A stretch of 64,000 bases of DNA from Methyloterricola oryzae (GTDB lineage: Bacteria; Pseudomonadota; Gammaproteobacteria; Methylococcales; Methylococcaceae). Location: assembly GCF_000934725.1 (NCBI RefSeq), contig NZ_JYNS01000011.1, positions 1 through 64,000 of the forward strand. The letters run 5' to 3'. The notes beneath the pieces are model-generated. The model saw only the letters and a program-made list of their open reading frames with translations, was not told where the DNA came from and made no database searches. This document shows positions 1 through 64,000 of the stretch, in pieces; within the stretch, counting starts at the first letter, position 1; each line of letters starts with the position of its first letter. The position numbers and the translations under genes are program-made.

Positions 1-388
1 AGGTGCCGTCCTGCTCGGTGAAGTAGGAAGCGCCCCAGTAGATGGCCCACGCATAGGCAAACAGCCAGATCAGGTGGGTCATGTTGCGACGCAGCTCTTC
101 ACGCGGGGTGATGGCAGCCAGGTTGCGGTCACGGGTCTTCCAGATGTAGCCCCACAGGATGGATGCCGTGGTAACCTCGAGGACGATTTCCGTGTACAGG
201 AAGTTCATCCAATAGGTTTCGAATTCCGGAGCGAAAGAGTCAAGGCCAGCGGACCAGCCATAAACACCTTCGTACCAGCGAACCCACATGTAGAACACCG
301 TGTAGATGGTGAACGCAAAAGCAAGCCACTTCTTGTCGAGAAGCGGCTTCTCAGCGACGCTTACATCACCGATAGTTGTTGCAGCCAT
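1..388 (-). CDS. pmoC: Particulate methane monooxygenase subunit C, N-terminal part (cut by window edge)
   Basis: This is the first 129 codons of PmoC, the integral-membrane subunit of the copper enzyme that oxidises methane to methanol in intracytoplasmic membranes. The translation begins MAATTIGDVSVAEKPLLDKK, followed by the family-typical stretches WVRWYEGVYGWSAGLDSF, NFLYTEIVLE and AYAWAIYWGASYFTEQDGT, which I recognise from Methylococcus-type PmoC. A first membrane helix covers about residues 21-37, and two more begin in the visible part. The ATG at 388 has a good GGAGG ribosome-binding site 7-8 bases upstream. The rest of the gene, and presumably pmoA and pmoB, lie left of the window. 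The leader upstream is long (over 250 bases), as usual for pmo operons. This gene is the best single indicator that the organism is a methanotroph. Confidence 0.96.
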   Translation of the reverse strand, partial: MAATTIGDVSVAEKPLLDKKWLAFAFTIYTVFYMWVRWYEGVYGWSAGLDSFAPEFETYWMNFLYTEIVLEVTTASILWGYIWKTRDRNLAAITPREELRRNMTHLIWLFAYAWAIYWGASYFTEQDGT

Positions 389-744
389 ATCGAATACCTC
401 CAAGGTTTATTGCTTGTTGACGTGCCGCAGAGCGGGACTTGCCCGCGACTCATGCAGCGCTTCGCGATTGCGCAACAAGACCCCGTTCCTCCGATTGGGT
501 TTTTAGCAGGGCCATTGCAAAACAACCGCAACGCTATGACAGCGCCGTTGCGAAGAGGTTCATATGATCTTTGCAAAATGCTACTATCCCCCTGCCGGAT
601 TAAAAAATGCCGGCTCGCCAAGGCATGGCTTCATGATGGGACAAGGTTACTAGTATGCGCTGACGCAAGCGCGACCCGGGCGTTATGGTCAGAACGGGTC
701 GGCTTTCAGGGCGCGCTGAAGAAGGAGGCGGTAGCGGTCCATTG
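389..744. promoter_or_regulatory. Divergent intergenic region between pmoC and glgX, with the pmo leader
   Basis: No convincing gene is visible in these 356 bases. It must hold the leftward pmoC promoter and leader and the rightward glgX promoter. The pmoC ribosome-binding site (GGAGG, read leftward) is at about 396-400. On the right an AGGAGG at 723-728 precedes the glgX start. I could not fix a promoter with confidence by eye. Confidence 0.5.
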
Positions 745-2874
<2,130 letters not shown>

Positions 2875-3152
2875 GGCAGCAGCCCGTCTTTCCACACCTC
2901 AGGTAACCCCGCCGCCGCGGCCCGAGTCGCTCTGCTGCCTTACTGTCACTGCGCACCCCCATGGCCGGACCGACCAAACAAGCCCGATCCGTCATGGGGC
3001 CATGCTGCACGGGTACGCTCGAAGCCACACAGCGGGCTTGACACTGATATTTTTACCAAGTTGCGAAGGACTAGGGGGACGGCCTATGCTTCATCGCGTC
3101 GACACGATGGGATGACTGTCAGACTCTTCAACGAGGTGGGAGGGCCTGGAGC

Positions 3153-5546
3153 TTGAGAAGACGGCTGAGTTTGAACACTCACGCGCTCGACAGCCATAAG
3201 CCCCACCTTTCCGCTCCCCCCAGACCACACCGGCCTTTGGCAGCCTTGTTGCTGAGCGTGCTGGTCTGTGCAACGGACAAAGTGACCGCTGCAGTGAAGG
3301 ATTTGGCGGACATGGACCTGGAGGAACTCGTCAAAGTGCGGGTCTCGCCTTTCGAGGTTTCGACCCAGTTGGACAGCGGCTACCGCGCCTCCAACTCCGT
3401 CTCCGCTTCCCGTTTCGACAGGCCCATCGGGGAACTCCCCTTCGCCGTCCAGGCATTCACGGAATCCTTCATCCAGGACCAGAAACCGCTCATCCCGTTC
3501 GACGTGGCGCGCTACTCCCCCAGCGTCACCTACCGCAGCAACGACTTCAACGAGGGCAACGCCAACATGGCGATCCGCGGCTTCGCCATCGGCACCACCC
3601 CGGGTAGTACGCAAATCCTGCGGGACGGACTGCCGGGCCCTTCGCTCCTCGATTTCACCAACATCGCGCGCATGGAGGTCGTCAAGGGGCCCTCGTCGTT
3701 CCTGTACGGCCAGGTGGCGCCGGGCGGCATCGTCAACGTGATCACCAAGAGCCCGGAAGCCTCATTCGCCGCCACCGGCGGCGCCCGCTACGGCTCCGAC
3801 AACCAGTACCGCTTCGATTTGGATGTGACCGGGCCTGCCACTAAGACCCTCTTCTACCGGCTTGCGGCGTCGTACTACCAGGACATGCACTACTGGAAGC
3901 CATACGATGGCAACACCTGGGACATCGCGCCATCCCTGCTCTGGCAGCCCAGCGACCGCCTCAAGCTCATGCTCAAATACGAGGCTTTCCAGAAGGACGA
4001 GACGCCACAGCTCATGCAGAAGCCAGGCTACAACACCCAGAAGGGCGTGCTGCCGACGCCAGCCGACCCCAATCTGTCCGGGGTGGACGTGCCTGGCCTT
4101 CCCAACAACTGGAACAGCATGGCCTACCAGGACTATCGCCACAGCGACACCAGCAACCTCAGCACATCCATCGACTTCAAGGCCGACGATCACTGGAACC
4201 TGCGCGGAATGTACTCGCATCTGGAATATAAGGTCGACGCGCTGTTTTCCGGCAATTTCGGCATGCCCAACAACACCACCTTTCTGCAGGGCCGTCGCTT
4301 CCGCGGTCAGATCTACACCAACCGGGACGACATCTACCAAGTCGACGCGACCGGCCAGTATCAGTTCGACTGGGCGAGTCTGCGCCTGCTGTTTGGTGGC
4401 CAGTACGTCGACCGAAGCTTCGACAACTGGGCTGCCCAGGCACCCAACGACCCGGCGCTCGGCAGCGATCCCATCGCCTCGCCGCTGCCGCTTTGGGACC
4501 TGCGAGACCCCGCCAGCTGGAATCGCATCGTGCCGATCCCAAAATCCGCGCTAACTGAAAACGTGACCAACCAGTCCTCCAATTATTCAGACATGTCCCT
4601 GTACGGCAGCGCCACCTTCGGTTTCTTCGACGACCGGCTGCTGGTGCTGGTGGGTGGCCGTGAAACCTGGACGGAGGGCCAGCTCAACAACTACGTCACC
4701 GAGCAGTTGCAGCCCGCGATCAATGCCAGCGCGTTCACACCGCAGTACGGCATTCTTTACAAACTCACACCCGAGCTCTCGCTGTTCGGGTCCTACGCCA
4801 AGTCCTTTGTCCCTGGCACCCAACTCCTCAACAATCCGGACGGCACCCAAACGCCCGCCAAACCGACCGAAGGCGAAGGCTACGACATCGGGGTGAAGTA
4901 CAGCCTGTTCGGCGGTCGCCTGTCCGGCACGCTCAGCTACTTCGACATCAAGAACGAGAACATCGTCAACGATCTGGCCACCACGAACGCGTCCGGCTCC
5001 GTGGTGATCAGCAACGTCCAGAGCGGCGAGCAGCGCTCCCGCGGCGTCGAACTTGACGCCACCGCGACGCTGACAGAGAACTGGCAACTCTATGGCTCCT
5101 ACAGCTACATGGACGCCAAGATCACCGAGTTCAGCGGCCACGACGATGCCATCCTGGCCCAGAATCCGTACACCCTGGATTCCGCAGGCCAGCAGAACTA
5201 TAAGAATGTGGCGCGCTTCCATGACGCTCCCCTGCAGATGAGCGCACCGCACCTGGCCAATTTGTGGACCCGTTACAACTTCACCGAGGACTGGATGAAA
5301 GGGATTTACATCGCCGGAGGCGTCAATCTCGTCTTCGACCAGACGCTACTCCCGGATACGCCCGGCTCCGCCTATCAGACCTACGCGCTGGTCAACGCGA
5401 TGGTCGGCTACCAGTGGCAGGTAGGCGGGCACCGCTTGAGCCTGGACCTGACCGCCAAGAACCTGGCCGATGAGCGGTATCGGCCGTCCCAGAGCACGCG
5501 AGGCCGCCCGCGCGAGTTTCTTCTATCGTTCACGGCCTCGTTTTGA
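3153..5546 (+). CDS. TonB-dependent outer-membrane receptor
   Basis: This is an outer-membrane beta-barrel receptor taking up a chelate or other scarce ligand with TonB energy. The 797 residues contain a hydrophobic export segment (about 28-46), then the short motif DLADMDLEELVKVRV. A plug domain follows (RFDRPIGELPFAVQAFT, MAIRGFAIG, RMEVVKGPSSFLYGQVAPGGIVNVITKSP), then a barrel ending in RGRPREFLLSFTASF with the expected terminal Phe. The plug resembles ferric-siderophore receptors, but the ligand cannot be read from sequence. The start is a TTG at 3153 with TGGGAGG 8-9 bases upstream; no ATG suits. It is followed by a YfiR-like protein and a sensor kinase on the same strand, which suggests receptor-linked signalling. 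No Fur box was identified with confidence. Confidence 0.9.
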   Translation: MRRRLSLNTHALDSHKPHLSAPPRPHRPLAALLLSVLVCATDKVTAAVKDLADMDLEELVKVRVSPFEVSTQLDSGYRASNSVSASRFDRPIGELPFAVQAFTESFIQDQKPLIPFDVARYSPSVTYRSNDFNEGNANMAIRGFAIGTTPGSTQILRDGLPGPSLLDFTNIARMEVVKGPSSFLYGQVAPGGIVNVITKSPEASFAATGGARYGSDNQYRFDLDVTGPATKTLFYRLAASYYQDMHYWKPYDGNTWDIAPSLLWQPSDRLKLMLKYEAFQKDETPQLMQKPGYNTQKGVLPTPADPNLSGVDVPGLPNNWNSMAYQDYRHSDTSNLSTSIDFKADDHWNLRGMYSHLEYKVDALFSGNFGMPNNTTFLQGRRFRGQIYTNRDDIYQVDATGQYQFDWASLRLLFGGQYVDRSFDNWAAQAPNDPALGSDPIASPLPLWDLRDPASWNRIVPIPKSALTENVTNQSSNYSDMSLYGSATFGFFDDRLLVLVGGRETWTEGQLNNYVTEQLQPAINASAFTPQYGILYKLTPELSLFGSYAKSFVPGTQLLNNPDGTQTPAKPTEGEGYDIGVKYSLFGGRLSGTLSYFDIKNENIVNDLATTNASGSVVISNVQSGEQRSRGVELDATATLTENWQLYGSYSYMDAKITEFSGHDDAILAQNPYTLDSAGQQNYKNVARFHDAPLQMSAPHLANLWTRYNFTEDWMKGIYIAGGVNLVFDQTLLPDTPGSAYQTYALVNAMVGYQWQVGGHRLSLDLTAKNLADERYRPSQSTRGRPREFLLSFTASF

Positions 5547-5684
5547 GCCGAAAGGCGAGCCCATGAAATCCGGCGACGTCTGCCGCCCGGTTACAGCGGC
5601 GCCCGGACCAGGAGGAATGAGCACCCATCCGGGTGGTGCCGGCACGCGATTCGGAGTCGACCACTCTTTACCGGGAACTCAGGC

Positions 5685-6305
5685 GTGACCAGACACCGGC
5701 AAAGACACGGAGGCGCCTGCCTCCGGGCGGAAGCGCCTCTGCGCGCGCGGGGCCGCGCGTGGGGCGCGGTCATGCTGTGCCTGCTGCTCCCGAGTCTTGC
5801 GCTGGGCCAGGAGTCGGCTGCCGAACGCCCAAGCAAGGTGATGGCCGCCTTCCTGCGCAACTTTGCACACTACGTCACCTGGCCCGACACGGCGTTTTCC
5901 GATGCGCGCTCGCCCTGGCATGTCTGCGTCCTGGGCCGCGATCCTTTCGGCGATGTCCTGGAAAAGACCCTGCAGGGGCGGGCCGAGCAGGGGCGGCCGT
6001 TCGAGGTGCTGCGCGCGGACACCCCGGACGAACTGCCTGCGTGCCAGATCGTCTATGTCTCGTATGAGGCACAGGACAGACGGCGCGCGGCGCTGGCGGC
6101 GCTGAAGCGGCAGCCTGTGCTCACCGTGGGAGATACACCCGACTTTCTGATGGAGGGCGGAATCATCCAGTTCAATGTTGGAGATAGGGTCTCAATGAGC
6201 ATCAACCTGGACCAAGCGCGCTCTGCGTCTCTGCTGATTCAAACCAAGATGCTGGAAGTGTCGCACCAGGTCCTGGAGGCTGGAATCTTGCGTACCCTGA
6301 GGTGA
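5685..6305 (+). CDS. YfiR family periplasmic protein
   Basis: This 206-residue product matches the YfiR family (DUF4154): KVMAAFLRNFAHYVTWP near the N terminus, the core HVCVLGRDPFGDVLEKTL, then FLMEGGIIQFNVGDRVSMSINLDQARSASL and a C-terminal ILRTLR. In Pseudomonas YfiR is a periplasmic repressor that holds the CHASE8-domain cyclase YfiN inactive. Here the next gene, 4 bases downstream, has a YfiN-like sensor region joined to a histidine kinase, so YfiR probably controls a kinase. The start is uncertain. GTG 5685 gives a long charged region before the hydrophobic segment MLCLLLPSLALGQ; ATG 5772 would leave a short signal peptide. It is probably cotranscribed with the TonB-dependent receptor upstream (138-base gap). 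Confidence 0.88.
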   Translation: MTRHRQRHGGACLRAEAPLRARGRAWGAVMLCLLLPSLALGQESAAERPSKVMAAFLRNFAHYVTWPDTAFSDARSPWHVCVLGRDPFGDVLEKTLQGRAEQGRPFEVLRADTPDELPACQIVYVSYEAQDRRRAALAALKRQPVLTVGDTPDFLMEGGIIQFNVGDRVSMSINLDQARSASLLIQTKMLEVSHQVLEAGILRTLR

Positions 6306-6309
6306 TGCC

Positions 6310-8175
6310 TTGCCAAGTCGACTGAGCATCTGGAAAAAGCTTGTGCTGGTGCTTTGGGGATCGGCACTGCTGGTTTTCGTGCTGGTGGGCGGAGGCCTGC
6401 TCATCTACCAGGATATGACCCTCGAAGCCAGAGTCCGGGAGCTCATGGAGCCGTATGCGCAACTGGTCGCCGTCGGCACCGAGTCGGCGGTGGCCTTCGA
6501 AGATCCGTTACGAGCCCAGGAGATACTCGAAGGTCTGCGCGCCAATCCGCATATCCTGGCGGCGGAGTTGCTGCTGGAAGACGGCCGGCGGCTGGCCGGC
6601 TTCGGCAGCCAGCGCAGCGCCGCCCCCCAAACATCGCCCGGAATCTACGTGGCCGGGCGACAGGCCGAATTGGCGATGAAACTGCCGCGAGGCGGGAGTT
6701 TGCGCCTGTCGATGAGCCTTAACCAGGTGAGGGAGCAGATGCAGAGGGCGCTCTGGATCTTCGGTACCGCCGTGATGGTTCTGGCACTGGCAACCCTAGG
6801 GCAACTGACGGTGCTTAGACGGACCCTCATCCGGCCGGTAAGAGCCCTGGCCCGGGCAGCGGAACGGGTCCGCAATCAAGGTGAGTACAACGTGCGTATG
6901 CCCGACGCCGGCAGGGACGAGATCAGCCGTCTCGCACGCAGTTTCAACGCCATGATGGAGGCCATCCAGACCCGGGAAGAACAACTGCGGCGACTGACGC
7001 GTCTGCAGCGGACGATCCTGGACAATGCCGCCCATGTCATCATCTCCACGACGCCCGAGGGGGTCGTCACCAGTTTCAACCCCGCCGCCGAGCGCCTGCT
7101 GGGCTACGCCGCGGTGGAAGTCGTTGGAAAGGAAACCCCTGCGCTTTGGCACGATCCACAAGAGATCAAGGAGCGCGCGTCGCAATTATCCGCGGAACTG
7201 GGGGAGGCCGTCTCGCCGGGATTCGACGTGTTCGCTGCGCGCCCCCGCCAAAACCTGCCTGAGGAGGGCGAATGGACCTTTATCCGCAAGAATGGAAACC
7301 GTGTGCCAGTGTTTCTGTCAGTGACAGCGCTGCGCGATGAGGATGGCCGGACTACCGGATTCGTCGGCCTGGCCTATGACCTCACCGAACGGAATCGCGC
7401 GCAGGACGAGGTCCGTGAGCTCAATCGGGAACTCGAGCAACGGGTTGCCGAACGCACCACCGAGCTGGAAGTGGCCAACAGCGAGCTGGAGTCCTTCTCC
7501 TATTCCGTATCCCATGACTTGCGCGGACCTTTGCGGGCCATCGACGGCTTTTCAGGGCTGTTGGCCAAACATTATTCGCAGCAGCTGGACGCTGAAGGCC
7601 GGCGCTTGATCAGCGTCGTGAGGGGCAATGTGGCTCGGATGGCGGACCTGATCGATGACCTGTTGCAGTTCTCGCGCACCTCGCGCCGCGAAATGACGTT
7701 TGCGCCTATCGACATGCGGACGCTCGCGCAGGAGGTTTTCCATGAGCTGCGCAGTGCCGTTCCAGAGCGGAACATCGTCCTGCATCTGGGCGACCTGCCG
7801 CCTGCCAGCGGTGACCGGGCGATGCTGCGCCAGGTCTTTGCCAATCTGCTTTCCAACGCCATCAAGTTCAGCTCGCCGCGTCCCGAGGCTGTCATCGAGG
7901 TAGTCGGGAACATAGAGGGCGAGGTAAGCGTGTACTGTGTAAAGGACAATGGCGTCGGCTTCGACATGCAGTACGTGGATAAGCTGTTTGGCGTGTTCCA
8001 GCGCTTGCACGGACTGGATGAATTCGAGGGCACCGGTATCGGCCTGGCCATCGTCAAGCGTGTCATCGACCGTCACGGCGGACGAGTATGGGCTGAAAGC
8101 ATGCTGGGTCGAGGCTCCAGCCTTTACTTCGCACTGGCCGCCGCAAGACGACCGGAAAACCGCGCTTTGCGCTGA
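6310..8175 (+). CDS. CHASE8-like/HAMP/PAS sensor histidine kinase
   Basis: This inner-membrane sensor kinase has 621 residues. Helix one is at about 10-32. A periplasmic region of some 110 residues follows (ESAVAFEDPLRAQEILEGL is typical of the YfiN-type CHASE8 sensor). Helix two is at about 146-168, then HAMP (about 170-220), PAS (about 230-355), HisKA with phosphoacceptor His402 in SYSVSHDLRGPL, and HATPase with ANLLSNAIKFSS, KDNGVGFDM and GTGIGLAIVKR. The kinase core resembles phytochrome-type kinases. The start is a TTG at 6310 with GAGGTGA 5-6 bases upstream, overlapping the yfiR-like stop codon; the nearby ATG at 6305 runs into a stop. There is no response regulator next to it, so its target is unknown. 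It probably senses through the YfiR-like protein and perhaps the receptor. Confidence 0.9.
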   Translation: MPSRLSIWKKLVLVLWGSALLVFVLVGGGLLIYQDMTLEARVRELMEPYAQLVAVGTESAVAFEDPLRAQEILEGLRANPHILAAELLLEDGRRLAGFGSQRSAAPQTSPGIYVAGRQAELAMKLPRGGSLRLSMSLNQVREQMQRALWIFGTAVMVLALATLGQLTVLRRTLIRPVRALARAAERVRNQGEYNVRMPDAGRDEISRLARSFNAMMEAIQTREEQLRRLTRLQRTILDNAAHVIISTTPEGVVTSFNPAAERLLGYAAVEVVGKETPALWHDPQEIKERASQLSAELGEAVSPGFDVFAARPRQNLPEEGEWTFIRKNGNRVPVFLSVTALRDEDGRTTGFVGLAYDLTERNRAQDEVRELNRELEQRVAERTTELEVANSELESFSYSVSHDLRGPLRAIDGFSGLLAKHYSQQLDAEGRRLISVVRGNVARMADLIDDLLQFSRTSRREMTFAPIDMRTLAQEVFHELRSAVPERNIVLHLGDLPPASGDRAMLRQVFANLLSNAIKFSSPRPEAVIEVVGNIEGEVSVYCVKDNGVGFDMQYVDKLFGVFQRLHGLDEFEGTGIGLAIVKRVIDRHGGRVWAESMLGRGSSLYFALAAARRPENRALR

Positions 8176-8186
8176 CAGGCGCGGCG

Positions 8187-8211
8187 AAAGGGCGGGCCAT
8201 GCCCGCCCTTT
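8187..8211. terminator. Bidirectional hairpin terminator
   Basis: A perfect 11-base stem (AAAGGGCGGGC at 8187-8197, GCCCGCCCTTT at 8201-8211) with a 3-base loop lies between the convergent kinase gene and SoxYZ-like gene. The A/T ends suit termination from both sides. Confidence 0.8.
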
Positions 8212-8244
8212 CAAGAGCACTCCGTTCGGAGATGAGCGTGCTGA

Positions 8245-9063
8245 TCAGGGAGTAACGGCCTGCGTATAACTGAACTGCTTGCCCAGGTTGTCCTTTATCT
8301 CGGCCTTCAATTCCCCGGCCTTCTGCGGCACGAAATAAAAGCGGAAATTGGGGTCCGCGCTGACCGCGATATCCGTCTGCGCCGTCATGACCGGCTTACC
8401 GTCGAAGCTCACCTTGACCTCGTCCACGTAGTGAGCGGGTTTGACCATACGGGAAATCTGATCCATCTGCATACCGGTGATATTCGGGTGGCTGATGAGA
8501 AGCTGGGTGAGATTGGGCGACTGCGGCGTCACCTTGTCCCCATCCAGCTTGAACTTCATCTTGCCTAGCCGCGCCATGGCCGCATCCAGATCCGCTCCGA
8601 TGGGCGCCGAGCAACCGCCGCTGGCCTTGACGAAGGCTTTGGACATGCTGAGCTTGCCGTCGTTGGTCTCGGCGATGGCGCGCACATTGGTGTACGCATT
8701 CACACGCAGGCGCATGGCCACATCCGCCTTGCCGCTCTCCGGCGTGAAGTGGAACGCGGCGGCGAAAGGCACGGGGTTCTTGTCGATGATCAGGGTAATG
8801 GCCTTGATGAATTTGTCCGGGGACTGCGCAATCTTGGCGTTCACGGAAATGGGCACCAGGGCCGGGTCCTCGGCGCGATAAGGCGCCACCAGTTCGATAA
8901 CGTCAGTAGACTCGGCAATGGGACGGTCTCCGAAATACTGCTGCTTGAGGGTGCTGTCCCAAAGGGCATCGTCCTCGGATGCGGCCAGGGCCAGGCCCGC
9001 GAACAGGAACAAGCCGGCCAGGGCCGGCCACCGTAATCTCTTGGGATTGGAGCTGATATTCAT
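8245..9063 (-). CDS. Quinoprotein dehydrogenase-associated SoxYZ-like carrier
   Basis: The product is an exported 272-residue protein. A signal peptide (about 1-28, ending FAGLALAA) is followed by a SoxY-like half (ALWDSTLKQQYFGDRPIAES, DVIELVAPYRAEDPALVPISV) and a SoxZ-like half (FDGKPVMTAQTDIAVSADPNFRFYFVP). This is the arrangement of the fused SoxYZ-like carrier family found next to PQQ dehydrogenases. SoxY carries substrate on a C-terminal cysteine; here a single central Cys lies in ASGGCSAPIGAD. Its exact role in quinoprotein metabolism is unproven. The ATG at 9063 has GAGAGGA upstream. It lies 109 bases downstream of the metallohydrolase gene on the same strand, and this pair diverges from xoxF. 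Confidence 0.87.
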   Translation of the reverse strand: MNISSNPKRLRWPALAGLFLFAGLALAASEDDALWDSTLKQQYFGDRPIAESTDVIELVAPYRAEDPALVPISVNAKIAQSPDKFIKAITLIIDKNPVPFAAAFHFTPESGKADVAMRLRVNAYTNVRAIAETNDGKLSMSKAFVKASGGCSAPIGADLDAAMARLGKMKFKLDGDKVTPQSPNLTQLLISHPNITGMQMDQISRMVKPAHYVDEVKVSFDGKPVMTAQTDIAVSADPNFRFYFVPQKAGELKAEIKDNLGKQFSYTQAVTP

Positions 9064-9172
9064 AAAGTCCTCTCGGGTGTCGGTCTGTCGTGTCTAATAG
9101 GGGCTGCCGTAATTCGCTGGTGCTCCCGGCCTGTCAGGGTCCTGGTCCCTGCAGCGGGGATGCTGGGGGCCT

Positions 9173-10102
9173 TCAATCGTCTTCCCACTCCAGCTCGGCG
9201 AAAGCGGTGGAAATATTGCGCTTGTGGAAGTCGTCGAACAAGTCCCACTGGCCGCGCGCCGACTGCCCCACGGTCACCAGGGCCTGCTCCATGGTTTTGC
9301 CGGCCTTGAGCGCAGCGCGGATCTCGCTCGCCAACATGTTCAGGTAGGCCAGTTCGGCATCGGACGCCTTGGGCCACTCCGTGGCCACCGGACCATGTCC
9401 CGGGATGGCCAGGCGGGCGTCCAGCCCGCGCAATTGCTCCAGTTCCTTCAGCCAGCCCAGAAGGCTACCGTCCACCACCGGGATATGCCCCATGAACAGC
9501 AGGTCCGAGGCCCACAGGGTTTTGGTTTTCTCGTCGAACACGCTCAGATCGTTGTCCGTGTGCGCGGTGCCGTGAGCCCTCAACAACAGCTTGCGGCCGC
9601 CCAGGTCCAGCTCGCGGGTGCTATCCACGGTTTCATCCGGAAACACGAAGTCATCCTTGCCCATGCCGTTGTCCAGTTCGCGCTGGGCCATGTCCAGGTA
9701 ATGGGGGGCGCGCGACGCCATGGCCTGGGGCAGCTTGCGGTGGCCAATGAACACGACGCCGGGCTGGCGAAAGGCGGCATTGCCGTATATATGGTCGGGA
9801 TGGACATGGGTGTTGATCACGTAGCAGACCGGCACCGGGGTCAGGGCTGCGATGGCCGCCTTCAGCACCCTGCCCTGGGCGGGACTGCCTCCCGTGTCCA
9901 CCACCGCGACACAGCGCTCGCCGCGGATGAAGCCGATATTGGCGATCTCCCCGCGGTTGTGCCGGTCCGGCAGCGCATGCACCCCCTGATGCACGTAGAT
10001 GCCGTCCGCTACCTCCTTGAGCGTCATGGCCGGCTGCTCTGCGTGGGCGGCGCATGCCAGGAGCAGGAACAGGGCGCAGATTGCATGGATGATCGATTTC
10101 AT
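9173..10102 (-). CDS. Quinoprotein relay system zinc metallohydrolase (MBL fold)
   Basis: This exported metallo-beta-lactamase-fold protein has 309 residues. A signal peptide (about 1-21, FLLLACAAHA) is followed by the zinc-binding HxHxDH motif as HVHPDH (His99, His101, Asp103, His104), later HGTAHTDNDLSVF and the C-terminal IPGHGPVA. Sequence and context match the metallohydrolases that travel with PQQ-dependent alcohol dehydrogenases and SoxYZ-like carriers. Its substrate is not known to me. It forms an operon with the SoxYZ-like gene and diverges from xoxF across 415 bases. The ATG at 10102 has only a weak ribosome-binding site. It is less likely to be a generic hydrolase because of this context. 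Confidence 0.86.
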   Translation of the reverse strand: MKSIIHAICALFLLLACAAHAEQPAMTLKEVADGIYVHQGVHALPDRHNRGEIANIGFIRGERCVAVVDTGGSPAQGRVLKAAIAALTPVPVCYVINTHVHPDHIYGNAAFRQPGVVFIGHRKLPQAMASRAPHYLDMAQRELDNGMGKDDFVFPDETVDSTRELDLGGRKLLLRAHGTAHTDNDLSVFDEKTKTLWASDLLFMGHIPVVDGSLLGWLKELEQLRGLDARLAIPGHGPVATEWPKASDAELAYLNMLASEIRAALKAGKTMEQALVTVGQSARGQWDLFDDFHKRNISTAFAELEWEDD

Positions 10103-10517
10103 GGGAACACCGGGCAGGGCAGATCGTCGCTAACAGGATTGGACGCGTCGCCTGGCAACCTCCCGACCCGCGGCGCGCAGGGCCGCATTGTCGCCCCGGC
10201 GCGGCTTTTCGGCAACGTGATTCCCGAAGCAGGAGTGGCTTTCGCAACATCGGACCGCCCTGGTTCACGATCGCGCGCAGCCCAGGCAAAATCCCTTCCG
10301 CGGCGAGCTTGTCGGCAGCCTGTATCCAGGCGGCCCCCGTGTTGACTTTTGCCCTGAAATAATTCAATTTACGCACCCAGACGGGATTGTCCGGGGAATT
10401 TTCAGGCGTGTTTTCAGGAAAGTTTCCTTATAACAACACCAATCCGTCCTAGCTTTTTGGCTTAATTGGCATAAATTCGATTTGGTTCGCGGATGCGGAC
10501 TAATTAGGAGGAGAAAG
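10103..10517. promoter_or_regulatory. Divergent promoter region of xoxF and the metallohydrolase operon
   Basis: These 415 bases hold no convincing gene. The xoxF-proximal 180 bases are distinctly AT-rich. They include a TTGACT at 10341-10346 and an AT-rich tract at about 10430-10485, either of which may be part of the xoxF promoter. A strong AGGAGG at 10506-10512 is the xoxF ribosome-binding site. I cannot assign sigma-factor boxes or a lanthanide-responsive operator by eye. Confidence 0.5.
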
Positions 10518-12380
10518 ATGATTAAACCCGTGAAAAGTTGGCTGCTCGCATCCTCCGTTGCTGCGATGCTGGCCGCACCCGGGATGTCCCAAGCGAACGC
10601 TGAAGTGGCGGCCCTAACTCAGGACAACAGCAGCTGGGCTACCTGGGGCAAGGACTATGCCGGCACCCGCTACAGCCCCCTGACCCAGATCAACAAGGAT
10701 ACCGCCAAGAACCTGCAGCCCAAGTGGACCTTCTCCACCGGCATGCTGCGCGGCCACGAAGGCGGTCCGCTGGTTGTCAATGGGCTGATCTACATCCACA
10801 CCGGCTTCCCCCACAAGGTTTACGCGCTGAACCAGGACACGCAGAGCGTGGTTTGGGAATACAACTATGCGCCTGACGCAGGCACCGATCCTCAGCAAGT
10901 TATCGGCGTGATGTGCTGCGACGTGGTCAACCGCGGTCTGGCCTACGGCGACGGTAAGGTCTTCCTGGCCCAGGGCGATGCAACCCTGGTGGCCCTGGAT
11001 GCCAAGACCGGCAAAGTGGTCTGGAAGGCGAAGAACGGCGACACCAAGCAGGGCATGACCAACACCAATGCTCCGCTGGTGGTGAAGGACAAGGTCTTCG
11101 TCGGTATCTCCGGCGGCGAGTACGGCGTGCGCGGCTTCATCGCCGCCTACAACATCAAGAATGGCAGCCCGGCGTGGAAGGCTTACAGCACCGGTCCTGA
11201 CGCCGAGATGAAGATCAACCCGGAAAAGACCATGACCTGGACCGATGGCAAGATGGCCCCGGTCGGCAAGGACTCTTCCCTCAAGACCTGGCAGGGCGAC
11301 CAGTGGAAGATCGGCGGCGGCACCACTTGGGGCTGGTACAGCTATGATCCGCAACTGAACCTGATGTACTACGGCTCCGGCAATCCCTCCACCTGGAACC
11401 CGGTACAGCGTCCTGGCGACAACAAGTGGTCCATGACCATTTGGGCTCGTGACGTGGACACCGGCGAAGCCAAGTGGGTCTACCAGATGACCCCGCACGA
11501 CGAGTGGGACTTCGACGGCATCAACGAAATGACGCTGGTCGATCTGCCCATGAAGGACGCCAACGGCAACGAGCACAGCAAGCTGTTGACCCACTTCGAC
11601 CGCAACGGCTTCGGCTACACCCTGGACCGCGCGACCGGCGAACTGCTGGTGGCCGAGAAGTTCGACAAGGCCGTCAACTGGGCTTCCCATGTGGACATGA
11701 AGTCTGGCCGTCCGCAGGTGCAGACCCAGTACTCCACCCAGGCCGGTGGCGAAGACCACAACAGCAAGGGCATCTGCCCCTCGGCTATGGGCAGCAAGAA
11801 CGAGCCTCCGGTCACGTTCTCTCCCAAAAGCAAGCTGATCTACATCCCGGGTAACCACACCTGCATGGACTACGAGCCGTTCGCGGTTGAGTACACCGCA
11901 GGCCAGCCGTACGTGGGCGCCACCCTGAGCATCTACCCGGCGAAGGCGGATGTGCAGACCGGTCAGCCGACCCCCGACCGCCTGAACATGGGTTCCTTCA
12001 CCGCATGGGATCCCACCACCGGCAAGATCGCCTGGGCCATTGACGAGCCGTTCTCCCTGTGGAGCGGCATGGTGTCCACCGCGGGTGACATCGTGATCTA
12101 CGGCACCCTGGAAGGCTACCTGAAGATCCGCGACGCCAACAACGGCGCTGAACTGTACAAGTTCAAGACCCCGTCCGGCGTGATCGGCAACGTCAGTACC
12201 TGGGAGCACAAAGGCAAGCAGTACATCGGCGTGCTGTCCGGTATCGGCGGCTGGGCCGGCGTGGGCATGGCCGCAGGCCTGGAAGGCGAGAGCGAAGGTC
12301 TGGGCGCCGTGGGCGCTTACAAGAGCCTGGGCGCGCACACCAAGCTGGGCGGTGTGTTCACCGTGTTTGCTCTGCCCTAG
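10518..12380 (+). CDS. xoxF: Lanthanide-dependent PQQ methanol dehydrogenase XoxF
   Basis: This periplasmic enzyme oxidises methanol (and often formaldehyde) using PQQ and a rare-earth ion. It has 620 residues with a signal peptide (about 1-29, ending SQANA) and an eight-bladed propeller with repeated W motifs. The vicinal disulfide is Cys133-Cys134 in [11 protein letters not shown]. The key marker is HDEWDFDG: catalytic Asp331 followed two residues later by Asp333. In calcium-type MxaF I recall Ala at that second position, so this is a XoxF protein. The ATG at 10518 with AGGAGG is preferred over an open extension to 10482. A strong terminator follows, then xoxJ. No xoxG cytochrome gene is adjacent. 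Codon use looks strongly biased, as expected for a highly expressed gene. Confidence 0.96.
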
Positions 12381-12407
12381 TCTGAACCTCTAGGTTAGGA
12401 CTTCGGG

Positions 12408-12446
12408 ACGCCCCGGTCGAGCAATCGGCCGGGGCGTTCTTCATTT
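12408..12446 (+). terminator. Rho-independent terminator after xoxF
   Basis: A 9-base GC-rich stem (ACGCCCCGG at 12408-12416 with CCGGGGCGT at 12429-12437) is followed by a T-rich tail. It lies 28 bases after the xoxF stop and would allow xoxF and xoxJ to be expressed at different levels. Confidence 0.85.
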
Positions 12447-12518
12447 CAGGGAAGGAATAAATTTAGAATACCGGCGGTCCAACCGGGACTCGCAAGGCAC
12501 ACTCACACAGGAAACGTC

Positions 12519-13373
12519 ATGACGAATTCGTTCAAACACCGGGCGCTGGGCCTGCTCGCCGCCCTGGCCATCGCACCGGCTTCCCAGGCCTGGGAGGGCA
12601 AGACCTTCAAGGTCTGCGCCGACCCCAACAACCTGCCCTATTCCAACCAGAAGGGTGAGGGTTTCGAAAACAAGATCGCGGAACTGTTGGCCGACGAACT
12701 GGACCTCGAGCTGGAATACACCTGGTTTCCGCAGCGCATGGGCTTCATCCGCAACACCCTGAAGGCGGAGGTCGAGGAGGGCAAGGGCAAGGGTTACAAG
12801 TGCGATGTTATCATCGGCCTGCCCACCGGCGCCGAGCAGGCGGCCACTACCCAGCCCTATTACCGCTCGACCTATGCCCTGGTCATCGCCAAAAAACGCG
12901 GCTGGGACGATATCGAATCCCCCGAGGATCTGGACAAGCTGTCCGACAAGCAAAAGGCCAAGCTGAAGATGGCCATGTTTGACGGCTCACCCGCCACCAC
13001 CTGGCTGCTGAATCACAAACTGCTGGATGGTTCGATACCGTTCCAGTCCATGGATGCCGACGCCACCATCAGCACCGCCGAGCGCGTCGAGCAGGCGCTG
13101 AAATCCGGCAAGCTGGACATGGCGATCGTGTGGGGCCCCATTGCAGGCTACCTGGAAACCCATAACAAGGGCGCTTTCGAGGTGATCCCCATGCATTCCG
13201 AGCAGGGCGTGAAGTTCGAATTCCCCATGTCCATGGGCGTGCGCATCCCGGACAAGGAGCGCAAAGAGGAATTGAACAAGCTGATCGAGGACAATCAGCG
13301 CAAGATCAACAAGATCCTCGGCAAGTACAAGGTGCCGCTGGTGGATGCGGACGGCAAGCTGATCGACGACTGA
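12519..13373 (+). CDS. xoxJ: XoxJ-type periplasmic solute-binding protein
   Basis: The product is a 284-residue exported protein of the periplasmic binding-protein fold (family 3), related to MxaJ. A signal peptide is at about 1-24. KVCADPNNLPYSNQKGEGFENKIAELLA is the typical opening, with later QPYYRSTYALVIAKKRGWDD and MAIVWGPIAGYLE. XoxJ accompanies XoxF and is thought to help maturation or activation of the dehydrogenase. The ATG at 12519 has AGGAAA upstream. It follows xoxF by 138 bases across a terminator. The usual cytochrome partner gene xoxG is not between them or directly after. Confidence 0.92.
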   Translation: MTNSFKHRALGLLAALAIAPASQAWEGKTFKVCADPNNLPYSNQKGEGFENKIAELLADELDLELEYTWFPQRMGFIRNTLKAEVEEGKGKGYKCDVIIGLPTGAEQAATTQPYYRSTYALVIAKKRGWDDIESPEDLDKLSDKQKAKLKMAMFDGSPATTWLLNHKLLDGSIPFQSMDADATISTAERVEQALKSGKLDMAIVWGPIAGYLETHNKGAFEVIPMHSEQGVKFEFPMSMGVRIPDKERKEELNKLIEDNQRKINKILGKYKVPLVDADGKLIDD

Positions 13374-13385
13374 CGTTTACCCAGG

Positions 13386-13418
13386 GCGGCGGCTTGCACC
13401 GGCGCCGCCGCTATTTTT
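13386..13418 (+). terminator. Rho-independent terminator after xoxJ
   Basis: The 8-base stem GCGGCGGC/GCCGCCGC (13386-13393, 13404-13411) is followed by TATTTTT. It overlaps the stop codon of the convergent gene. Confidence 0.75.
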
Positions 13419-14187
13419 CCGCCGGGCGACGCAGCAGGCTGCCCAGGCGGGCGAAGAAACCGGCTTCCTTGCGCGGCTCGGCCTGCTCAGCCTGACGGCG
13501 GCGGTTATCCTCCTCCAGCCGCTGGCGCAGCTGGCGGCGCACATCATCGGGAATTTCCAGGGTGCTCAGACGTCGGTCCTTGCGCAGGACGTAATGCCCC
13601 AACTGGTCCAGCCAGTCCTCGTCGATCTTCTGGTAGGGGAAATGCAGCTTGACGTCCACCAGGCCCTCGAAGTTGTGGGTGGTGACGCCTACCTCGAAGC
13701 TCTCTTCCTGGGTCTCGAACAATAGGCTCACCAGCACCCGCAATCGGCACTCGAACAGCGCCCCTTCCACCTCGGCGCCGCTGCGAATGGGCGACTCGCT
13801 GAAGGCCACCTGCTCCGAGCGCAGGAACTTGCGGAAATCATCGGCCAGCGCCCTGGGCGTGACGGAATAATGCCTGGATTCGGCCGTCAGGCAGTCGAAA
13901 CGCAGGGAGATCTTCTTGGGATCGCTGGCGTTGTCCACAAAGATGCGGTAATTCCCCTGACTGAAGGACACATCGCCGACGCCGGGCACGCTGTACACCG
14001 CATCCACCGGCCAGCCCACCACCTCCAGATGGTCCACCAGTTCGAACAGATAGCGCTGGATACGCACCATGCGCTCGCGCAAGCCCTGGGCGTCGTTGCG
14101 CTCCTGAACGCTGCGTAGGGCATCCTCCGCCTCCTGGGCCTTGCGAAGCCGCTCCGCCTCTTTCTTGATCTCGTCCAGTATGCCCAT
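13411..14187 (-). CDS. Conserved hypothetical protein, charged cytoplasmic
   Basis: I do not recognise the family. The 258 residues start with a strongly charged helix (MGILDEIKKEAERLRKAQEAED), likely coiled coil. A mixed central domain follows (residues about 40-190) with FELVDHLEVVGWPVD and SQGNYRIFVDNASDPKKISLRFDC. The C-terminal tail is basic and Glu/Arg-rich, ending FFARLGSLLRRPAEK. No signal peptide or membrane helix is visible, so it is probably cytoplasmic. Codon use matches the GC-rich neighbours, which supports a real gene. The ATG at 14187 has only a poor ribosome-binding site. It lies 112 bases downstream of lysS on the same strand and might share its transcript. Confidence 0.75.
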   Translation of the reverse strand: MGILDEIKKEAERLRKAQEAEDALRSVQERNDAQGLRERMVRIQRYLFELVDHLEVVGWPVDAVYSVPGVGDVSFSQGNYRIFVDNASDPKKISLRFDCLTAESRHYSVTPRALADDFRKFLRSEQVAFSESPIRSGAEVEGALFECRLRVLVSLLFETQEESFEVGVTTHNFEGLVDVKLHFPYQKIDEDWLDQLGHYVLRKDRRLSTLEIPDDVRRQLRQRLEEDNRRRQAEQAEPRKEAGFFARLGSLLRRPAEK

Positions 14188-14299
14188 GCGCGCCCGTGCC
14201 TAGCCGTGTGTGCCCAGGAAGTTGCGGGTATTAGCTCCCGCTTCCGACCCCATCAAGCTAGCACCCCAAGCGCCACCCTTCAATGCGTCGCCCGGCGGA

Positions 14300-15787
14300 T
14301 CACACTTCCTTGCGCATATGCGGGAACAGGATGACATCGCGGATGGAGGGCGAATCAGTCAGGAACATCACCAGGCGGTCGATGCCGATGCCCTCGCCCG
14401 CCGTGGGCGGCAGGCCATATTCCAGGGCGCGCACGTAATCGGCGTCGTAGTGCATGGCCTCCTCGTCGCCCGCGTCCTTGTCCTCCACCTGCTTGCGGAA
14501 GCGCTCCGCCTGGTCCTCGGCGTCGTTCAGCTCGGAGAAGCCGTTGGCCAGCTCGCGGCCAGCCACGAAGAACTCAAATCGGTCGGTAACGAAGGGATTG
14601 GCGTCATTACGCCGCGCCAGGGGCGACACCTCGGCCGGGTACTCGGTGATGAAGGTAGGCTCTTCCAGGCGGTGCTCCACGGTCTTCTCGAATATCTCCG
14701 TCTGGATCTTGCCCAGGCCATCGCCGGCCTTGACCGGAATGCCCAGGCGCTGGGCCACCTGCGCCGCGGCCTCGCGGCTGGCCAGATTGTCCAAGTTCAG
14801 GTCCGGGTTGAAGTGCAGCACAGACTCCAGCAGGGTCATGCGCCGGAAGGGGGTCTCCAGATCGTAGACTTTCTCCTGATAGCTGACCTGCATGGAGCCG
14901 AGCACATCCCGGGCCAGCCCGCGCAGCAGTTCCTCGGTCAGGTCCATCAGCTCGCGGTAATCCGCGTAGGCCTGGTAGAACTCCAACATGGTGAACTCGG
15001 GATTGTGCCGAGTGGAGAGGCCTTCATTGCGAAAACTGCGGTTGATCTCGAACACCCGCTCGAAACCGCCCACCACCAGACGCTTGAGGTAGAGCTCCGG
15101 CGCGATGCGCAGGAACAATTCCATGTCCAGGGCGTTGTGGTGGGTGACAAAGGGCTTGGCGCGCGCGCCGCCGGGGATGGCCTGCATCATGGGCGTTTCG
15201 ACTTCCATGAAGTCGCGGGCGGTGAGGAACTGGCGCACATAGGCGACGATGGCGCTGCGCAGGCGGAACACCTGGCGCGATTCCTCGGTCATGATCAGGT
15301 CCACATAGCGCTGGCGGTAGCGGATTTCCTGATCGGTGAGGCCGTGGAACTTCTCCGGCAGGGGCCGCAGGGACTTGGTCAGCAGGCGCACCGTGGAGGC
15401 CTTCACCGAGAGCTCCCCGGTCTTGGTGCGGAACACCGTGCCTTCCACGGCGATGATGTCGCCGATGTCCCAGGTCTTGAAGGCTTCGTAGACACCCTCG
15501 GGCAGGGCGTCGCGCTGCAGGAACAACTGGATGCGCCCGGACATGTCCTGGATCTGCGCGAAGCTGGCCTTGCCCATGAGGCGCTTGGCCATCAGTCGGC
15601 CCGCCAGTCTCACGGTGACTGGCGCGCTTTCCAGCTGTTCCGCGTCCGTCTCGCCAAAGCGGCGATGCAGCTCTTCCGCCAGGCCATCGCGGCGGAAATC
15701 ATTGGGGAAGGCCACGCCCTCGCGCAGGGCCGCCAGTTTCTCGCGCCGCTGCGCGATCAGTTTGTTCTCGTCCAGTTGTTCAGACAT
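14300..15787 (-). CDS. lysS: Lysyl-tRNA synthetase (class II)
   Basis: This cytoplasmic enzyme charges tRNA-Lys. The 495 residues show the N-terminal OB-fold anticodon domain ([26 protein letters not shown]) and the class II catalytic domain. Motif 1 is near [16 protein letters not shown], motif 2 is [20 protein letters not shown], and motif 3 is [22 protein letters not shown]. Length and motifs are complete. It follows prfB on the same strand with a 177-base gap, the same order as the prfB-lysS pair of Escherichia coli. The ATG at 15787 has a modest purine-rich upstream sequence. Confidence 0.97.
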
Positions 15788-15964
15788 CGCTCTTTATCTT
15801 GATTGATTGAATGGGTTGGAGAGTTGGGCGAGGCGGCTTTGTGGCCGGTTCATGCGCCACCCCACCATAATCCACCTGCTGGGAGGGGGATAGCTGGGAT
15901 GGGGGGCTGCCGCCAGCAAGCCCCCTCAACGTCCCTTAAAGATCGCCTGTAACCCTGAGGGCAC

Positions 15965-17063
15965 TCACAGGCCCGCCTTCAGGCTCGCCTCGATAAACAT
16001 GTCCAGGTCGCCGTCCAGCACCGGCTGTGGATTGCGGGTCTCCACCTCGGTGCGGAGATCCTTGATACGGGAGTCATCCAACACATAGGAGCGGATCTGG
16101 CTGCCCCAGCCGATGTCGGACTTGGTGTCCTCCAGGGCCTGCTGGGCGGCGCTGCGCTTGAGCATCTCCAACTCGTACAGCTTGGATTTCAGCTGCTTCA
16201 TGGCGGTATCGCGGTTCTTGTGCTGGGAGCGGTCGCTCTGGCACTGCACCACGATGTTGGTGGGCATATGGGTGATGCGCACCGCGGACTCGGTCCGGTT
16301 CACGTGCTGGCCGCCGGCGCCGCTGGCGCGGTAGACATCCACCCGCAAATCTGCCGGATTGATCTCGATGTCCACGTTGTCGTCGATCTCGGGCGAGACG
16401 AACACCGAGGAAAACGAGGTATGCCGCCGGTTGCCGGAATCGAAGGGGGACTTGCGCACCAGGCGGTGCACGCCGGTCTCCGTGCGCAGCCAGCCGAACG
16501 CGTATTCACCCTCGAACTTGACGGTGGCGCTCTTGATGCCGGCCACTTCGCCGGCGGAGACTTCCATCAGCTCAGTCTTGAAGCCGCGCCGCTCACCCCA
16601 GCGCAGATACATGCGCAACAGCATTTCCGCCCAGTCCTGGGCCTCGGTGCCGCCGGACCCGGCCTGGATATCCAGGAAGGCATTGTTGGGGTCCATCTCG
16701 CCGGAGAACATGCGGCGGAATTCCAGCCCGGCGACATCCTTCTCATATGCTTCGAGATCGGCCGCCACGGTCTCCACCGTATCCTCGTCGTCCTCCGCCA
16801 CGGCCAGCTCCAGCAGTTCCTCGGCATCGGCGATGCCCTGCTGCAGCTTCAACAGGGTGTTGACCACCTGCTCCAGTTGGCCGCGCTCCTTCCCCAGGGC
16901 CTGGGCCTTTTCCGGGTTATCCCAGATCTTGGGGTCTTCCAGTTCCCTCAGGACTTCGGTGAGGCGCTCCTGCTTGGTTTCGAAGTCAAAGATACCCCCT
17001 AAGGCCCTCGTGGCGAGCCTTCAAGTCCTTGATCTGGTTGTAGAGCGGGTTCAATTCACGCAT
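15965..17063 (-). CDS. prfB: Peptide chain release factor 2, expressed by programmed +1 frameshift
   Basis: RF2 recognises UGA and UAA stop codons and triggers peptide release. The first 25 codons start at ATG 17063 ([20 protein letters not shown]) and end in TGA at 16988-16986. A +1 shift at CTT-TGA-C joins them to the long frame [13 protein letters not shown]..., giving a protein of about 365 residues, the normal RF2 size. The second frame contains the catalytic GGQ loop ([16 protein letters not shown]), preceded by a conserved PVTH-like recognition region. The shift site is preceded by the internal Shine-Dalgarno-like AGGGGG. This arrangement is the classic autoregulation: low RF2 lets the ribosome shift and make more RF2. 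lysS follows downstream. Confidence 0.96.
16985..17000 (-). promoter_or_regulatory. prfB programmed +1 frameshift site
   Basis: Read on the minus strand the site is AGGGGG-TAT-CTT-TGA-C. It consists of the internal Shine-Dalgarno-like sequence, the slippery CTT codon and the in-frame UGA recognised by RF2 itself. All elements of the standard bacterial site are present with normal spacing. Confidence 0.96.
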
Positions 17064-17255
17064 AGCTGATTGTTTTGGCTAATAAAAATCCGCGATTTTA
17101 CACGATTCCTGAGGCGGCGTCTCAGCCTTCGTGCGGTGAGCGGGCGACGGCGGCGGGACGAATTCGCGTGAAATGCCACAGCCAATGCGCCATTTCCCAT
17201 CCAAACGAACCACGCTGGCGCGCTACAGGCTTGATTTGCCGGGGAGGCATTTTTC

Positions 17256-18854
17256 TTGCTGACTTTGCGCAATGCCGACTTAATCCGGGACGTCCCTATG
17301 TCATCTCAAGCACCGCAGTTTTCCATTCCCTCCAGCCCCATGCAGCGGGGCCAGGCCGCCGTGCAGGCGCGCAATTTCGAAGAGGCGGTGCGTTGCTTTG
17401 CGGAGGCTGTCGTGCAGGATGACAGGAATCCGCAGGCCCTGGCGGCCCTGGGGCAGTCGCTATGCTGGCTGGGGCGGCGCGAGGAAGGGGTCGCGCAACT
17501 CCGCCAGTCCGGCCAGTTGCTGGCCAAGAAAGCCCGCAAGACCCGCGACGTCAGTCTGACCCTGAACCTGGCCGACCAGTTGCAATACTGGACCGACTAC
17601 GCCGGCGCGCGGGATCTGGCCCGGACAGCGGTGCAGATCAATCCCGCCGAGGTCCGCGGCTACCAGTTGCTCGCCGTCTCCTGCCTGCGCCTCAATCTAA
17701 GCACGCAAGCCCTGACGGCGGCCCGGCAAGCGATCAGGTTGGCGCCGGACTCGGCAACCCTGCAGATCCTGCTGGCCACGCTCGAAGCGGCTGAAAAGCT
17801 CCACGAACCCGCCCGGAACAGGCTGGAAAAGGTGCTGCAGGGACGCCTGTCGCCGGAAGAAGCCTTTAGGGCACACAAGGAGCTGGCGAACATCCTGGAC
17901 AAGCTGGGCGAATACGATCAGGTTTTTGCCCATTTGCATGCGGCCGCCGAGCTGTCCGCCCGATTGCCGGAGGTCCGGCGCCAGGATGCGGGCCTGGTGT
18001 CACGCATGATCGAAAGCTACAGGGCCGGCTTCGACCCGGCGCTGCTGCGCCGCTGGTCCACCGCAGACCTGGCCGGGGATGTGCCGGCGCCGAGCTTCGT
18101 GCTGGGATTCATGCGTTCCGGCACTACCCTGACCCAGGAAGTCCTGGCCGCACACCCGCGGGTGCTGGTGGCCGACGAGAGCAGCCTGCTGAGTTCCCTC
18201 GGCGACGAACTGCGCCGCATGAACCCGTGTTCAGGCAGCCTGGCGGATCAGTTGCGGGCCTTGGATCGGGACGGCATTCGCCACCTTCGCGCCCATTACT
18301 GGAAGCTGGCCCGAGGCCTGTACGGGGAGAAGCTGAGCGGCCAACACCTGGTGGACAAGACCACCATGAACACCATCGATCTGGGCCTGCTCAACTGCGT
18401 CTTTCCGGACGCCAAGGTCGTATTCGTCATGCGCGACCCGCGCGATGTCTGCCTGAGCTGCTTCATGCAGACCATGATCCCCACGCCCTCCACCGTGCAT
18501 CTGTTTACCTGGCAGGGAATCGCGGACTTCTACGCCTTGATGCTCGACTGGTGGCTGCTCATGCGCGAGCGGCTCAGTGTGCCCTATCTGGAATTGCGCT
18601 ACGAGGACGCGGTGACGGACTTCGAGCCCAGCTTCCGGCGGGTGTTCGAATTCCTGCAACTGCCTTGGGACCCGGCGGTGGCCGAGTTCCATAAGCAGGC
18701 GGCACGCAAGTACGTCAACAGTCCGAGCTTCAGCCAGGTGGCCCAGCCCCTTTATTCCTCCTCCGTAGGCCGCTGGCGGCGCTACGCGCATGCGTTCGAA
18801 ACGATCGGCGCAAGGCTGCGGCCCTACGTCGATGCTTTTGGCTACGAAGCCTGA
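17256..18854 (+). CDS. TPR repeat-sulfotransferase fusion protein
   Basis: This 532-residue protein has tetratricopeptide repeats in its first half (about 30-240; for example NFEEAVRCFAEAVVQDDRNPQALAALG and INPAEVRGYQLLAVSCLRLN) and a PAPS-dependent sulfotransferase domain in the second. The 5'-phosphosulfate loop is FVLGFMRSGTTLTQEVL (about 280-296) and the 3'-phosphate motif is VVFVMRDPRDVCLSCFMQ (about 389-406). It would transfer sulfate to an unknown acceptor, perhaps a protein or glycan bound by the TPRs. The start is TTG 17256, with GGGGAGG 9 bases upstream; ATG 17298 is the alternative. It diverges from prfB and its 3' end overlaps the convergent transporter gene by 13 bases. Confidence 0.87.
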   Translation: MLTLRNADLIRDVPMSSQAPQFSIPSSPMQRGQAAVQARNFEEAVRCFAEAVVQDDRNPQALAALGQSLCWLGRREEGVAQLRQSGQLLAKKARKTRDVSLTLNLADQLQYWTDYAGARDLARTAVQINPAEVRGYQLLAVSCLRLNLSTQALTAARQAIRLAPDSATLQILLATLEAAEKLHEPARNRLEKVLQGRLSPEEAFRAHKELANILDKLGEYDQVFAHLHAAAELSARLPEVRRQDAGLVSRMIESYRAGFDPALLRRWSTADLAGDVPAPSFVLGFMRSGTTLTQEVLAAHPRVLVADESSLLSSLGDELRRMNPCSGSLADQLRALDRDGIRHLRAHYWKLARGLYGEKLSGQHLVDKTTMNTIDLGLLNCVFPDAKVVFVMRDPRDVCLSCFMQTMIPTPSTVHLFTWQGIADFYALMLDWWLLMRERLSVPYLELRYEDAVTDFEPSFRRVFEFLQLPWDPAVAEFHKQAARKYVNSPSFSQVAQPLYSSSVGRWRRYAHAFETIGARLRPYVDAFGYEA

Positions 18855-20521
18855 GACTCGGAAACCGGCATCCGGCGCTCCACCAGATACACCGCCAGGA
18901 GGGGGATCAGCAGCCCGATGACGGTGACGGTGATGAAGAGCGCGCCCAGCTCGCTGTAATCCGCCGGCGCCGCCACGCTGCCGGTGACCGGATCGCGCAG
19001 TTCGCGGCTGACGGTGAACAGTGCGTTCAGATGCTTGGTGAGCAACTGCGCCAAGGCTAGCGCCAGGTTGGTGAAAGCCGCCATCACCGCGAAATAGGTG
19101 GCCTTGAGTTGCGCCGGAGCGGAGTTGGCGATCCAGGCCAGCATGGGAATCATCGCGATCTGCCCCAGGGGCGATTCCAGCGCTGTATCCACCAGGGCGA
19201 TAAAGCGGGCATCCACCACGCCGCCGGTATGCGCAGCGGTCCAGTGATGAAATCCGTAATACATGGCGATGTTGGGCAGGAACAGCACCGTCGAGGCGAT
19301 GGTCAGCACCACGATGATGCGGGTAATGGGCCGCTCCGCCATGAAACGGCGGAACAGGAACATGCCGACCAGCGTCAGGGAACTGGCGATGAGGGACAAC
19401 TGAGCCAGGAACTGCTGGTCGAAGCCGAGCACGTCGATCATCCACCAACTGGAGCCGGGGCCCGGAGAAGGCATGGCGCGGAAGGCGAAGATCACCAGGG
19501 CCGTGCCGTACAGGCTATGCCGGGCGCCATCGGGCAAATCCAGGGTCAGGCGCCGCATGAGGAACAACACGATGGCCAGGGAACCGGCGAACACCACCTC
19601 CTCGTTGAAGGGAAACGCCGACAGACCCATGGCCAGAGAAAACAGCACGAAGGCCGCCCCGCCCCCCAGTATCCAAGGATTGGGGGCGGTAGGCTCGGCC
19701 ACGACCAGCCCCAGGGCGCGGTCGATCTCGTCGAACTCCAGACCCTGCGCCGCCAGGCGCCGGGCCGCGCTGGCCCGCATCAGCGCCGCCATCACCACGC
19801 CCAGCACCGACACCAGCGGAATCACCAGGGCCAGCCGGTAGATCTGCAGGTAGATCGCCGCCTTCTGCGCCGCGCCCATGCTCTCCACCCCCGCAAACAG
19901 ATACACGTTGGCGATGGCCACTAGCAGCGTACCGCCGATGATGGCGACCCGGCCAAGGGTCTGCATGGTGGTGTGGCTCAGCCGGATGTCCTCTTCGCTG
20001 CGGGCCCTGCCCTGTTCGTCAAATCGGGGCACCGCCTCCACGGTCATGGCATCCGCCACCGTGTCCTGGATCACATAGCCCGCCGGCGCCAGCAGCACGG
20101 CCAGCACATACCAGGTTTCCGCCGACAGGGTCTCGCGCATGCCCGCCGGGTCAGAGAGCAGGCCAATCATGATCATCAGGCTGGCGGCGATGAGGCCGGC
20201 GCCGAGATAAATCAAGCCAGCCTTGTGCCTCCAGATGAGATCCACCAGGTGGCCCAGGGGCATCTTCAGGGTCCAGGGCAGCATGGCCCAGAAACTGAGG
20301 GCGGCCAGGAACTCGGCGGACAGCCCCAGGTACTCCTTGACGAAGAAGGTCCCGACGATGCCGGTCAGGCCGGAAACGCCGGCCGCCATGTAGACCATGA
20401 GCGGCGGCACGTAACTCCAGCGCATCTGGCGGCCGAGATCCAACACGTTGCGATCGAACCAGTGGATTGCGCGAGGCAGGATGCCATGCGGAACTGCCTG
20501 TCTGTCGGAACCGTTTGCCAT
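18842..20521 (-). CDS. BT1/MFS-type membrane transporter
   Basis: This polytopic inner-membrane protein of 559 residues has about 12 hydrophobic helices. The start of the fold, VYMAAGVSGLTGIVGTFFVKEYLGLSAEFLAALSFWAMLPWTLKMPLGHLVDLIWRHKAG, resembles the BT1 (folate-biopterin transporter) branch of the major facilitator superfamily: a KEYLGLS motif, then LPWTLK and a D-containing loop. A cytoplasmic loop of charged residues follows helix 4 (AVPRFDEQGRARSEEDIRLSH). The substrate cannot be inferred; folate/pterin or a small metabolite is possible. The ATG at 20521 has AAAGG upstream. It converges on the sulfotransferase gene with a 13-base overlap of the ends. Confidence 0.75.
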   Translation of the reverse strand: MANGSDRQAVPHGILPRAIHWFDRNVLDLGRQMRWSYVPPLMVYMAAGVSGLTGIVGTFFVKEYLGLSAEFLAALSFWAMLPWTLKMPLGHLVDLIWRHKAGLIYLGAGLIAASLMIMIGLLSDPAGMRETLSAETWYVLAVLLAPAGYVIQDTVADAMTVEAVPRFDEQGRARSEEDIRLSHTTMQTLGRVAIIGGTLLVAIANVYLFAGVESMGAAQKAAIYLQIYRLALVIPLVSVLGVVMAALMRASAARRLAAQGLEFDEIDRALGLVVAEPTAPNPWILGGGAAFVLFSLAMGLSAFPFNEEVVFAGSLAIVLFLMRRLTLDLPDGARHSLYGTALVIFAFRAMPSPGPGSSWWMIDVLGFDQQFLAQLSLIASSLTLVGMFLFRRFMAERPITRIIVVLTIASTVLFLPNIAMYYGFHHWTAAHTGGVVDARFIALVDTALESPLGQIAMIPMLAWIANSAPAQLKATYFAVMAAFTNLALALAQLLTKHLNALFTVSRELRDPVTGSVAAPADYSELGALFITVTVIGLLIPLLAVYLVERRMPVSESQAS

Positions 20522-20986
20522 AAGAACCTTTCAGTCGTTTCAAAACCATGCGGGCAGCCGCCACCGGGAGCAACCGAGGTCGACTTGGCGCGGCCGCACG
20601 GCTGTCATTCGACCGGTTCGAGGCCGCGCAAAAAGACTCAAGCCGTGCCCTGCTGGCCCAGCACCGAAGCCTTGACACCGGCAAATTCCCGCGAGGATAT
20701 CCACCGGATCGCAATTGTGGGCGATCTGCGGCAAATGCCACACTCACTTTGCCTCAAATACTTACACAAGCCAATGAAATATAGGATATTTTTAATTGTA
20801 AAAAACTTGACCAGGGAAAACCAAATGCTAGCCGGGGCGTACACTTAGCGCGTTTGCAGACGGCTTTTGCACCAAGTTATCCACAGATTCTGTGAATATC
20901 TCGTGACAGCCTGAAACGCACAATTTTGACGATTGTCAAATTTGTGAACTAACCCCGTCCAGAGTAAGCCCCCATCGGTCACAGGC
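20522..20986. other. Intergenic region with one DnaA-box consensus
   Basis: There is no credible gene in 465 bases. The half near 20760-20960 is AT-rich, unlike its surroundings. A perfect DnaA-box sequence TTATCCACA lies at 20877-20885, but it is single, so an origin is not supported. It holds the promoter of the transporter gene. Confidence 0.4.
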
Positions 20987-22189
20987 CTAAGTGGGTAAGG
21001 ATCTTTCCGGCTGTGGCCTTGCAAGCAAAGGCTGCAGCGCTGTCTCCACCGCATCGAGGTCCGTGTGAGCGCGGTGCACCCATTCCTCGCCCCAATAGAA
21101 ATTGCAGCTGGTCTCCGCCCGTAGCAGGCGCCACTGCGCCTCGGTCAGCGCGTGCCAGTCCGCCGGGTCGTGATCTTCTCCGGCAATCGCCCCCTCCCGC
21201 AGCCGGTGAAATGTCGCACTCACGGCATGCAGCCGGGCCAGTGCGTCCTTCTGCAGTTGCGAGCCCGTCCATTGGGTGAAATCGCGCCCATGATGCCAAC
21301 CGGTGTTCCAGGCCCCCTCTCGCACGCGCACTTCGCTGTGTACGCCGTGGCGTTCGATGTAGTCGCTGATGAAGGTGGGCCGGATACGGCCGCCGCCGCG
21401 AGCCTGGTTCATCAACTCGAGATAGAAGCAGGTCCAGAAGTTACTGCCCTCGGTGGTGTTGCGGAACCAGCCCCCGTTCTCGCCGTCGGTGCAGGTGGTC
21501 ACCAGGGGCTCGAAATCGCACCAGCGGGTGCGTTCGATCAGTTCGTTCTCGAACCAGCCGAACTCCATGCCGGACTCCTGGGCGTCGGACAAATCCCGGT
21601 CGCGCACGATCACCACGATCTCGGCGTCGCCGTGGCGGGCGATATGCGGGCGGTAGCGCAATTCCTCCCAGCGCATGGGCGAAACCGGTTCCACGTGTTC
21701 GCTGTCCACCAGCACATAGCGGTAACCCGCCTGTTGCAGCAGCGGAATCAGCTCCATGGAAAAGCCCATCTCGGGCGGCCAGAATCCGTTGAATTGCTCG
21801 CGCCAGAACAGGTGCTTGGCGACGCCCTGCCAGCGGTGAAGATGATCTTCGCGGTCCACCACCGGAATCAGGGGCAGCACGGGATGGTAATAACCGGTTC
21901 CCAGAATCTCGATGATGCTCTGATTCTGCAGTTGCCAGAGCAGGGAGCCGCAATCGACCATGCCATAGACCCGTTGCTGGAATTCGGGGCTGGAGAGGGT
22001 CTCGAGTAAGGTGCCGGACAAGGACAGGTGCACGCGGCCCACATCCTCGTAACCCCAGAGCGACCTTGGAATCCGGTCGTAGGCATACAGGATCTCCTTG
22101 GCCTCCCATGGGTTATGGTCCAGCAGAAACTCCAGGTTGCCGGGTGGTTGGTGGAGATTCAGGACGAGCGCGTGATGAATAGTCGACAT
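20987..22189 (-). CDS. Glycoside hydrolase family 57 protein
   Basis: This is a predicted cytoplasmic retaining alpha-glucan-active enzyme of 400 residues, with no signal peptide. The family signature begins at once (HHALVLNLHQPPGNLEFL). GFWPPEMGFSMELIPLL carries the catalytic Glu (the residue after Pro-Pro) and the downstream CTDGENGGWF carries the acid/base Asp. GH57 enzymes act as alpha-amylases, 4-alpha-glucanotransferases or branching enzymes. At 400 residues this is the short, one-domain type, and its specificity cannot be read directly. With glgX in the same window, a role in glycogen or maltodextrin turnover is a fair inference. The ATG at 22189 has a weak ribosome-binding site. Confidence 0.87.
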   Translation of the reverse strand: MSTIHHALVLNLHQPPGNLEFLLDHNPWEAKEILYAYDRIPRSLWGYEDVGRVHLSLSGTLLETLSSPEFQQRVYGMVDCGSLLWQLQNQSIIEILGTGYYHPVLPLIPVVDREDHLHRWQGVAKHLFWREQFNGFWPPEMGFSMELIPLLQQAGYRYVLVDSEHVEPVSPMRWEELRYRPHIARHGDAEIVVIVRDRDLSDAQESGMEFGWFENELIERTRWCDFEPLVTTCTDGENGGWFRNTTEGSNFWTCFYLELMNQARGGGRIRPTFISDYIERHGVHSEVRVREGAWNTGWHHGRDFTQWTGSQLQKDALARLHAVSATFHRLREGAIAGEDHDPADWHALTEAQWRLLRAETSCNFYWGEEWVHRAHTDLDAVETALQPLLARPQPERSLPT

Positions 22190-22564
22190 GGGATCAGCTT
22201 CCTCATCGGTGCAATAAGACGTGCCGCTTACGCCGCATCGGGCACATCGCCCGAAGGCGCCGCGGCGGCGGTTCCCGCTGTCGCGAGACGGCTGCGGCTT
22301 CCTATTTTCCGCGATTTGCCCGTGAAGAACAGCCCCGGCTTTAAGTGAACCCGCGAGGCAAGGAAATGGCCGAGAAATTGTTAACGTTCGGTGTCCTCGC
22401 TCATTCCCCCTCGCAGGGGGAACGCGAGGATGGGGGGGTAGAACGCCCGGACGAAGAAGCCAAATCGAATTTCACTGCAGCGGTCAAGGTGCCCCCCCAC
22501 CCTACCATCCCCCTGACAGGTGGAGGGAAACGGACATGCTGCAACGGTCACCGCAAACATAGCC
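22190..22564. other. Intergenic region holding a palindromic repeat
   Basis: No gene is visible in these 375 bases. The main feature is the imperfect inverted repeat listed separately. The part next to the GH57 gene presumably contains its promoter. Confidence 0.4.
22399..22528. repeat. Imperfect inverted repeat, MITE/REP-like
   Basis: Two arms of about 40 bases face each other: 22399-22441 (TCATTCCCCCTCGCAGGGGG..., ending GATGGGGGGG) and 22488-22528 (its reverse complement reads TCCCTCCACCTGTCAGGGGG..., ending GGTGGGGGGG). They match at most positions and enclose about 46 bases. The left arm holds its own small hairpin, CCCCCTCGCAGGGGG. The form is like the dispersed palindromic elements common between genes in beta- and gammaproteobacteria. 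Confidence 0.7.
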
Positions 22565-25500
22565 TTACATTTTTTCAAATTCTTCCAAGGGCTTGCCTCC
22601 CAGCCCGCGCAGCAGAGCTTCCACCTCGTCCGGGTCGGCAGGCTTGACCAGATGACCAAAGAACCCCGCTTCCGCGGTGCGTTTGAGATCCTGCGCCTGA
22701 CCGAAACCGGTGAGCGCAACCACCGGCAGGTCGGCGCCGCCAGGCAGCTCCCGTATCCTGCTGAATGCGTCGAAGCCGGTCATATCCGGCAGGCCGATAT
22801 CGAGGAAGACCACGTCCGGCCTGCTCTCCTGCACCCGCTGCACGGCTTCGCCACCGCTGTTGGCGATTCGGACCTGGTGACCAATCAGTTCGAGCAGCAT
22901 GCCGAAGGAATCGGCTACGGACGGGATATCGTCCACCACCAGGACCTTAAGTGCCCGGCTTTCCTCGGTCGGACACGGGGTAACGAGCGCGGGCTGACGC
23001 CTCGGCGTGGTACGCTGGCCAGCCAGGGGCAGGTGCACAGTAACCGTGCTGCCCTGCCCCGGCCCCGGACTTTCGGCGCGAATGCTGCCGCCATGCAGTT
23101 GCACCAGACGCTTCGCCAGCGCCAGACCGATCCCCATGCCGGAATCGGCGTGGTCAGGCAGGTGTTTGCCTTGAACAAAGGGCTCGAAGATGCGCGGCAG
23201 CAATTCCGCTTCTATGCCGATGCCGCTATCACGGACGCTCAGCACGAACTCACCTTCCACAGCCTCGGCGCGCACCCAGATTTCGCCGTGGGCCGGCGTG
23301 TATTTGGCGGCATTCTGCAGCAGGTTGTCGAATACTTGAACCAGTCGCGCCATATCGCCTTCCAGGTAGAGGCCCTCGATAACGGCATGAATGTGCAGGC
23401 GCTGGCCCAGGCGGTCGATCACTGGCTGGCTGATGGCCACCGCCTGCTGCATGAGCTCGCTGGCAGCAAACCGGCTGCGCTTGAATTCCAGCTTGCCCTG
23501 GGCGATGCGCGACACATCCAGCAGATCGCCCACCAGGCGGTTGAGCTGTTGCAACTGGCCGGTCACCGTATGCTCGGTCCATTGCACGGTCGGGTCCTGC
23601 TTGGCCGAGCGGCGCAGCACCGCCATAGCATTATTGATCGCCGCCAGCGGATTGCGGATCTCGTGGGACAGCATGGCGATGAAGGCGTCCTTCTGCCGGT
23701 CGCTGGCCTCCAGGGATTCGTGTTGTGTCTTCAGGAGGATCTCAGCGGACTTGCGCCCGCTGATGTCCATGCAGATACCCATCATCTGAATCTCGGGACC
23801 CAGGCTGTTGCAATAGGTCGTGCCCATAGCGCTGAGCCAGACAACCGTGCCGTTGGACCTGAGCACACGGAACTCCTGGTTGAAGGTTCGCGCCGACCGT
23901 GTCGACTGCAGCAGTTCCCTGCCCACCTGGCGCCGGTCCTTCGGATGGATCGCCTTGAGGATGTCCTTGAACCGGGGTCTCCAGCCAGCGTCGTGTCCAA
24001 ACAGGCGCCAGCAGCGCTTGTTGCCCTCCAGCACGCCGTCGCGCGGCTTCCAGTACCAAAGACCGATTCCCAGGGACTCGGTGGTCAGGCGCAGCCTTTC
24101 CTCGCTCTGCTGCAAGCGCAATTCGGCCTCGGCTTTCTCCGTGATGTCGGTGAAAAGGCCGATGAGCCGCGAGATATGGCCCGCCTCCTGCACGGCGCTG
24201 ATGGTCATCATGTGGCGTACGACGCGGCCATCCTTGCAGCGGTTCCATAATTCACCGACCCAGTATCCCCGCTCCCGGCACGATTCGCGCATGGCACTGA
24301 AGAAGGCCTTATCGTGACGACCGGAACTGAGCAAGCGGGCGTTCTGGCCGATGGCTTCGTACCGGGAATAGCCGGTGAGCGAAACGAAAGCCTGATTGAC
24401 GTCGATGATGGTGCCTTCGGCGTCGGTAATCAGGATGCCCTCGCAGGAGTTCTCGAACACGCTGGCGGCCAGACGCAGTTGCAGTTCCGCCGCCAGTTCC
24501 CGGGAACGGTCGTAACCGATGGCGATATAGCGGCTGTCGGGAAGCTGCTGGGTATTAAGCTGGAAAGGAATCTCGCGTCCGTCCTTGTGCTTCAGGGTCC
24601 AGGTGCGTACCTGGTTCTCCCCGCGCTCCATGGCCGCCAGGTATGCATACAATTCCGGGCGGTCGCCGTCCCCCACCAGTTCGGCGATTTGCATGCCGTG
24701 CAGTTCGTCCAGGGAATACCCCAGGGCGAGCAGGCCGGCCGGGTTGGCATAGACGAATCGTCCCGCATGATCGGCGATAAGGATGATGGCGGAAACCCAC
24801 TCCATCACGCGCCGGGCATTTTCCTCGCTGGCTTCCAGATCGTGCAGCGCCGTTTGCAGTGCGGCGGTGCGCTCCTCCACCAATTTTTCCAGGCCCTGAC
24901 GGTATATCTCCAGCTCCGCCCGCTCCAGCTTTTGCCGGGTGATGTCGATCTGCTCGGCGACATAATGGGTGATTCGGCCGTCGGGCTGCCGCAATGGCCA
25001 GACGGAGACGGCGTCCGTATAAATGCGCCCATCCTTGGCGCGGTTGGTGAACTCCCCGGTCCATACTCGGCCCTGCCGTAGGCTTTCCCACATGGCCGCG
25101 AACGTTTCCGGTGGCGTCAGACCCGAGTTGACCAAGCTGGGAGTCTTGCCCAACGCCTCTTCCCGTGTGTACCCGGAGTTGCGCACGAAGGTCTCGTTCA
25201 CGAACTCGATGTGGCCCGCCAGGTCGGTGATGATGACGGAATTGGAACTCTGTTCCACCGCCAGCGACAGTTTGCGCAGGGCCTGCACGCGCCTCCGACG
25301 CTCGGAGACATCGCGGCCGGTCAGCACAGCGCCGGCAATTTCCCCGCCCTTTCCCCTTATGGGCGCAAAATTGAAGCTGGCGAACCAGCTTTCGCCGCTG
25401 CCTTTGCGGGTTACCTGCAACTCTTCGTCGAAGCCGCTTTCCCCTCTGAGCGCCCGCGCCGCGGGCCAATCATCCGAAGGCAGGACAGTCTCCTGCGGCG

Positions 25501-26665
25501 TACGTGCTTCCAGCAAATCGGTGTAATCCGTCAAAGTCGTTCCGGCCTGCGAGCGGTGACAAAACCCATGGAACTGGAGAAATGCGTCGTTGCAATGCGC
25601 GACCCGGCCATCCGCGTCGAAGATGCACACCGCATCGCTCATGGCCGCCAAGGCGCTTTCCAATTGCAGCGCCCGCTCGCTGGCGAGCCGGTCGAGGTTC
25701 GCATTCCATTCGCGCAGTGCGGCAAGCGCTCGGCCACGTTCCGCGAGAATCCCGGCCATCGACTGGAACACCAGGCTGGCGACGCCGGGATAGAGAAGCA
25801 CACGCAGCTCTGCGTCCTCCAAAGAGCTCCCGGGCAACACAAAAGGCCCGACCCCCAAAGCCACGGAGCGTGCGGCAAATGCCGCCATAATCATGGCGGC
25901 AAGAGTAACCCCCTCGGTTCCGAATCGCACCGCCGCCCACAGCAGCCAGAGCATCAGCACGAAATTCATGCTCAGCCAGCCGAACTTTCCGAAGTACAGG
26001 CCATAGGCCGTCAGGCTCAGGGATGCCACCAGACAGACGGCCTCCACCGGTTGGCGCAAAAGCCGGCTGGAACGCGCAGCCTGCCAGTTGGAGACAAGCG
26101 ATAGGGCCCAGGGCGCCGTGAACCAGATTCCCGACCAATCCGCCAGGCCGAGTCGCAGCCAGGTTTCAGGGAACGGCGCGGCCTGAGCGATGTGCAGCAA
26201 GGCCGCCGCGAGCGGGGCGGTCAGGGCAAAGGTAACCAGCACGGATACAGCCGCGAATTGGATGACACCCTTCAGGCTGTCGAAAACGAAGCGCTCGACG
26301 CTGCGCAGCCGCAAAAGAGACGCCCCGGCGACGGCGCCCAGGGCGTCGAACATGAAAAAGCCGGACTCCCAGCCCAAGGCCACCCCGTGCAAGCCGGAAC
26401 GGACGGCAAGGATGGCTATGAGAGCCGTGACGATGAGTGTCGGCCAGCGCCGAACCGGGAAGCAGATCAGCGCTGCCCACAGGAGCCCCGCCGCCGGCCT
26501 GAACGAAGTGAAGGTGGCCGCAATCGAAAGCAGGTCGCCCAGCTCCGCCGTCAGCGCGCAGGCGATGCCGAATCCCGTCAGGAGCTGGAGGAAATGGCGC
26601 GGCGACTCGGGCTCCAAACGCCCCTGGCCCGTCATCGGCAGTATCTGGCTAGAAACCGGAACCAT
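22565..26665 (-). CDS. MASE1/multi-PAS hybrid sensor histidine kinase
   Basis: This very large inner-membrane sensor has about 1366 residues. The N-terminal third is a MASE1-type domain with about eight helices (FRPAAGLLWAALICFPVRRWPTLIVTALIAILAV, WSGIWFTAPWALSLVSNW). Several PAS/PAC modules follow (about 330-940, e.g. VIITDLAGHIEFVNETFVRNSGYTREEALG, GILITDAEGTIIDVNQAFVSLTGYSRYEA). Then come HisKA with His1001 in AMLSHEIRNPLAAINNA, HATPase (DNLLQNAAKYTP, RDSGIGIEAELL, GMGIGLALAKRL), and a C-terminal receiver with Asp1289 in VVFLDIGLPDMTGF. ATG 26665 is chosen because the longer frame has only a TTG (26749). There is no output domain, so phosphate must pass to another protein. The FixJ-like regulator transcribed divergently is a candidate. 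Confidence 0.92.
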   Translation of the reverse strand: MVPVSSQILPMTGQGRLEPESPRHFLQLLTGFGIACALTAELGDLLSIAATFTSFRPAAGLLWAALICFPVRRWPTLIVTALIAILAVRSGLHGVALGWESGFFMFDALGAVAGASLLRLRSVERFVFDSLKGVIQFAAVSVLVTFALTAPLAAALLHIAQAAPFPETWLRLGLADWSGIWFTAPWALSLVSNWQAARSSRLLRQPVEAVCLVASLSLTAYGLYFGKFGWLSMNFVLMLWLLWAAVRFGTEGVTLAAMIMAAFAARSVALGVGPFVLPGSSLEDAELRVLLYPGVASLVFQSMAGILAERGRALAALREWNANLDRLASERALQLESALAAMSDAVCIFDADGRVAHCNDAFLQFHGFCHRSQAGTTLTDYTDLLEARTPQETVLPSDDWPAARALRGESGFDEELQVTRKGSGESWFASFNFAPIRGKGGEIAGAVLTGRDVSERRRRVQALRKLSLAVEQSSNSVIITDLAGHIEFVNETFVRNSGYTREEALGKTPSLVNSGLTPPETFAAMWESLRQGRVWTGEFTNRAKDGRIYTDAVSVWPLRQPDGRITHYVAEQIDITRQKLERAELEIYRQGLEKLVEERTAALQTALHDLEASEENARRVMEWVSAIILIADHAGRFVYANPAGLLALGYSLDELHGMQIAELVGDGDRPELYAYLAAMERGENQVRTWTLKHKDGREIPFQLNTQQLPDSRYIAIGYDRSRELAAELQLRLAASVFENSCEGILITDAEGTIIDVNQAFVSLTGYSRYEAIGQNARLLSSGRHDKAFFSAMRESCRERGYWVGELWNRCKDGRVVRHMMTISAVQEAGHISRLIGLFTDITEKAEAELRLQQSEERLRLTTESLGIGLWYWKPRDGVLEGNKRCWRLFGHDAGWRPRFKDILKAIHPKDRRQVGRELLQSTRSARTFNQEFRVLRSNGTVVWLSAMGTTYCNSLGPEIQMMGICMDISGRKSAEILLKTQHESLEASDRQKDAFIAMLSHEIRNPLAAINNAMAVLRRSAKQDPTVQWTEHTVTGQLQQLNRLVGDLLDVSRIAQGKLEFKRSRFAASELMQQAVAISQPVIDRLGQRLHIHAVIEGLYLEGDMARLVQVFDNLLQNAAKYTPAHGEIWVRAEAVEGEFVLSVRDSGIGIEAELLPRIFEPFVQGKHLPDHADSGMGIGLALAKRLVQLHGGSIRAESPGPGQGSTVTVHLPLAGQRTTPRRQPALVTPCPTEESRALKVLVVDDIPSVADSFGMLLELIGHQVRIANSGGEAVQRVQESRPDVVFLDIGLPDMTGFDAFSRIRELPGGADLPVVALTGFGQAQDLKRTAEAGFFGHLVKPADPDEVEALLRGLGGKPLEEFEKM

Positions 26666-27094
26666 GGCATAAATCCCCGCTGACTGGGCGCAGACCCTGC
26701 GAAACCGATAATGCGGTGCAAAGCGGACCTCGATCCGTCGCGGCAGCAATCGTCATGGCCACGCCGAATGCAAAAGGGCCCTCGCGGAAACGGTGCGCTA
26801 TAGTATCCAAATTAGTGCGCGCGCACTCCGCCGCGGCAAAACGCGGAAACGGCGCCAGACACGCCGGAGCGGCGAAGCGCGGGGCCCTGACAGCAAAGAC
26901 TCAAAGAAACGCCCTGCCCCAGTCACCTGATCACCTAAACTGGCCCCGGCTACCGTATAAGTGTTTTTACTATTGTTATGATATCGCACTTGACCCAATT
27001 TACACTTAAAAAATTCAAGGATTCCCTGCCATTCACGCAGAACGGTGCGGATTGCCGTAACGCGCCTTTTTGCCGCACAAGCAGACACCACGCC
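26666..27094. promoter_or_regulatory. Divergent intergenic region, hybrid kinase and FixJ-like regulator
   Basis: No credible gene lies in these 429 bases. The right half turns AT-rich at about 26955-27020 and probably holds the regulator promoter. No operator could be assigned. Confidence 0.4.
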
Positions 27095-27751
27095 ATGAAC
27101 GCCGAAACACCGTATGTCTACATAGTTGATGACGATCCTGAGCTATGCCGCGCCCTGGCCTGGCTGTTCCGGGTCGAAGGCATCGAAACCAAGGTCTATC
27201 ATTCGGCTGAAGCCTTCCTGACCCACTGCCTCAGCGGCATGGCCGGTTGCGTGGTGATGGACGTGCGCCTTACCGGCATGTCCGGGCTGGAGGCACAGCA
27301 CTGGCTGGTTGAACACGGCATCGAGATACCTATTGTCTTCATCTCCGGCCACGGCGACGTACCCACCACCCGGCAAGCCTTCCTTTCCGGCGCCGTGGAC
27401 TTCATACAGAAGCCCTATGAGCCGGAGGAATTGCTCGCCCAGGTCCGCAATGCCCTCGCCAGCGCCCAAGTGTGCCAGGAAAGCCGCCGGGCTCGGAGAT
27501 CACTGAAGGAGCGCTATGACAGCCTCACCGCGCGCGAGAAGGAGATCATGCTGCTGGTAGGCCACGGGCTGTCATCCAAGCAAATCGCCAATTCCCTTGG
27601 AATCAGTTCGCGTACCGTCGAGGTGCACCGCGGACACCTGATGGAAAAAATGGAAGCCGAGAGCCTGCCCCAACTGGTGTTGATGATCTGCGATCTGGGC
27701 CTGCTGAATCCCAGCGACGCATCCCGCCTCAACCAGGGCAAGAGTGCATGA
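27095..27751 (+). CDS. FixJ/NarL-type response regulator
   Basis: This 218-residue DNA-binding regulator has a receiver domain (about 7-120) with the acidic pair in YIVDDDPEL, phosphoacceptor Asp56 in CVVMDVRLTGMSG, Thr/Ser region VFISGHGDV and KPYEPEEL. A LuxR-type helix-turn-helix follows (about 150-205: LTAREKEIMLLVGHGLSSKQIANSLGISSRTVEVHRGHLMEKM). GHGDVPTT and the KP motif place it in the FixJ/TodT/TtrR group. The start at ATG 27095 matches family N termini (MNAETPYVYIVDDDPE); the frame is open further upstream. It lies 466 bases before a FixL-like kinase on the same strand, its probable partner. The hybrid kinase gene diverges from it and is a second candidate. Confidence 0.92.
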   Translation: MNAETPYVYIVDDDPELCRALAWLFRVEGIETKVYHSAEAFLTHCLSGMAGCVVMDVRLTGMSGLEAQHWLVEHGIEIPIVFISGHGDVPTTRQAFLSGAVDFIQKPYEPEELLAQVRNALASAQVCQESRRARRSLKERYDSLTAREKEIMLLVGHGLSSKQIANSLGISSRTVEVHRGHLMEKMEAESLPQLVLMICDLGLLNPSDASRLNQGKSA

Positions 27752-28217
27752 ATTCCTGACCTCGCCGCAAACCAATTGCCAGGCTCCGGCGTCCCGCCTG
27801 TATCCGTACTATTACGGGTTTCCTCTAAGAAAGATGGGTATTTAATACCTGCCACAAGGGTTATAAACAAGTGCATAAAACTAACCCGACAACAGTGGCG
27901 CTGTATTAATAATGCGCGGATTGAATACTTCCTGAATTTGTCCGCCCCCAGGCTGACAGGCGTCGTCACAGCAATCGGGAGATTGGCGCCAGAGGCCGCG
28001 GTGCAAGGAACTCGCGCCAGATGTTTTTCGAACCGAATCGGTCTATTGTGTAATTGATGCCTGACCCAGCGCCGGTGAGTTAAGGTATTGGGCAGGGTTA
28101 ATGACTTGCCTGGTATGGGTGCGGCACAGGGATGTCACAAGCCCCATGTTTTTTGGTCCAGGCACGTATTCATTGAGCGCTCCCGGACGCATTGGCCGGG
28201 GCATCGAGTTCCTGCAT
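27752..28217. other. Intergenic region between regulator and PAS kinase
   Basis: Nothing convincing is coded in these 466 bases unless the kinase starts early at ATG 28101. The region is more AT-rich than the flanking genes and probably contains the kinase promoter. Confidence 0.4.
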
Positions 28218-29375
28218 ATGCAAAATGTCATTGCTGATACTGCAATTGAGTGCGGCGACTTCCTATACGCCGCGATCGAATCTTTGCCTCACTTGGCTTG
28301 GTTGTGCGACGCCAAGGGGAACTGCTTCTACGCTAACCGGCCATTTTCCGAATATTGCCGTAGCGCGCTGGGAGAAAAGGCGCGGCTTAACTGGCTGGAC
28401 CTGATCAGTCGGGACGATGAGGCCAAAACGGTCGAACAGTGGATGGATGCAGCGCCCAGCGGCGCACCTTTCGCGCGCGAACTGCGACTGCGCGACCGCA
28501 GTGGCGCGATGCGCTGGTTTGGCGTCGATGTGGTCCCTGTGCTCGAACCCGGCGGCGGCGTGCGCTTCTGGTTTGGGCTCGGCATCGACCTGACGGCGAA
28601 AAAGCGGGGCGAGGCGGACGCCCTGGCCAGCCAGATCGGCCTCGACGCAGCCCTCGCCCATAACGTGGCGAACCTCACGGTCTCGGCCATGGCGCACGAC
28701 CTGAACCAACCGTTGGCAGCGGCGGGAACCTATGCCAGCGTCGCCATGCGTTTACTGCGCAGCAAGGTGACCGACCGCGACACGTTCGAGCACGCCCTGG
28801 AGCAAGTCATCCGGGAAATCCGGCGCGCGGGACGGATGTTCAAGGATTTCTCCGAAGGAATTCCCATCGAGCCGCCCGGCATGGAATGCTGCGACCTAGG
28901 GCAACTCGCACAAGATGCCGTCGTCAAGTTGCGGGAGAAGGAGACGCTTGACGCACTGCAAGTGTCGGTGACATCCCTTGGAATTGTGGGGACCGTCATG
29001 GCCAACCGGGTATGGCTGGAGCGAAGCCTGCATGCCCTGATACGACTGCGCGCCCCGCCCGCTTCCGAAACGGATGCTGCCCCAAGGGATGTGGTGGTCT
29101 CCGTCACGCCGTCCGCCGACGGCATGTGTGGACAGATCACGATCCAGCACCGGAGCGCGCCCCTGGACGATAACACCATACGCACCCTGTTCAAGCCGCA
29201 CTATTCATTCAAATCGGGCAAGGTGGGACTAGAGCTTGCCCTCCATCGCGCCCTCATCACGGCTCAGGGCGGCGAATTCTGGACCGAACCCAACCGCCAC
29301 GAAGGCCCCGCCTACTGTATCACCCTCCCATTGGCGGCCTGCGCGGGAGCAGAACGGGCTCAGTGTTCCGGTTAG
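28218..29375 (+). CDS. PAS-domain sensor histidine kinase, FixL-like, with degenerate ATPase domain
   Basis: This 385-residue cytoplasmic sensor has no membrane helix. The PAS/PAC region spans about 15-140 (LPHLAWLCDAKGNCFYANRPFSEYC, VRFWFGLGIDLTAKKR). The dimerisation domain has the FixL/DctB-type His box AMAHDLNQPLAAAGTYAS with His160. The following ATPase domain is poorly conserved. The N box is replaced by WLERSLHALIRLRAP, and there is no clear DxGxG. The G2 region reads KVGLELALHRALITAQGG, where families have GLGLAI. It may therefore bind ATP weakly or act mainly as a phosphatase or phosphotransfer partner. ATG 28101 is an alternative start. It lies downstream of the FixJ-like regulator. 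Confidence 0.8.
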   Translation: MQNVIADTAIECGDFLYAAIESLPHLAWLCDAKGNCFYANRPFSEYCRSALGEKARLNWLDLISRDDEAKTVEQWMDAAPSGAPFARELRLRDRSGAMRWFGVDVVPVLEPGGGVRFWFGLGIDLTAKKRGEADALASQIGLDAALAHNVANLTVSAMAHDLNQPLAAAGTYASVAMRLLRSKVTDRDTFEHALEQVIREIRRAGRMFKDFSEGIPIEPPGMECCDLGQLAQDAVVKLREKETLDALQVSVTSLGIVGTVMANRVWLERSLHALIRLRAPPASETDAAPRDVVVSVTPSADGMCGQITIQHRSAPLDDNTIRTLFKPHYSFKSGKVGLELALHRALITAQGGEFWTEPNRHEGPAYCITLPLAACAGAERAQCSG

Positions 29376-29456
29376 AGGCGGCAGGGCTCACCGAACACTG
29401 CCCGACGCCCTGCCCCGCGTAGCCCAAATCGGGCCGGACGCAATCACCCGTGTCCG

Positions 29457-30851
29457 TCACACAGAGGAATCGATCAGATTCAGGTAATACAGCAGGTCCG
29501 GGTTGAGGGAGTCTTTGGCCAGCCCAAGCCTGCGGCGGCTCGGCCCGCTGCTTTCCGCCATCTCGTCGGACACACCCGGTGCCGGGCATTTCCGCGCGTC
29601 CAGCCTCCGGCTGAAAAAGCGGAACCGGCCGCCGCCGGATGCCTTCGCACGGTACATGGCCTGGTCTGCTCGCGTCATCAGGCTGACCTCATCCCCTCCG
29701 TCGCGCGGAAACAGTGCCACCCCGATGCTCACCGACATGGACGCATGAATCAGGTCAGCTTCGCAGCATTGAGGTGACTTGAATGTGCGCATCAATCCGG
29801 AGAGCACCTTGCGGACGCCCTCGACGGTGGCAACGTCCTTGAGGATCAACCCGAACTCATCGCCGCCCAGGCGCGCCACCGTATCCTCCTTGCGCAGGTG
29901 CCCGCTGAGGGTTCGACTCACGCCGAGCAAGAGCGAATCCCCTGCGGCATGGCCGTACAGGTCATTGATCGGCTTGAGTTGATCCACATCCACATAGCAA
30001 ACCGCGAACCCGCCGCCATAACGACCTGCGTGAATGAATTCGCGGTGGAGCCGGTCGCGGAACAGGGAGCGGTTGGGCAGCCCCGTCAGGCTGTCGTGGT
30101 TCGCCAGGTACTCCAGCTTCTCCAGGACCAGCAGGTTCTGGCTGATATCCCGGCCTGTCGCCACATAGTGGGTCACTCGGTTATTGGGGCCGATGAACGG
30201 CCTGATGCGCTTTTTCTCGTAGTAAAGTTCCCCGCTCTTACGCCGGTTAATGAACACGGCGCAGAACTCCCGCCCCTGTTCCAGGGTTTCCCACAGCTTG
30301 GCGTAGAAAGCTGGCGGATGTTCTCCGGAACGGAAAAGGCGCGGGGTGCTGCCAATGATTTCGGTCAGGGCGTATCCGGTCTGCAGCGCCAAGACGGTAT
30401 TGGCATAAACGATCCGGCCCTCCCGGTCCGTGACGCACACGCCGTTGTCGCTGCGCTCCGCCCGCGCCTGAAAACGCTCCAGGTCCGGGCCAGGAGGTGC
30501 CGTTTCGCCACCAATCCTCGAGCGCAGCTCGATCATCAGCGCCGGCTGCCCATCCCATTGCTGCGCCTCGCAAATGGCGGTCAGCGCCGCAGCAGGAGAT
30601 CCCTCTACGCGAACCTCGCAACTCCGCGCGCCGCCGCGGTGCAGCAATTCCGCCCAGGGAATATCCGGCAGTAATTGCGCAGCTGGCTCCCCAACGATAG
30701 CCGCGCCGACCGCGCCGAGCATTCGGGCGGCCGCTTCGTTGCAGAGCCTGATCCGCGCGCTGGCGTCTACCACGAGCAAGGCGCAGGGGGGCAATCCCAA
30801 GGCATTCTGGGGCGGCGTGTTAGAAGTCACGTGTGTTGCAGGGCGAATCAT
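29457..30851 (-). CDS. PAS-PAS-GGDEF diguanylate cyclase
   Basis: The enzyme makes cyclic di-GMP from two GTP. The 464 residues hold a first PAS-like region (about 20-115), a second PAS/PAC (about 130-250: GVCVTDREGRIVYANTVLALQTGYALTEI, VTHYVATGRDIS), then GGDEF (about 255-420). The active-site GGDEF is intact in RLGGDEFGLIL. The allosteric inhibitory site RxxD (RKED) lies exactly five residues before it, so product inhibition is expected. NHDSLTGLPNRSLF and DVDQLKPINDLYGHAAGD are also typical. No membrane helices are seen. It is the nearest gene upstream of pelD, a c-di-GMP receptor, and could feed it. Codon use is GC-rich, so it belongs to the host backbone. Confidence 0.93.
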   Translation of the reverse strand: MIRPATHVTSNTPPQNALGLPPCALLVVDASARIRLCNEAAARMLGAVGAAIVGEPAAQLLPDIPWAELLHRGGARSCEVRVEGSPAAALTAICEAQQWDGQPALMIELRSRIGGETAPPGPDLERFQARAERSDNGVCVTDREGRIVYANTVLALQTGYALTEIIGSTPRLFRSGEHPPAFYAKLWETLEQGREFCAVFINRRKSGELYYEKKRIRPFIGPNNRVTHYVATGRDISQNLLVLEKLEYLANHDSLTGLPNRSLFRDRLHREFIHAGRYGGGFAVCYVDVDQLKPINDLYGHAAGDSLLLGVSRTLSGHLRKEDTVARLGGDEFGLILKDVATVEGVRKVLSGLMRTFKSPQCCEADLIHASMSVSIGVALFPRDGGDEVSLMTRADQAMYRAKASGGGRFRFFSRRLDARKCPAPGVSDEMAESSGPSRRRLGLAKDSLNPDLLYYLNLIDSSV

Positions 30852-32413
30852 GTCAGTTCACAAAGCCTAAGCCTCGCTCGAACCAACACCCTTCCATCGG
30901 TGGCATACCGGGATGCCCATGCACCCTGGCACATGCTCAAGCGCTCACGAAATCCCGGAATTCATCCGCGATTCCTGCGGTGCTGGTGCGCACCGTCATA
31001 ATCGGCAACCCGTCGTTGTCGATTTAATCAGTCGCCGTAAAGCGGGTTTCCGGCGTCATTCGCCGCGGGATCCATTTTCGGACCCATTGTGCGACTTTCC
31101 TTAAAGCTACTCCGGCACGGGTGCCCGCTAAAGGCAAACACGCGACAGGTTAATGTTCGAAGCTAGCCCATGTTCCCACGTAATGTTCATCCGCCGAATA
31201 GGGCAATGCGCATTTCTACGCACTATCAAACCCCAAATACCCGTGAACTCAGCGTCCAACACAGTCAGGGACTCGAGTGCGTGGGCGGGGAGACCGATAT
31301 GACTCCTCCAATTTCTTAAAACGTTCAAGGAGGAGGGCACGTAAGAACCCACACCACATCGCCCCCCAAACTCCCAATGCTTTCATCTTGCCACATAGCC
31401 CCGAAACTCTATTATCACAATGGGGTTAGACTCAATCGTGCCCCAAGAGCCACATGTTGTCATAAGCAGTTTTACTGATACCGCGACGTCCGAAATAACT
31501 CTAGGGCCTTACTAAGCTATATTGGAGCACCTTTCAAAAGTGCCCGCGTAGTCACACCTACGCAACCTCTGATCTGCATTATGCGGCACCACAGTGCTAT
31601 CTTATTGAGCTGTCAAATATTTATCAGCTCATGCAACGACCTCCTCACCATGAACCAACCTAACTCAATTCTTCAATTGCTTAGCCATGTCTTTTATGGA
31701 CATCCAACGTTCTGCGAAGAAACATAGCAGCCCTACTTAGACGATTGCAGTCAACAAATACCTCGGACCGGGCAAAGCTCAAATACACCGTATAACCACG
31801 TATTGTTTTACCAAAAAATCAACTTATGATTGCATTTGAAATACATTAATGTTACGCCAAAATCTATTGCTAATCTGGGCATAAGTTAGGCTAAATAAAC
31901 TGTAACATATTATTTAATTCGTTGCCCCCCCGGACTTCAGTAGCCCGGGGGTAGGTTCGACCCTGACAAGGGTGATAACACTATTGCGCAGCGTGCTGCT
32001 GATTTACCGCAATAAACTCATGAAGGGCCAATTGAGATGAGACTGAATTGTTGACTTTAAGAGGCGCATCTCTCGGGTAAAGTATTTTAGCCGTGCGCCT
32101 GGAAATCACCCTAAGTAACTCACAACGCGCTAGTTATGGCTTAATAGAAACAGCGGTCAAGTCGAGGGAAATACGCGCTTTGGTTGGGGGTGGATCAACA
32201 AATACTCAATGCGCTGGGGTGTCGTGGCAAAAAATCTCGTAGGTGCGATCCGATGTCAATCTCACACATATTATCCGGCGACATGCCACCGTTTGGCGGA
32301 ACCGGCAATATTCTAACCTTAGCTTCAGAAATTAGAGCACGTTTCCAAAGTCTCGAATTCACATACTAAACTCTCCTTTTCATTCCGAGCGCTTAGCAAA
32401 CGGTAAATGAAAA
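30852..32413. other. Long AT-rich non-coding region before pelD
   Basis: In 1.56 kb I see only short, unconvincing open frames. Composition changes here from GC-rich to AT-rich. Two neighbouring hairpins at 31927-31973 are listed separately. The pelD promoter should lie near 32100-32400. This looks like decayed or foreign DNA at the island boundary. Confidence 0.5.
31927..31973. other. Two adjacent hairpins, possible structured RNA
   Basis: CCCCCGG/CCGGGGG (31927-31933, 31945-31951) and ACCCT/AGGGT (31960-31964, 31969-31973) form stems in an otherwise AT-rich region. There is no T-run after them, so they are not an obvious terminator. They do not match a tRNA or a riboswitch class that I know. 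Confidence 0.3.
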
Positions 32414-33778
32414 ATGCGGACAGAAATACCTACTTCATCGACTACAAAGGCCTGGGCTGAAAACTTGCTTCTGACCAGCGCCATACCAACTGTAGGAATC
32501 CTAATTACCCCGTCCGATCCATTTTTCATTGACGCGCCATTTCCTTGGGTACTTCTTCCTCTTCTGTTGTTGGCGCTTCGTTACGGCACAAACCACGGTA
32601 CAGTCAGCCTATTGCTTCTCGCCACAGCCTATGAAATCGGCCTCTATATTGGCTATTGGGAGCCGACTAAACATTCTCTTTCTTCGCTAGCCATCGGCAT
32701 GCTTCTCATCATATTCATTTGTGGCGAATTTCATGAGATTTACGAGAGACGCATGCATGCGCTTCAGATCAAATACTCGCGGCAAAACGCGCGAATGAAT
32801 GAGTTCGTTCCACTTTATCAGCTATTGAAAAGTTCGCACGCCCAGTTAGAACGGAAACTTGGAGGGCGCTTCATGAGCCTGCGCAAGTCGCTCCAGGAGC
32901 TTCAGTCCCGAATTCTCACATTTTCGTTAGCGAAAGGCCCTCCTCTCGAAGGAATCGCCATGCCAATTCTGGATTTCTTCTGCTTCCACACCAGCACACG
33001 ATCTGCCGCTTTGTATTCAATCAATATCAAAGGCCAACTAATGCATCCAGCCATGGCCTGCTTCGGCAACCCTCGTCCGGTTTGGCCAACGAATCACTTA
33101 TTGCGCGAAGTACTTAGAACGCGCCAAGTCGTAAGTATCCAACCAGACCATTACGATACTGTGGACGGTACTTTATCTATCGTGCCCCTGATCGATGTGG
33201 ACGACAAAATTTGGGCAGTGATCGTCATTAACGAAATGTCCTTATTCGACTTTAACCACCAGACCTTAACCTTACTCGCGGTACTTGGTGGACGCATTGG
33301 AGACCTGATTAGGCGTCGGAACTCGATATTTTCCCTAAGCGAATGCTCCATACAAACGCTTGATACAGCCATCCGGCGAGCCGACTATGAGTTAAGAGAA
33401 TTCAAGTTGCCGTCAGCCATAATCGCTATAACCGTGCCCCCCCATAATCAGGATGATGCCTGTGGGAAATTGCTTGGCGGTGGACGCGGATCGGATGAGG
33501 TGTGGTGTATCAAAAGATACGACGGTTGTCAGATCCTTATTCGCCTCTTACATTTTACAGACGAGCAGGCTCTTGCAAGTTTTTTGAGCAGAAATGGCAT
33601 TCTCGACTCGCTGTCTGCCAGTTCGACGCTCGTTTCAAGTGTTACATGGTGTTTGACCCCCGAACAGTGCCCGGAATCCCTATTGGCCGAGATTACAGCT
33701 ACGCTCAAAATTCCCAGTACGCCGATTCAACCATCCGTCGAGGTTGACAAAGCAAAGTCACGGGCAGAAGTTGACTGA
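32414..33778 (+). CDS. pelD: PelD, c-di-GMP receptor of Pel-type exopolysaccharide synthesis
   Basis: This inner-membrane protein activates Pel polymer synthesis when it binds c-di-GMP. Its 454 residues match PelD length. About four helices lie at 20-115 (WVLLPLLLLALRYG, SSLAIGMLLIIFICGEFHEIYERR), then a coiled linker, a GAF-like domain (about 165-310) and a degenerate GGDEF domain (about 325-445) without an active site. The binding motif RxxD is Arg358-Gly-Ser-Asp361, and a further Arg393 sits 32 residues after the Asp. This is the same spacing as I recall for Arg367/Asp370/Arg402 of Pseudomonas PelD. The gene is AT-rich compared with the flanks. It stands alone: the next gene on this strand is 4.8 kb away. 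The ribosome-binding site before ATG 32414 is weak. Confidence 0.9.
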   Translation: MRTEIPTSSTTKAWAENLLLTSAIPTVGILITPSDPFFIDAPFPWVLLPLLLLALRYGTNHGTVSLLLLATAYEIGLYIGYWEPTKHSLSSLAIGMLLIIFICGEFHEIYERRMHALQIKYSRQNARMNEFVPLYQLLKSSHAQLERKLGGRFMSLRKSLQELQSRILTFSLAKGPPLEGIAMPILDFFCFHTSTRSAALYSINIKGQLMHPAMACFGNPRPVWPTNHLLREVLRTRQVVSIQPDHYDTVDGTLSIVPLIDVDDKIWAVIVINEMSLFDFNHQTLTLLAVLGGRIGDLIRRRNSIFSLSECSIQTLDTAIRRADYELREFKLPSAIIAITVPPHNQDDACGKLLGGGRGSDEVWCIKRYDGCQILIRLLHFTDEQALASFLSRNGILDSLSASSTLVSSVTWCLTPEQCPESLLAEITATLKIPSTPIQPSVEVDKAKSRAEVD

Positions 33779-34002
33779 TTGGGAAGTTACTCATCTCCTT
33801 TCAGAACCGGCCGCGTAAAATTGGATCGACGGTTAAGAGGGTGTGGACAAATAATATACAGTCGGACCTGCAAAACTCAGACCGCGAAAGCATTCCGATC
33901 GGAGTTCGAATCGACATCCCGACCAAGAATTTCCGCGGATAGTGCAGACACCCATCGCAGAAAATCGAGCCAAAAAATGGGTTTGATCAGGCCGGAGAGG
34001 AT

Positions 34003-34392
34003 GGCCTTAGCCACTAGCACCTGGGCCAGAAGACCGGTGGTCGGTAGCCCCTTGTCGATGACATGGGCCGGCGCCGGCACCTGGACCAGCGTTTCGCAGT
34101 GAAGGCAGACACACTTGCCGCGGATGTGGCGCTCGACGCTGAAAGTGCCGGGGGTTTAGTCCAGCTTCTCGGCGATCCGCTTCAGTTCACAGCCGCAGGC
34201 ACAATGCGTGGAATCTGGCTGGTAGTGGATCTCCCGGCGCGGTAACTCGGGCGGCAGCGGCCGGCGCTTCGGATTCTGTTTGGTGATGGTTTTGTCATCG
34301 CGCGCCACCCCGGCAACTGAGGCCTCGGGCTCTCTGCAAGCATCCACCACCTGCCATTTTAATTCGGCGCTGTGCTGCCGCCGGGTGCGCTT
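34003..34392 (-). pseudogene. IS66-type transposase remnant: tnpA start fused to tnpC zinc-finger region
   Basis: Read leftward, the sequence starts KRTRRQHSAELKWQVVDACREPEASVAGVA, the N terminus of an IS66 TnpA. It passes directly into KRRPLPPELPRREIHYQPDSTHCACGCELKRIAEKLD, stop, TPGTFSVERHIRGKCVCLHCETLVQVPAPAHVIDKGLPTTGLLAQVLVAKA, the zinc-finger part of TnpC. An internal deletion has removed the end of tnpA, all of tnpB and the start of tnpC. A TAA replaces the Tyr codon after KLD. The TnpC similarity ends at about 34003. It is a dead relic. Confidence 0.85.
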
Positions 34393-34540
34393 ATTACTCC
34401 GGCCACTATTATCCGAACCGATGCTCGGTCGGTAATTTTGTAGTTTCAGTCAGTTAGGTCAGAAACCTGTGCGCTTTATTGCGGCCGGAGTAATAGTGTA
34501 TTCGGCCATAGTGTCCGCCAAGAAAATAAGTGGACACTAT
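34392..34540. repeat. Two short inverted repeats beside the IS66 relic
   Basis: TATTACTCCGGCC (34392-34404) is matched exactly in reverse complement at 34483-34495. ATAGTGTCC (34508-34516) is matched at 34532-34540. They abut the relic and may be ends of other, now deleted, insertion sequences. Confidence 0.55.
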
Positions 34541-34733
34541 CCTGCACGCTTACCTCATTGCCTCACAGATTACTTTGCCGGACGGATAATCAATTTCGGC
34601 AGAAATCTCAGTGCTTACGCAACCTGCAGAGTTTTTCCAGAGACGACTACTTATTGTCAATTAAAATCACCGTCTTCATTCATACGATTGCCCTGCACTT
34701 CCACACGAATTGGTATAGACCAAAAATGTTGGC

Positions 34734-35729
34734 TCAAACGTTGTATATCTGTGGCTTATAGTCAGACATATTCCCCGCTATCCACTCCATGGTCTTTTTC
34801 AGGCCCATTTCCAGACTTGTAAGGCTTTCCCATCCTATCGTCTTTCGTGCAAGGTCTGCATTAGCGATTAATTCATAGACCTCACTATTACGCGGCCGAA
34901 GTCGAGTGCTTTCAACTTCTACTGTCGGCGAACGCCCTAAAATCTGGAACGCGACATTCATCAATTCACCCATGGTTACCCCAGTCCCACTCCCAAGATT
35001 CAAGGTCAGGCCTTCGACATCCGAGGCTGTTGCTGCGAGTATAAATCCACGTACGGTGTCTCCCACATAGTTCATGTCTCTAACTGGCTCCAGAGAACCA
35101 GTCCTGACAGTATTACCGCTAAGCGCTTGCGTGAGTATGGTTGGGAGAAATGCACGAGCTGACTGTCGTGGACCATAGGTATTAAAGGGTCGGACAATCA
35201 CCACCGGTAATTCAAAAGATCGCCAATAGGATTCGGCAAGCTTGTCCGCGCCTATTTTGCTGGCGGAATATGGTGATTGCCCCTGTAGTGGATGTTTCTC
35301 ATCGATAGGTGTATACAGAGCTGTACCATAAGTTTCACTTGTTGACGTATGTAGCAGTCGAGCAACACCATTCTTCCTACATGCTTCCAAGACGTGAAGT
35401 GTGCCCCGTACATTGGTTTCTACATATTCTGCTGGCGCAAGATAGGAGTAAGGTATTGGAATGAGTGCTGCCAAGTGAAAAACTATTTCGGCTCCCTTTG
35501 TTATGCGATCTACGAAGTAAGGGTCACGAATATTTCCAGCATACACTTCGATCTGGGATCTTATGCTTTCTGGAAGGCGCTCCAGTTGCCCCCAATCGTT
35601 TCTTGAGTTATATGTAACTAAAGCTTTTACGCTTGCTCCCTCCTTCACCAACGCTTCAGTCAGGTGACTGCCAATAAAACCGCCGGCGCCAGTAACCAGG
35701 ACCCTTTTCCCGGTAATTTTTTGAGACAT
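34734..35729 (-). CDS. legB: LegB-like NAD-dependent nucleotide-sugar 4,6-dehydratase
   Basis: This cytoplasmic SDR of 331 residues has a Rossmann motif (VLVTGAGGFIGSHLTEALV), a Tyr-x3-Lys pair in PYSASKIGADKLAESYWRSF and the catalytic stretch LLHTSTSETYGTA. Features recalled for LegB dehydratases are YNSRNDWGQLERLP, HLAALIPIPYSYLAPAEYVETNVRGTLHVLE, FNTYGPRQSARAFLPTILTQ and the C-terminal YKPQIYNV. LegB makes a 4-keto-6-deoxy amino sugar from (GDP- or UDP-)GlcNAc on the way to legionaminic or bacillosamine-type sugars. No legC, legI or legF follows, so the product may feed another polymer, possibly the Pel-type one. ATG 35729 has GAGGTG at ideal distance; a GTG at 35738 is an alternative. Codon use is AT-rich. 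Confidence 0.82.
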   Translation of the reverse strand: MSQKITGKRVLVTGAGGFIGSHLTEALVKEGASVKALVTYNSRNDWGQLERLPESIRSQIEVYAGNIRDPYFVDRITKGAEIVFHLAALIPIPYSYLAPAEYVETNVRGTLHVLEACRKNGVARLLHTSTSETYGTALYTPIDEKHPLQGQSPYSASKIGADKLAESYWRSFELPVVIVRPFNTYGPRQSARAFLPTILTQALSGNTVRTGSLEPVRDMNYVGDTVRGFILAATASDVEGLTLNLGSGTGVTMGELMNVAFQILGRSPTVEVESTRLRPRNSEVYELIANADLARKTIGWESLTSLEMGLKKTMEWIAGNMSDYKPQIYNV

Positions 35730-35816
35730 AATTGCCACCTCATAAAATTGATATATAAATAAGTAATCCTAAAACACTGCCTTACTGAAGTGCGGGGTAT
35801 GCAGGGCTCACGGCCA

Positions 35817-36005
35817 TTAGCAAATAATGACCAATTGACAGCCAACTTGTGCAACATCCAGATTCATCGCTCTCAGGATGTCGGCCGTGTCCCGGGCCGA
35901 CTCGGGGTCGTCAAAAAATGCGAACAGCAGGCCGGCACTGCGATGGATGGAACCATGGTGATGCCGGATGGCTGAAACGGCCGCTCTTTCCGAACCTGTA
36001 TTCAC
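35817..36005 (-). CDS. Small hypothetical ORF, possibly a gene fragment
   Basis: A 62-residue frame reads SAIRHHHGSIHRSAGLLFAFFDDPESARDTADILRAMNLDVAQVGCQLV. Its GC-rich codon use is unlike the AT-rich DNA around it, which suggests a piece of a backbone gene. I do not recognise a family and no ribosome-binding site is obvious. It lies between glmS and legB and could be a remnant left at an insertion boundary. Confidence 0.3.
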   Translation of the reverse strand: MNTGSERAAVSAIRHHHGSIHRSAGLLFAFFDDPESARDTADILRAMNLDVAQVGCQLVIIC

Positions 36006-36056
36006 GACACATGGACCTGTTTTCGCTGACGACGACTGAAAAGCTCATCGCTCTGC

Positions 36057-37898
36057 TTACTCGACGGTGACGGACTTAGCGAGATTCCGCGGCTGATCGA
36101 GATCGGTGCCGCGCAACAGGGCCACGTGGTACGCCAGAAGCTGCAAGGGAATGCTGTACACGATGGGGGCGGTCAACTCATCGACTTCAGGGAGCCGGAT
36201 GACCTCGATGCCAGTCAAGCCGCTCAAATCCGTTTCCCGACTCGCCAGCACAAAGATCTGCCCACCGCGGGCGCGAACCTCCGCCAGGTTGGAATTCAGC
36301 TTCTCCGCCAGTCTGTTGTTGGGTGCGAGGGCGATGACCGGCATACGTTCATCCACCAGGGCGAGCGGCCCGTGCTTGAGTTCGCCAGCCGCAAAGCACT
36401 CGGCATGGATATAGGAAATCTCCTTCAGCTTCAACGCGCCTTCCATGGCCACCGGGTACATCGCTCCGCGCCCCAAATAGATCGCGTGTTCGCACAAGGC
36501 GATGCGTTGTGCCCATTGCCGGATCGCAGTCTCCAGGCGCAACGCGGTGACGATCTGTGTACGCAACTGACGCAAGGCGGCGGAGGCTAACCGCTCCATC
36601 AGGCCCGGGTGGCCGGGCCGGAATCGACAAAGAGCGAGGACCAACAGCGCCAGGCCGGTCAACTGCGTGGTGAAAGCCTTTGTGGATGCAACCCCGATTT
36701 CCGGCCCGGCTTGGGTCATGAGGGAAGAAGCCGAAGCTCGCACCAGCGAGCTTTCGGCCACGTTGCACAGAGCCAGAGTGTGCACGTACCCCAACCGCTT
36801 GGCCAGGGAAAGCGCGGCCAGCGTGTCGGCGGTTTCGCCCGACTGGGAGATGCTGACGAACAAGGTGCCCGGTGGCACCACCAGATCACGGTAACGGTAC
36901 TCGCTGGCGACTTCCACCGTGCACGGGATTCTGGCCATGGCTTCGATCCAGTGGCGCGCAATCAGGCCCGCGTGGTAGCTGGTGCCGCAGGCAACGATAT
37001 GCACGCCGCGGGTTCGTCTAAGAGCCTCCCAGGCGCTGGCTTCAAAGGCCACATCCAGAAGACCCGCTTCGTTCAAGCGACCGTTCAGGGTTTGCGTCAC
37101 GGCTCCCGGTTGCTCGTGGATTTCCTTGTGCATGTAATGGCTATGCCCGGCATGTTCGCAGGCATCGGCATGCAGGTTCACCTCCTTGACCGGGCGACTG
37201 GTCGGAATGCCGGCCTGATCATGGACTTCCACGCCTTCGCGCGTGAGCACGGCGATGTCCCCATCCTCGAGAAACAGGAAGCGGCGGGTCTCCCGCAATA
37301 AGGCAAACACGTCCGATGCCATGAAGTTCTCCCCTTCGCCCAGGCCGATGACCAGGGGACTGCCGAAGCGGGCGGCGACCAAACGGTCGGGTTCGGGAAC
37401 GGCAATCACCCCGATGGCATAACTGCCGGAGAACAGGTTCGTGGCAGCCCGCACGGCCTCTTCGAGCGTATGCCCCTGCTCGAGGAAGTCCTGGATCTGG
37501 TGCGCGATGACCTCGGTGTCGGTGTCCGACGTGAATTCAAAGCCCCTGTTCTGGAGCTGGACACGCAGTTCGTGATGGTTCTCGATGATGCCATTGTGCA
37601 CAACGGCGACCGACGCCCGCGACAGATGCGGGTGCGCATTGCGTTCTGTCGGTACGCCATGTGTCGCCCAGCGTGCGTGGGCAATTCCCGCCAGGCCGCC
37701 GCGAGGAACCGGATCGGTCGCGATGCGCTGCTCCAGCTCCTTCAGCTTTCCCACGCTGCGCTTGCGCCAAATCTGCCCCCTGGCATCCAGGACCGCGATG
37801 CCGGTGGAGTCGTAACCCCTATACTCCAAGCGACGTAGTCCCTCTACAAGAATGGGTGCAATTTGTCTCTGCGCTATTGATCCGACTATCCCGCACAT
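36057..37898 (-). CDS. glmS: Glutamine-fructose-6-phosphate aminotransferase (isomerizing)
   Basis: GlmS makes glucosamine-6-phosphate, the first step to UDP-GlcNAc. Its 613 residues are full length. The glutaminase domain begins with Met-Cys2 (MCGIVGSIAQRQ; Cys2 is the nucleophile), with RLEYRGYDSTGIA, ARWATHG and HNGIIENHHELR. Two SIS domains follow (VACGTSYHAGLIARHW, SISQSGETADTLAAL) and the C terminus DQPRNLAKSVTVE is conserved. It is GC-rich like the backbone although its neighbours on both sides are AT-rich. It may be the original chromosomal glmS around which the island was built, and it supplies amino-sugar precursor that a Pel-type polymer would need. The usual neighbour glmU is not in the window. 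Confidence 0.96.
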   Translation of the reverse strand: MCGIVGSIAQRQIAPILVEGLRRLEYRGYDSTGIAVLDARGQIWRKRSVGKLKELEQRIATDPVPRGGLAGIAHARWATHGVPTERNAHPHLSRASVAVVHNGIIENHHELRVQLQNRGFEFTSDTDTEVIAHQIQDFLEQGHTLEEAVRAATNLFSGSYAIGVIAVPEPDRLVAARFGSPLVIGLGEGENFMASDVFALLRETRRFLFLEDGDIAVLTREGVEVHDQAGIPTSRPVKEVNLHADACEHAGHSHYMHKEIHEQPGAVTQTLNGRLNEAGLLDVAFEASAWEALRRTRGVHIVACGTSYHAGLIARHWIEAMARIPCTVEVASEYRYRDLVVPPGTLFVSISQSGETADTLAALSLAKRLGYVHTLALCNVAESSLVRASASSLMTQAGPEIGVASTKAFTTQLTGLALLVLALCRFRPGHPGLMERLASAALRQLRTQIVTALRLETAIRQWAQRIALCEHAIYLGRGAMYPVAMEGALKLKEISYIHAECFAAGELKHGPLALVDERMPVIALAPNNRLAEKLNSNLAEVRARGGQIFVLASRETDLSGLTGIEVIRLPEVDELTAPIVYSIPLQLLAYHVALLRGTDLDQPRNLAKSVTVE

Positions 37899-38589
37899 CT
37901 TGCCTCCGCATGAGCTTCAATGACCTAGCCGCCTCGCAATCTGGACTCAACGCTGAGCAACGCAAGGAAGCCTAGCCTTACTCGATTAGATACCAAGCAT
38001 CGTGAGTATCCGCTTATTGTGACGGTACTGTGGGGGTCCCCTCCAAAAAAGATTAAACGATATTTTTGTAACTCCTTGTGTACCCTTCAAATGATACATT
38101 TCTACGTCACACTAGCTTACCAGCGCGAAAGTCAGTCGATGAGTCATGACGCAAGCTTCACATTGTAACAGTTATGTGACAACGCCTAAGTGCTGCTATA
38201 GATGACCGCAAGGTTTTCACGTACCCACGAGCCAAATAATATTTCCTGCTTTTCAATAAACAATACGTATCCATACGTGCAAAGAAAATAATCCAAGAGT
38301 AAACATCTATGCGGTTACTTTCTTAGTCGAATTAATACGTAATTGTACGCTGTCTTGAGAACTAATCTAGTGTTTTTATGCGTCCATAGTTGCTTCGGAG
38401 TTTAACTTGCTTTGATCTTAGTGTGTGTGTAGCGACGGAGATGTGCGTAGCGTAGCTGGAAGGAATACCCAATTTATATCAAAGTGTCGGCTCTATCCAA
38501 GTCAGGAGAACATCAGTGTGTTTTTTTGGATGCATATCTATCTTGTTTAAAGGTACTTTGACTTCAATGCTTTACAGAGGAGAGTGAAC
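37899..38589. promoter_or_regulatory. AT-rich intergenic region upstream of the pelEFG-containing operon
   Basis: In 691 bases no convincing gene is seen. It must contain the glmS promoter (left) and the promoter of the rightward operon. The operon ribosome-binding site, GAGGAGAG, is at 38577-38584. I checked for a c-di-GMP riboswitch fold and found no recognisable core. No sigma-54 site was seen. Confidence 0.45.
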
Positions 38590-39306
38590 ATGCATGCAGT
38601 AATTCTGGCTGGCGGCAAGGGTACTCGCCTTCGCCCATATACAACGGTTCTTCCCAAGCCGCTTATGCCTATCAGCGATATGCCAATTATTGAAGTTGTC
38701 CTTCGTCAGCTTAAATCTGCCGGGGTAGAGAAAGTAACGCTCGCGGTCGCCTATTTGGCTGAGTTGCTCGAAGCCTTTTGTCTAGACGGCTCACGCTTTG
38801 GATTGGATATTAGTTATTCTCGAGAGGCTAAGGAGCTTTCCACGGCTGGCCCTCTAAAACTGATTGACGGATTGGATGATACGTTCCTTGTGATGAATGG
38901 AGATCTTTTGACGACGCTCGATTACAGAAAGCTACGCGATTTTCATAAATCTGAAAATGCCGCAGCCACTATCGCCGTACATCGACGCACGGTGAAAATT
39001 GACTTTGGCGTAGTTAAGACTAATGGACATCACCTCTTGGATAGCTACATTGAGAAGCCGGAGTTTGACTATCGAGTGAGTATGGGCATTAACGTTCTCG
39101 AACCGAGGGCGTTGAAGTATATTGAATATGAAGAAGCTCTGGGGATGCCGGACTTAATGCTTCGCCTAAAAGATGCAGGAGAAAAGGTTTGTACCTACGA
39201 GGAGCCGTGTACGTGGTATGATATTGGTCGAATTGAGGATTACGATCTCGCCGTGGATGGGTTCTGCAAAAAGCGCTCGGATTTTCTGCATTGCAATGGT
39301 GGGTGA
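38590..39306 (+). CDS. Sugar-1-phosphate nucleotidyltransferase
   Basis: This cytoplasmic enzyme joins a sugar-1-phosphate to a nucleoside triphosphate. The 238 residues show the signature GxGTRLRPxT at the start (AVILAGGKGTRLRPYTTVLPKPLMPI), the metal-binding Asp in TFLVMNGDLLTTLDY and a later VSMGINVLEPRAL. The fold is the bare catalytic domain without the C-terminal beta-helix of GlmU/RmlA-long forms and without the CBS domains of PtmE. The sugar and nucleotide cannot be decided; guanylyl- or uridylyl-transfer to an amino sugar or mannose is possible. ATG 38590 has GAGGAGAG 5-6 bases upstream; GTG 38584 is less likely. It is the first gene of the operon that ends with pelG, and an epimerase follows 8 bases later. 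Confidence 0.86.
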   Translation: MHAVILAGGKGTRLRPYTTVLPKPLMPISDMPIIEVVLRQLKSAGVEKVTLAVAYLAELLEAFCLDGSRFGLDISYSREAKELSTAGPLKLIDGLDDTFLVMNGDLLTTLDYRKLRDFHKSENAAATIAVHRRTVKIDFGVVKTNGHHLLDSYIEKPEFDYRVSMGINVLEPRALKYIEYEEALGMPDLMLRLKDAGEKVCTYEEPCTWYDIGRIEDYDLAVDGFCKKRSDFLHCNGG

Positions 39307-39314
39307 GTACATCG

Positions 39315-40229
39315 ATGGATATTTTGGTTACAGGCGGTACCTCGTTTACTGCTAGGTACTTATTGCCGGAATTAATAGAGAATTTCCCGTCAGCGCAAAT
39401 CACGGTAACGGATAAGTGCCCTGGCGCCCAACTGCCATATAATATTTCTTACGTAAACGCGGATCTTCGAGAGCGGGTGGACATAGATCGGCTGTTGGCG
39501 GGGAATGGGCCAGAGATTATTTTTCATTTGGCAGGGTATGGCGGACGGGACGCCAATCGATGCTTCGAAGTGAATTTGGGTGCCACACGTAACCTAATGG
39601 AGGCAGCTGCGTCGCTCGATGTTAAGCCTAGGATACTTCATGTCTCAAGTGCTTCTGTGTATGGAGTGACCGAGCACCGGGAGTCCCCAGTCAAAGAAAT
39701 TGCGCCGCTTAGGCCGGTTGCTTCGTATGGTGCGAGCAAGGCTGCGGCCGAATTGGCCGCATTCACGTATTTCTACCAATACAGGTTACCGGTAACCGTC
39801 GTCCGTCCATTCAATCTCATTGGACCGGGGCTTCCCTTGGGACTTGCGCCAGCTGATTTCTTGGCCCGGCTTAGAAACATTCAAGCAAATCAGCGCGGTG
39901 GTGTGCTTTCGGTGGGGAATTTGGATTCCGAGCGAGATTTTGTGGATGTTAGAGACGCTGTTCGAGCCTACGTGGCACTTGTCGAGTGCGATGATGTGTG
40001 GGGGCATCCGTTTAATGTGGCTTCGGGAGTCGCCGTTTCGATTCGAACTATAGTAGAAAGTTTTATTGACCTTATTGGGCTTCATGTCTCGATTCATCAG
40101 GACCCTACCTTTAAGCAGCAGGTTGAAGTTGCAAGCCAAGTGGGGGATTTCACTAAGCTGAGAGAACTCACTGGCTGGGCTCCACGTTTTAGTTTGCAGG
40201 ATTCATTACGCGATATGGTCTGCGAATAG
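39315..40229 (+). CDS. NAD-dependent epimerase/dehydratase (extended SDR)
   Basis: This nucleotide-sugar modifying enzyme has 304 residues. The cofactor motif is LVTGGTSFTARYLLPEL (its third Gly position is Ala, a variant of GxxGxxG), with the catalytic Ser/Tyr/Lys in LHVSSASVYGVTE and PVASYGASKAAAELAAF. VVRPFNLIGPGLP and ERDFVDVRDAVRAYV are typical of the GDP-sugar reductase/epimerase branch (RMD/GalE-like). It probably changes the sugar made active by the gene before it, for instance by 4-epimerisation or 4-keto reduction; Pel polymers need GalNAc made by a 4-epimerase. ATG 39315 follows the previous stop by 8 bases, so translation is coupled. Confidence 0.84.
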   Translation: MDILVTGGTSFTARYLLPELIENFPSAQITVTDKCPGAQLPYNISYVNADLRERVDIDRLLAGNGPEIIFHLAGYGGRDANRCFEVNLGATRNLMEAAASLDVKPRILHVSSASVYGVTEHRESPVKEIAPLRPVASYGASKAAAELAAFTYFYQYRLPVTVVRPFNLIGPGLPLGLAPADFLARLRNIQANQRGGVLSVGNLDSERDFVDVRDAVRAYVALVECDDVWGHPFNVASGVAVSIRTIVESFIDLIGLHVSIHQDPTFKQQVEVASQVGDFTKLRELTGWAPRFSLQDSLRDMVCE

Positions 40230-40333
40230 ACCTTTATCCAGGGATGTATTCTTTGATAAGCGTGACGCCCGATGGCCGTAATGTTGGGAAGTCGTCCGGG
40301 GCAATTCTCCCGCTTGTGGGTTTGGAGGTCGCT

Positions 40334-41971
40334 ATGACTATTCATTCGTACTCTCTATCCAATCGACTGCTATTCTGGGCTTTCGGCGGGATACTTATGA
40401 TTATTGTCCTGCTTTTGGGTAGCGCCTCTTCTTCAATTGGTCAAGGAGAGGGACAACAATTGGCTGTGCCGGCTTATGTTCATCCAATGCAGGATCCTCG
40501 AGCGTGGGACCGCATTATTGAATCCGCGCCCGGCAAGGTCGGAATTGTAGTGGCCAATGTTCTCAATGGGCCCGATTATCGACCTACCGACTACTGGACT
40601 GCGGTTATTCGTCGCGCGCATTCGTCAGGGATTCGGGTATTGGGATACGTCGATACGGGCTATTTCGGTACCACTGGCCTTACGACTCGCTTGGGGACTA
40701 ATTCGGCTGCGGACTGGATGGCGCAAGCGCAAAGGGATATCTCGGCGTGGTATGAGTTTTATGGGTCAGATATCGACGGAATTTTCTTCGATCAAGGCCA
40801 GAATGCTTGTGGCCCAACAGAGGATTCTGAGGACTGGGTCGAACTGTATCGACACCTCAACCACTATGAGAAGGAGAATCACCCGGGGGCGCTCACCGTA
40901 GTCAATCCTGGCACCACGGTTCCCCAATGCTACGAAGACGCCGCTGACGTTCTTTTGACATTCGAAAGCAGTTACGCAGCTTACGTTGGGAGCGACCCCA
41001 ATTCTGCGTTGAACTACCGCGAGCCTGATTGGGTGCCTCAGGATCCCTATAAGTTCTGGCACATCATTTATGGAGCATCGTTGGAACAAATGGCGTCAGT
41101 TATTCAGTTGAGCCAATTGCGTCACTCCGGTTATGTTTATGTTACCGATGACGTGATGGAGAATCCTTACGATAGTGTGCCTGAATCACTCTTTTGGGAG
41201 AATGAGCAGGCGCTAGTATTTGGCACGGGCATCGAGGTCTCTGATGGAGCCCCGGTTTCGAGACTTTGGTGGTCGTCTCCCCGACGATCGCCGAATCTGC
41301 TCGCGGAATCAACAGATTTTACCAGTACTGAGTTGTCATGGGGCGAGCCTGAGTCATGGGAATTCTTCAGTCCAGCGGTAATCGCCTTTGACATTTATGC
41401 CGATGGGGAGAAGATCCTCTCCTTACCCGCTTCGACCCATCGCGTTCGGGTCGGCGGCTTGATGCCAGATACGACCATGCACTTCTCCTTGTCGGCGAGA
41501 GACATGCGCGGGCGGTCAACTGAGCAGAGTAATATCGTGACAGTCACAACCTTGCCACTCCCTGACGGTAACCCCCTCTTGGAGGCGACAGTCGTAAGAA
41601 GTTCGACGAGCCTCACCTATCGAGCGAAGTTCTTGTTACCATTTTCTTTTTACCGCGTCTTTATTTCAACGGGCAATTCCGCTCATGCTTGTTGGTGGAC
41701 TGGAAGTACTCCACAAACCTGCGCAGATTTCGTAATTGAAAATGGACGTTTGTTACGTTACGCGGGGTCGGATGGCAGTTGGACATGGGAGCTGGTTTCA
41801 CGAGTGGTTCCGTCAATTGACGGCTACTCCCATTCTTGGACGATCAGTCCGAGTGATCTAGGGTCGGTTGATGGATCAGGGGTCGCAACATTTAACGCCG
41901 AGGGCTACGCGCCCGTCGTTTGGGCCTTTGCCAGCGATGAGGCCGGTAGTGAAGGTTTAGGACAAAACTAA
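40334..41971 (+). CDS. Membrane-anchored spherulin-4/GH135-like glycoside hydrolase with C-terminal FN3-like domain
   Basis: The 545-residue product has an N-terminal signal anchor (about 11-31, LLFWAFGGILMIIVLLLGSA) and then a (beta/alpha)8 spherulin-4 domain (about 42-300). The catalytic residues of this fold are visible: Asp in SDIDGIFFDQG, Asn in LTVVNPGTT and Glu in VLLTFESSYAAY. Sph3 (GH135) and the related PelA hydrolase domain (GH166) cut galactosamine-rich polymers, so this protein may stand in for PelA. A fibronectin-III-like module (about 330-430, VRVGGLMPDTTMHFSLSARD) and an unassigned beta-rich C-terminal domain follow. No deacetylase domain is present. ATG 40334 has GGAGG close upstream. 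It lies in one strand-run with the epimerase and pelE, probably facing the periplasm. Confidence 0.84.
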   Translation: MTIHSYSLSNRLLFWAFGGILMIIVLLLGSASSSIGQGEGQQLAVPAYVHPMQDPRAWDRIIESAPGKVGIVVANVLNGPDYRPTDYWTAVIRRAHSSGIRVLGYVDTGYFGTTGLTTRLGTNSAADWMAQAQRDISAWYEFYGSDIDGIFFDQGQNACGPTEDSEDWVELYRHLNHYEKENHPGALTVVNPGTTVPQCYEDAADVLLTFESSYAAYVGSDPNSALNYREPDWVPQDPYKFWHIIYGASLEQMASVIQLSQLRHSGYVYVTDDVMENPYDSVPESLFWENEQALVFGTGIEVSDGAPVSRLWWSSPRRSPNLLAESTDFTSTELSWGEPESWEFFSPAVIAFDIYADGEKILSLPASTHRVRVGGLMPDTTMHFSLSARDMRGRSTEQSNIVTVTTLPLPDGNPLLEATVVRSSTSLTYRAKFLLPFSFYRVFISTGNSAHACWWTGSTPQTCADFVIENGRLLRYAGSDGSWTWELVSRVVPSIDGYSHSWTISPSDLGSVDGSGVATFNAEGYAPVVWAFASDEAGSEGLGQN

Positions 41972-42052
41972 CTGATGGCTGTCTGCGCAAACCCTTTGCT
42001 GAGCCTTGACGCAAACGCCGCACCCACGACAGCTATTTAAGACTAAAGAAAT

Positions 42053-43120
42053 ATGATGGCCTGGGCAAACCGTGTCAAAAGAGGTGCCCCGCCCTTTAGC
42101 TGGGCACCGCTATTGATGGCAATTGCGGCGCTGTACCTGGATGCTCAAGCGGTCTCCGCATTGCTTGAAACTCCGCAAGCGAGACTTGCGTATACTCAGG
42201 CAATCCTTCTCGAGCATGGCGTTGCCGCGGTTCTGTTTAGCTTGGGAATGTTGGGTCTTCTTCCTTCTAACTATCGCCCTTCGCTGTTAATGGGCGTACT
42301 ACCTTTTTTCAGCGTCGCCTTCTTTCTTTCCATTCTAGGAATGTTCGGGACAGCTGTAGTGTTGCTATTGTCATCAAGGCAACGGGCGAGCTCTGAAGCG
42401 GTGGAAGTTTTCATTGATCGTTACCCACGGCCGGAACTTGAACCAGTTCTTGCGGGTACACGCCAGGGCAGGCAAGAGCTCGACTCAGCGAATCTAGTTG
42501 GAATATTGTCACGCTGTGAGGAGCCCACCGGTAGACTCGCCGCAGTAATTTTCACCATGAAATTAGACAACAAGAGCGCCGTAAGTTTACTGCGGCGCGC
42601 CTTAAAGGATCCGGCCGAAGATATCAGACTGTTGGCCTATGCTCTGCTGAGTCGACGCGAGAAGGCGCTTTATAACAGGATAGATTGGCTGAATTCTAAA
42701 ATTTCGTCTCCAGTTCAAGAGGCTAACCATGCCATGTTGCATCAGGGATTGGTTAACGCGTATTGGGAACTCGTTTACGCGGGTTTGGCTGAAGGTGAGG
42801 CTGCCAACTTCCTTCTGGAGCGAGCTCGACAAATCGCTCTGGTTGGCCTACAACACTTCTCAATGTCATCAGGTCTTTATTTTCAATTGGGACGAATTTT
42901 ATTACTCCAGGGTGAATTAGATCACGCCTATTTGGCATTCTCAAACTCACAAAGATTTGGTAGTGACGAGCGCAAGATACAACCCTATATAAGGGAGATT
43001 GCGCAAAAAATGAATATGCTAACAGAGCGTAGGAGTAGTTTTGATTCAGTAATATCCAGTTGGCAACCACAACTCTCAGCTGCTTCCGGATACTGTTACC
43101 CGGTGAGGGGCGAAAAATGA
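42053..43120 (+). CDS. pelE: PelE, inner-membrane TPR-type component
   Basis: The 355-residue protein has two N-terminal helix pairs (PLLMAIAALYLDAQAVSALL; LLMGVLPFFSVAFFLSILGMFGTAVVLLL, about 70-105). A long helical, TPR-like cytoplasmic part follows (about 120-335; SAVSLLRRALKDPAEDIRLLAYALLSRREKAL, LYFQLGRILLLQGELDHAYLAFSNSQRFG). In Pseudomonas PelE bridges PelD and PelF in the synthase complex. Position between a PelA-like hydrolase and pelF, topology and length support PelE; similarity at this protein is always low. Its TGA overlaps the pelF ATG (ATGA), so translation is coupled. The ribosome-binding site is weak (AAAGAAAT). Confidence 0.87.
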   Translation: MMAWANRVKRGAPPFSWAPLLMAIAALYLDAQAVSALLETPQARLAYTQAILLEHGVAAVLFSLGMLGLLPSNYRPSLLMGVLPFFSVAFFLSILGMFGTAVVLLLSSRQRASSEAVEVFIDRYPRPELEPVLAGTRQGRQELDSANLVGILSRCEEPTGRLAAVIFTMKLDNKSAVSLLRRALKDPAEDIRLLAYALLSRREKALYNRIDWLNSKISSPVQEANHAMLHQGLVNAYWELVYAGLAEGEAANFLLERARQIALVGLQHFSMSSGLYFQLGRILLLQGELDHAYLAFSNSQRFGSDERKIQPYIREIAQKMNMLTERRSSFDSVISSWQPQLSAASGYCYPVRGEK

Positions 43121-44628
43121 AAGGCAGCAATCCGATCGCTGATATTACCTTGGTTCTTGAAGGCACCTATCCATTTATGAATGGCGGCGTTTCGCATTGG
43201 GTTCACCAATTGATTTCAGGACTTCCTCAATTTACGTTCTCTCTGATCTTTTTAGGTTCGACCGAAGAGAGCTATAGTGGCCTTCGCTTCAGATTGCCAG
43301 ATAATGTCACTCACTTGCAGTGCTTCTATTTGTGGGGTAACGAGGAATTCGAGACTCCTAGAGAGCGAAGTGGGAATGTCGATAACTTTGCTGTCGTCGA
43401 ACACCTTCATGATTGGTTTCGCTCCAAAGGAGATTTTTGCACCGCACCTGTTATCGGACATTTTCTTCGTGAACTAGCCAACCCCAAGGGACGCGCCATT
43501 GCCGACTTTTACTTCAGCAACTCTGCATGGCACTTTATTTGCCAACGGTATTCCGAATCAAAATGCCGTCATGCGAGCTTCGCCGACTACTTTTGGACTG
43601 TTCGCATGATGCACGCGCCGCTCTTGAAGCTAGCGCGGGGAGCGGCCTCAATTCCGCGAGGTAGAGTCGTTCATTCGGTGAGCAATGGCTACGCTGGGTT
43701 TCTCGCGGTTGTGTTAAAGCAGTTGCAGGAAATCCCGTTTATGCTCACCGAGCATGGAATCTATTCGAAGGAGCGTAAAATTGATTTGCAGTCCTCGTAC
43801 ATTGAAGACTGCGACGATTTGTTTAGCGATCCTCCACCGCACGGGATGCAAGAACATCGCTACATGTGGATTCGTCATTTCGAGGGACTGAGTCGTTTTG
43901 TGTACAGTGAAGCAAATCCCATCCTGAGTTGTCACGAAGGAAATCGGCGCCGCCAAGTGAAGGACGGCGCTGCAGATGAGCGCACACACGTTATTCCGAA
44001 TGGCATAAACCTTACAAATTATGTCGCGCTTCGCTCAAAGCGGCCAGAGAAGATTCCTATGGTTTTAGGCTTGATAGGGCGTATGGTGCCGATCAAGGAC
44101 ATCAAAACTTTCATCAGGGCTATGCGCGTCGTTGCAACCCGACTGCCGGCCGCGGAGGGCTGGCTTATCGGTCCGGAAGCGGAAGATCCGAAATACGGGG
44201 ACGAGTGTCGTCAGTTGGTTGCCAATCTAGGGCTAGAGGCTAATGTTCGTTTCTTAGGATTCCAGGATCTGGATACTATTTTCCCGCAGTTGGGGCTGTT
44301 GGTCCTGACTTCGATTAGTGAGGCGTTCCCTTTAGTGTTGTTGGAAGCGTTTGCCACCGGCGTTCCCGTGTTAACGACCAATGTCGGCGCATGCCGAGAG
44401 ATCATCGAGGGTAACACTGCTGAAGACAAGGCCTTGGGCAGTGCAGGAAGTGTCGTGCCAATCGCTGACCCGGAAGCCACCGCCGAAGCAGCGATCGCGC
44501 TCCTTACCGATGAGACTCGGTGGAAGGCGGCGCAACGTACCGCTATCGAAAGAGTAGAACGCTATTACTCTGAGCCCCGGTTTCTTGGCGCATATGGAGA
44601 GGTCTATCAGGCCGCTTTGGGGGATTAA
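43117..44628 (+). CDS. pelF: PelF, cytoplasmic glycosyltransferase (GT4) of Pel-type polymer
   Basis: PelF polymerises UDP-sugars (UDP-GalNAc in Pseudomonas) on the cytoplasmic face. The 503 residues start with ADITLVLEGTYPFMNGGVSHWVHQLISGLP, the PelF signature. FMLTEHGIYSKERKIDL and HVIPNGINL lie in the middle. The GT4 C-terminal half has IGRMVPIKDIKTFIRAM, FLGFQDLDTIFPQLGLLVLTSISEAFPLVLLEAFATGVPVLTTNVGACREII, with the expected E-x7-E type motif. Length equals known PelF. ATG 43117 has GAGGGG upstream and overlaps pelE by 4 bases. pelG starts directly after the stop. AT-richer codon use than the backbone. Confidence 0.95.
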   Translation: MKGSNPIADITLVLEGTYPFMNGGVSHWVHQLISGLPQFTFSLIFLGSTEESYSGLRFRLPDNVTHLQCFYLWGNEEFETPRERSGNVDNFAVVEHLHDWFRSKGDFCTAPVIGHFLRELANPKGRAIADFYFSNSAWHFICQRYSESKCRHASFADYFWTVRMMHAPLLKLARGAASIPRGRVVHSVSNGYAGFLAVVLKQLQEIPFMLTEHGIYSKERKIDLQSSYIEDCDDLFSDPPPHGMQEHRYMWIRHFEGLSRFVYSEANPILSCHEGNRRRQVKDGAADERTHVIPNGINLTNYVALRSKRPEKIPMVLGLIGRMVPIKDIKTFIRAMRVVATRLPAAEGWLIGPEAEDPKYGDECRQLVANLGLEANVRFLGFQDLDTIFPQLGLLVLTSISEAFPLVLLEAFATGVPVLTTNVGACREIIEGNTAEDKALGSAGSVVPIADPEATAEAAIALLTDETRWKAAQRTAIERVERYYSEPRFLGAYGEVYQAALGD

Positions 44629-46008
44629 ATGGCCGGAATTGGGTTCGAACTGCGTAAGCTTCTGGAAAGCGGCACCTATCTCGGAGTTGTGAAGGCCTAT
44701 GGTTATGCCGGGCTAATCAGCGCTGGCCCCTGGGTACTATCCATATGCGGTGTTTTTGCCATCGGACTGATTCGGCTCGATGCGCGTAGTGCCGGAACTT
44801 GCATGCAACAATTTCAAGTCTCAGTAACTTATCTTATTGTATCATCCTTCATTGTTACTAGCCCCGTCCAACTTACTTTTACCCGCTTTCTCGCTGACGA
44901 AATTTTTAAGAAAAATGAGTCAGAGATTGCTGCCAATGTAACCGGTGTTCTTACATTTGTTTTTCTGATCAGCGGAATTCTTGCGTCGCTGGCAACATTT
45001 TTGATCTTAGAGGAATCACTGCTATATCGCCTTGAGATGATCAGTGGCGTCGTGGTACTCTCCGGGACGTGGATCGTCATGAGTATAGTGTCGGCAATAA
45101 GGGAATACATGCGGGTTTTAGTTGGCTTTCTTCTCGGGTACAGTACATCAGTCGTCTCAGCGTTTGGATTTCGGAACGAAGGACTCGAAGGGCTGCTGGC
45201 TGGGTATTTAATTGGACAGTTATTATTGTTTTTTTATTTACTATTGTTAGTATTTCGCCGCTTTCCGGCTGATCAGTTGATACGAATTGATTTCCTGGGG
45301 CCAAGTGCGTTCTATCCGCGCTTGGCACTGATCAGCGCATTTTTTTCAATGGGGATGTGGGTGGACAAGTTCATTTTCTGGTGGAACCCGCATACTAGCG
45401 TTCCTGTAATTGGCCCCCTGCGTGTTTCCGACATATACGACTTACCAATTTTTTTGGCATACCTTTGCATTATTCCAGGCATGGCTTCTTTCCTAGTGCG
45501 TGTAGAAACCGACTTTGCCGATAGGCATAAAGCTTTTTTTGACTCACTAGAGGGAGGGGCCTCTTTGGCTGAAATCACTGCGCTTAGAGATGATATGGTC
45601 GACTCAGTTAGGCGTGGATTGAAGGAGATTCTAAAGATTCAGGGTATGTCTGTTATTGTAATATTTGCCACGGGTCCTCAACTGCTGGACCTGTTTGGTA
45701 TACCGAACTTATATCGTATTCTGCTGAACGTTGACGTTGTGGCTGTTAGCGTACAGGTGATGCTGCTGGCTCTTCTGAACTTCCTCTCGTACCTGGATTT
45801 ACAACGTGCCATGTTGAAGCTCGGAATGTTCTTTTTCTGTACCAACACGGCCCTGACTGGGGCTACCCAAGTGCTGGGTCCGTCCTTCTACGGATACGGT
45901 TTCGCTCTTTCGGTAATCGCAACTACCTTGCTTGCCCTAACTGTGTTGTCCGATGGATTGAATCGCCTCATATTTCGAACTTTCATGCTCCAGAGAGTCG
46001 TTCTTTAG
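44629..46008 (+). CDS. pelG: PelG, Wzx-like polysaccharide membrane transporter (3' end altered by IS)
   Basis: This 459-residue inner-membrane protein has about 12 helices, related to MATE/MOP flippases, and exports or supports the growing Pel chain. MAGIGFELRKLLESGTYLGVVKAYGYAGLISAGPWVLSICG is the PelG signature; ADRHKAFFDSLEGGASL and GIPNLYRILLNVDVVAVSVQVMLLALLNFLSYLD are also characteristic. It starts one base after the pelF stop. The stop codon TAG is made of TA plus the first G of an insertion sequence terminal repeat. If the element is removed and one TA restored, the frame continues 11 codons (YVRNQTRHYSR) to a TAA at 48952-48954. The truncated form may still work, because all helices remain. 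Confidence 0.94.
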   Translation: MAGIGFELRKLLESGTYLGVVKAYGYAGLISAGPWVLSICGVFAIGLIRLDARSAGTCMQQFQVSVTYLIVSSFIVTSPVQLTFTRFLADEIFKKNESEIAANVTGVLTFVFLISGILASLATFLILEESLLYRLEMISGVVVLSGTWIVMSIVSAIREYMRVLVGFLLGYSTSVVSAFGFRNEGLEGLLAGYLIGQLLLFFYLLLLVFRRFPADQLIRIDFLGPSAFYPRLALISAFFSMGMWVDKFIFWWNPHTSVPVIGPLRVSDIYDLPIFLAYLCIIPGMASFLVRVETDFADRHKAFFDSLEGGASLAEITALRDDMVDSVRRGLKEILKIQGMSVIVIFATGPQLLDLFGIPNLYRILLNVDVVAVSVQVMLLALLNFLSYLDLQRAMLKLGMFFFCTNTALTGATQVLGPSFYGYGFALSVIATTLLALTVLSDGLNRLIFRTFMLQRVVL

Positions 46009-46198
46009 TCGGCCCTGCAAAAACTCTGGAGGCGGCGTGGGCACTGAGATTCGTGCCGCAATCGAGATAGCTGGATCCCCGAGAAGCTGGTTTAATCGAG
46101 GCTGATTTCTGGGGGATTTGAGGCTTGTCGTTATGACCGTAACCGTCCGGCGGACGACAGTCTTGTCGGGTAGCCGCGGAGCGGCTTATGGCTGAAGT

Positions 46199-47699
46199 TT
46201 ATGCGGCGGCTGGTTTCCAGTTATGCGGTAGCAGACTGCCGATATCTCTTTGCTTGGTGGTCGGCAGGCGGTTGAGCACGTCCTTCAGGTAGGCCTCCGG
46301 GTTGAGGCGCAGTGCCTTGCAGGTCTGGATCAGGCTGAACACCGTGGCCGCTGCCTGCCCCTCGCGGGGCGAGCCCAGAAACAGCCAATTCTTGCGGCCG
46401 ATTGCCAGCGGGCGGATGGCCCGCTCGGAACAGTTGTTGTTGATCTCCAAACGACCGTCCTCGGTGTAGCACTGCAACGCCGGCCAGTTTTTCAGGGCTA
46501 ACCGATGGCCTTGGCCGCAGGTGACTTGGGCGCCAACTCGCGCAGGCGGTCCTCCAGCCAGTCCTTGAACTGACTCAGGATCGGCCGGGCTTTTTCCTGA
46601 CTGGGCGGACGAATGCCCTCGGCATCCAGTTCCAAGTCTTTGGCCTCCTGTTCGATGCCATACAGTTGACCGATGAAGCCCAGGGCGTCATGGGCACTGA
46701 TGCGCTTACCCTGCTCGGCCTGTCGGGCAATCTCGAAGAATTTCCTGCGCGCATGCGCCCAGCAGGCCACTTTGGCGATCTTGTCATCGGCGAAGACCTA
46801 GTCATAGCCCGCATAGGCGTCCGCCTGCAGGTAGCCGCTGCAGTCCTCCAGCCTACCCTTGGGGTGCTTGCCCGCCCGCGTCTCGGTGTGGTCGTAGACG
46901 ATGATCGACGAGGAGTGACCGGCATAGATCCAGAACCGTGTCTCGCGGGTCTTGCCCCGGTCTTGAACCGCCACAGTGGTGTCGTCGGAGAAAATCACCG
47001 CCTGCCGCCGCTTGAGCAACACCAGCAGCCGGTCGCTCAGCGGCTTGAGGGCCACGCCGCATTGCAGCACCCAGTCGCACAGGCTGGTGCGGGCGATGGG
47101 AACACCCTGGTGGGTGAAGACTTGCTCGATGCGGTACAAGGGCAGGTGATAGCCGAACTTGGCCATCAGCACATACGCCAACACCCCGGCAGTGGGATAC
47201 CCTGTTCGCTCACCTGTGCCGGCGCCGGCGCAGTATCCAACGGTCCTTGGCACTTGGTGCAGGCGGACTTCTCGCAGCGCGTCTCGACCACCTTGAGCTG
47301 TGCGGGCACGTAGTCCAGCCGTTCGGAGCTCTCGTAGCCGATGACGGGTCGCTCTTCGCCGCATGCCGGGCAAGCCCGTTCCTTGGCCGACAGGGGCACC
47401 ACCACGATCTCGCGCGGCAGATGTTCCGGCAAGACTACGCGCTTGGGTTGCCCTTTGGCCGGGGATTTCACCACCGTCTTGAACTCCACCGGGCTGGCGA
47501 GCGGGAGGTCTTCCGGCTGTTCATCCCAGAGAGGCATTTGCGCCGGATCAGGCAGGGTCTGCAAGCGTTCCGAGCGGGCACCGAAGATCAGCTGCTTGAG
47601 CTTCGCCATCTCGAATTCCAATTATTCGATGCGGCCGTCACGCTCCGCCAAAGCCGCTTTCAGGGTCGTGATTTCTTAGGCGAGGGCAGTTGCATTCAT
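46199..47699 (-). pseudogene. tnpC: IS66 transposase TnpC, multiply disrupted
   Basis: The ATG at 47699 starts MNATALA followed by a TAA; a second TAA falls just before LEFEMAKLKQLIFGARSERLQTLPD. The zinc-finger region (CPACGEERPVIGYESSERLDYVPAQLKVVETRCEKSACTKCQGP) is followed by a frameshift at about 47200. The DDE core continues in another frame (LCDWVLQCGVALKPLSDRLL, IFSDDTTVAVQDRG, DAYAGYD) up to an in-frame TAG at about 46798-46800. A one-base deletion near 46500 shifts the frame again before LEINNNCSERAIRPLAIGRKNWLFLGS. It cannot make an active transposase. Confidence 0.9.
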
Positions 47700-47764
47700 G
47701 GTCCTATGACACCCGCCGAAAACCGCCAAGCCCCTTGTTTCATGGGGCTTGGCAAGCCATTCCA

Positions 47765-48106
47765 TCAGCTCACCCGCCCCGCCCGAACCTCACGAAGACG
47801 CCGCACCGACAGATCCACCCCCTCCAGCAACAACAGCAGTTCCGAACGCGAAATCGACGCCGTCAGCGGCCGGCGAAAAACGACCCTTCTCCAGACGCTT
47901 GTAAGCCAGCCAGAAGCCATGCCGATCTCATCACAGCAGCTTCACTTTATCCCCACCGCGATTGACAAACACATAGACCGATACCGACAACGGCGAAGCC
48001 CCCAGGCTGGTTGCCACCGCCAGCGCCAACCCATCGATCGACTTGCGCAAGTCCAACGGCTCCGCCACCACGTACACCGCGCTCACACTCAACAGCGTCG
48101 TCAACA
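47765..48106 (-). pseudogene. tnpB: IS66 accessory protein TnpB, frameshifted
   Basis: The N-terminal half reads SAVYVVAEPLDLRKSIDGLALAVATSLGASPLSVSVYVFVNRGGDKVKLL, typical of TnpB (IS66 Orf2). It meets a TGA where the family has YW. After small insertions/deletions at about 47915-47940 the remainder continues in another frame through FWLAYKRLEKGRF to SRSELLLLLEGVDLSVRRLREVRAGRVS. Exact breakpoints are approximate. Confidence 0.8.
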
Positions 48107-48401
48107 CGACGACAACGCCGCGACGACCCGACGCAGCAGTTTGCTATCGAAGTCTTGCGCCACTTCGATGCTGGCACCGCCCACCACGATCCGCAGCCCG
48201 ACTGGTTCAGGTGCCTCGTCAACGACCGGAATCAACGTCAACAAAGCCAATGGCGACTCGCTCTGCACGCGACGACGCCAATAGCTGAACGTCCCATACG
48301 CCACCCCCCGCATGCCGGCACCAGGCCCGCGCCGACAATCCACTGACCGAATACTCGGCCAAGCGCCGCTTCCAATAATTCCGACGTTCTTCGAATGTCA
48401 T
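48101..48401 (-). pseudogene. tnpA: IS66 accessory protein TnpA, frameshifted
   Basis: The ATG at 48401 begins MTFEERRNYWKRRLAEYSVSGLSARAWCRHAGG. The frame then breaks near 48300 and continues in another frame as VAYGTFSYWRRRVQSESPLALLTLIPVVDEAP...DFDSKLLRRVVAAL. Together these give the normal length of a TnpA of IS66 elements. It lies upstream of tnpB as usual. Confidence 0.8.
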
Positions 48402-48485
48402 CACATTCCTCCAGGCAACCGAAAGTGACGACAATGTCTCTCAACCATCACCCCGCGGGAAGAATGTGCTCCGCCGAACGGTTAC

Positions 48486-48899
48486 GGAGCACGAACCTTG
48501 CCCGGCAATCTGTATGACGGTCACACCCTGTCAGCCCAGTTGGAACAAACGCAGATCCTGCTGGAAGGCATCGGGTGTGTTCCAAAACAGATGGTCGTTG
48601 ATCTCGGCTACCGCGGTGTGGATCACGACAACCCGGATGTGTAGATCATCCACCGCCGTAAGCTCAAGTCGCTCGACAAAAAGCACCGCCGCTGGCTGAA
48701 ACGGCGGCAGGAAATCGAACCGGCTATCGGTCACCTCAAATCAGATCATCGCATGGAGCGCTGCTGGCTTGCGGGCGCCTTGGGCGATGCGCTGCACGCG
48801 GTGCTGTGCGCCGCCGGCTACAACCTGCGGTGGTTAATGCGGGCCCTGGTCCGGCTGCAGACTGATTGGGGGCTCTACCAACTCTTAACTGCAGCGTAA
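48486..48899 (+). pseudogene. IS5-family transposase, C-terminal fragment
   Basis: The frame reads LPGNLYDGHTLSAQLEQTQILL, VVDLGYRGVDHDNPDV, TAG (48642-48644), then KKHRRWLKRRQEIEPAIGHLKSDHRMERCWLAGALGDALHAVLCAAGYNLRWLM. This is the C-terminal part of a DDE transposase of the IS5 family, with the YxG-Glu region IEPAIGHLK conserved. An in-frame stop and the missing N-terminal half make it inactive. It ends 9 bases before the right terminal repeat of the outer element. Confidence 0.87.
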
Positions 48900-48918
48900 C
48901 GAATTTCGCAGGGCCGAC

Positions 48919-48954
48919 TATGTACGCAATCAAACCAGGCACTATTCGAGGTAA
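48919..48954 (+). pseudogene. Severed 3' end of pelG
   Basis: Joining the TA before the outer insertion element to the sequence after it restores an open frame: TAT GTA CGC AAT CAA ... to TAA. This gives 11 residues, YVRNQTRHYSR. The reconstruction depends on the TA target duplication being correct. Confidence 0.6.
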
Positions 48955-49003
48955 TCTTGTCAAATCGGGGAATTCCAAATAAATATTTGTTAAATCGAAC
49001 TTT

Positions 49004-49813
49004 TTAACCTTGTGATGGACAATAACGCCAAGCCAAGTCGTTTCCTAAACGGCGCCGCGTAATGAAGCCCGACGCAAGCAGCGCCGAACTCATAAGAAAC
49101 ACCGCAGAAGGCAGGGGCACAGCGGTGATGCCCGCCTTGTACACGAGGAAGTCATTGTCGAAACCGTTGGATACATCGGCGCGGAAGAACACGAACTTCG
49201 CGTCCACATCGAAGCCATGGGCGATCAGGTAATCGAAGATGCTGCCTTCCTCCTGCTCCGCCGCCCAGCCGAGCAGGCTCTGGTTGAAGGTGACGTACTG
49301 CATGGAATTGAGGACCGGCACCGCCAGGTCAGACCAATAGAAGCGCCCCGATTCGTGCCCCGGACCGCTCAGGGTGTCGAGTGAGGAGACCCAGAAGTCC
49401 GACCAGCGATGCTGCTGCGGCCGCTCCAGCCGTATGACCTCGTCCCGGAAATTATTGCCCAGTTCGTTCTGATCGCCATTGCCTTCAGTCAATGGGTTAA
49501 ACAGTGTGCCGCCGCAGGCTTCCGCCCCGCTTGCCGCCGTCGAGCAGACTCCAAGGCCGTGGTCGTCCGGATCGTTGCGTATCCACAAGGTGCTGTGACC
49601 GCCGATGTTGAGGGACGGGGAGAACTGGTTGCGCGCGGCGGTCACCTGAATCCCTTCCACGTTCAGGGAACTCTGCTGGCCATTGATGGCGATCCGTTCC
49701 GCGTCGCTGAAGTTGGAGAAGTCGATCAGGGCGGCCTGGGTCACCATCGGCAAGCCTGTTACGATCAACAGCAGGAACCGGCAAGCGCCAAATCGGGACA
49801 AAGTCGCGATCAT
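49004..49813 (-). CDS. Secreted VPLPA-CTERM sorting-domain protein
   Basis: The 269-residue exported protein has a signal peptide (about 1-27, LLLIVTGLPMVTQA) and a beta-rich body (LNIGGHSTLWIRNDPDDHGLGV, ESGRFYWSDLAVPVLNSMQYV). Near the C terminus AVPLPSAVFLMSSALLASGFITRRR contains the VPLPA-type motif, a helix and basic residues. This is the exosortase recognition signal; such proteins usually accompany exopolysaccharide production. Unusually, 14 residues (LGNDLAWRYCPSQG) follow the basic cluster. ATG 49813 is chosen because GGAG lies at good distance; ATG 49819 is too close to it. No exosortase gene is in the window. It lies next to the insertion elements that follow pelG. Confidence 0.83.
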   Translation of the reverse strand: MIATLSRFGACRFLLLIVTGLPMVTQAALIDFSNFSDAERIAINGQQSSLNVEGIQVTAARNQFSPSLNIGGHSTLWIRNDPDDHGLGVCSTAASGAEACGGTLFNPLTEGNGDQNELGNNFRDEVIRLERPQQHRWSDFWVSSLDTLSGPGHESGRFYWSDLAVPVLNSMQYVTFNQSLLGWAAEQEEGSIFDYLIAHGFDVDAKFVFFRADVSNGFDNDFLVYKAGITAVPLPSAVFLMSSALLASGFITRRRLGNDLAWRYCPSQG

Positions 49814-50194
49814 GTTCATTCTCCGCAGACAGGATAGTTTCGCTCAGATGGATTCGTCCCAACGAACCAAGCACCCATCATGCCACCGGAAAAACGCTCA
49901 ATATTTCATTGCGTTGCAATGGCCTGACTTACTCCGCCCGACAAGCTGTAAAAAATTTCCAAACCGTCGCCACCCGCCCGGGCCAGCATGCGGCCCAATA
50001 AGGAACGGAGCTCTCGGGGCGATCGCCGAGCAGGCACAGGCATGGGCGGACGCGGCGCCAAACAGACCGACTGAAGCCCCTATCCGTCAGCGCTTTCGGG
50101 TGCTTGGTCTGGGCCGCGAGAGGTCGAGTGGAAAGGCTATCCGCACTGACAAATGGGATATAATCGCGCCTTTGCAATCAATCCCGCATCCATC
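49814..50194. promoter_or_regulatory. Divergent intergenic region with glyQ promoter element
   Basis: There is no gene in these 381 bases. A perfect -10 sequence TATAAT lies at 50159-50164, about 30 bases before the proposed GTG start of glyQ; a good -35 box at normal spacing was not found. The left part holds the promoter of the sorting-domain protein. Confidence 0.55.
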
Positions 50195-51127
50195 GTGGCC
50201 AGTCCAGAATCCATCACTCGCGATGTCTCCACCTTCCAGGGCCTGATCCTGGCGCTCCAGGAATACTGGGCCGCCCAGGGCTGTGTCATCCTGCAGCCCC
50301 TGGACCTCGAAGTCGGCGCCGGCACCTTCCATCCCGCCACCTTCCTGCGCTCCATCGGCCCGGAGCCCTGGAACACCGCCTATGTGCAACCCTCAAGGCG
50401 GCCCACCGACGGACGCTACGGCGACAACCCGAACCGGCTGCAGCACTACTACCAGTTCCAGGTGCTGATGAAGCCCTCCCCGGAGAACATCCAGGAACTC
50501 TACCTGGGCTCGCTGCGCTTTCTCGGTTTCGACCTGCTGGAGCACGACATCCGTTTCGTCGAGGACAACTGGGAATCGCCCACTCTGGGCGCGTGGGGCC
50601 TGGGCTGGGAAGTGTGGCTGAACGGCATGGAAGTCACCCAGTTCACCTATTTCCAGCAGGTGGGCGGTCTCGATTGCCGCCCGGTGAGCGGCGAGATCAC
50701 CTACGGCCTGGAGCGCATCGCCATGTACCTGCAGGCCAAGGAGAGCGTCTACGATCTGGTCTGGGCCCGCGGCCCTCAGGGCGCGGTGACCTACGGGGAC
50801 GTCTACCACCAGAACGAGGTGGAAATGTCCGCCTTCAATTTCGAGCATGCCAAGACCGACTTCCTCTTCGGCTGCTTCGACACCTACGAACAGGAATGCC
50901 GCCACTTGATCGCCCAGGACCTGCCGCTGCCCGCCTATGAAATGGTGTTGAAGGCCTCCCATTCCTTCAACCTGCTGGATGCCCGCCGCGCCATCTCGGT
51001 AACCGAGCGCCAGCGCTACATCCTGCGGGTGCGCGAACTGGCCAAGGCGGTGGCTGAGGCCTATTACCAGCGCCGGGAGAAACTCGGCTTCCCCATGCTG
51101 GCGCACGAGGGCAATGGCCATGGCTGA
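50195..51127 (+). CDS. glyQ: Glycyl-tRNA synthetase alpha subunit
   Basis: GlyQ carries the class II active site of the alpha2-beta2 enzyme that charges tRNA-Gly. The body is full length: [99 protein letters not shown] and [16 protein letters not shown] are diagnostic. The start needed care. An ATG at 50153 opens the frame, but a TATAAT promoter element overlaps its first codons, so it is unlikely to be transcribed. The GTG at 50195 gives the normal length of about 310 residues, but has no clear ribosome-binding site. It overlaps glyS by 14 bases. Confidence 0.94.
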
Positions 51128-53198
51128 GAACCGCGATCTGCTGTTCGAACTGGGCACCGAGGAACTGCCGCCCAAGTCCCTGCTCAACTTGGCGACGGCG
51201 CTCAAGACATCCGTCGAAGCCTCCCTGGCACAGACCCTGGAGCACAGCGGCGTGACCGTTTACGCCACGCCCAGACGGCTTGCCCTCTGCGTCAAGGCGC
51301 TGGCGGCCCGCCAGCCCGATTACGTGGTGGAGAAACGCGGGCCCGCGCTCAATGCGGCGTTCGACGCGGACGGCAAGCCGACCAAGGCCACAGAGGGCTT
51401 CGCCCGCAGTTGCGGCACCAGCGTCGACCAGTTGTTCACCCAGAAGACCGACAAGGGGGAGTGGCTGTTCTTCCGCGAAACCAAACAGGGCGCCACGGTG
51501 GCCGAACTGCTGCCGCGCATGCTCAATCAGGCCTTGCTGGCCCTGCCCATCGCCAAGCGCATGCGTTGGGGCGCCGGAACCGCCGAATTCGTCCGTCCGG
51601 CCCATTGGGTCGTGCTGTTGTATGGCAGCGAAGTCATTGCTGCCGAAATCCTGGGACTGTCCACCGGCCGCATCACCCGGGGGCACCGCTTCCACAGTTC
51701 CGCTTCCCTGGAACTGGCCAGCGCCAGCGAATACCCACAGCGGCTGCGCGATGAGGGCCATGTCATCGCCCACTTCGACGAACGCCGCGCCTGCATCAAG
51801 GAGCTGGCGGAGCAGACCGCCGCCGCAGCCGGCGGCATCGCCCACATCGAGCCCGAGTTGCTGGACGAGGTGACGGCCCTGGTGGAGTGGCCGGTGCCGG
51901 TGCTGGGTAATTTCGAGCCGCGCTACCTGGCCCTGCCCGCTGAGGTGCTCATCACCACCATGCAGGAAAACCAGAAGTACTTTCCGGTGAAGAATGCCCA
52001 GGGCGCCTTGCTGCCCCATTTCATCACCTTCAGCAATATCGAGAGCAGCCGGCCGGACACGGTGCGGGAAGGCAACGAGCGCGTGGTGCGTCCGCGCCTC
52101 TCCGACGCCGAATTTTTCTGGAACCAGGACCGCCGCAAGACCTTGGAACAACGCGTTCCGGACCTGGCCAACATCACCTTCCAGAAGACCCTGGGTTCCG
52201 TGCTGGACAAGACCCACCGGGTGCAGCGCCTGGCCGCGCACATCGCGGGAGCCCTGGAAACCCAGAGCGCCTGGGTGGAGCGCGCTGCGTTGCTGGCCAA
52301 GGCGGACCTGCTGACCGAAATGGTGGGCGAGTTCACCAATCTGCAGGGCACCATGGGGCGCTACTACGCCCTGGCGGAAGGCGAGCCCGAGGAGATTGCC
52401 GCAGCCATCGAGGAACAGTACCTGCCCAAGGTTTCCGGAGGCGCCCTGCCGGAAACCCGCACCGGCCAAATCCTCGCGCTCGCGGAAAAGATCGAGACCC
52501 TGGCCGGCATTTTCAGCGCCGGCCTGATCCCCAGCGGCGACAAGGACCCCTACGCCCTCCGGCGCGCCGCCCTGGGTGCTCTGCGTATCCTGGCGGAATG
52601 CGGGCTGGACCTGGACCTGGAAGACCTGATAGCCCACGCCTTGCAGTCGCTCAGCCACCCCTTCGACCGGGAAACCACGCAGACCGCGGTGCGCGACTTC
52701 GTGCTGGAACGCCTGCGCGGCTATTCCCTGGACAAGGGCTACCGGCATGACGAGATCGACGCCGTGCTGGACATGTTTGGCCGCAATCCGCTGGACTATC
52801 TCTCGCGCCTCAAGGCCGTGCGCGAATTCCGTGGCCTGCCCGAGTCCGCCAGCCTGGCCGCCGCCAACAAGCGCATCCGCAACATCCTGCGGAAATCCGA
52901 GGAAGCGCCGGTGGCCAACGTGGACGAAAACGTGCTGACCGAAGCCCCGGAACACGCGCTGCTGCGCGCCGCCCGCGACGCCGAGGCGGCCATCCTGCCC
53001 TTGCTGCAACAGCGCGACTACACCGCGGCCCTGTGCCGGCTGGCGGTCCTGAAGGAGCCGGTGGACGCCTTCTTCGACGGGGTGATGGTGATGGCCGAGG
53101 ACCCGGCCCTGCGCGCCAACCGCTTGGGGCTGCTCGCCATCGTCGACGGCCTGTTCATGGATATCGCCGACATATCCAGGCTCCAGGCCGACACCTGA
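51114..53198 (+). CDS. glyS: Glycyl-tRNA synthetase beta subunit
   Basis: GlyS is the large tRNA-binding subunit of glycyl-tRNA synthetase. The 694 residues start [23 protein letters not shown], typical of GlyS. Also present are [69 protein letters not shown] and a DALR-like anticodon domain at the C terminus ([42 protein letters not shown]). It overlaps glyQ; either ATG 51114 or 51120 may start it. gmhB follows after one base. Confidence 0.96.
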
Positions 53199-53199
53199 C

Positions 53200-53739
53200 A
53201 TGGACTGGGTGCTGCTGGACCGCGACGGCGTCATCAACGAGGATTCCGACGCCTACATCAAGTCGCCCGCCGAATGGGCCCCGATTACCGGCAGCCTGGA
53301 AGCCATCGCCCTGCTGCGGCACAACGGCTTCCGGGTGGCGGTGCTGACCAACCAGTCCGGCATCGCCCGCGGCTTGTTCGACCGCCCGACACTGGAGTCC
53401 ATCCACAAGAAGATGCGGGATATGGTGGAGCAGGCCGGCGGCCATCTGGACGATATCTTCTACTGCCCCCACGGCCCTGAGGATGGCTGCAACTGTCGCA
53501 AGCCCAAGACCGGCCTGTTCGAGCAGTTCGCCCGCAAATACGGCGCGGACCTGGACGGCGTTCCCGCCATCGGCGACTCCTTGAGGGACATTCAGTCTGC
53601 GGCAAGCGTGGGCGCCGAGCCCATCCTGGTGGAAACCGGCAAGGGCGCCAAGACCTTGAAGCGCAATCCCGATCTCGACGTCTCCTCCTTCTCCAACCTC
53701 TATGAAGCCGTCCAATACATCCTCTACACCCGGCGTTGA
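53200..53739 (+). CDS. gmhB: D-glycero-beta-D-manno-heptose-1,7-bisphosphate 7-phosphatase
   Basis: This HAD-superfamily phosphatase of LPS inner-core heptose synthesis is cytoplasmic, with 179 residues. The catalytic pair is Asp7/Asp9 in LLDRDGVINEDSDAYI, with VLTNQSGIARGLF as motif II. The zinc loop YCPHGPEDGCNCRKPKTGLF with Cys-x-His/Cys-x-Cys is specific for GmhB, and AIGDSLRDIQSAASVGAEPILVETGKG follows. It starts one base after glyS. The next acyltransferase gene overlaps its end by 38 bases, so the run glyQ-glyS-gmhB-acyltransferase is one operon. Confidence 0.94.
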   Translation: MDWVLLDRDGVINEDSDAYIKSPAEWAPITGSLEAIALLRHNGFRVAVLTNQSGIARGLFDRPTLESIHKKMRDMVEQAGGHLDDIFYCPHGPEDGCNCRKPKTGLFEQFARKYGADLDGVPAIGDSLRDIQSAASVGAEPILVETGKGAKTLKRNPDLDVSSFSNLYEAVQYILYTRR

Positions 53740-54463
53740 CCTGGGGCTTTACCTGCGTTCCGGCGTTTATTTCACCGGCATGATCCTCTCCACCCTGGTA
53801 ATCTGCCCGCTGATGCTTTTGGCCTACGCTGCGCCATTCGAACTGCGCTATGGACTGGCCCAGCGCTGGGTGCGCTTCAACCTTTGGAGCCTCAAGCTAA
53901 TTTGCCGACTCGACTACCAGGTCGAAGGCATGGAGCATATCCCAGAGCGCAACGGCGTGATCCTTTGCAAGCACCAGTCCGCCTGGGAGACTATCGCGCT
54001 GCAGGCCATTTTTCCGCCTCTCACCTTCATCCTGAAAAAGGAACTGCTGAACATCCCTTTCTGGGGCTGGGCCATGCGCACCCAGGAGCCCATCGCCATC
54101 GACCGCTCGGCGCGATCGGCGGCGCTGAAGCAGGTCTTGAAGGATGGCGCGGCGCGTCTTGCCTCAGGCCGCTGGGTGGTAATCTTCCCGGAAGGGACCC
54201 GCGTCGCTCCGGGGCAGCGCGGCAAGTACAACGGCAGCGGCGCCACCCTGGCCCACCGCGCCGGCTGCCCGGTGGTGCCGGTGGCCCACAATGCCGGGGA
54301 ATTCTGGGGTCGTCGGGCCTTCCTCAAGCATCCGGGCACCATACAGGTACGCATCGGTCCACCCCTCGATGCCGCCAGCCTGCCCGCCGCCGAGGTCAAC
54401 CGCGTGGCTGAGGACTGGATCGAGGCGCAGATGACAGCCCTTTCAAGTCCCCGACCGGATTGA
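53702..54463 (+). CDS. Lysophospholipid (1-acylglycerol-3-phosphate) acyltransferase
   Basis: This PlsC-family membrane enzyme acylates lysophosphatidic acid or a related lysolipid. The 253 residues have a membrane helix at about 20-45 and the catalytic block GVILCKHQSAWETIAL, where HQSAWE takes the place of the HxxxxD motif with Glu instead of Asp. FFV-like block LTFILKKELLNIPFWGWAM, the phosphate-binding WVVIFPEGTRVAPGQ and the C-terminal CPVVPVAHNAGEFW complete the set. A HxxxxE form is known in this branch. It overlaps gmhB by 38 bases; the order gmhB-plsC is common in proteobacteria. Confidence 0.9.
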   Translation: MKPSNTSSTPGVDLGLYLRSGVYFTGMILSTLVICPLMLLAYAAPFELRYGLAQRWVRFNLWSLKLICRLDYQVEGMEHIPERNGVILCKHQSAWETIALQAIFPPLTFILKKELLNIPFWGWAMRTQEPIAIDRSARSAALKQVLKDGAARLASGRWVVIFPEGTRVAPGQRGKYNGSGATLAHRAGCPVVPVAHNAGEFWGRRAFLKHPGTIQVRIGPPLDAASLPAAEVNRVAEDWIEAQMTALSSPRPD

Positions 54464-54485
54464 GCCCGCACGCTTCGGAGGCAGT

Positions 54486-55052
54486 ATGAGCCTGATACCC
54501 ACGCCCGACGATTATCCCTATGCCTGGTACGTGCGTCCGATCCTGGCTTTGATCCGCAAGCGCTTGGGCCGCGTCCCCGAACCGGTGCGCTTGTGGGCAC
54601 GGACGCCTCTCGCCTTCATCGGTTTCCAACTGATGCTGCGGACACTGGAGCGCAAGGGCTCGCCCCTCGACGGCAGGCTGCGGGCGCTGGTGCGAACGCG
54701 CATCGCGCAATTGAACCACTGCCATTTCTGCGTGGATTTGAACGCCTCCCATGCCCTTGAGCGGGGCGTCAGCGAGGCGCAATTGGACGATCTGGATCGC
54801 TTCCGGGATTCGCCGCTTTTCAGCCCGGAGGAGAAGGACGCCCTGGCCTATGCGGAAGCCATCACCGCGACGGCCATCGACGTGGACGCGGAGTTGGTCC
54901 ACCGTTTACGCCAAAGCGTGGGCGATGACGGCGTCATCGAACTGGCGGCGCTGTGCGGTCACCAGAACCTCTCCGCCAAATTCAATGCGGCGCTGGGCAT
55001 CCCTGCCGAGGGCTACTGCCCTATCGGGTCGAGACTTCAGCCACCGCCCTGA
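54486..55052 (+). CDS. Carboxymuconolactone decarboxylase-family (AhpD-like) protein
   Basis: The 188 residues form an all-helical CMD/AhpD-type domain. The redox motif Cys-x-x-Cys with a following His/Asp lies in IAQLNHCHFCVDLNASHAL (about 80-98), typical of peroxidase-associated members. LFSPEEKDALAYAEAITATA and VIELAALCGHQNLSAKFNAAL are the other family blocks. The physiological role is probably in peroxide or thiol redox defence, but not certain. It lies 22 bases after the acyltransferase gene, with an AGGCAGT-like site before ATG 54486, so it is likely the last gene of the operon. Confidence 0.85.
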   Translation: MSLIPTPDDYPYAWYVRPILALIRKRLGRVPEPVRLWARTPLAFIGFQLMLRTLERKGSPLDGRLRALVRTRIAQLNHCHFCVDLNASHALERGVSEAQLDDLDRFRDSPLFSPEEKDALAYAEAITATAIDVDAELVHRLRQSVGDDGVIELAALCGHQNLSAKFNAALGIPAEGYCPIGSRLQPPP

Positions 55053-55068
55053 ACCTTCCTGCTCTTCG

Positions 55069-56475
55069 TCACCGACCGTCCCCGCTCTTCCGCCGGCAGC
55101 CGTAGGTCAGATACACGCCCAGGCCGATCAGGTTCCAGAGAAAGAAATAGCGCTGGGTCTGATGCGGCAGACTGACGAACAGGTACAGACACCCGGCCAT
55201 GGCCGAAGGCCCCACCAGCCAGGGCCAAGGCGTTCGAAAACGCCGCGTCAGTTGCGGCTCGCGGCGCCTCAGGATCAGCATGCACAGCGCCACGGCGGAG
55301 AATGCCGCCAAGGTGCCGGCATTGGCAAGCGCCGCGATCTCCGCCAGTGGAAACAGTCCCGCGATGGTGCTGACGATGGCGGCGGTGAACAGGGTGATGC
55401 GCACCGGCGTGCCGCGCCGCGAAACCCGCGCCAAGCCCGGCGGCAACAGCCCATCCCGCGCCATCACGAAGAATACGCGGCTTTGCCCATAGAAGAAGGC
55501 GAGGATGACGGTGGGCAAGGCCAGCACGGCGGACGCCGCCAGGAAACGCGCCGCCGCTGGCTGTCCCAATTCACGCAAAATCAGCGCGAGGGGCTCCGGA
55601 CTGTCGGCAAAACGGGTGTAGGCCAGCGCACCCAGGGCGGCCACCGCGACGGCGATGTAGATGAGGATGCAGGCGAGCATGGAACCGACGATGCCGATGG
55701 CCAAGTCCCGTTCCGGATTGCGAGTCTCCTCGGCGGCGGTGGCGATGGCGTCAAAGCCATAGAAAGCAAAAAAGATGATGGCCGCCGCCGCCATGACTCC
55801 GCGTTCCACCCCGTCGGCACCGACCGATGCGGAGAACCCGAAGGGCATGAATGGCTGGAGGTTCGCCGCTTTGAAATAGCCGAATGAAACCGAGACGAAC
55901 ATTCCGAGTGCCACCAGCTTTAGCACGACCAGCAAGGCGTTGAGCGTTGCGCTCTCGCGGGTGCCCACGATCAGCATCCCGGCGACCATAAAAATGATGA
56001 TCACAGCCGGCAAATTGAGAATGCCGCCCAGCTCCGGCCCCTGCATGAGCGCCATGGGAACGCCCATCCAAGCCCCGAGCAGTGGCGCCGCATAACCGGA
56101 CCAACCGACCGCCACGGCGCTGACCACCAGGGAATACTCCAGAATAAGGCTCCAACCGATGATCCAGGCGACGAGTTCGCCTAAGACGACGTAGGCATAG
56201 GTGTAAGCGCTGCCCGCCGCGGGAATCAAGGTGGCCAATTCCGCGTAGGCCAGGGCGGCGCAGGCGCAGACGAATCCGGCGACGACGAAGGCAAGAATTA
56301 CGGCGGGACCGGCCTTGGCGGCACCCACGCCGATGAGCGTCAAAATGCCGGTGCCCACAATGGCGCCGACACCCAGGGCGATCAGGTGCGGCCAGGACAG
56401 GGTCGGCGGCAGCCGGTGTTCAGGCGCGACCGATACATGCGCATCGATCCGCTTGCGCGCCTTCCACGTATTCAC
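55069..56475 (-). CDS. APC-family amino acid permease
   Basis: This inner-membrane transporter of 468 residues has about 12-14 helices. It has the APC signature at helix 1 (LIALGVGAIVGTGILTLIGVGAAKAGPAVILAFVVAG), the helix 3 region AELATLIPAAGSAYTYAYVVLGELVAWIIGW and the helix 6 stretch AAAIIFFAFYGFDAIATAAEETRNPERDLAIGI. This places it near the cationic amino-acid transporter (CAT/YfnA) branch. The substrate is unknown. The start codon is a GTG at 56475 without a clear ribosome-binding site. It converges on the CMD-family gene with a 16-base gap. Confidence 0.9.
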   Translation of the reverse strand: MNTWKARKRIDAHVSVAPEHRLPPTLSWPHLIALGVGAIVGTGILTLIGVGAAKAGPAVILAFVVAGFVCACAALAYAELATLIPAAGSAYTYAYVVLGELVAWIIGWSLILEYSLVVSAVAVGWSGYAAPLLGAWMGVPMALMQGPELGGILNLPAVIIIFMVAGMLIVGTRESATLNALLVVLKLVALGMFVSVSFGYFKAANLQPFMPFGFSASVGADGVERGVMAAAAIIFFAFYGFDAIATAAEETRNPERDLAIGIVGSMLACILIYIAVAVAALGALAYTRFADSPEPLALILRELGQPAAARFLAASAVLALPTVILAFFYGQSRVFFVMARDGLLPPGLARVSRRGTPVRITLFTAAIVSTIAGLFPLAEIAALANAGTLAAFSAVALCMLILRRREPQLTRRFRTPWPWLVGPSAMAGCLYLFVSLPHQTQRYFFLWNLIGLGVYLTYGCRRKSGDGR

Positions 56476-56708
56476 GGCATTTTCATGAGAGACCGGACCG
56501 ATCCAGGCCGGAGTGTATCGGGCTGCCTGAAACAGAGGGCAATCGACCGGGGAACGTCATTGCGAGGAGATGATGCACGAACCGATGCGGGCCGGAAGCG
56601 AAAGCACGCGGTGCCTATTCCGGACTCGAGCTTCGACGTGCGCCGGCTTGCCAATACGGTCAAGCGGCGCACGTTTCGAGCTTAGAGCGGGCTGCTAATC
56701 CGCCCCGA

Positions 56709-57176
56709 TCAGGTCTTGGGTTTCTTGGCGCCCAGGAGCTGCGTCATGATCTGCTCCTTGGCAGCTAGCCAATCCTGCTCTTCGAAGCCAACGGCGAAGT
56801 TGCGCTTTTCCGCCAGATAATAAGCCGCCTCGGCCACCATCTTGTCGATGACGTCCTGATTGGGCAAGCCCGCCGTCGAGGAGGACGCCGCCGCCTTGGT
56901 CTTGCTGGTACTCGCACGCCGCGTCGTCTTCTTCTCTGCCGCGTCGGCATCGGCTATCTGGGCACGCGCCTTAGCGCCCTTACCCTCTGAAGCCGATTTC
57001 GGACCTGCCGCGGGAGTGACGACCGGCTCCACCGGCGCCCGCTTGGCCGCGGGTGCCTTGCCTGCCGCAGCCTTGGAGGCAGCCGCTTTCTCTGCAACAG
57101 CACTGTCTGAAACCGCCGCTTTTGCGCTGGCCCCGCGTGCCGGCTTCTTCTTCGGTGTCTCGGTCGATTCACTCAT
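56709..57176 (-). CDS. DUF2934-type protein with Ala/Lys-rich N-terminal tail
   Basis: The 155 residues fall into two parts. Residues 1-105 form a low-complexity tail rich in Ala, Lys, Ser and Pro (TPKKKPARGASAKAAVSDSA, KTTRRASTSKTKAAASSS), like histone H1-type bacterial tails. The C-terminal 50 residues (DVIDKMVAEAAYYLAEKRNFAVGFEEQDWLAAKEQI) are the small helical DUF2934 domain, whose function I do not know. The basic tail suggests nucleic acid or envelope binding, but this is inference. ATG 57176 has GGAGAG upstream; longer frames to 57344 are less likely. It is monocistronic. Confidence 0.8.
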   Translation of the reverse strand: MSESTETPKKKPARGASAKAAVSDSAVAEKAAASKAAAGKAPAAKRAPVEPVVTPAAGPKSASEGKGAKARAQIADADAAEKKTTRRASTSKTKAAASSSTAGLPNQDVIDKMVAEAAYYLAEKRNFAVGFEEQDWLAAKEQIMTQLLGAKKPKT

Positions 57177-57504
57177 GTAACGCTCTCCATGGGGTGGATG
57201 TCTTGCAAGCTTCAATATACCTGCCAATCGTGGGATGTAAAGCGCATGATTGGACATACATCGTTGAAATTGTAATCCACTTTTCCCGCGCAAGAACCCA
57301 TAGGGACTTTTTTTAGTTCCGTACCAATCCTCTATACCAAACAATTTATCATTAAATTTCAGTATTTTACCTTAAGCCTTCGAATTGCATTCAAACCTGC
57401 CGCACCGGTCCGGCCGACGATGATGGTTCACTATCGCAACCCGACTGGTTATAGTGGAACGAATTCTGACCGATTAGGCTCGTCAGGACGCCATACCCGC
57501 GCCC
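57177..57504. promoter_or_regulatory. Divergent AT-rich intergenic region
   Basis: These 328 bases are AT-rich (notably 57300-57380) and separate the DUF2934 gene from the protein kinase gene. No gene or clear operator was recognised. Confidence 0.4.
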
Positions 57505-59868
57505 ATGCAAAACATTCGTCAACCCATCCCCCTCACGCCCGGCTACCGGCTTCAAAACTGGTATGAGATCGGCCGCGTGCTGGGGCGAGGAAATATCGGC
57601 GTCACCTACCAGGCCCACGACTGCAACCTGGAACGCACCGTCGCCATCAAGGAATACCTCCCGGTAAGCTTGGCGGCCCGCGAGAGTGGCGTTTTCGTGC
57701 AACCCTCGGACACTCACGATGAGGACTCGTACCACATCGGGGTCGAGGCCTTCCTGGACGAAGCGCGGGTTCTGGCTAAATTGGACCACCCCAATGTCCC
57801 CAGCATCATCAACGTTTTCGTGGCGCACAACACGGCCTACATGGTGATGAGCTTCGAGGAGGGCGAAACGCTGGAGTCCATACTGCAGCGTCGACGCACC
57901 CTGGAGGAAGGCGAACTCCTGCATCTGCTGATGCCCTTGCTCAGCGCGCTGGAACGTCTGCATGACATTGGGCATATACACGGCGACCTGACGCCGACGC
58001 ACATCATGGTAAGGCCGGATGGCAGCCCGGTCATGCTGGACTTTGGCGGCACCCGACGCATGGTCTCGGAACTCACCCACTCGCTGCATGCATCCCCCGG
58101 TTTTTCGGCGCCTGAAATCTACTTTGGCAAGAAGGATCAGATCGGTCCCGCCGCGGATATTTATGGGCTTGCGGCCGTGCTTTACCGTGCGGTCACCGGC
58201 GTGACCCCACCCGATGCCCTGGAACGAAGCCGCAGCATGCTCAGCGAATCACGCGACCCGCTGATGCCGTGCCTGCAGATGGGCGGACAGCGTTACAGCG
58301 AAAGCCTGCTGCGCACCATCGACAGTGGCCTCAGGCTGGACCGTGACGAACGCCCCAAGACCATCGCGGCCTGGCGCCGCGAATTCGGCTCATCGCCGAT
58401 CGGCGGCATGGAGAGTGTGCGACTGCGCGCCGATTCCGACCCCGGATTCGCCGCCGCAGGTCGGCGGCCCCGGCGCAGCCGGAGTGAAGAAGAGGGATCA
58501 CGTACGCTTCTGGTGGCGGGCGGACTTCTGGCGGTCGTTTTGCTGCTGCTCGCCGGGCGCGCCTTGCTCAACCGCGAGGATGAAGCCCCATCGGTCGAAT
58601 CGGCGGCACAGAAACCGCCAGCGGAAGCCGCCGCAATTCCATCCCTGCCTCCGGTAGCTGCGGCGGCGGCCACTCCCGCGCCAAGTTCCGACATCCGCAA
58701 GGAGCCCGAGCGCACGACTGCGTCGCCCTCGCCGCGCGCGGCACAGGACGATTTGCTGGCGGACAAGGTGCTTGCCCTGTTGTCAGCGGCCCGCGACGAC
58801 ATGGATGCGGGACGTCAACTGAGCCCTGCCGACGACAATGCCCTCGCCAAGTTCAGGGCCGTTCTGGCGTTGAATCCAGGGCATGCGGAAGCTCGCGAAG
58901 GCCTGAACCGGATCGCCAACGAACTGATCGCGAAAGCGCAGGAGGCCTCCCGAAGGCGCGACTGGAGCAAGGCGCAGGGCTACCTGGATCAGGCAGGTTC
59001 GGTACTTCCGGGCCTGGACAAACTCGCTGCTGCGCGCAAGGAACTGCATGCCCATATGCTGGAGAGCTCGCCGGTCCAGCCGCAGGAGTCACCGAAACCG
59101 ACTGGCGCAGCGGCACAGGCCCAGCATCTGGCCAGTGTTGCGCGCCGAGCGATCGCGCGCAAGCAGTGGCAGAAGGCCGGAGCAGACATCAACAAGATTG
59201 CCGCTTTCATGCCCCAGTATGAGGAACTCCCGGCCCTGCGGCAGGAACTGGCCGACGCGCTGCAACGACAGCCAGCGGAGGTTCCCCCGCCTCCCAGCGG
59301 AGAACTGTCTCGGGGCGCCAAACGCGAACTTCAGACATACATCAAGCGTGCAAGAACCGCCCTGCAGCGGCATCATTGGGACAAGGCGAATTACTACATT
59401 GGCAAGGCCGCCGCCCTGACGCCGGATTCGGAAGAAGTTTCCGCCCTTCAGGGCGAATTGAATGCCGCACTCAGGGAGGCGCCCGCGCCGGTGGAGCCGG
59501 TGGCGGTTCCCCCACCGCAAAACGCGCCGACTGCTGCGGCGCAAGTCGCCATCCGTGGCGCCAGCGTCAGCCTGCCCGTTGCCTCGCCTGGCCAAACCAT
59601 CGAATTTGAAACCGATTTCGTGCTTGAACTACCGCAGGGCGAGCGGGAACGCCAAGTCACAGCGACCTGGTCCCTGATCCACAATGGGCGCCGGATAGGA
59701 AAGCAGGGTGAGGCGTCGATGCCGCTCAAGTCGGGCAGCCATTCCACCCGTACCGAACTGGAACTGCCTGCCAGCATGAAGGCCGGAACCTATGTGGTGG
59801 AACATCGGATTGGAGCGGGCAACAGTCAGGACGTTGCCCGCTCCAGCTTTCAAGTGACGCATCCTTAA
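57505..59868 (+). CDS. Membrane Ser/Thr protein kinase with C-terminal helical repeats
   Basis: This Hanks-type kinase has 787 residues. Cytoplasmic kinase domain about 18-285: Gly loop GRVLGRGNIGVTYQAHD, Lys in VAIKEYLP, catalytic loop HIHGDLTPTHIMV (HRD appears as HGD, and the usual Asn as His) and intact DFG in VMLDFGGTRR, SPGFSAPEIY. A transmembrane helix is at about 332-352 (LLVAGGLLAVVLLLLAGRALL), then a Pro/Ala-rich linker. Three copies of a TPR-like helical repeat follow (about 430-665; e.g. AQEASRRRDWSKAQGYLDQAGSVLPGLDKLAAARKEL). The C-terminal beta-sandwich starts at about 685. The changed catalytic loop could reduce activity. Substrates are unknown; the outer part may sense cell-envelope ligands. 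Confidence 0.9.
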   Translation: MQNIRQPIPLTPGYRLQNWYEIGRVLGRGNIGVTYQAHDCNLERTVAIKEYLPVSLAARESGVFVQPSDTHDEDSYHIGVEAFLDEARVLAKLDHPNVPSIINVFVAHNTAYMVMSFEEGETLESILQRRRTLEEGELLHLLMPLLSALERLHDIGHIHGDLTPTHIMVRPDGSPVMLDFGGTRRMVSELTHSLHASPGFSAPEIYFGKKDQIGPAADIYGLAAVLYRAVTGVTPPDALERSRSMLSESRDPLMPCLQMGGQRYSESLLRTIDSGLRLDRDERPKTIAAWRREFGSSPIGGMESVRLRADSDPGFAAAGRRPRRSRSEEEGSRTLLVAGGLLAVVLLLLAGRALLNREDEAPSVESAAQKPPAEAAAIPSLPPVAAAAATPAPSSDIRKEPERTTASPSPRAAQDDLLADKVLALLSAARDDMDAGRQLSPADDNALAKFRAVLALNPGHAEAREGLNRIANELIAKAQEASRRRDWSKAQGYLDQAGSVLPGLDKLAAARKELHAHMLESSPVQPQESPKPTGAAAQAQHLASVARRAIARKQWQKAGADINKIAAFMPQYEELPALRQELADALQRQPAEVPPPPSGELSRGAKRELQTYIKRARTALQRHHWDKANYYIGKAAALTPDSEEVSALQGELNAALREAPAPVEPVAVPPPQNAPTAAAQVAIRGASVSLPVASPGQTIEFETDFVLELPQGERERQVTATWSLIHNGRRIGKQGEASMPLKSGSHSTRTELELPASMKAGTYVVEHRIGAGNSQDVARSSFQVTHP

Positions 59869-59953
59869 TGCCAGCGGCACAGCGGAACGCGCCGTATTGC
59901 GGAAGCGGGGTCCGACACAGCGTGCCCGAACCCCGCGGAACCGGCGGCCCGTG

Positions 59954-62620
59954 CTAGCCGCTCGATAGACTCAAGCCGCGCTCCGGCCGGCTGAAGTTAT
60001 GGCAGGCGGCGCAGTCCTTGCGCTTATCCTGCACATGACGGCTATGAACGGACGTGAATGTGCGCCCGCTGCTCTCCACGCTGTGGCATTGACGGCACAC
60101 CGTGTTGAATGTGCCATCGAGGGTTGCCTGTCGAGTCCCCTGCACCGCGCTGGCTCCCGTGCGCAGACCATATCCCAGCTTACCCTTAAGATCCATCCGC
60201 ACCGGACCGCCGGTCAAGGCCGAGTGGCAGGCGCCACAGGCCAGAGCGCTCGATGAACTGTCCACACCGTGATTGATGGTCTGGTAGGTATGCACCGGCA
60301 CCACCTCGTAGTCGTCGGTGGACGCCATACCGGGCGTGTTCGCCATACCGTTGCGGACGGCCGTATCGAAGTCCCCCGTTCGGAAGAACTCGAAGGTCGA
60401 GTGTGCAACGAGGGTATCGGTCGCCTTGTGGCGGGCAAGCTTGCCCCAATGCTCCTTCATCGGATAGAGCTTGGCCGCGCTACTGGCAACTCCGCCGTTG
60501 GGCGCGCCCAGGACGTAGGCGGCACTGGTCGTTCCGAGGCTGGTCGCCACCGCCGAGGGCAGAACCTTGGTCGGCACATCGCCAGCCGGCCCTCCATGCA
60601 AGACCTCACCGATGTAGTACACGCGGCTGGTGCCATCGAACCATTCATAGGTCGGCACCAGATTGCTGCCCTCTTCCACCTTGGGCAGCCATCCGCCACG
60701 CCCATTGCAGGCCGTCTGCGAAACTTGTGGTGTTTGCCAGTCACGCAGGATTTCCGTCGCGATGCCAACGCCGTTGACCACCTTCGCATAGGTGGGAATG
60801 TGGCAGGTTTGACAGGCCACCTTCATGGCATGCTTGTCCCGGCTGGAACCGGTCGTTGCGCTGTAATCGCCATGTGGGCGATTGCTGTGACACCCCGCAC
60901 TGTCGCAGGTGAAACGGGCGCTAACGTCGTTGGCGCGCAAGTCCAAGCCGCGGCCCCTGACGCGATGCCCTTCGCCCTTGTCCCCGGGCGCGTTATGACA
61001 GGTGGAGCAGGTCTGATTGGCGCCGGCTGGACTCATGTGCACATCCATCTCGACCGGAGGGCTGATGAGGGCGGTAGACAGATCGCCGCGCTTGGCGCCG
61101 TTTGCTCCCGCTGCTCCAGCGTGGCAGCTCAGACAGGACTTACGTGTGGTCGGATGCACGGTGCGAGCGGCCTCAAGGGCCGTGATGGGCATCTTTGCCG
61201 TGGGCATGCCGGCGAGTTCCGGATTGGTCGGGTCTGCCGGAACGAACTGGAAGTCCTTGGTCACCTGATCAAGCACGGGGATTCCCTTCAGACCGACCCG
61301 GGTAACCTGCCCAGTCAATGCAGCCGAAAGAATGCCGTTCTGATCTTCGACCACGTTCTCCAAGACCATGTTTTCGAAGTAACCGGCCGCCGGATTGGGG
61401 AAGCGCTTGTAGACCTCCTGGTGACACGTCATACAATCCACGTTCGACAGCTGCTTATGGGCCTCTTCGGAGCCCAGCGGCAATTTCTCGAATTCCGACT
61501 GCGCCATCGGGAATCGACCATTGCCCACATGGCAGTTGGCGCAGGTAAAACGTGGCGATGTGGTTGGGCTGCCGCAATAGGTGTTGAGGCCGTCAGCTAC
61601 CAGTTCCCCCGCGGCTTTCGCTGGATGCTTTCCGGCCCTGGCAAAGTTGGCCGGTATGTTGGTCACATTCGGGAACGCTCCACCCTGCTGATAATGCACA
61701 GAACCGTGCATGTCCCGCGCCTGCTTCTCGTGACAGGTGACGCAGACTTCAGGCCCCGTGTAATTCTGGATGCATTCCGCATGGGCCGTCTTGCCATCCG
61801 TGGGCACCGGACTGCAGGAAACCGCGGCAGGTGTCGGCGATGGACTCGGGCTCGGGCTTGCTGTCGGTGACGGACTGGGGCTGGGACTTGCCGTGGGCTG
61901 TGGAGTACTCGACGGAAGTGGGGTCGCGGTGGGCTCTGGCGTAGCCGTAGGCGAGGGCGTTGGGGTCGGAGTCGGTGAAGGACTGGGCGGAGGTGGTGCG
62001 TTGACGCTGATTCGCACCGTGTCCGCTGAACTGCGGCCGCCTTTATCGTCGGTCACGACCAGCGAGAAAACGTACTGCCCTGCCGAAAGGTTCAAGGTCG
62101 GATTTACGACGTCGGCAGGGTCCGGGGTGCCGGTCCAGGTGTAGGTCGCAATGCTGCCATCCGGGTCGCTGGAGCCCGATCCATCCAGGCTCACCGAGAC
62201 CGTTCCCATCTCGTTGGCCAGCATCAGCACCTGATCTGGACCCGCACTGGCTGTCGGTAACTGGTTGGCGGGCGCGCTATCACAATTGGACGGCGCATTG
62301 GATACCCTGCTTTCGTCCGTATCGCCATTCGAAACAGCACGTACCCGGCAGGGAACCGTGGCCGGCTGATTGATGGTTACTCGCCAGTCGCCTCCGCTGC
62401 TAGCAGTCACGTTGGCAATTTGCCGCCCGGTTGCCACGGAAAATAGCGTAACCGTGGCGCGATCATCTGCCTCACCGGAAATGGTCAAGCGCTTGTAGGT
62501 GGCGCTCCAACTCGCGCTTTTGATATCCAGCCCGCCTGCCTGCGCCGAAGCGTCGAACAAAGCGAGGGCTGTTAACATCAGCAACAACCAAGGCCGCTTT
62601 AGTTTTCGTTCCCGTATCAT
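59954..62620 (-). CDS. Secreted PKD-containing multiheme cytochrome c
   Basis: This large exported protein of 888 residues has a signal peptide (about 1-28, FDASAQA), a beta-sandwich-like start and a PKD domain (about 125-205, [14 protein letters not shown]...[17 protein letters not shown]). A Pro/Ser/Thr-rich repeat linker covers about 210-265 ([20 protein letters not shown]). The cytochrome part has nine CxxCH sites (e.g. CVTCH, CANCH, CMTCH, CLSCH, CSTCH, CQTCH, CGACH, CRQCH, CAACH) and one CDSAGCH (CX4CH), so up to ten hemes. It may transfer electrons at or outside the outer membrane; methanotrophs have surface multiheme cytochromes. ATG 62620 has GAGGAGA at ideal distance. It converges on the kinase gene. 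Confidence 0.93.
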
Positions 62621-63413
62621 TGGATTGTCTCCTCATGACTGGTTGAACTGCAATGCCCGAACGGCCATTGCCGGAGATCCGGCCCCGTCCTTGAATAACG
62701 GAACCCTTTCCGGCCAAAAAGGCGCGTTGATCATCGATCTACAACTGCAGCAAGCCTCGGGGCCCACCGCGGCGGCACGACCTTGGAGTGATTCGAAACC
62801 AATTGAAAATCCGGCCGCCCGATCATCCAAGCCTTTACGACGAATGGATGACGAACGCACCGAAGCTGCTGAGGCCGGCTTGCTTGCTTTCTTTCTGGTT
62901 TTTCGTGAAAGCCAGTCGCGAGATATCTCGGTCCATTATTATTTTTCTTTATTGAACACTTTTACCGCGCGCGGCTGCAGCTAGCCGCGACGGTACTTGC
63001 ATCACCTTTCAGAACAACCCGGCGTCCGGGTAACCCCATAGGGAAAGACACCGCTTTCGCTATGAGTCAGTAAAATTAGCAGCAAACCTTGAATGGTCAA
63101 TCAGACTATGTCTCAGAACTGCTATTTTTCCGCACAAACTCGCAATTAATATGAAACTTTAGTATCAGATAATTTCAGTCTGGCAAATCCGTGCAGTCGG
63201 CCACTTGTGGCTTGATGAGAGCGGAATGCCAGGAAAGCATGGCTTCGAATTCAGGCGCGTCGAGAAGCCCTGCTGTTGAAGGCGGCAAGCACCGCATAAG
63301 GTGTTTGAGGGCGGTTCAGGGGGGGACGTGGATACAAAGCGCCCGCGGATGGAAATCAGGGAGACGTGCAGTAGAAATCAACTGCCTGAGTGAACGCGCA
63401 CACAAGGAGGTGT
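62621..63413. other. Intergenic region between cytochrome and recG
   Basis: About 790 bases hold only weak short frames on both strands. AT-rich patches at 62930-62960 and 63060-63180 may hold the cytochrome promoter. I see no RNA gene or repeat. Confidence 0.4.
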
Positions 63414-64000
63414 TTAGACTTCGGCGTAGCGGCCGGCATCACCGAGCCAGCGCCGCAAGAGCGGCCCAACCCGCTCCGGGTGGTTTCGCAGCAGCGCATC
63501 AGCCGCAGCCTTTACCGCATCGAGCAGCGCTTCATCGCGAGCGAGATCGGCCACCTTGAATTGCACCTGGCCTGTTTGTCGGACCCCGAGCAGTTCGCCA
63601 GGCCCTCGCAATTGCAGGTCTCTTTCCGCGATCAGGAAGCCGTCGGCGGTCTCACGTAAAATGCCCAAGCGCTGCTTGGCCGTGTCTGTCAGGGGCGGCT
63701 GATACATTAGCAGGCAATGACTTTCACCAGGCCCGCGCCCTACCCGTCCGCGCAGCTGATGCAGCTGCGCCAGGCCCAGCCGCTCGGGGTTCTCTATGAC
63801 CATCAGGCCGGCATTGGGCACGTCCACACCGACCTCGATCACCGTCGTCGCCACCAGCAAGTCAACCTCGGCTGCCTTGAAAGCCGCCATGACCACATCC
63901 TTCTCCGCAGACTTCATGCGCCCGTGAATCAGGCCGACGCGAACCTCAGGCAGCGCTTCGCGTAACAACGCGGCAGTCTTCTCCGCCGCCTCGCACTGCA
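63414..64000 (-). CDS. recG: ATP-dependent DNA helicase RecG, C-terminal part (cut by window edge)
   Basis: RecG remodels stalled replication forks and Holliday junctions. The visible 195 residues are its C terminus: VGLIHGRMKSAEKDVVMAAFKAAEVDLLVATTVIEVGVDVPNAGLMVIENPERLGLAQLHQLRGRVGRGPGESHCLLMY, with helicase motifs V and VI (QLRGRVGRG). The TRG-type region LQLRGPGELLGVRQTGQVQFKVADL and a helical tail follow. The frame stays open to the right edge (QCEAAEKTAALLREAL), so the N-terminal two thirds lie beyond the window. Confidence 0.95.
   Translation of the reverse strand, partial: QCEAAEKTAALLREALPEVRVGLIHGRMKSAEKDVVMAAFKAAEVDLLVATTVIEVGVDVPNAGLMVIENPERLGLAQLHQLRGRVGRGPGESHCLLMYQPPLTDTAKQRLGILRETADGFLIAERDLQLRGPGELLGVRQTGQVQFKVADLARDEALLDAVKAAADALLRNHPERVGPLLRRWLGDAGRYAEV

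Follow-up and report, generated by a model that had tools for sequence, protein, structure and literature searches.

A secreted GH135 glycoside hydrolase gene inside a Pel synthase locus of Methyloterricola oryzae, and an apparently bipartite Pel-type system

The pel operon of Pseudomonas aeruginosa runs pelABCDEFG, with pelD and not pelA directly upstream of pelE. The fungal GAG cluster of Aspergillus consists of uge3, sph3, gtb3, ega3 and agd3. In bacteria, agd3 operons that carry GH114 genes have been described; those of Gram-negatives also include genes for the Pel outer-membrane components, and spherulin-4 genes are mentioned only in some of the actinobacterial ones (PMC7229062). Among the enzymes of these systems, Sph3 acts specifically on poly-GalNAc and liberates no products from native Pel. 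PelAh tolerates GalN, and native Pel, which is partly deacetylated, is cleaved by the GH114 enzyme Ega3 (PMC9135694; PMC12054363). Here we analysed a stretch of 64,000 nucleotides (the window) from the methylococcacean Methyloterricola oryzae, contig NZ_JYNS01000011.1 (C11), in which a GH135 gene stands beside pelE (Table 1). The genome has no single contiguous pel operon: PelD, PelE, PelF and PelG are encoded on C11, and the PelA hydrolase and the outer-membrane exporters PelB and PelC on a second contig, C14. The Pel system looks bipartite because pelDEFG lies in the window and a lone GH166 hydrolase gene, pelB and pelC lie on C14.

Table 1. Features of the window around the GH135 gene, with the evidence for each (positions are those of the window)
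Feature	Positions	Strand	Evidence or remark
pelD, c-di-GMP receptor	32414..33778	+	PelD_GGDEF E 1.1e-5; alignment
LegB-like NAD-dependent sugar dehydratase (SDR)	34734..35738	-	TIGR04180 415 bits, below cut-off 475
glmS, glucosamine-6-phosphate synthase	36057..37898	-	Pfam SIS + GATase; native GC3 0.75
Sugar-1-phosphate nucleotidyltransferase	38584..39306	+	PF00483 117 bits
SDR-type nucleotide-sugar epimerase/dehydratase, candidate precursor enzyme	39315..40229	+	PF01370 140 bits
Secreted GH135 (Sph3/spherulin-4) hydrolase gene, FN3-like and C-terminal beta domains	40334..41971	+	intact, 545 aa
N-terminal hydrophobic helix (residues 11-28), either a signal peptide or an anchor	40364..40417	+	sequence; helix in model
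GH135 barrel, residues 43-285	40460..41188	+	Pfam Spherulin4 PF12138; fold match to Sph3 5d6t
Catalytic Asp D153 codon	40790..40792	+	aligned with Sph3 catalytic Asp; invariant in 36 sequences
Active-site Asn N191 codon	40904..40906	+	aligned with Sph3 Asn; invariant in 36 sequences
Catalytic Glu E211 codon	40964..40966	+	aligned with Sph3 Glu; invariant in 36 sequences
FN3-like domain, residues 321-404	41294..41545	+	PF00041 E 0.047, below cut-off; phmmer FN3 matches; model strands 332-403
C-terminal beta domain, residues 415-524 (about)	41576..41905	+	model; no Pfam match
pelE	42053..43120	+	position and similarity to pelE of L034, L038, L045, L047; no Pfam equivalog
pelF, GT4 polymerase	43117..44628	+	NF038011 PelF 634 bits
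pelG	44629..46008	+	PF16933 459 bits

The window gene encodes a real GH135 (spherulin-4/Sph3) enzyme. It starts with ATG behind a good ribosome-binding site (GGAGG, 40324-40328) and is the only GH135 gene found by a profile search of the whole M. oryzae genome. The Pfam Spherulin4 profile matches it with E 6.8e-37 (127.7 bits, cut-off 30.2), and phmmer matches the protein to Sph3 of Aspergillus clavatus (5d6t/5c5g, E 2e-5). An AlphaFold2 model with pLDDT 80-96 in most barrel blocks had Sph3 as its top-ranking Foldseek match and superposed on Sph3 with Z 27.1 (2.1 Å over 229 residues), far ahead of the next entry (Z 17.4), of GH191 chains (about 15.9) and of PelA (13.5-13.6); GH114 chains were not among the matches listed, which excludes nothing. 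Given the far poorer fit to PelA, we rejected the assignment of the gene as a PelA-like GH166. D153, N191 and E211 are among 15 invariant columns in the alignment of GH135 sequences, and in the model D153 and N191 stand at the ends of barrel strands 149-153 and 187-190, with E211 in strand 206-213. At the position following the catalytic Asp, where the family has Glu almost without exception, the window protein and its Streptomyces and Embleya homologues have Gln, and an Acidimicrobiaceae homologue has Glu. The earlier note on this DNA had read the gene as a GH135-like spherulin-4 hydrolase with the Asp, Asn and Glu of the fold and a signal anchor, and had proposed superposition on Sph3 and PelA as the check; the cleft is present, the Sph3 fold is clearly preferred, and a hydrophobic N-terminal helix is there. 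Both of the tail domains it described, one of them FN3-like, also appear in phmmer searches or the model, the FN3-like domain remaining sub-threshold by HMM.

The C-terminal beta domain, which when modelled alone reached a mean pLDDT of 56, is common to homologues from Streptomyces sp. SID3343 (L009) and Embleya hyalina (L010), with 33-35% identity. In a tree of catalytic domains the window enzyme is sister to an Acidimicrobiaceae enzyme (support 99/96), and this pair falls inside a clade with the Streptomyces and Embleya enzymes (100/99), apart from the proteobacterial GH135s. The FN3/C-terminal tail is therefore typical of a GH135 lineage found mostly in actinobacteria and is no Pel invention. 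The GC content of the window gene is 52%, as compared to 62-71% in the actinobacterial relatives or their loci, so the gene is unlikely to have come recently and directly from an actinomycete of high GC. These closest relatives have no pel genes nearby. The closest full-length architecture, that of Embleya hyalina (L010, 4156-16000), follows a sugar ABC transporter and is accompanied by GH4-like and sugar-catabolism genes identified by eye, which suggests a degradative role there. Two GH135s of the sample, L002 and L036, are identical over the catalytic domain, one from a genome of the host family and the other from Methylococcaceae.

The surroundings of the gene are those of a Pel synthase. 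The earlier note had placed it directly upstream of pelE, which begins 81 bp beyond its stop codon, and the SDR gene, the GH135 gene and pelE are on the same strand. PelD carries R358, D361 and R393, an RxxD and a distal Arg spaced as R367, D370 and R402 of P. aeruginosa PelD, which are needed there for c-di-GMP binding (PMC2170427). A PAS-GGDEF protein whose GGDEF motif is intact (29457-30851, minus strand, by eye) is encoded 1.6 kb before pelD and is a possible source of its c-di-GMP. PelG is present in one copy in the genome by profile search. All window pel genes and the GH135 gene lie in a low-GC island (31000-46000, GC 0.44-0.53, with about 0.60-0.66 around it). The GC3 of the island genes from pelD to pelG, GH135 included, is 0.42-0.55, except for glmS, which keeps native GC in mid-island; that of the nearby host genes glyQ and glyS is 0.85-0.87. 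Only one of 38 genomes of the host family, that of M. oryzae, has a strong PelG match, a distribution in line with lateral gain of the island. Directly after pelG (46575-48300) are IS66-type transposase-like ORFs, recognised by eye from their translations, that may mark a mobile island edge. Promoter and terminator scans over 38-46.7 kb gave nothing above chance.

GH135 genes beside pel genes are not confined to M. oryzae. We gathered 46 GH135 loci by similarity to the window protein alone, without regard to pel. In seven of these, pelF and pelG lie no more than 10 kb from the GH135 gene: five are Burkholderiales-type (L034, L038, L045, L047, L048) and two are from ammonia-oxidising archaea. 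In the Burkholderiales-type loci GH135 comes after pelG, and four of the five genomes, the four with a GH166 match, have a full-length PelA, whose gene precedes pelB in those that were checked. Since these genomes combine GH135 with a complete PelA, the presence of GH135 does not depend on the loss of CE21, the deacetylase type of PelA. In one of the loci pelG is followed by a tandem pair of lipoprotein-like GH135 genes (L034:9509-12068). The archaeal loci, from Nitrosotenuis and Nitrosotalea MAGs (L044:4095-13129 and L023:4018-10879), are compact and Pel-like, in the order pelF, SDR, pelG-like, ATP-grasp and then one or two GH135 genes. Their PelF-type GT4 (DUF3492) scores 106-118 bits and their pelG-like gene 29.9 bits in L044 (cut-off 29) and 23.4 bits in L023; a limited literature search found no paper on such an archaeal locus. 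The GH135-pel association probably arose more than once, since these lineages carry different GH135 clades. Within a sample of the class, GH135 occurs in 5 of 369 genomes and in 2 of the 24 with PelG, far from pel in one of the two, so this sample is by itself no basis for a verdict on linkage.

This recurrence bears on whether the enzyme serves the polymer of its own host. It might instead be an actinobacterial-type enzyme for scavenging or defence that came in with the island, breaks down GalNAc polymers of foreign origin such as fungal GAG or the Pel of other bacteria, and has no part in making the cell's own polymer. In favour of this explanation, the enzymes most closely related to it are secreted proteins, mostly of actinobacteria, that carry the same tail and are encoded away from pel genes, and the Embleya gene follows its transporter and a GH4-like gene. 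The close, co-directional placement of the window gene between the SDR gene and pelE argues against it, as does the reappearance of GH135 beside pelFG in Burkholderiales and archaea with other GH135 clades, and we regard it as unlikely.

The second locus was reached through a genome search for GH114-like barrels. On C14 the gene order is GH114 and a 1523-residue secreted protein, both on the minus strand, followed on the plus strand by the PelA hydrolase, a TPR protein, the PelB barrel and PelC. The GH166 PelA hydrolase, about 276 residues with no deacetylase part, matches PelA 5tcb with E 1.7e-60 and is about 40% identical to Giesbergeria PelA, with the active-site Asp and Glu kept. PelB is split into the TPR protein and the barrel protein (PF24604, 175 bits), and PelC is 38% identical to Giesbergeria PelC. 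The GH114 protein scores 272 bits. A further galactosaminidase-type gene, with a GH114 score of 295 bits, lies amid housekeeping genes (G000:C2:444553-445206; L078:8401-9243), is 60% identical to that of C14 and brings the GH114 genes in the genome to two. The GC3 of the C14 locus is 0.60-0.74, as against 0.42-0.55 for the pel locus of the window; the two loci differ in base composition and were therefore not gained together.

A PelA-type deacetylase was found in neither locus. A CE21 profile made from three PelA deacetylase domains, with the divergent B. cereus-type PelA deacetylase left out, gave no match over the M. oryzae genome (100% complete, 0.26% contamination); this and the other genome-wide absences rest on profile searches. 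The same profile was positive in 18 of the 20 other genomes of the class with strong PelG, one of the two misses being a genome only 67% complete, and also in two control genomes of Burkholderiales that had supplied part of the profile. A two-domain PelA (GH166 plus CE21) was not found in the genome, where GH166 stands alone on C14, and the absence of the deacetylase half noted earlier from the window thus extends to the whole genome. Four generic CE4 deacetylase genes are present, none of them in the window or on C14, and are possible alternatives.

The 1523-residue protein on C14 is a candidate divergent Agd3/CE18-like deacetylase. It has cadherin/Big_9 repeats followed by CBM87_Agd3 and Agd3_CE regions; Agd3_CE and CBM87 score 23.6 and 26.7 bits, each slightly below the cut-off of 27.6. 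It aligns over 722 columns (31% identity, E 8e-91) with a homologue that is above the Agd3 cut-off. Like other members of the family, it has the DD, HxxxH and C-terminal His motifs (HVDD, HTYTH, YPHYFH) that are assigned to catalysis in Agd3 (PMC7229062). A PDB search with the CE18 region returned nothing useful, and with the full-length query cadherin repeats only. Agd3_CE matches occur in 4 of the 21 strong-PelG genomes. In one proteobacterial cluster (L116, G193:C44:383000-402000) GH114, pelG, pelF, a PelA with CE21 and an Agd3-like CE18 are found together, the Agd3-like gene directly adjoining pelA; both deacetylase types can therefore coexist. In M. oryzae the CE18-like protein probably stands in for the missing CE21, we infer; if it does, the absence of full-length PelA does not mean the absence of deacetylation. 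The earlier note had left two alternatives, a polymer that stays fully acetylated or one deacetylated by another enzyme, and the second has now gained a concrete candidate.

The first of these alternatives, in the form of a largely N-acetylated, neutral Pel of which GH135 is the main editing hydrolase while the CE18-like protein serves something else, would fit a genome with no CE21 and an enzyme suited to acetylated polymer. It also has a parallel in the Pel of Streptococcus intermedius, inferred to be neutral, which Sph3 cuts and Ega3 does not (PMC12345266). However, the gene for the CE18-like protein is transcribed divergently from those for the PelA hydrolase, PelB and PelC and adjoins GH114, a type that acts on deacetylated polymer, and the Agd3-like gene of G193 sits within a pel cluster; we consider a neutral polymer improbable, slightly more so than scavenging. 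That GH135 has replaced the PelA hydrolase, as its description in the earlier note as occupying the PelA position would imply, is very improbable and was set aside: the gene adjoins pelE and the window has no pelA, but C14 carries, ahead of pelB and together with pelC, a lone GH166 in which the catalytic Asp and Glu are kept, and two GH114 genes are present too.

We favour, as rather probable, a role for the window gene as a secreted GH135 endo-alpha-1,4-N-acetylgalactosaminidase in a bipartite Pel-type exopolysaccharide system in which CE18 probably replaces CE21; the gene identities, the GH135 fold, the catalytic motifs and the content of the genome are established, and the substrates, the location, the cooperation of the two loci, the CE18 replacement and the order of action are what we infer. 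The window locus would be the inner-membrane half, with the PelD switch, PelE, the PelF polymerase, PelG, the probable precursor genes and GH135. The C14 locus would be the envelope half, with the lone GH166, the split PelB, PelC, GH114 and the Agd3/CE18-like deacetylase. Under the control of PelD and c-di-GMP, PelF and PelG would make and translocate poly-GalNAc. Because Sph3 is specific for poly-GalNAc, GH135 by analogy most likely trims the polymer while it is still N-acetylated. CE18 would then deacetylate it in place of CE21, GH166 would trim mixed stretches and GH114 deacetylated ones, and PelB and PelC would export the polymer, the combined hydrolases giving chain-length control and release. 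From the substrate preferences of Sph3, PelAh and Ega3, the genome would thus hold a hydrolase for each acetylation state as well as a candidate deacetylase. The fuller proposal, to which we lend a little less than even credence, is that the CE21 half of PelA was lost and its function taken over by an Agd3-type CE18, with GH135 adapted to acetylated polymer, GH166 to mixed and GH114 to deacetylated polymer in a Pel-GAG hybrid spread over two loci.

If this is true, one bacterium has the Pel synthesis and export machine together with a counterpart of each of the three enzymes that process GAG in fungi. That would support the proposal, discussed in PMC7229062, of a bacterial origin for the fungal cluster, and it would make testable the question raised in PMC12054363 of why four galactosaminidase families exist in bacteria. 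Already known, from a report of 2020 (PMC7229062), are agd3 operons that combine GH114 with genes for the Pel outer-membrane components. New are the position of a GH135 gene within the Pel synthase locus of a Gram-negative bacterium, the division into two mutually complementary loci, and a lone GH166 together with a CE18-like protein and no CE21; in the open-access literature we found no paper describing GH135 adjoining pelEFG.

Compared with the fungal GAG cluster, the window enzyme has the Sph3 fold and catalytic triad, and M. oryzae also has counterparts of Ega3 (GH114), Agd3 (CE18-like) and a GT4 polymerase. It differs in that polymerase and transport are the bacterial PelDEFG and PelBC, the genes form two loci, and GH135 bears FN3-like and C-terminal domains. 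The C14 locus has the same parts as the bacterial agd3 operons, namely an Agd3-like CE18, GH114, pelB and pelC; it differs in that the PelA hydrolase is encoded on its own, pelDEFG lies on C11 and GH135 accompanies pelEFG. With P. aeruginosa pelABCDEFG, M. oryzae shares homologues of PelB to PelG and the PelA hydrolase domain; unlike P. aeruginosa, it has its pel genes split over two loci, has no CE21, and has GH135, GH114 and a CE18-like protein in addition. In the Gram-positive pelDEADAFG operon of B. cereus (PMC7112168) the halves of PelA are likewise on separate polypeptides, but there the deacetylase half is kept in the operon with the hydrolase beside it, while M. oryzae keeps the hydrolase half and the PelA-type deacetylase is gone. 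The Burkholderiales pelABCDEFG loci resemble that of M. oryzae in having GH135 in the pel locus, and differ in that their GH135 follows pelG, belongs to another clade and is accompanied in most cases by full-length PelA.
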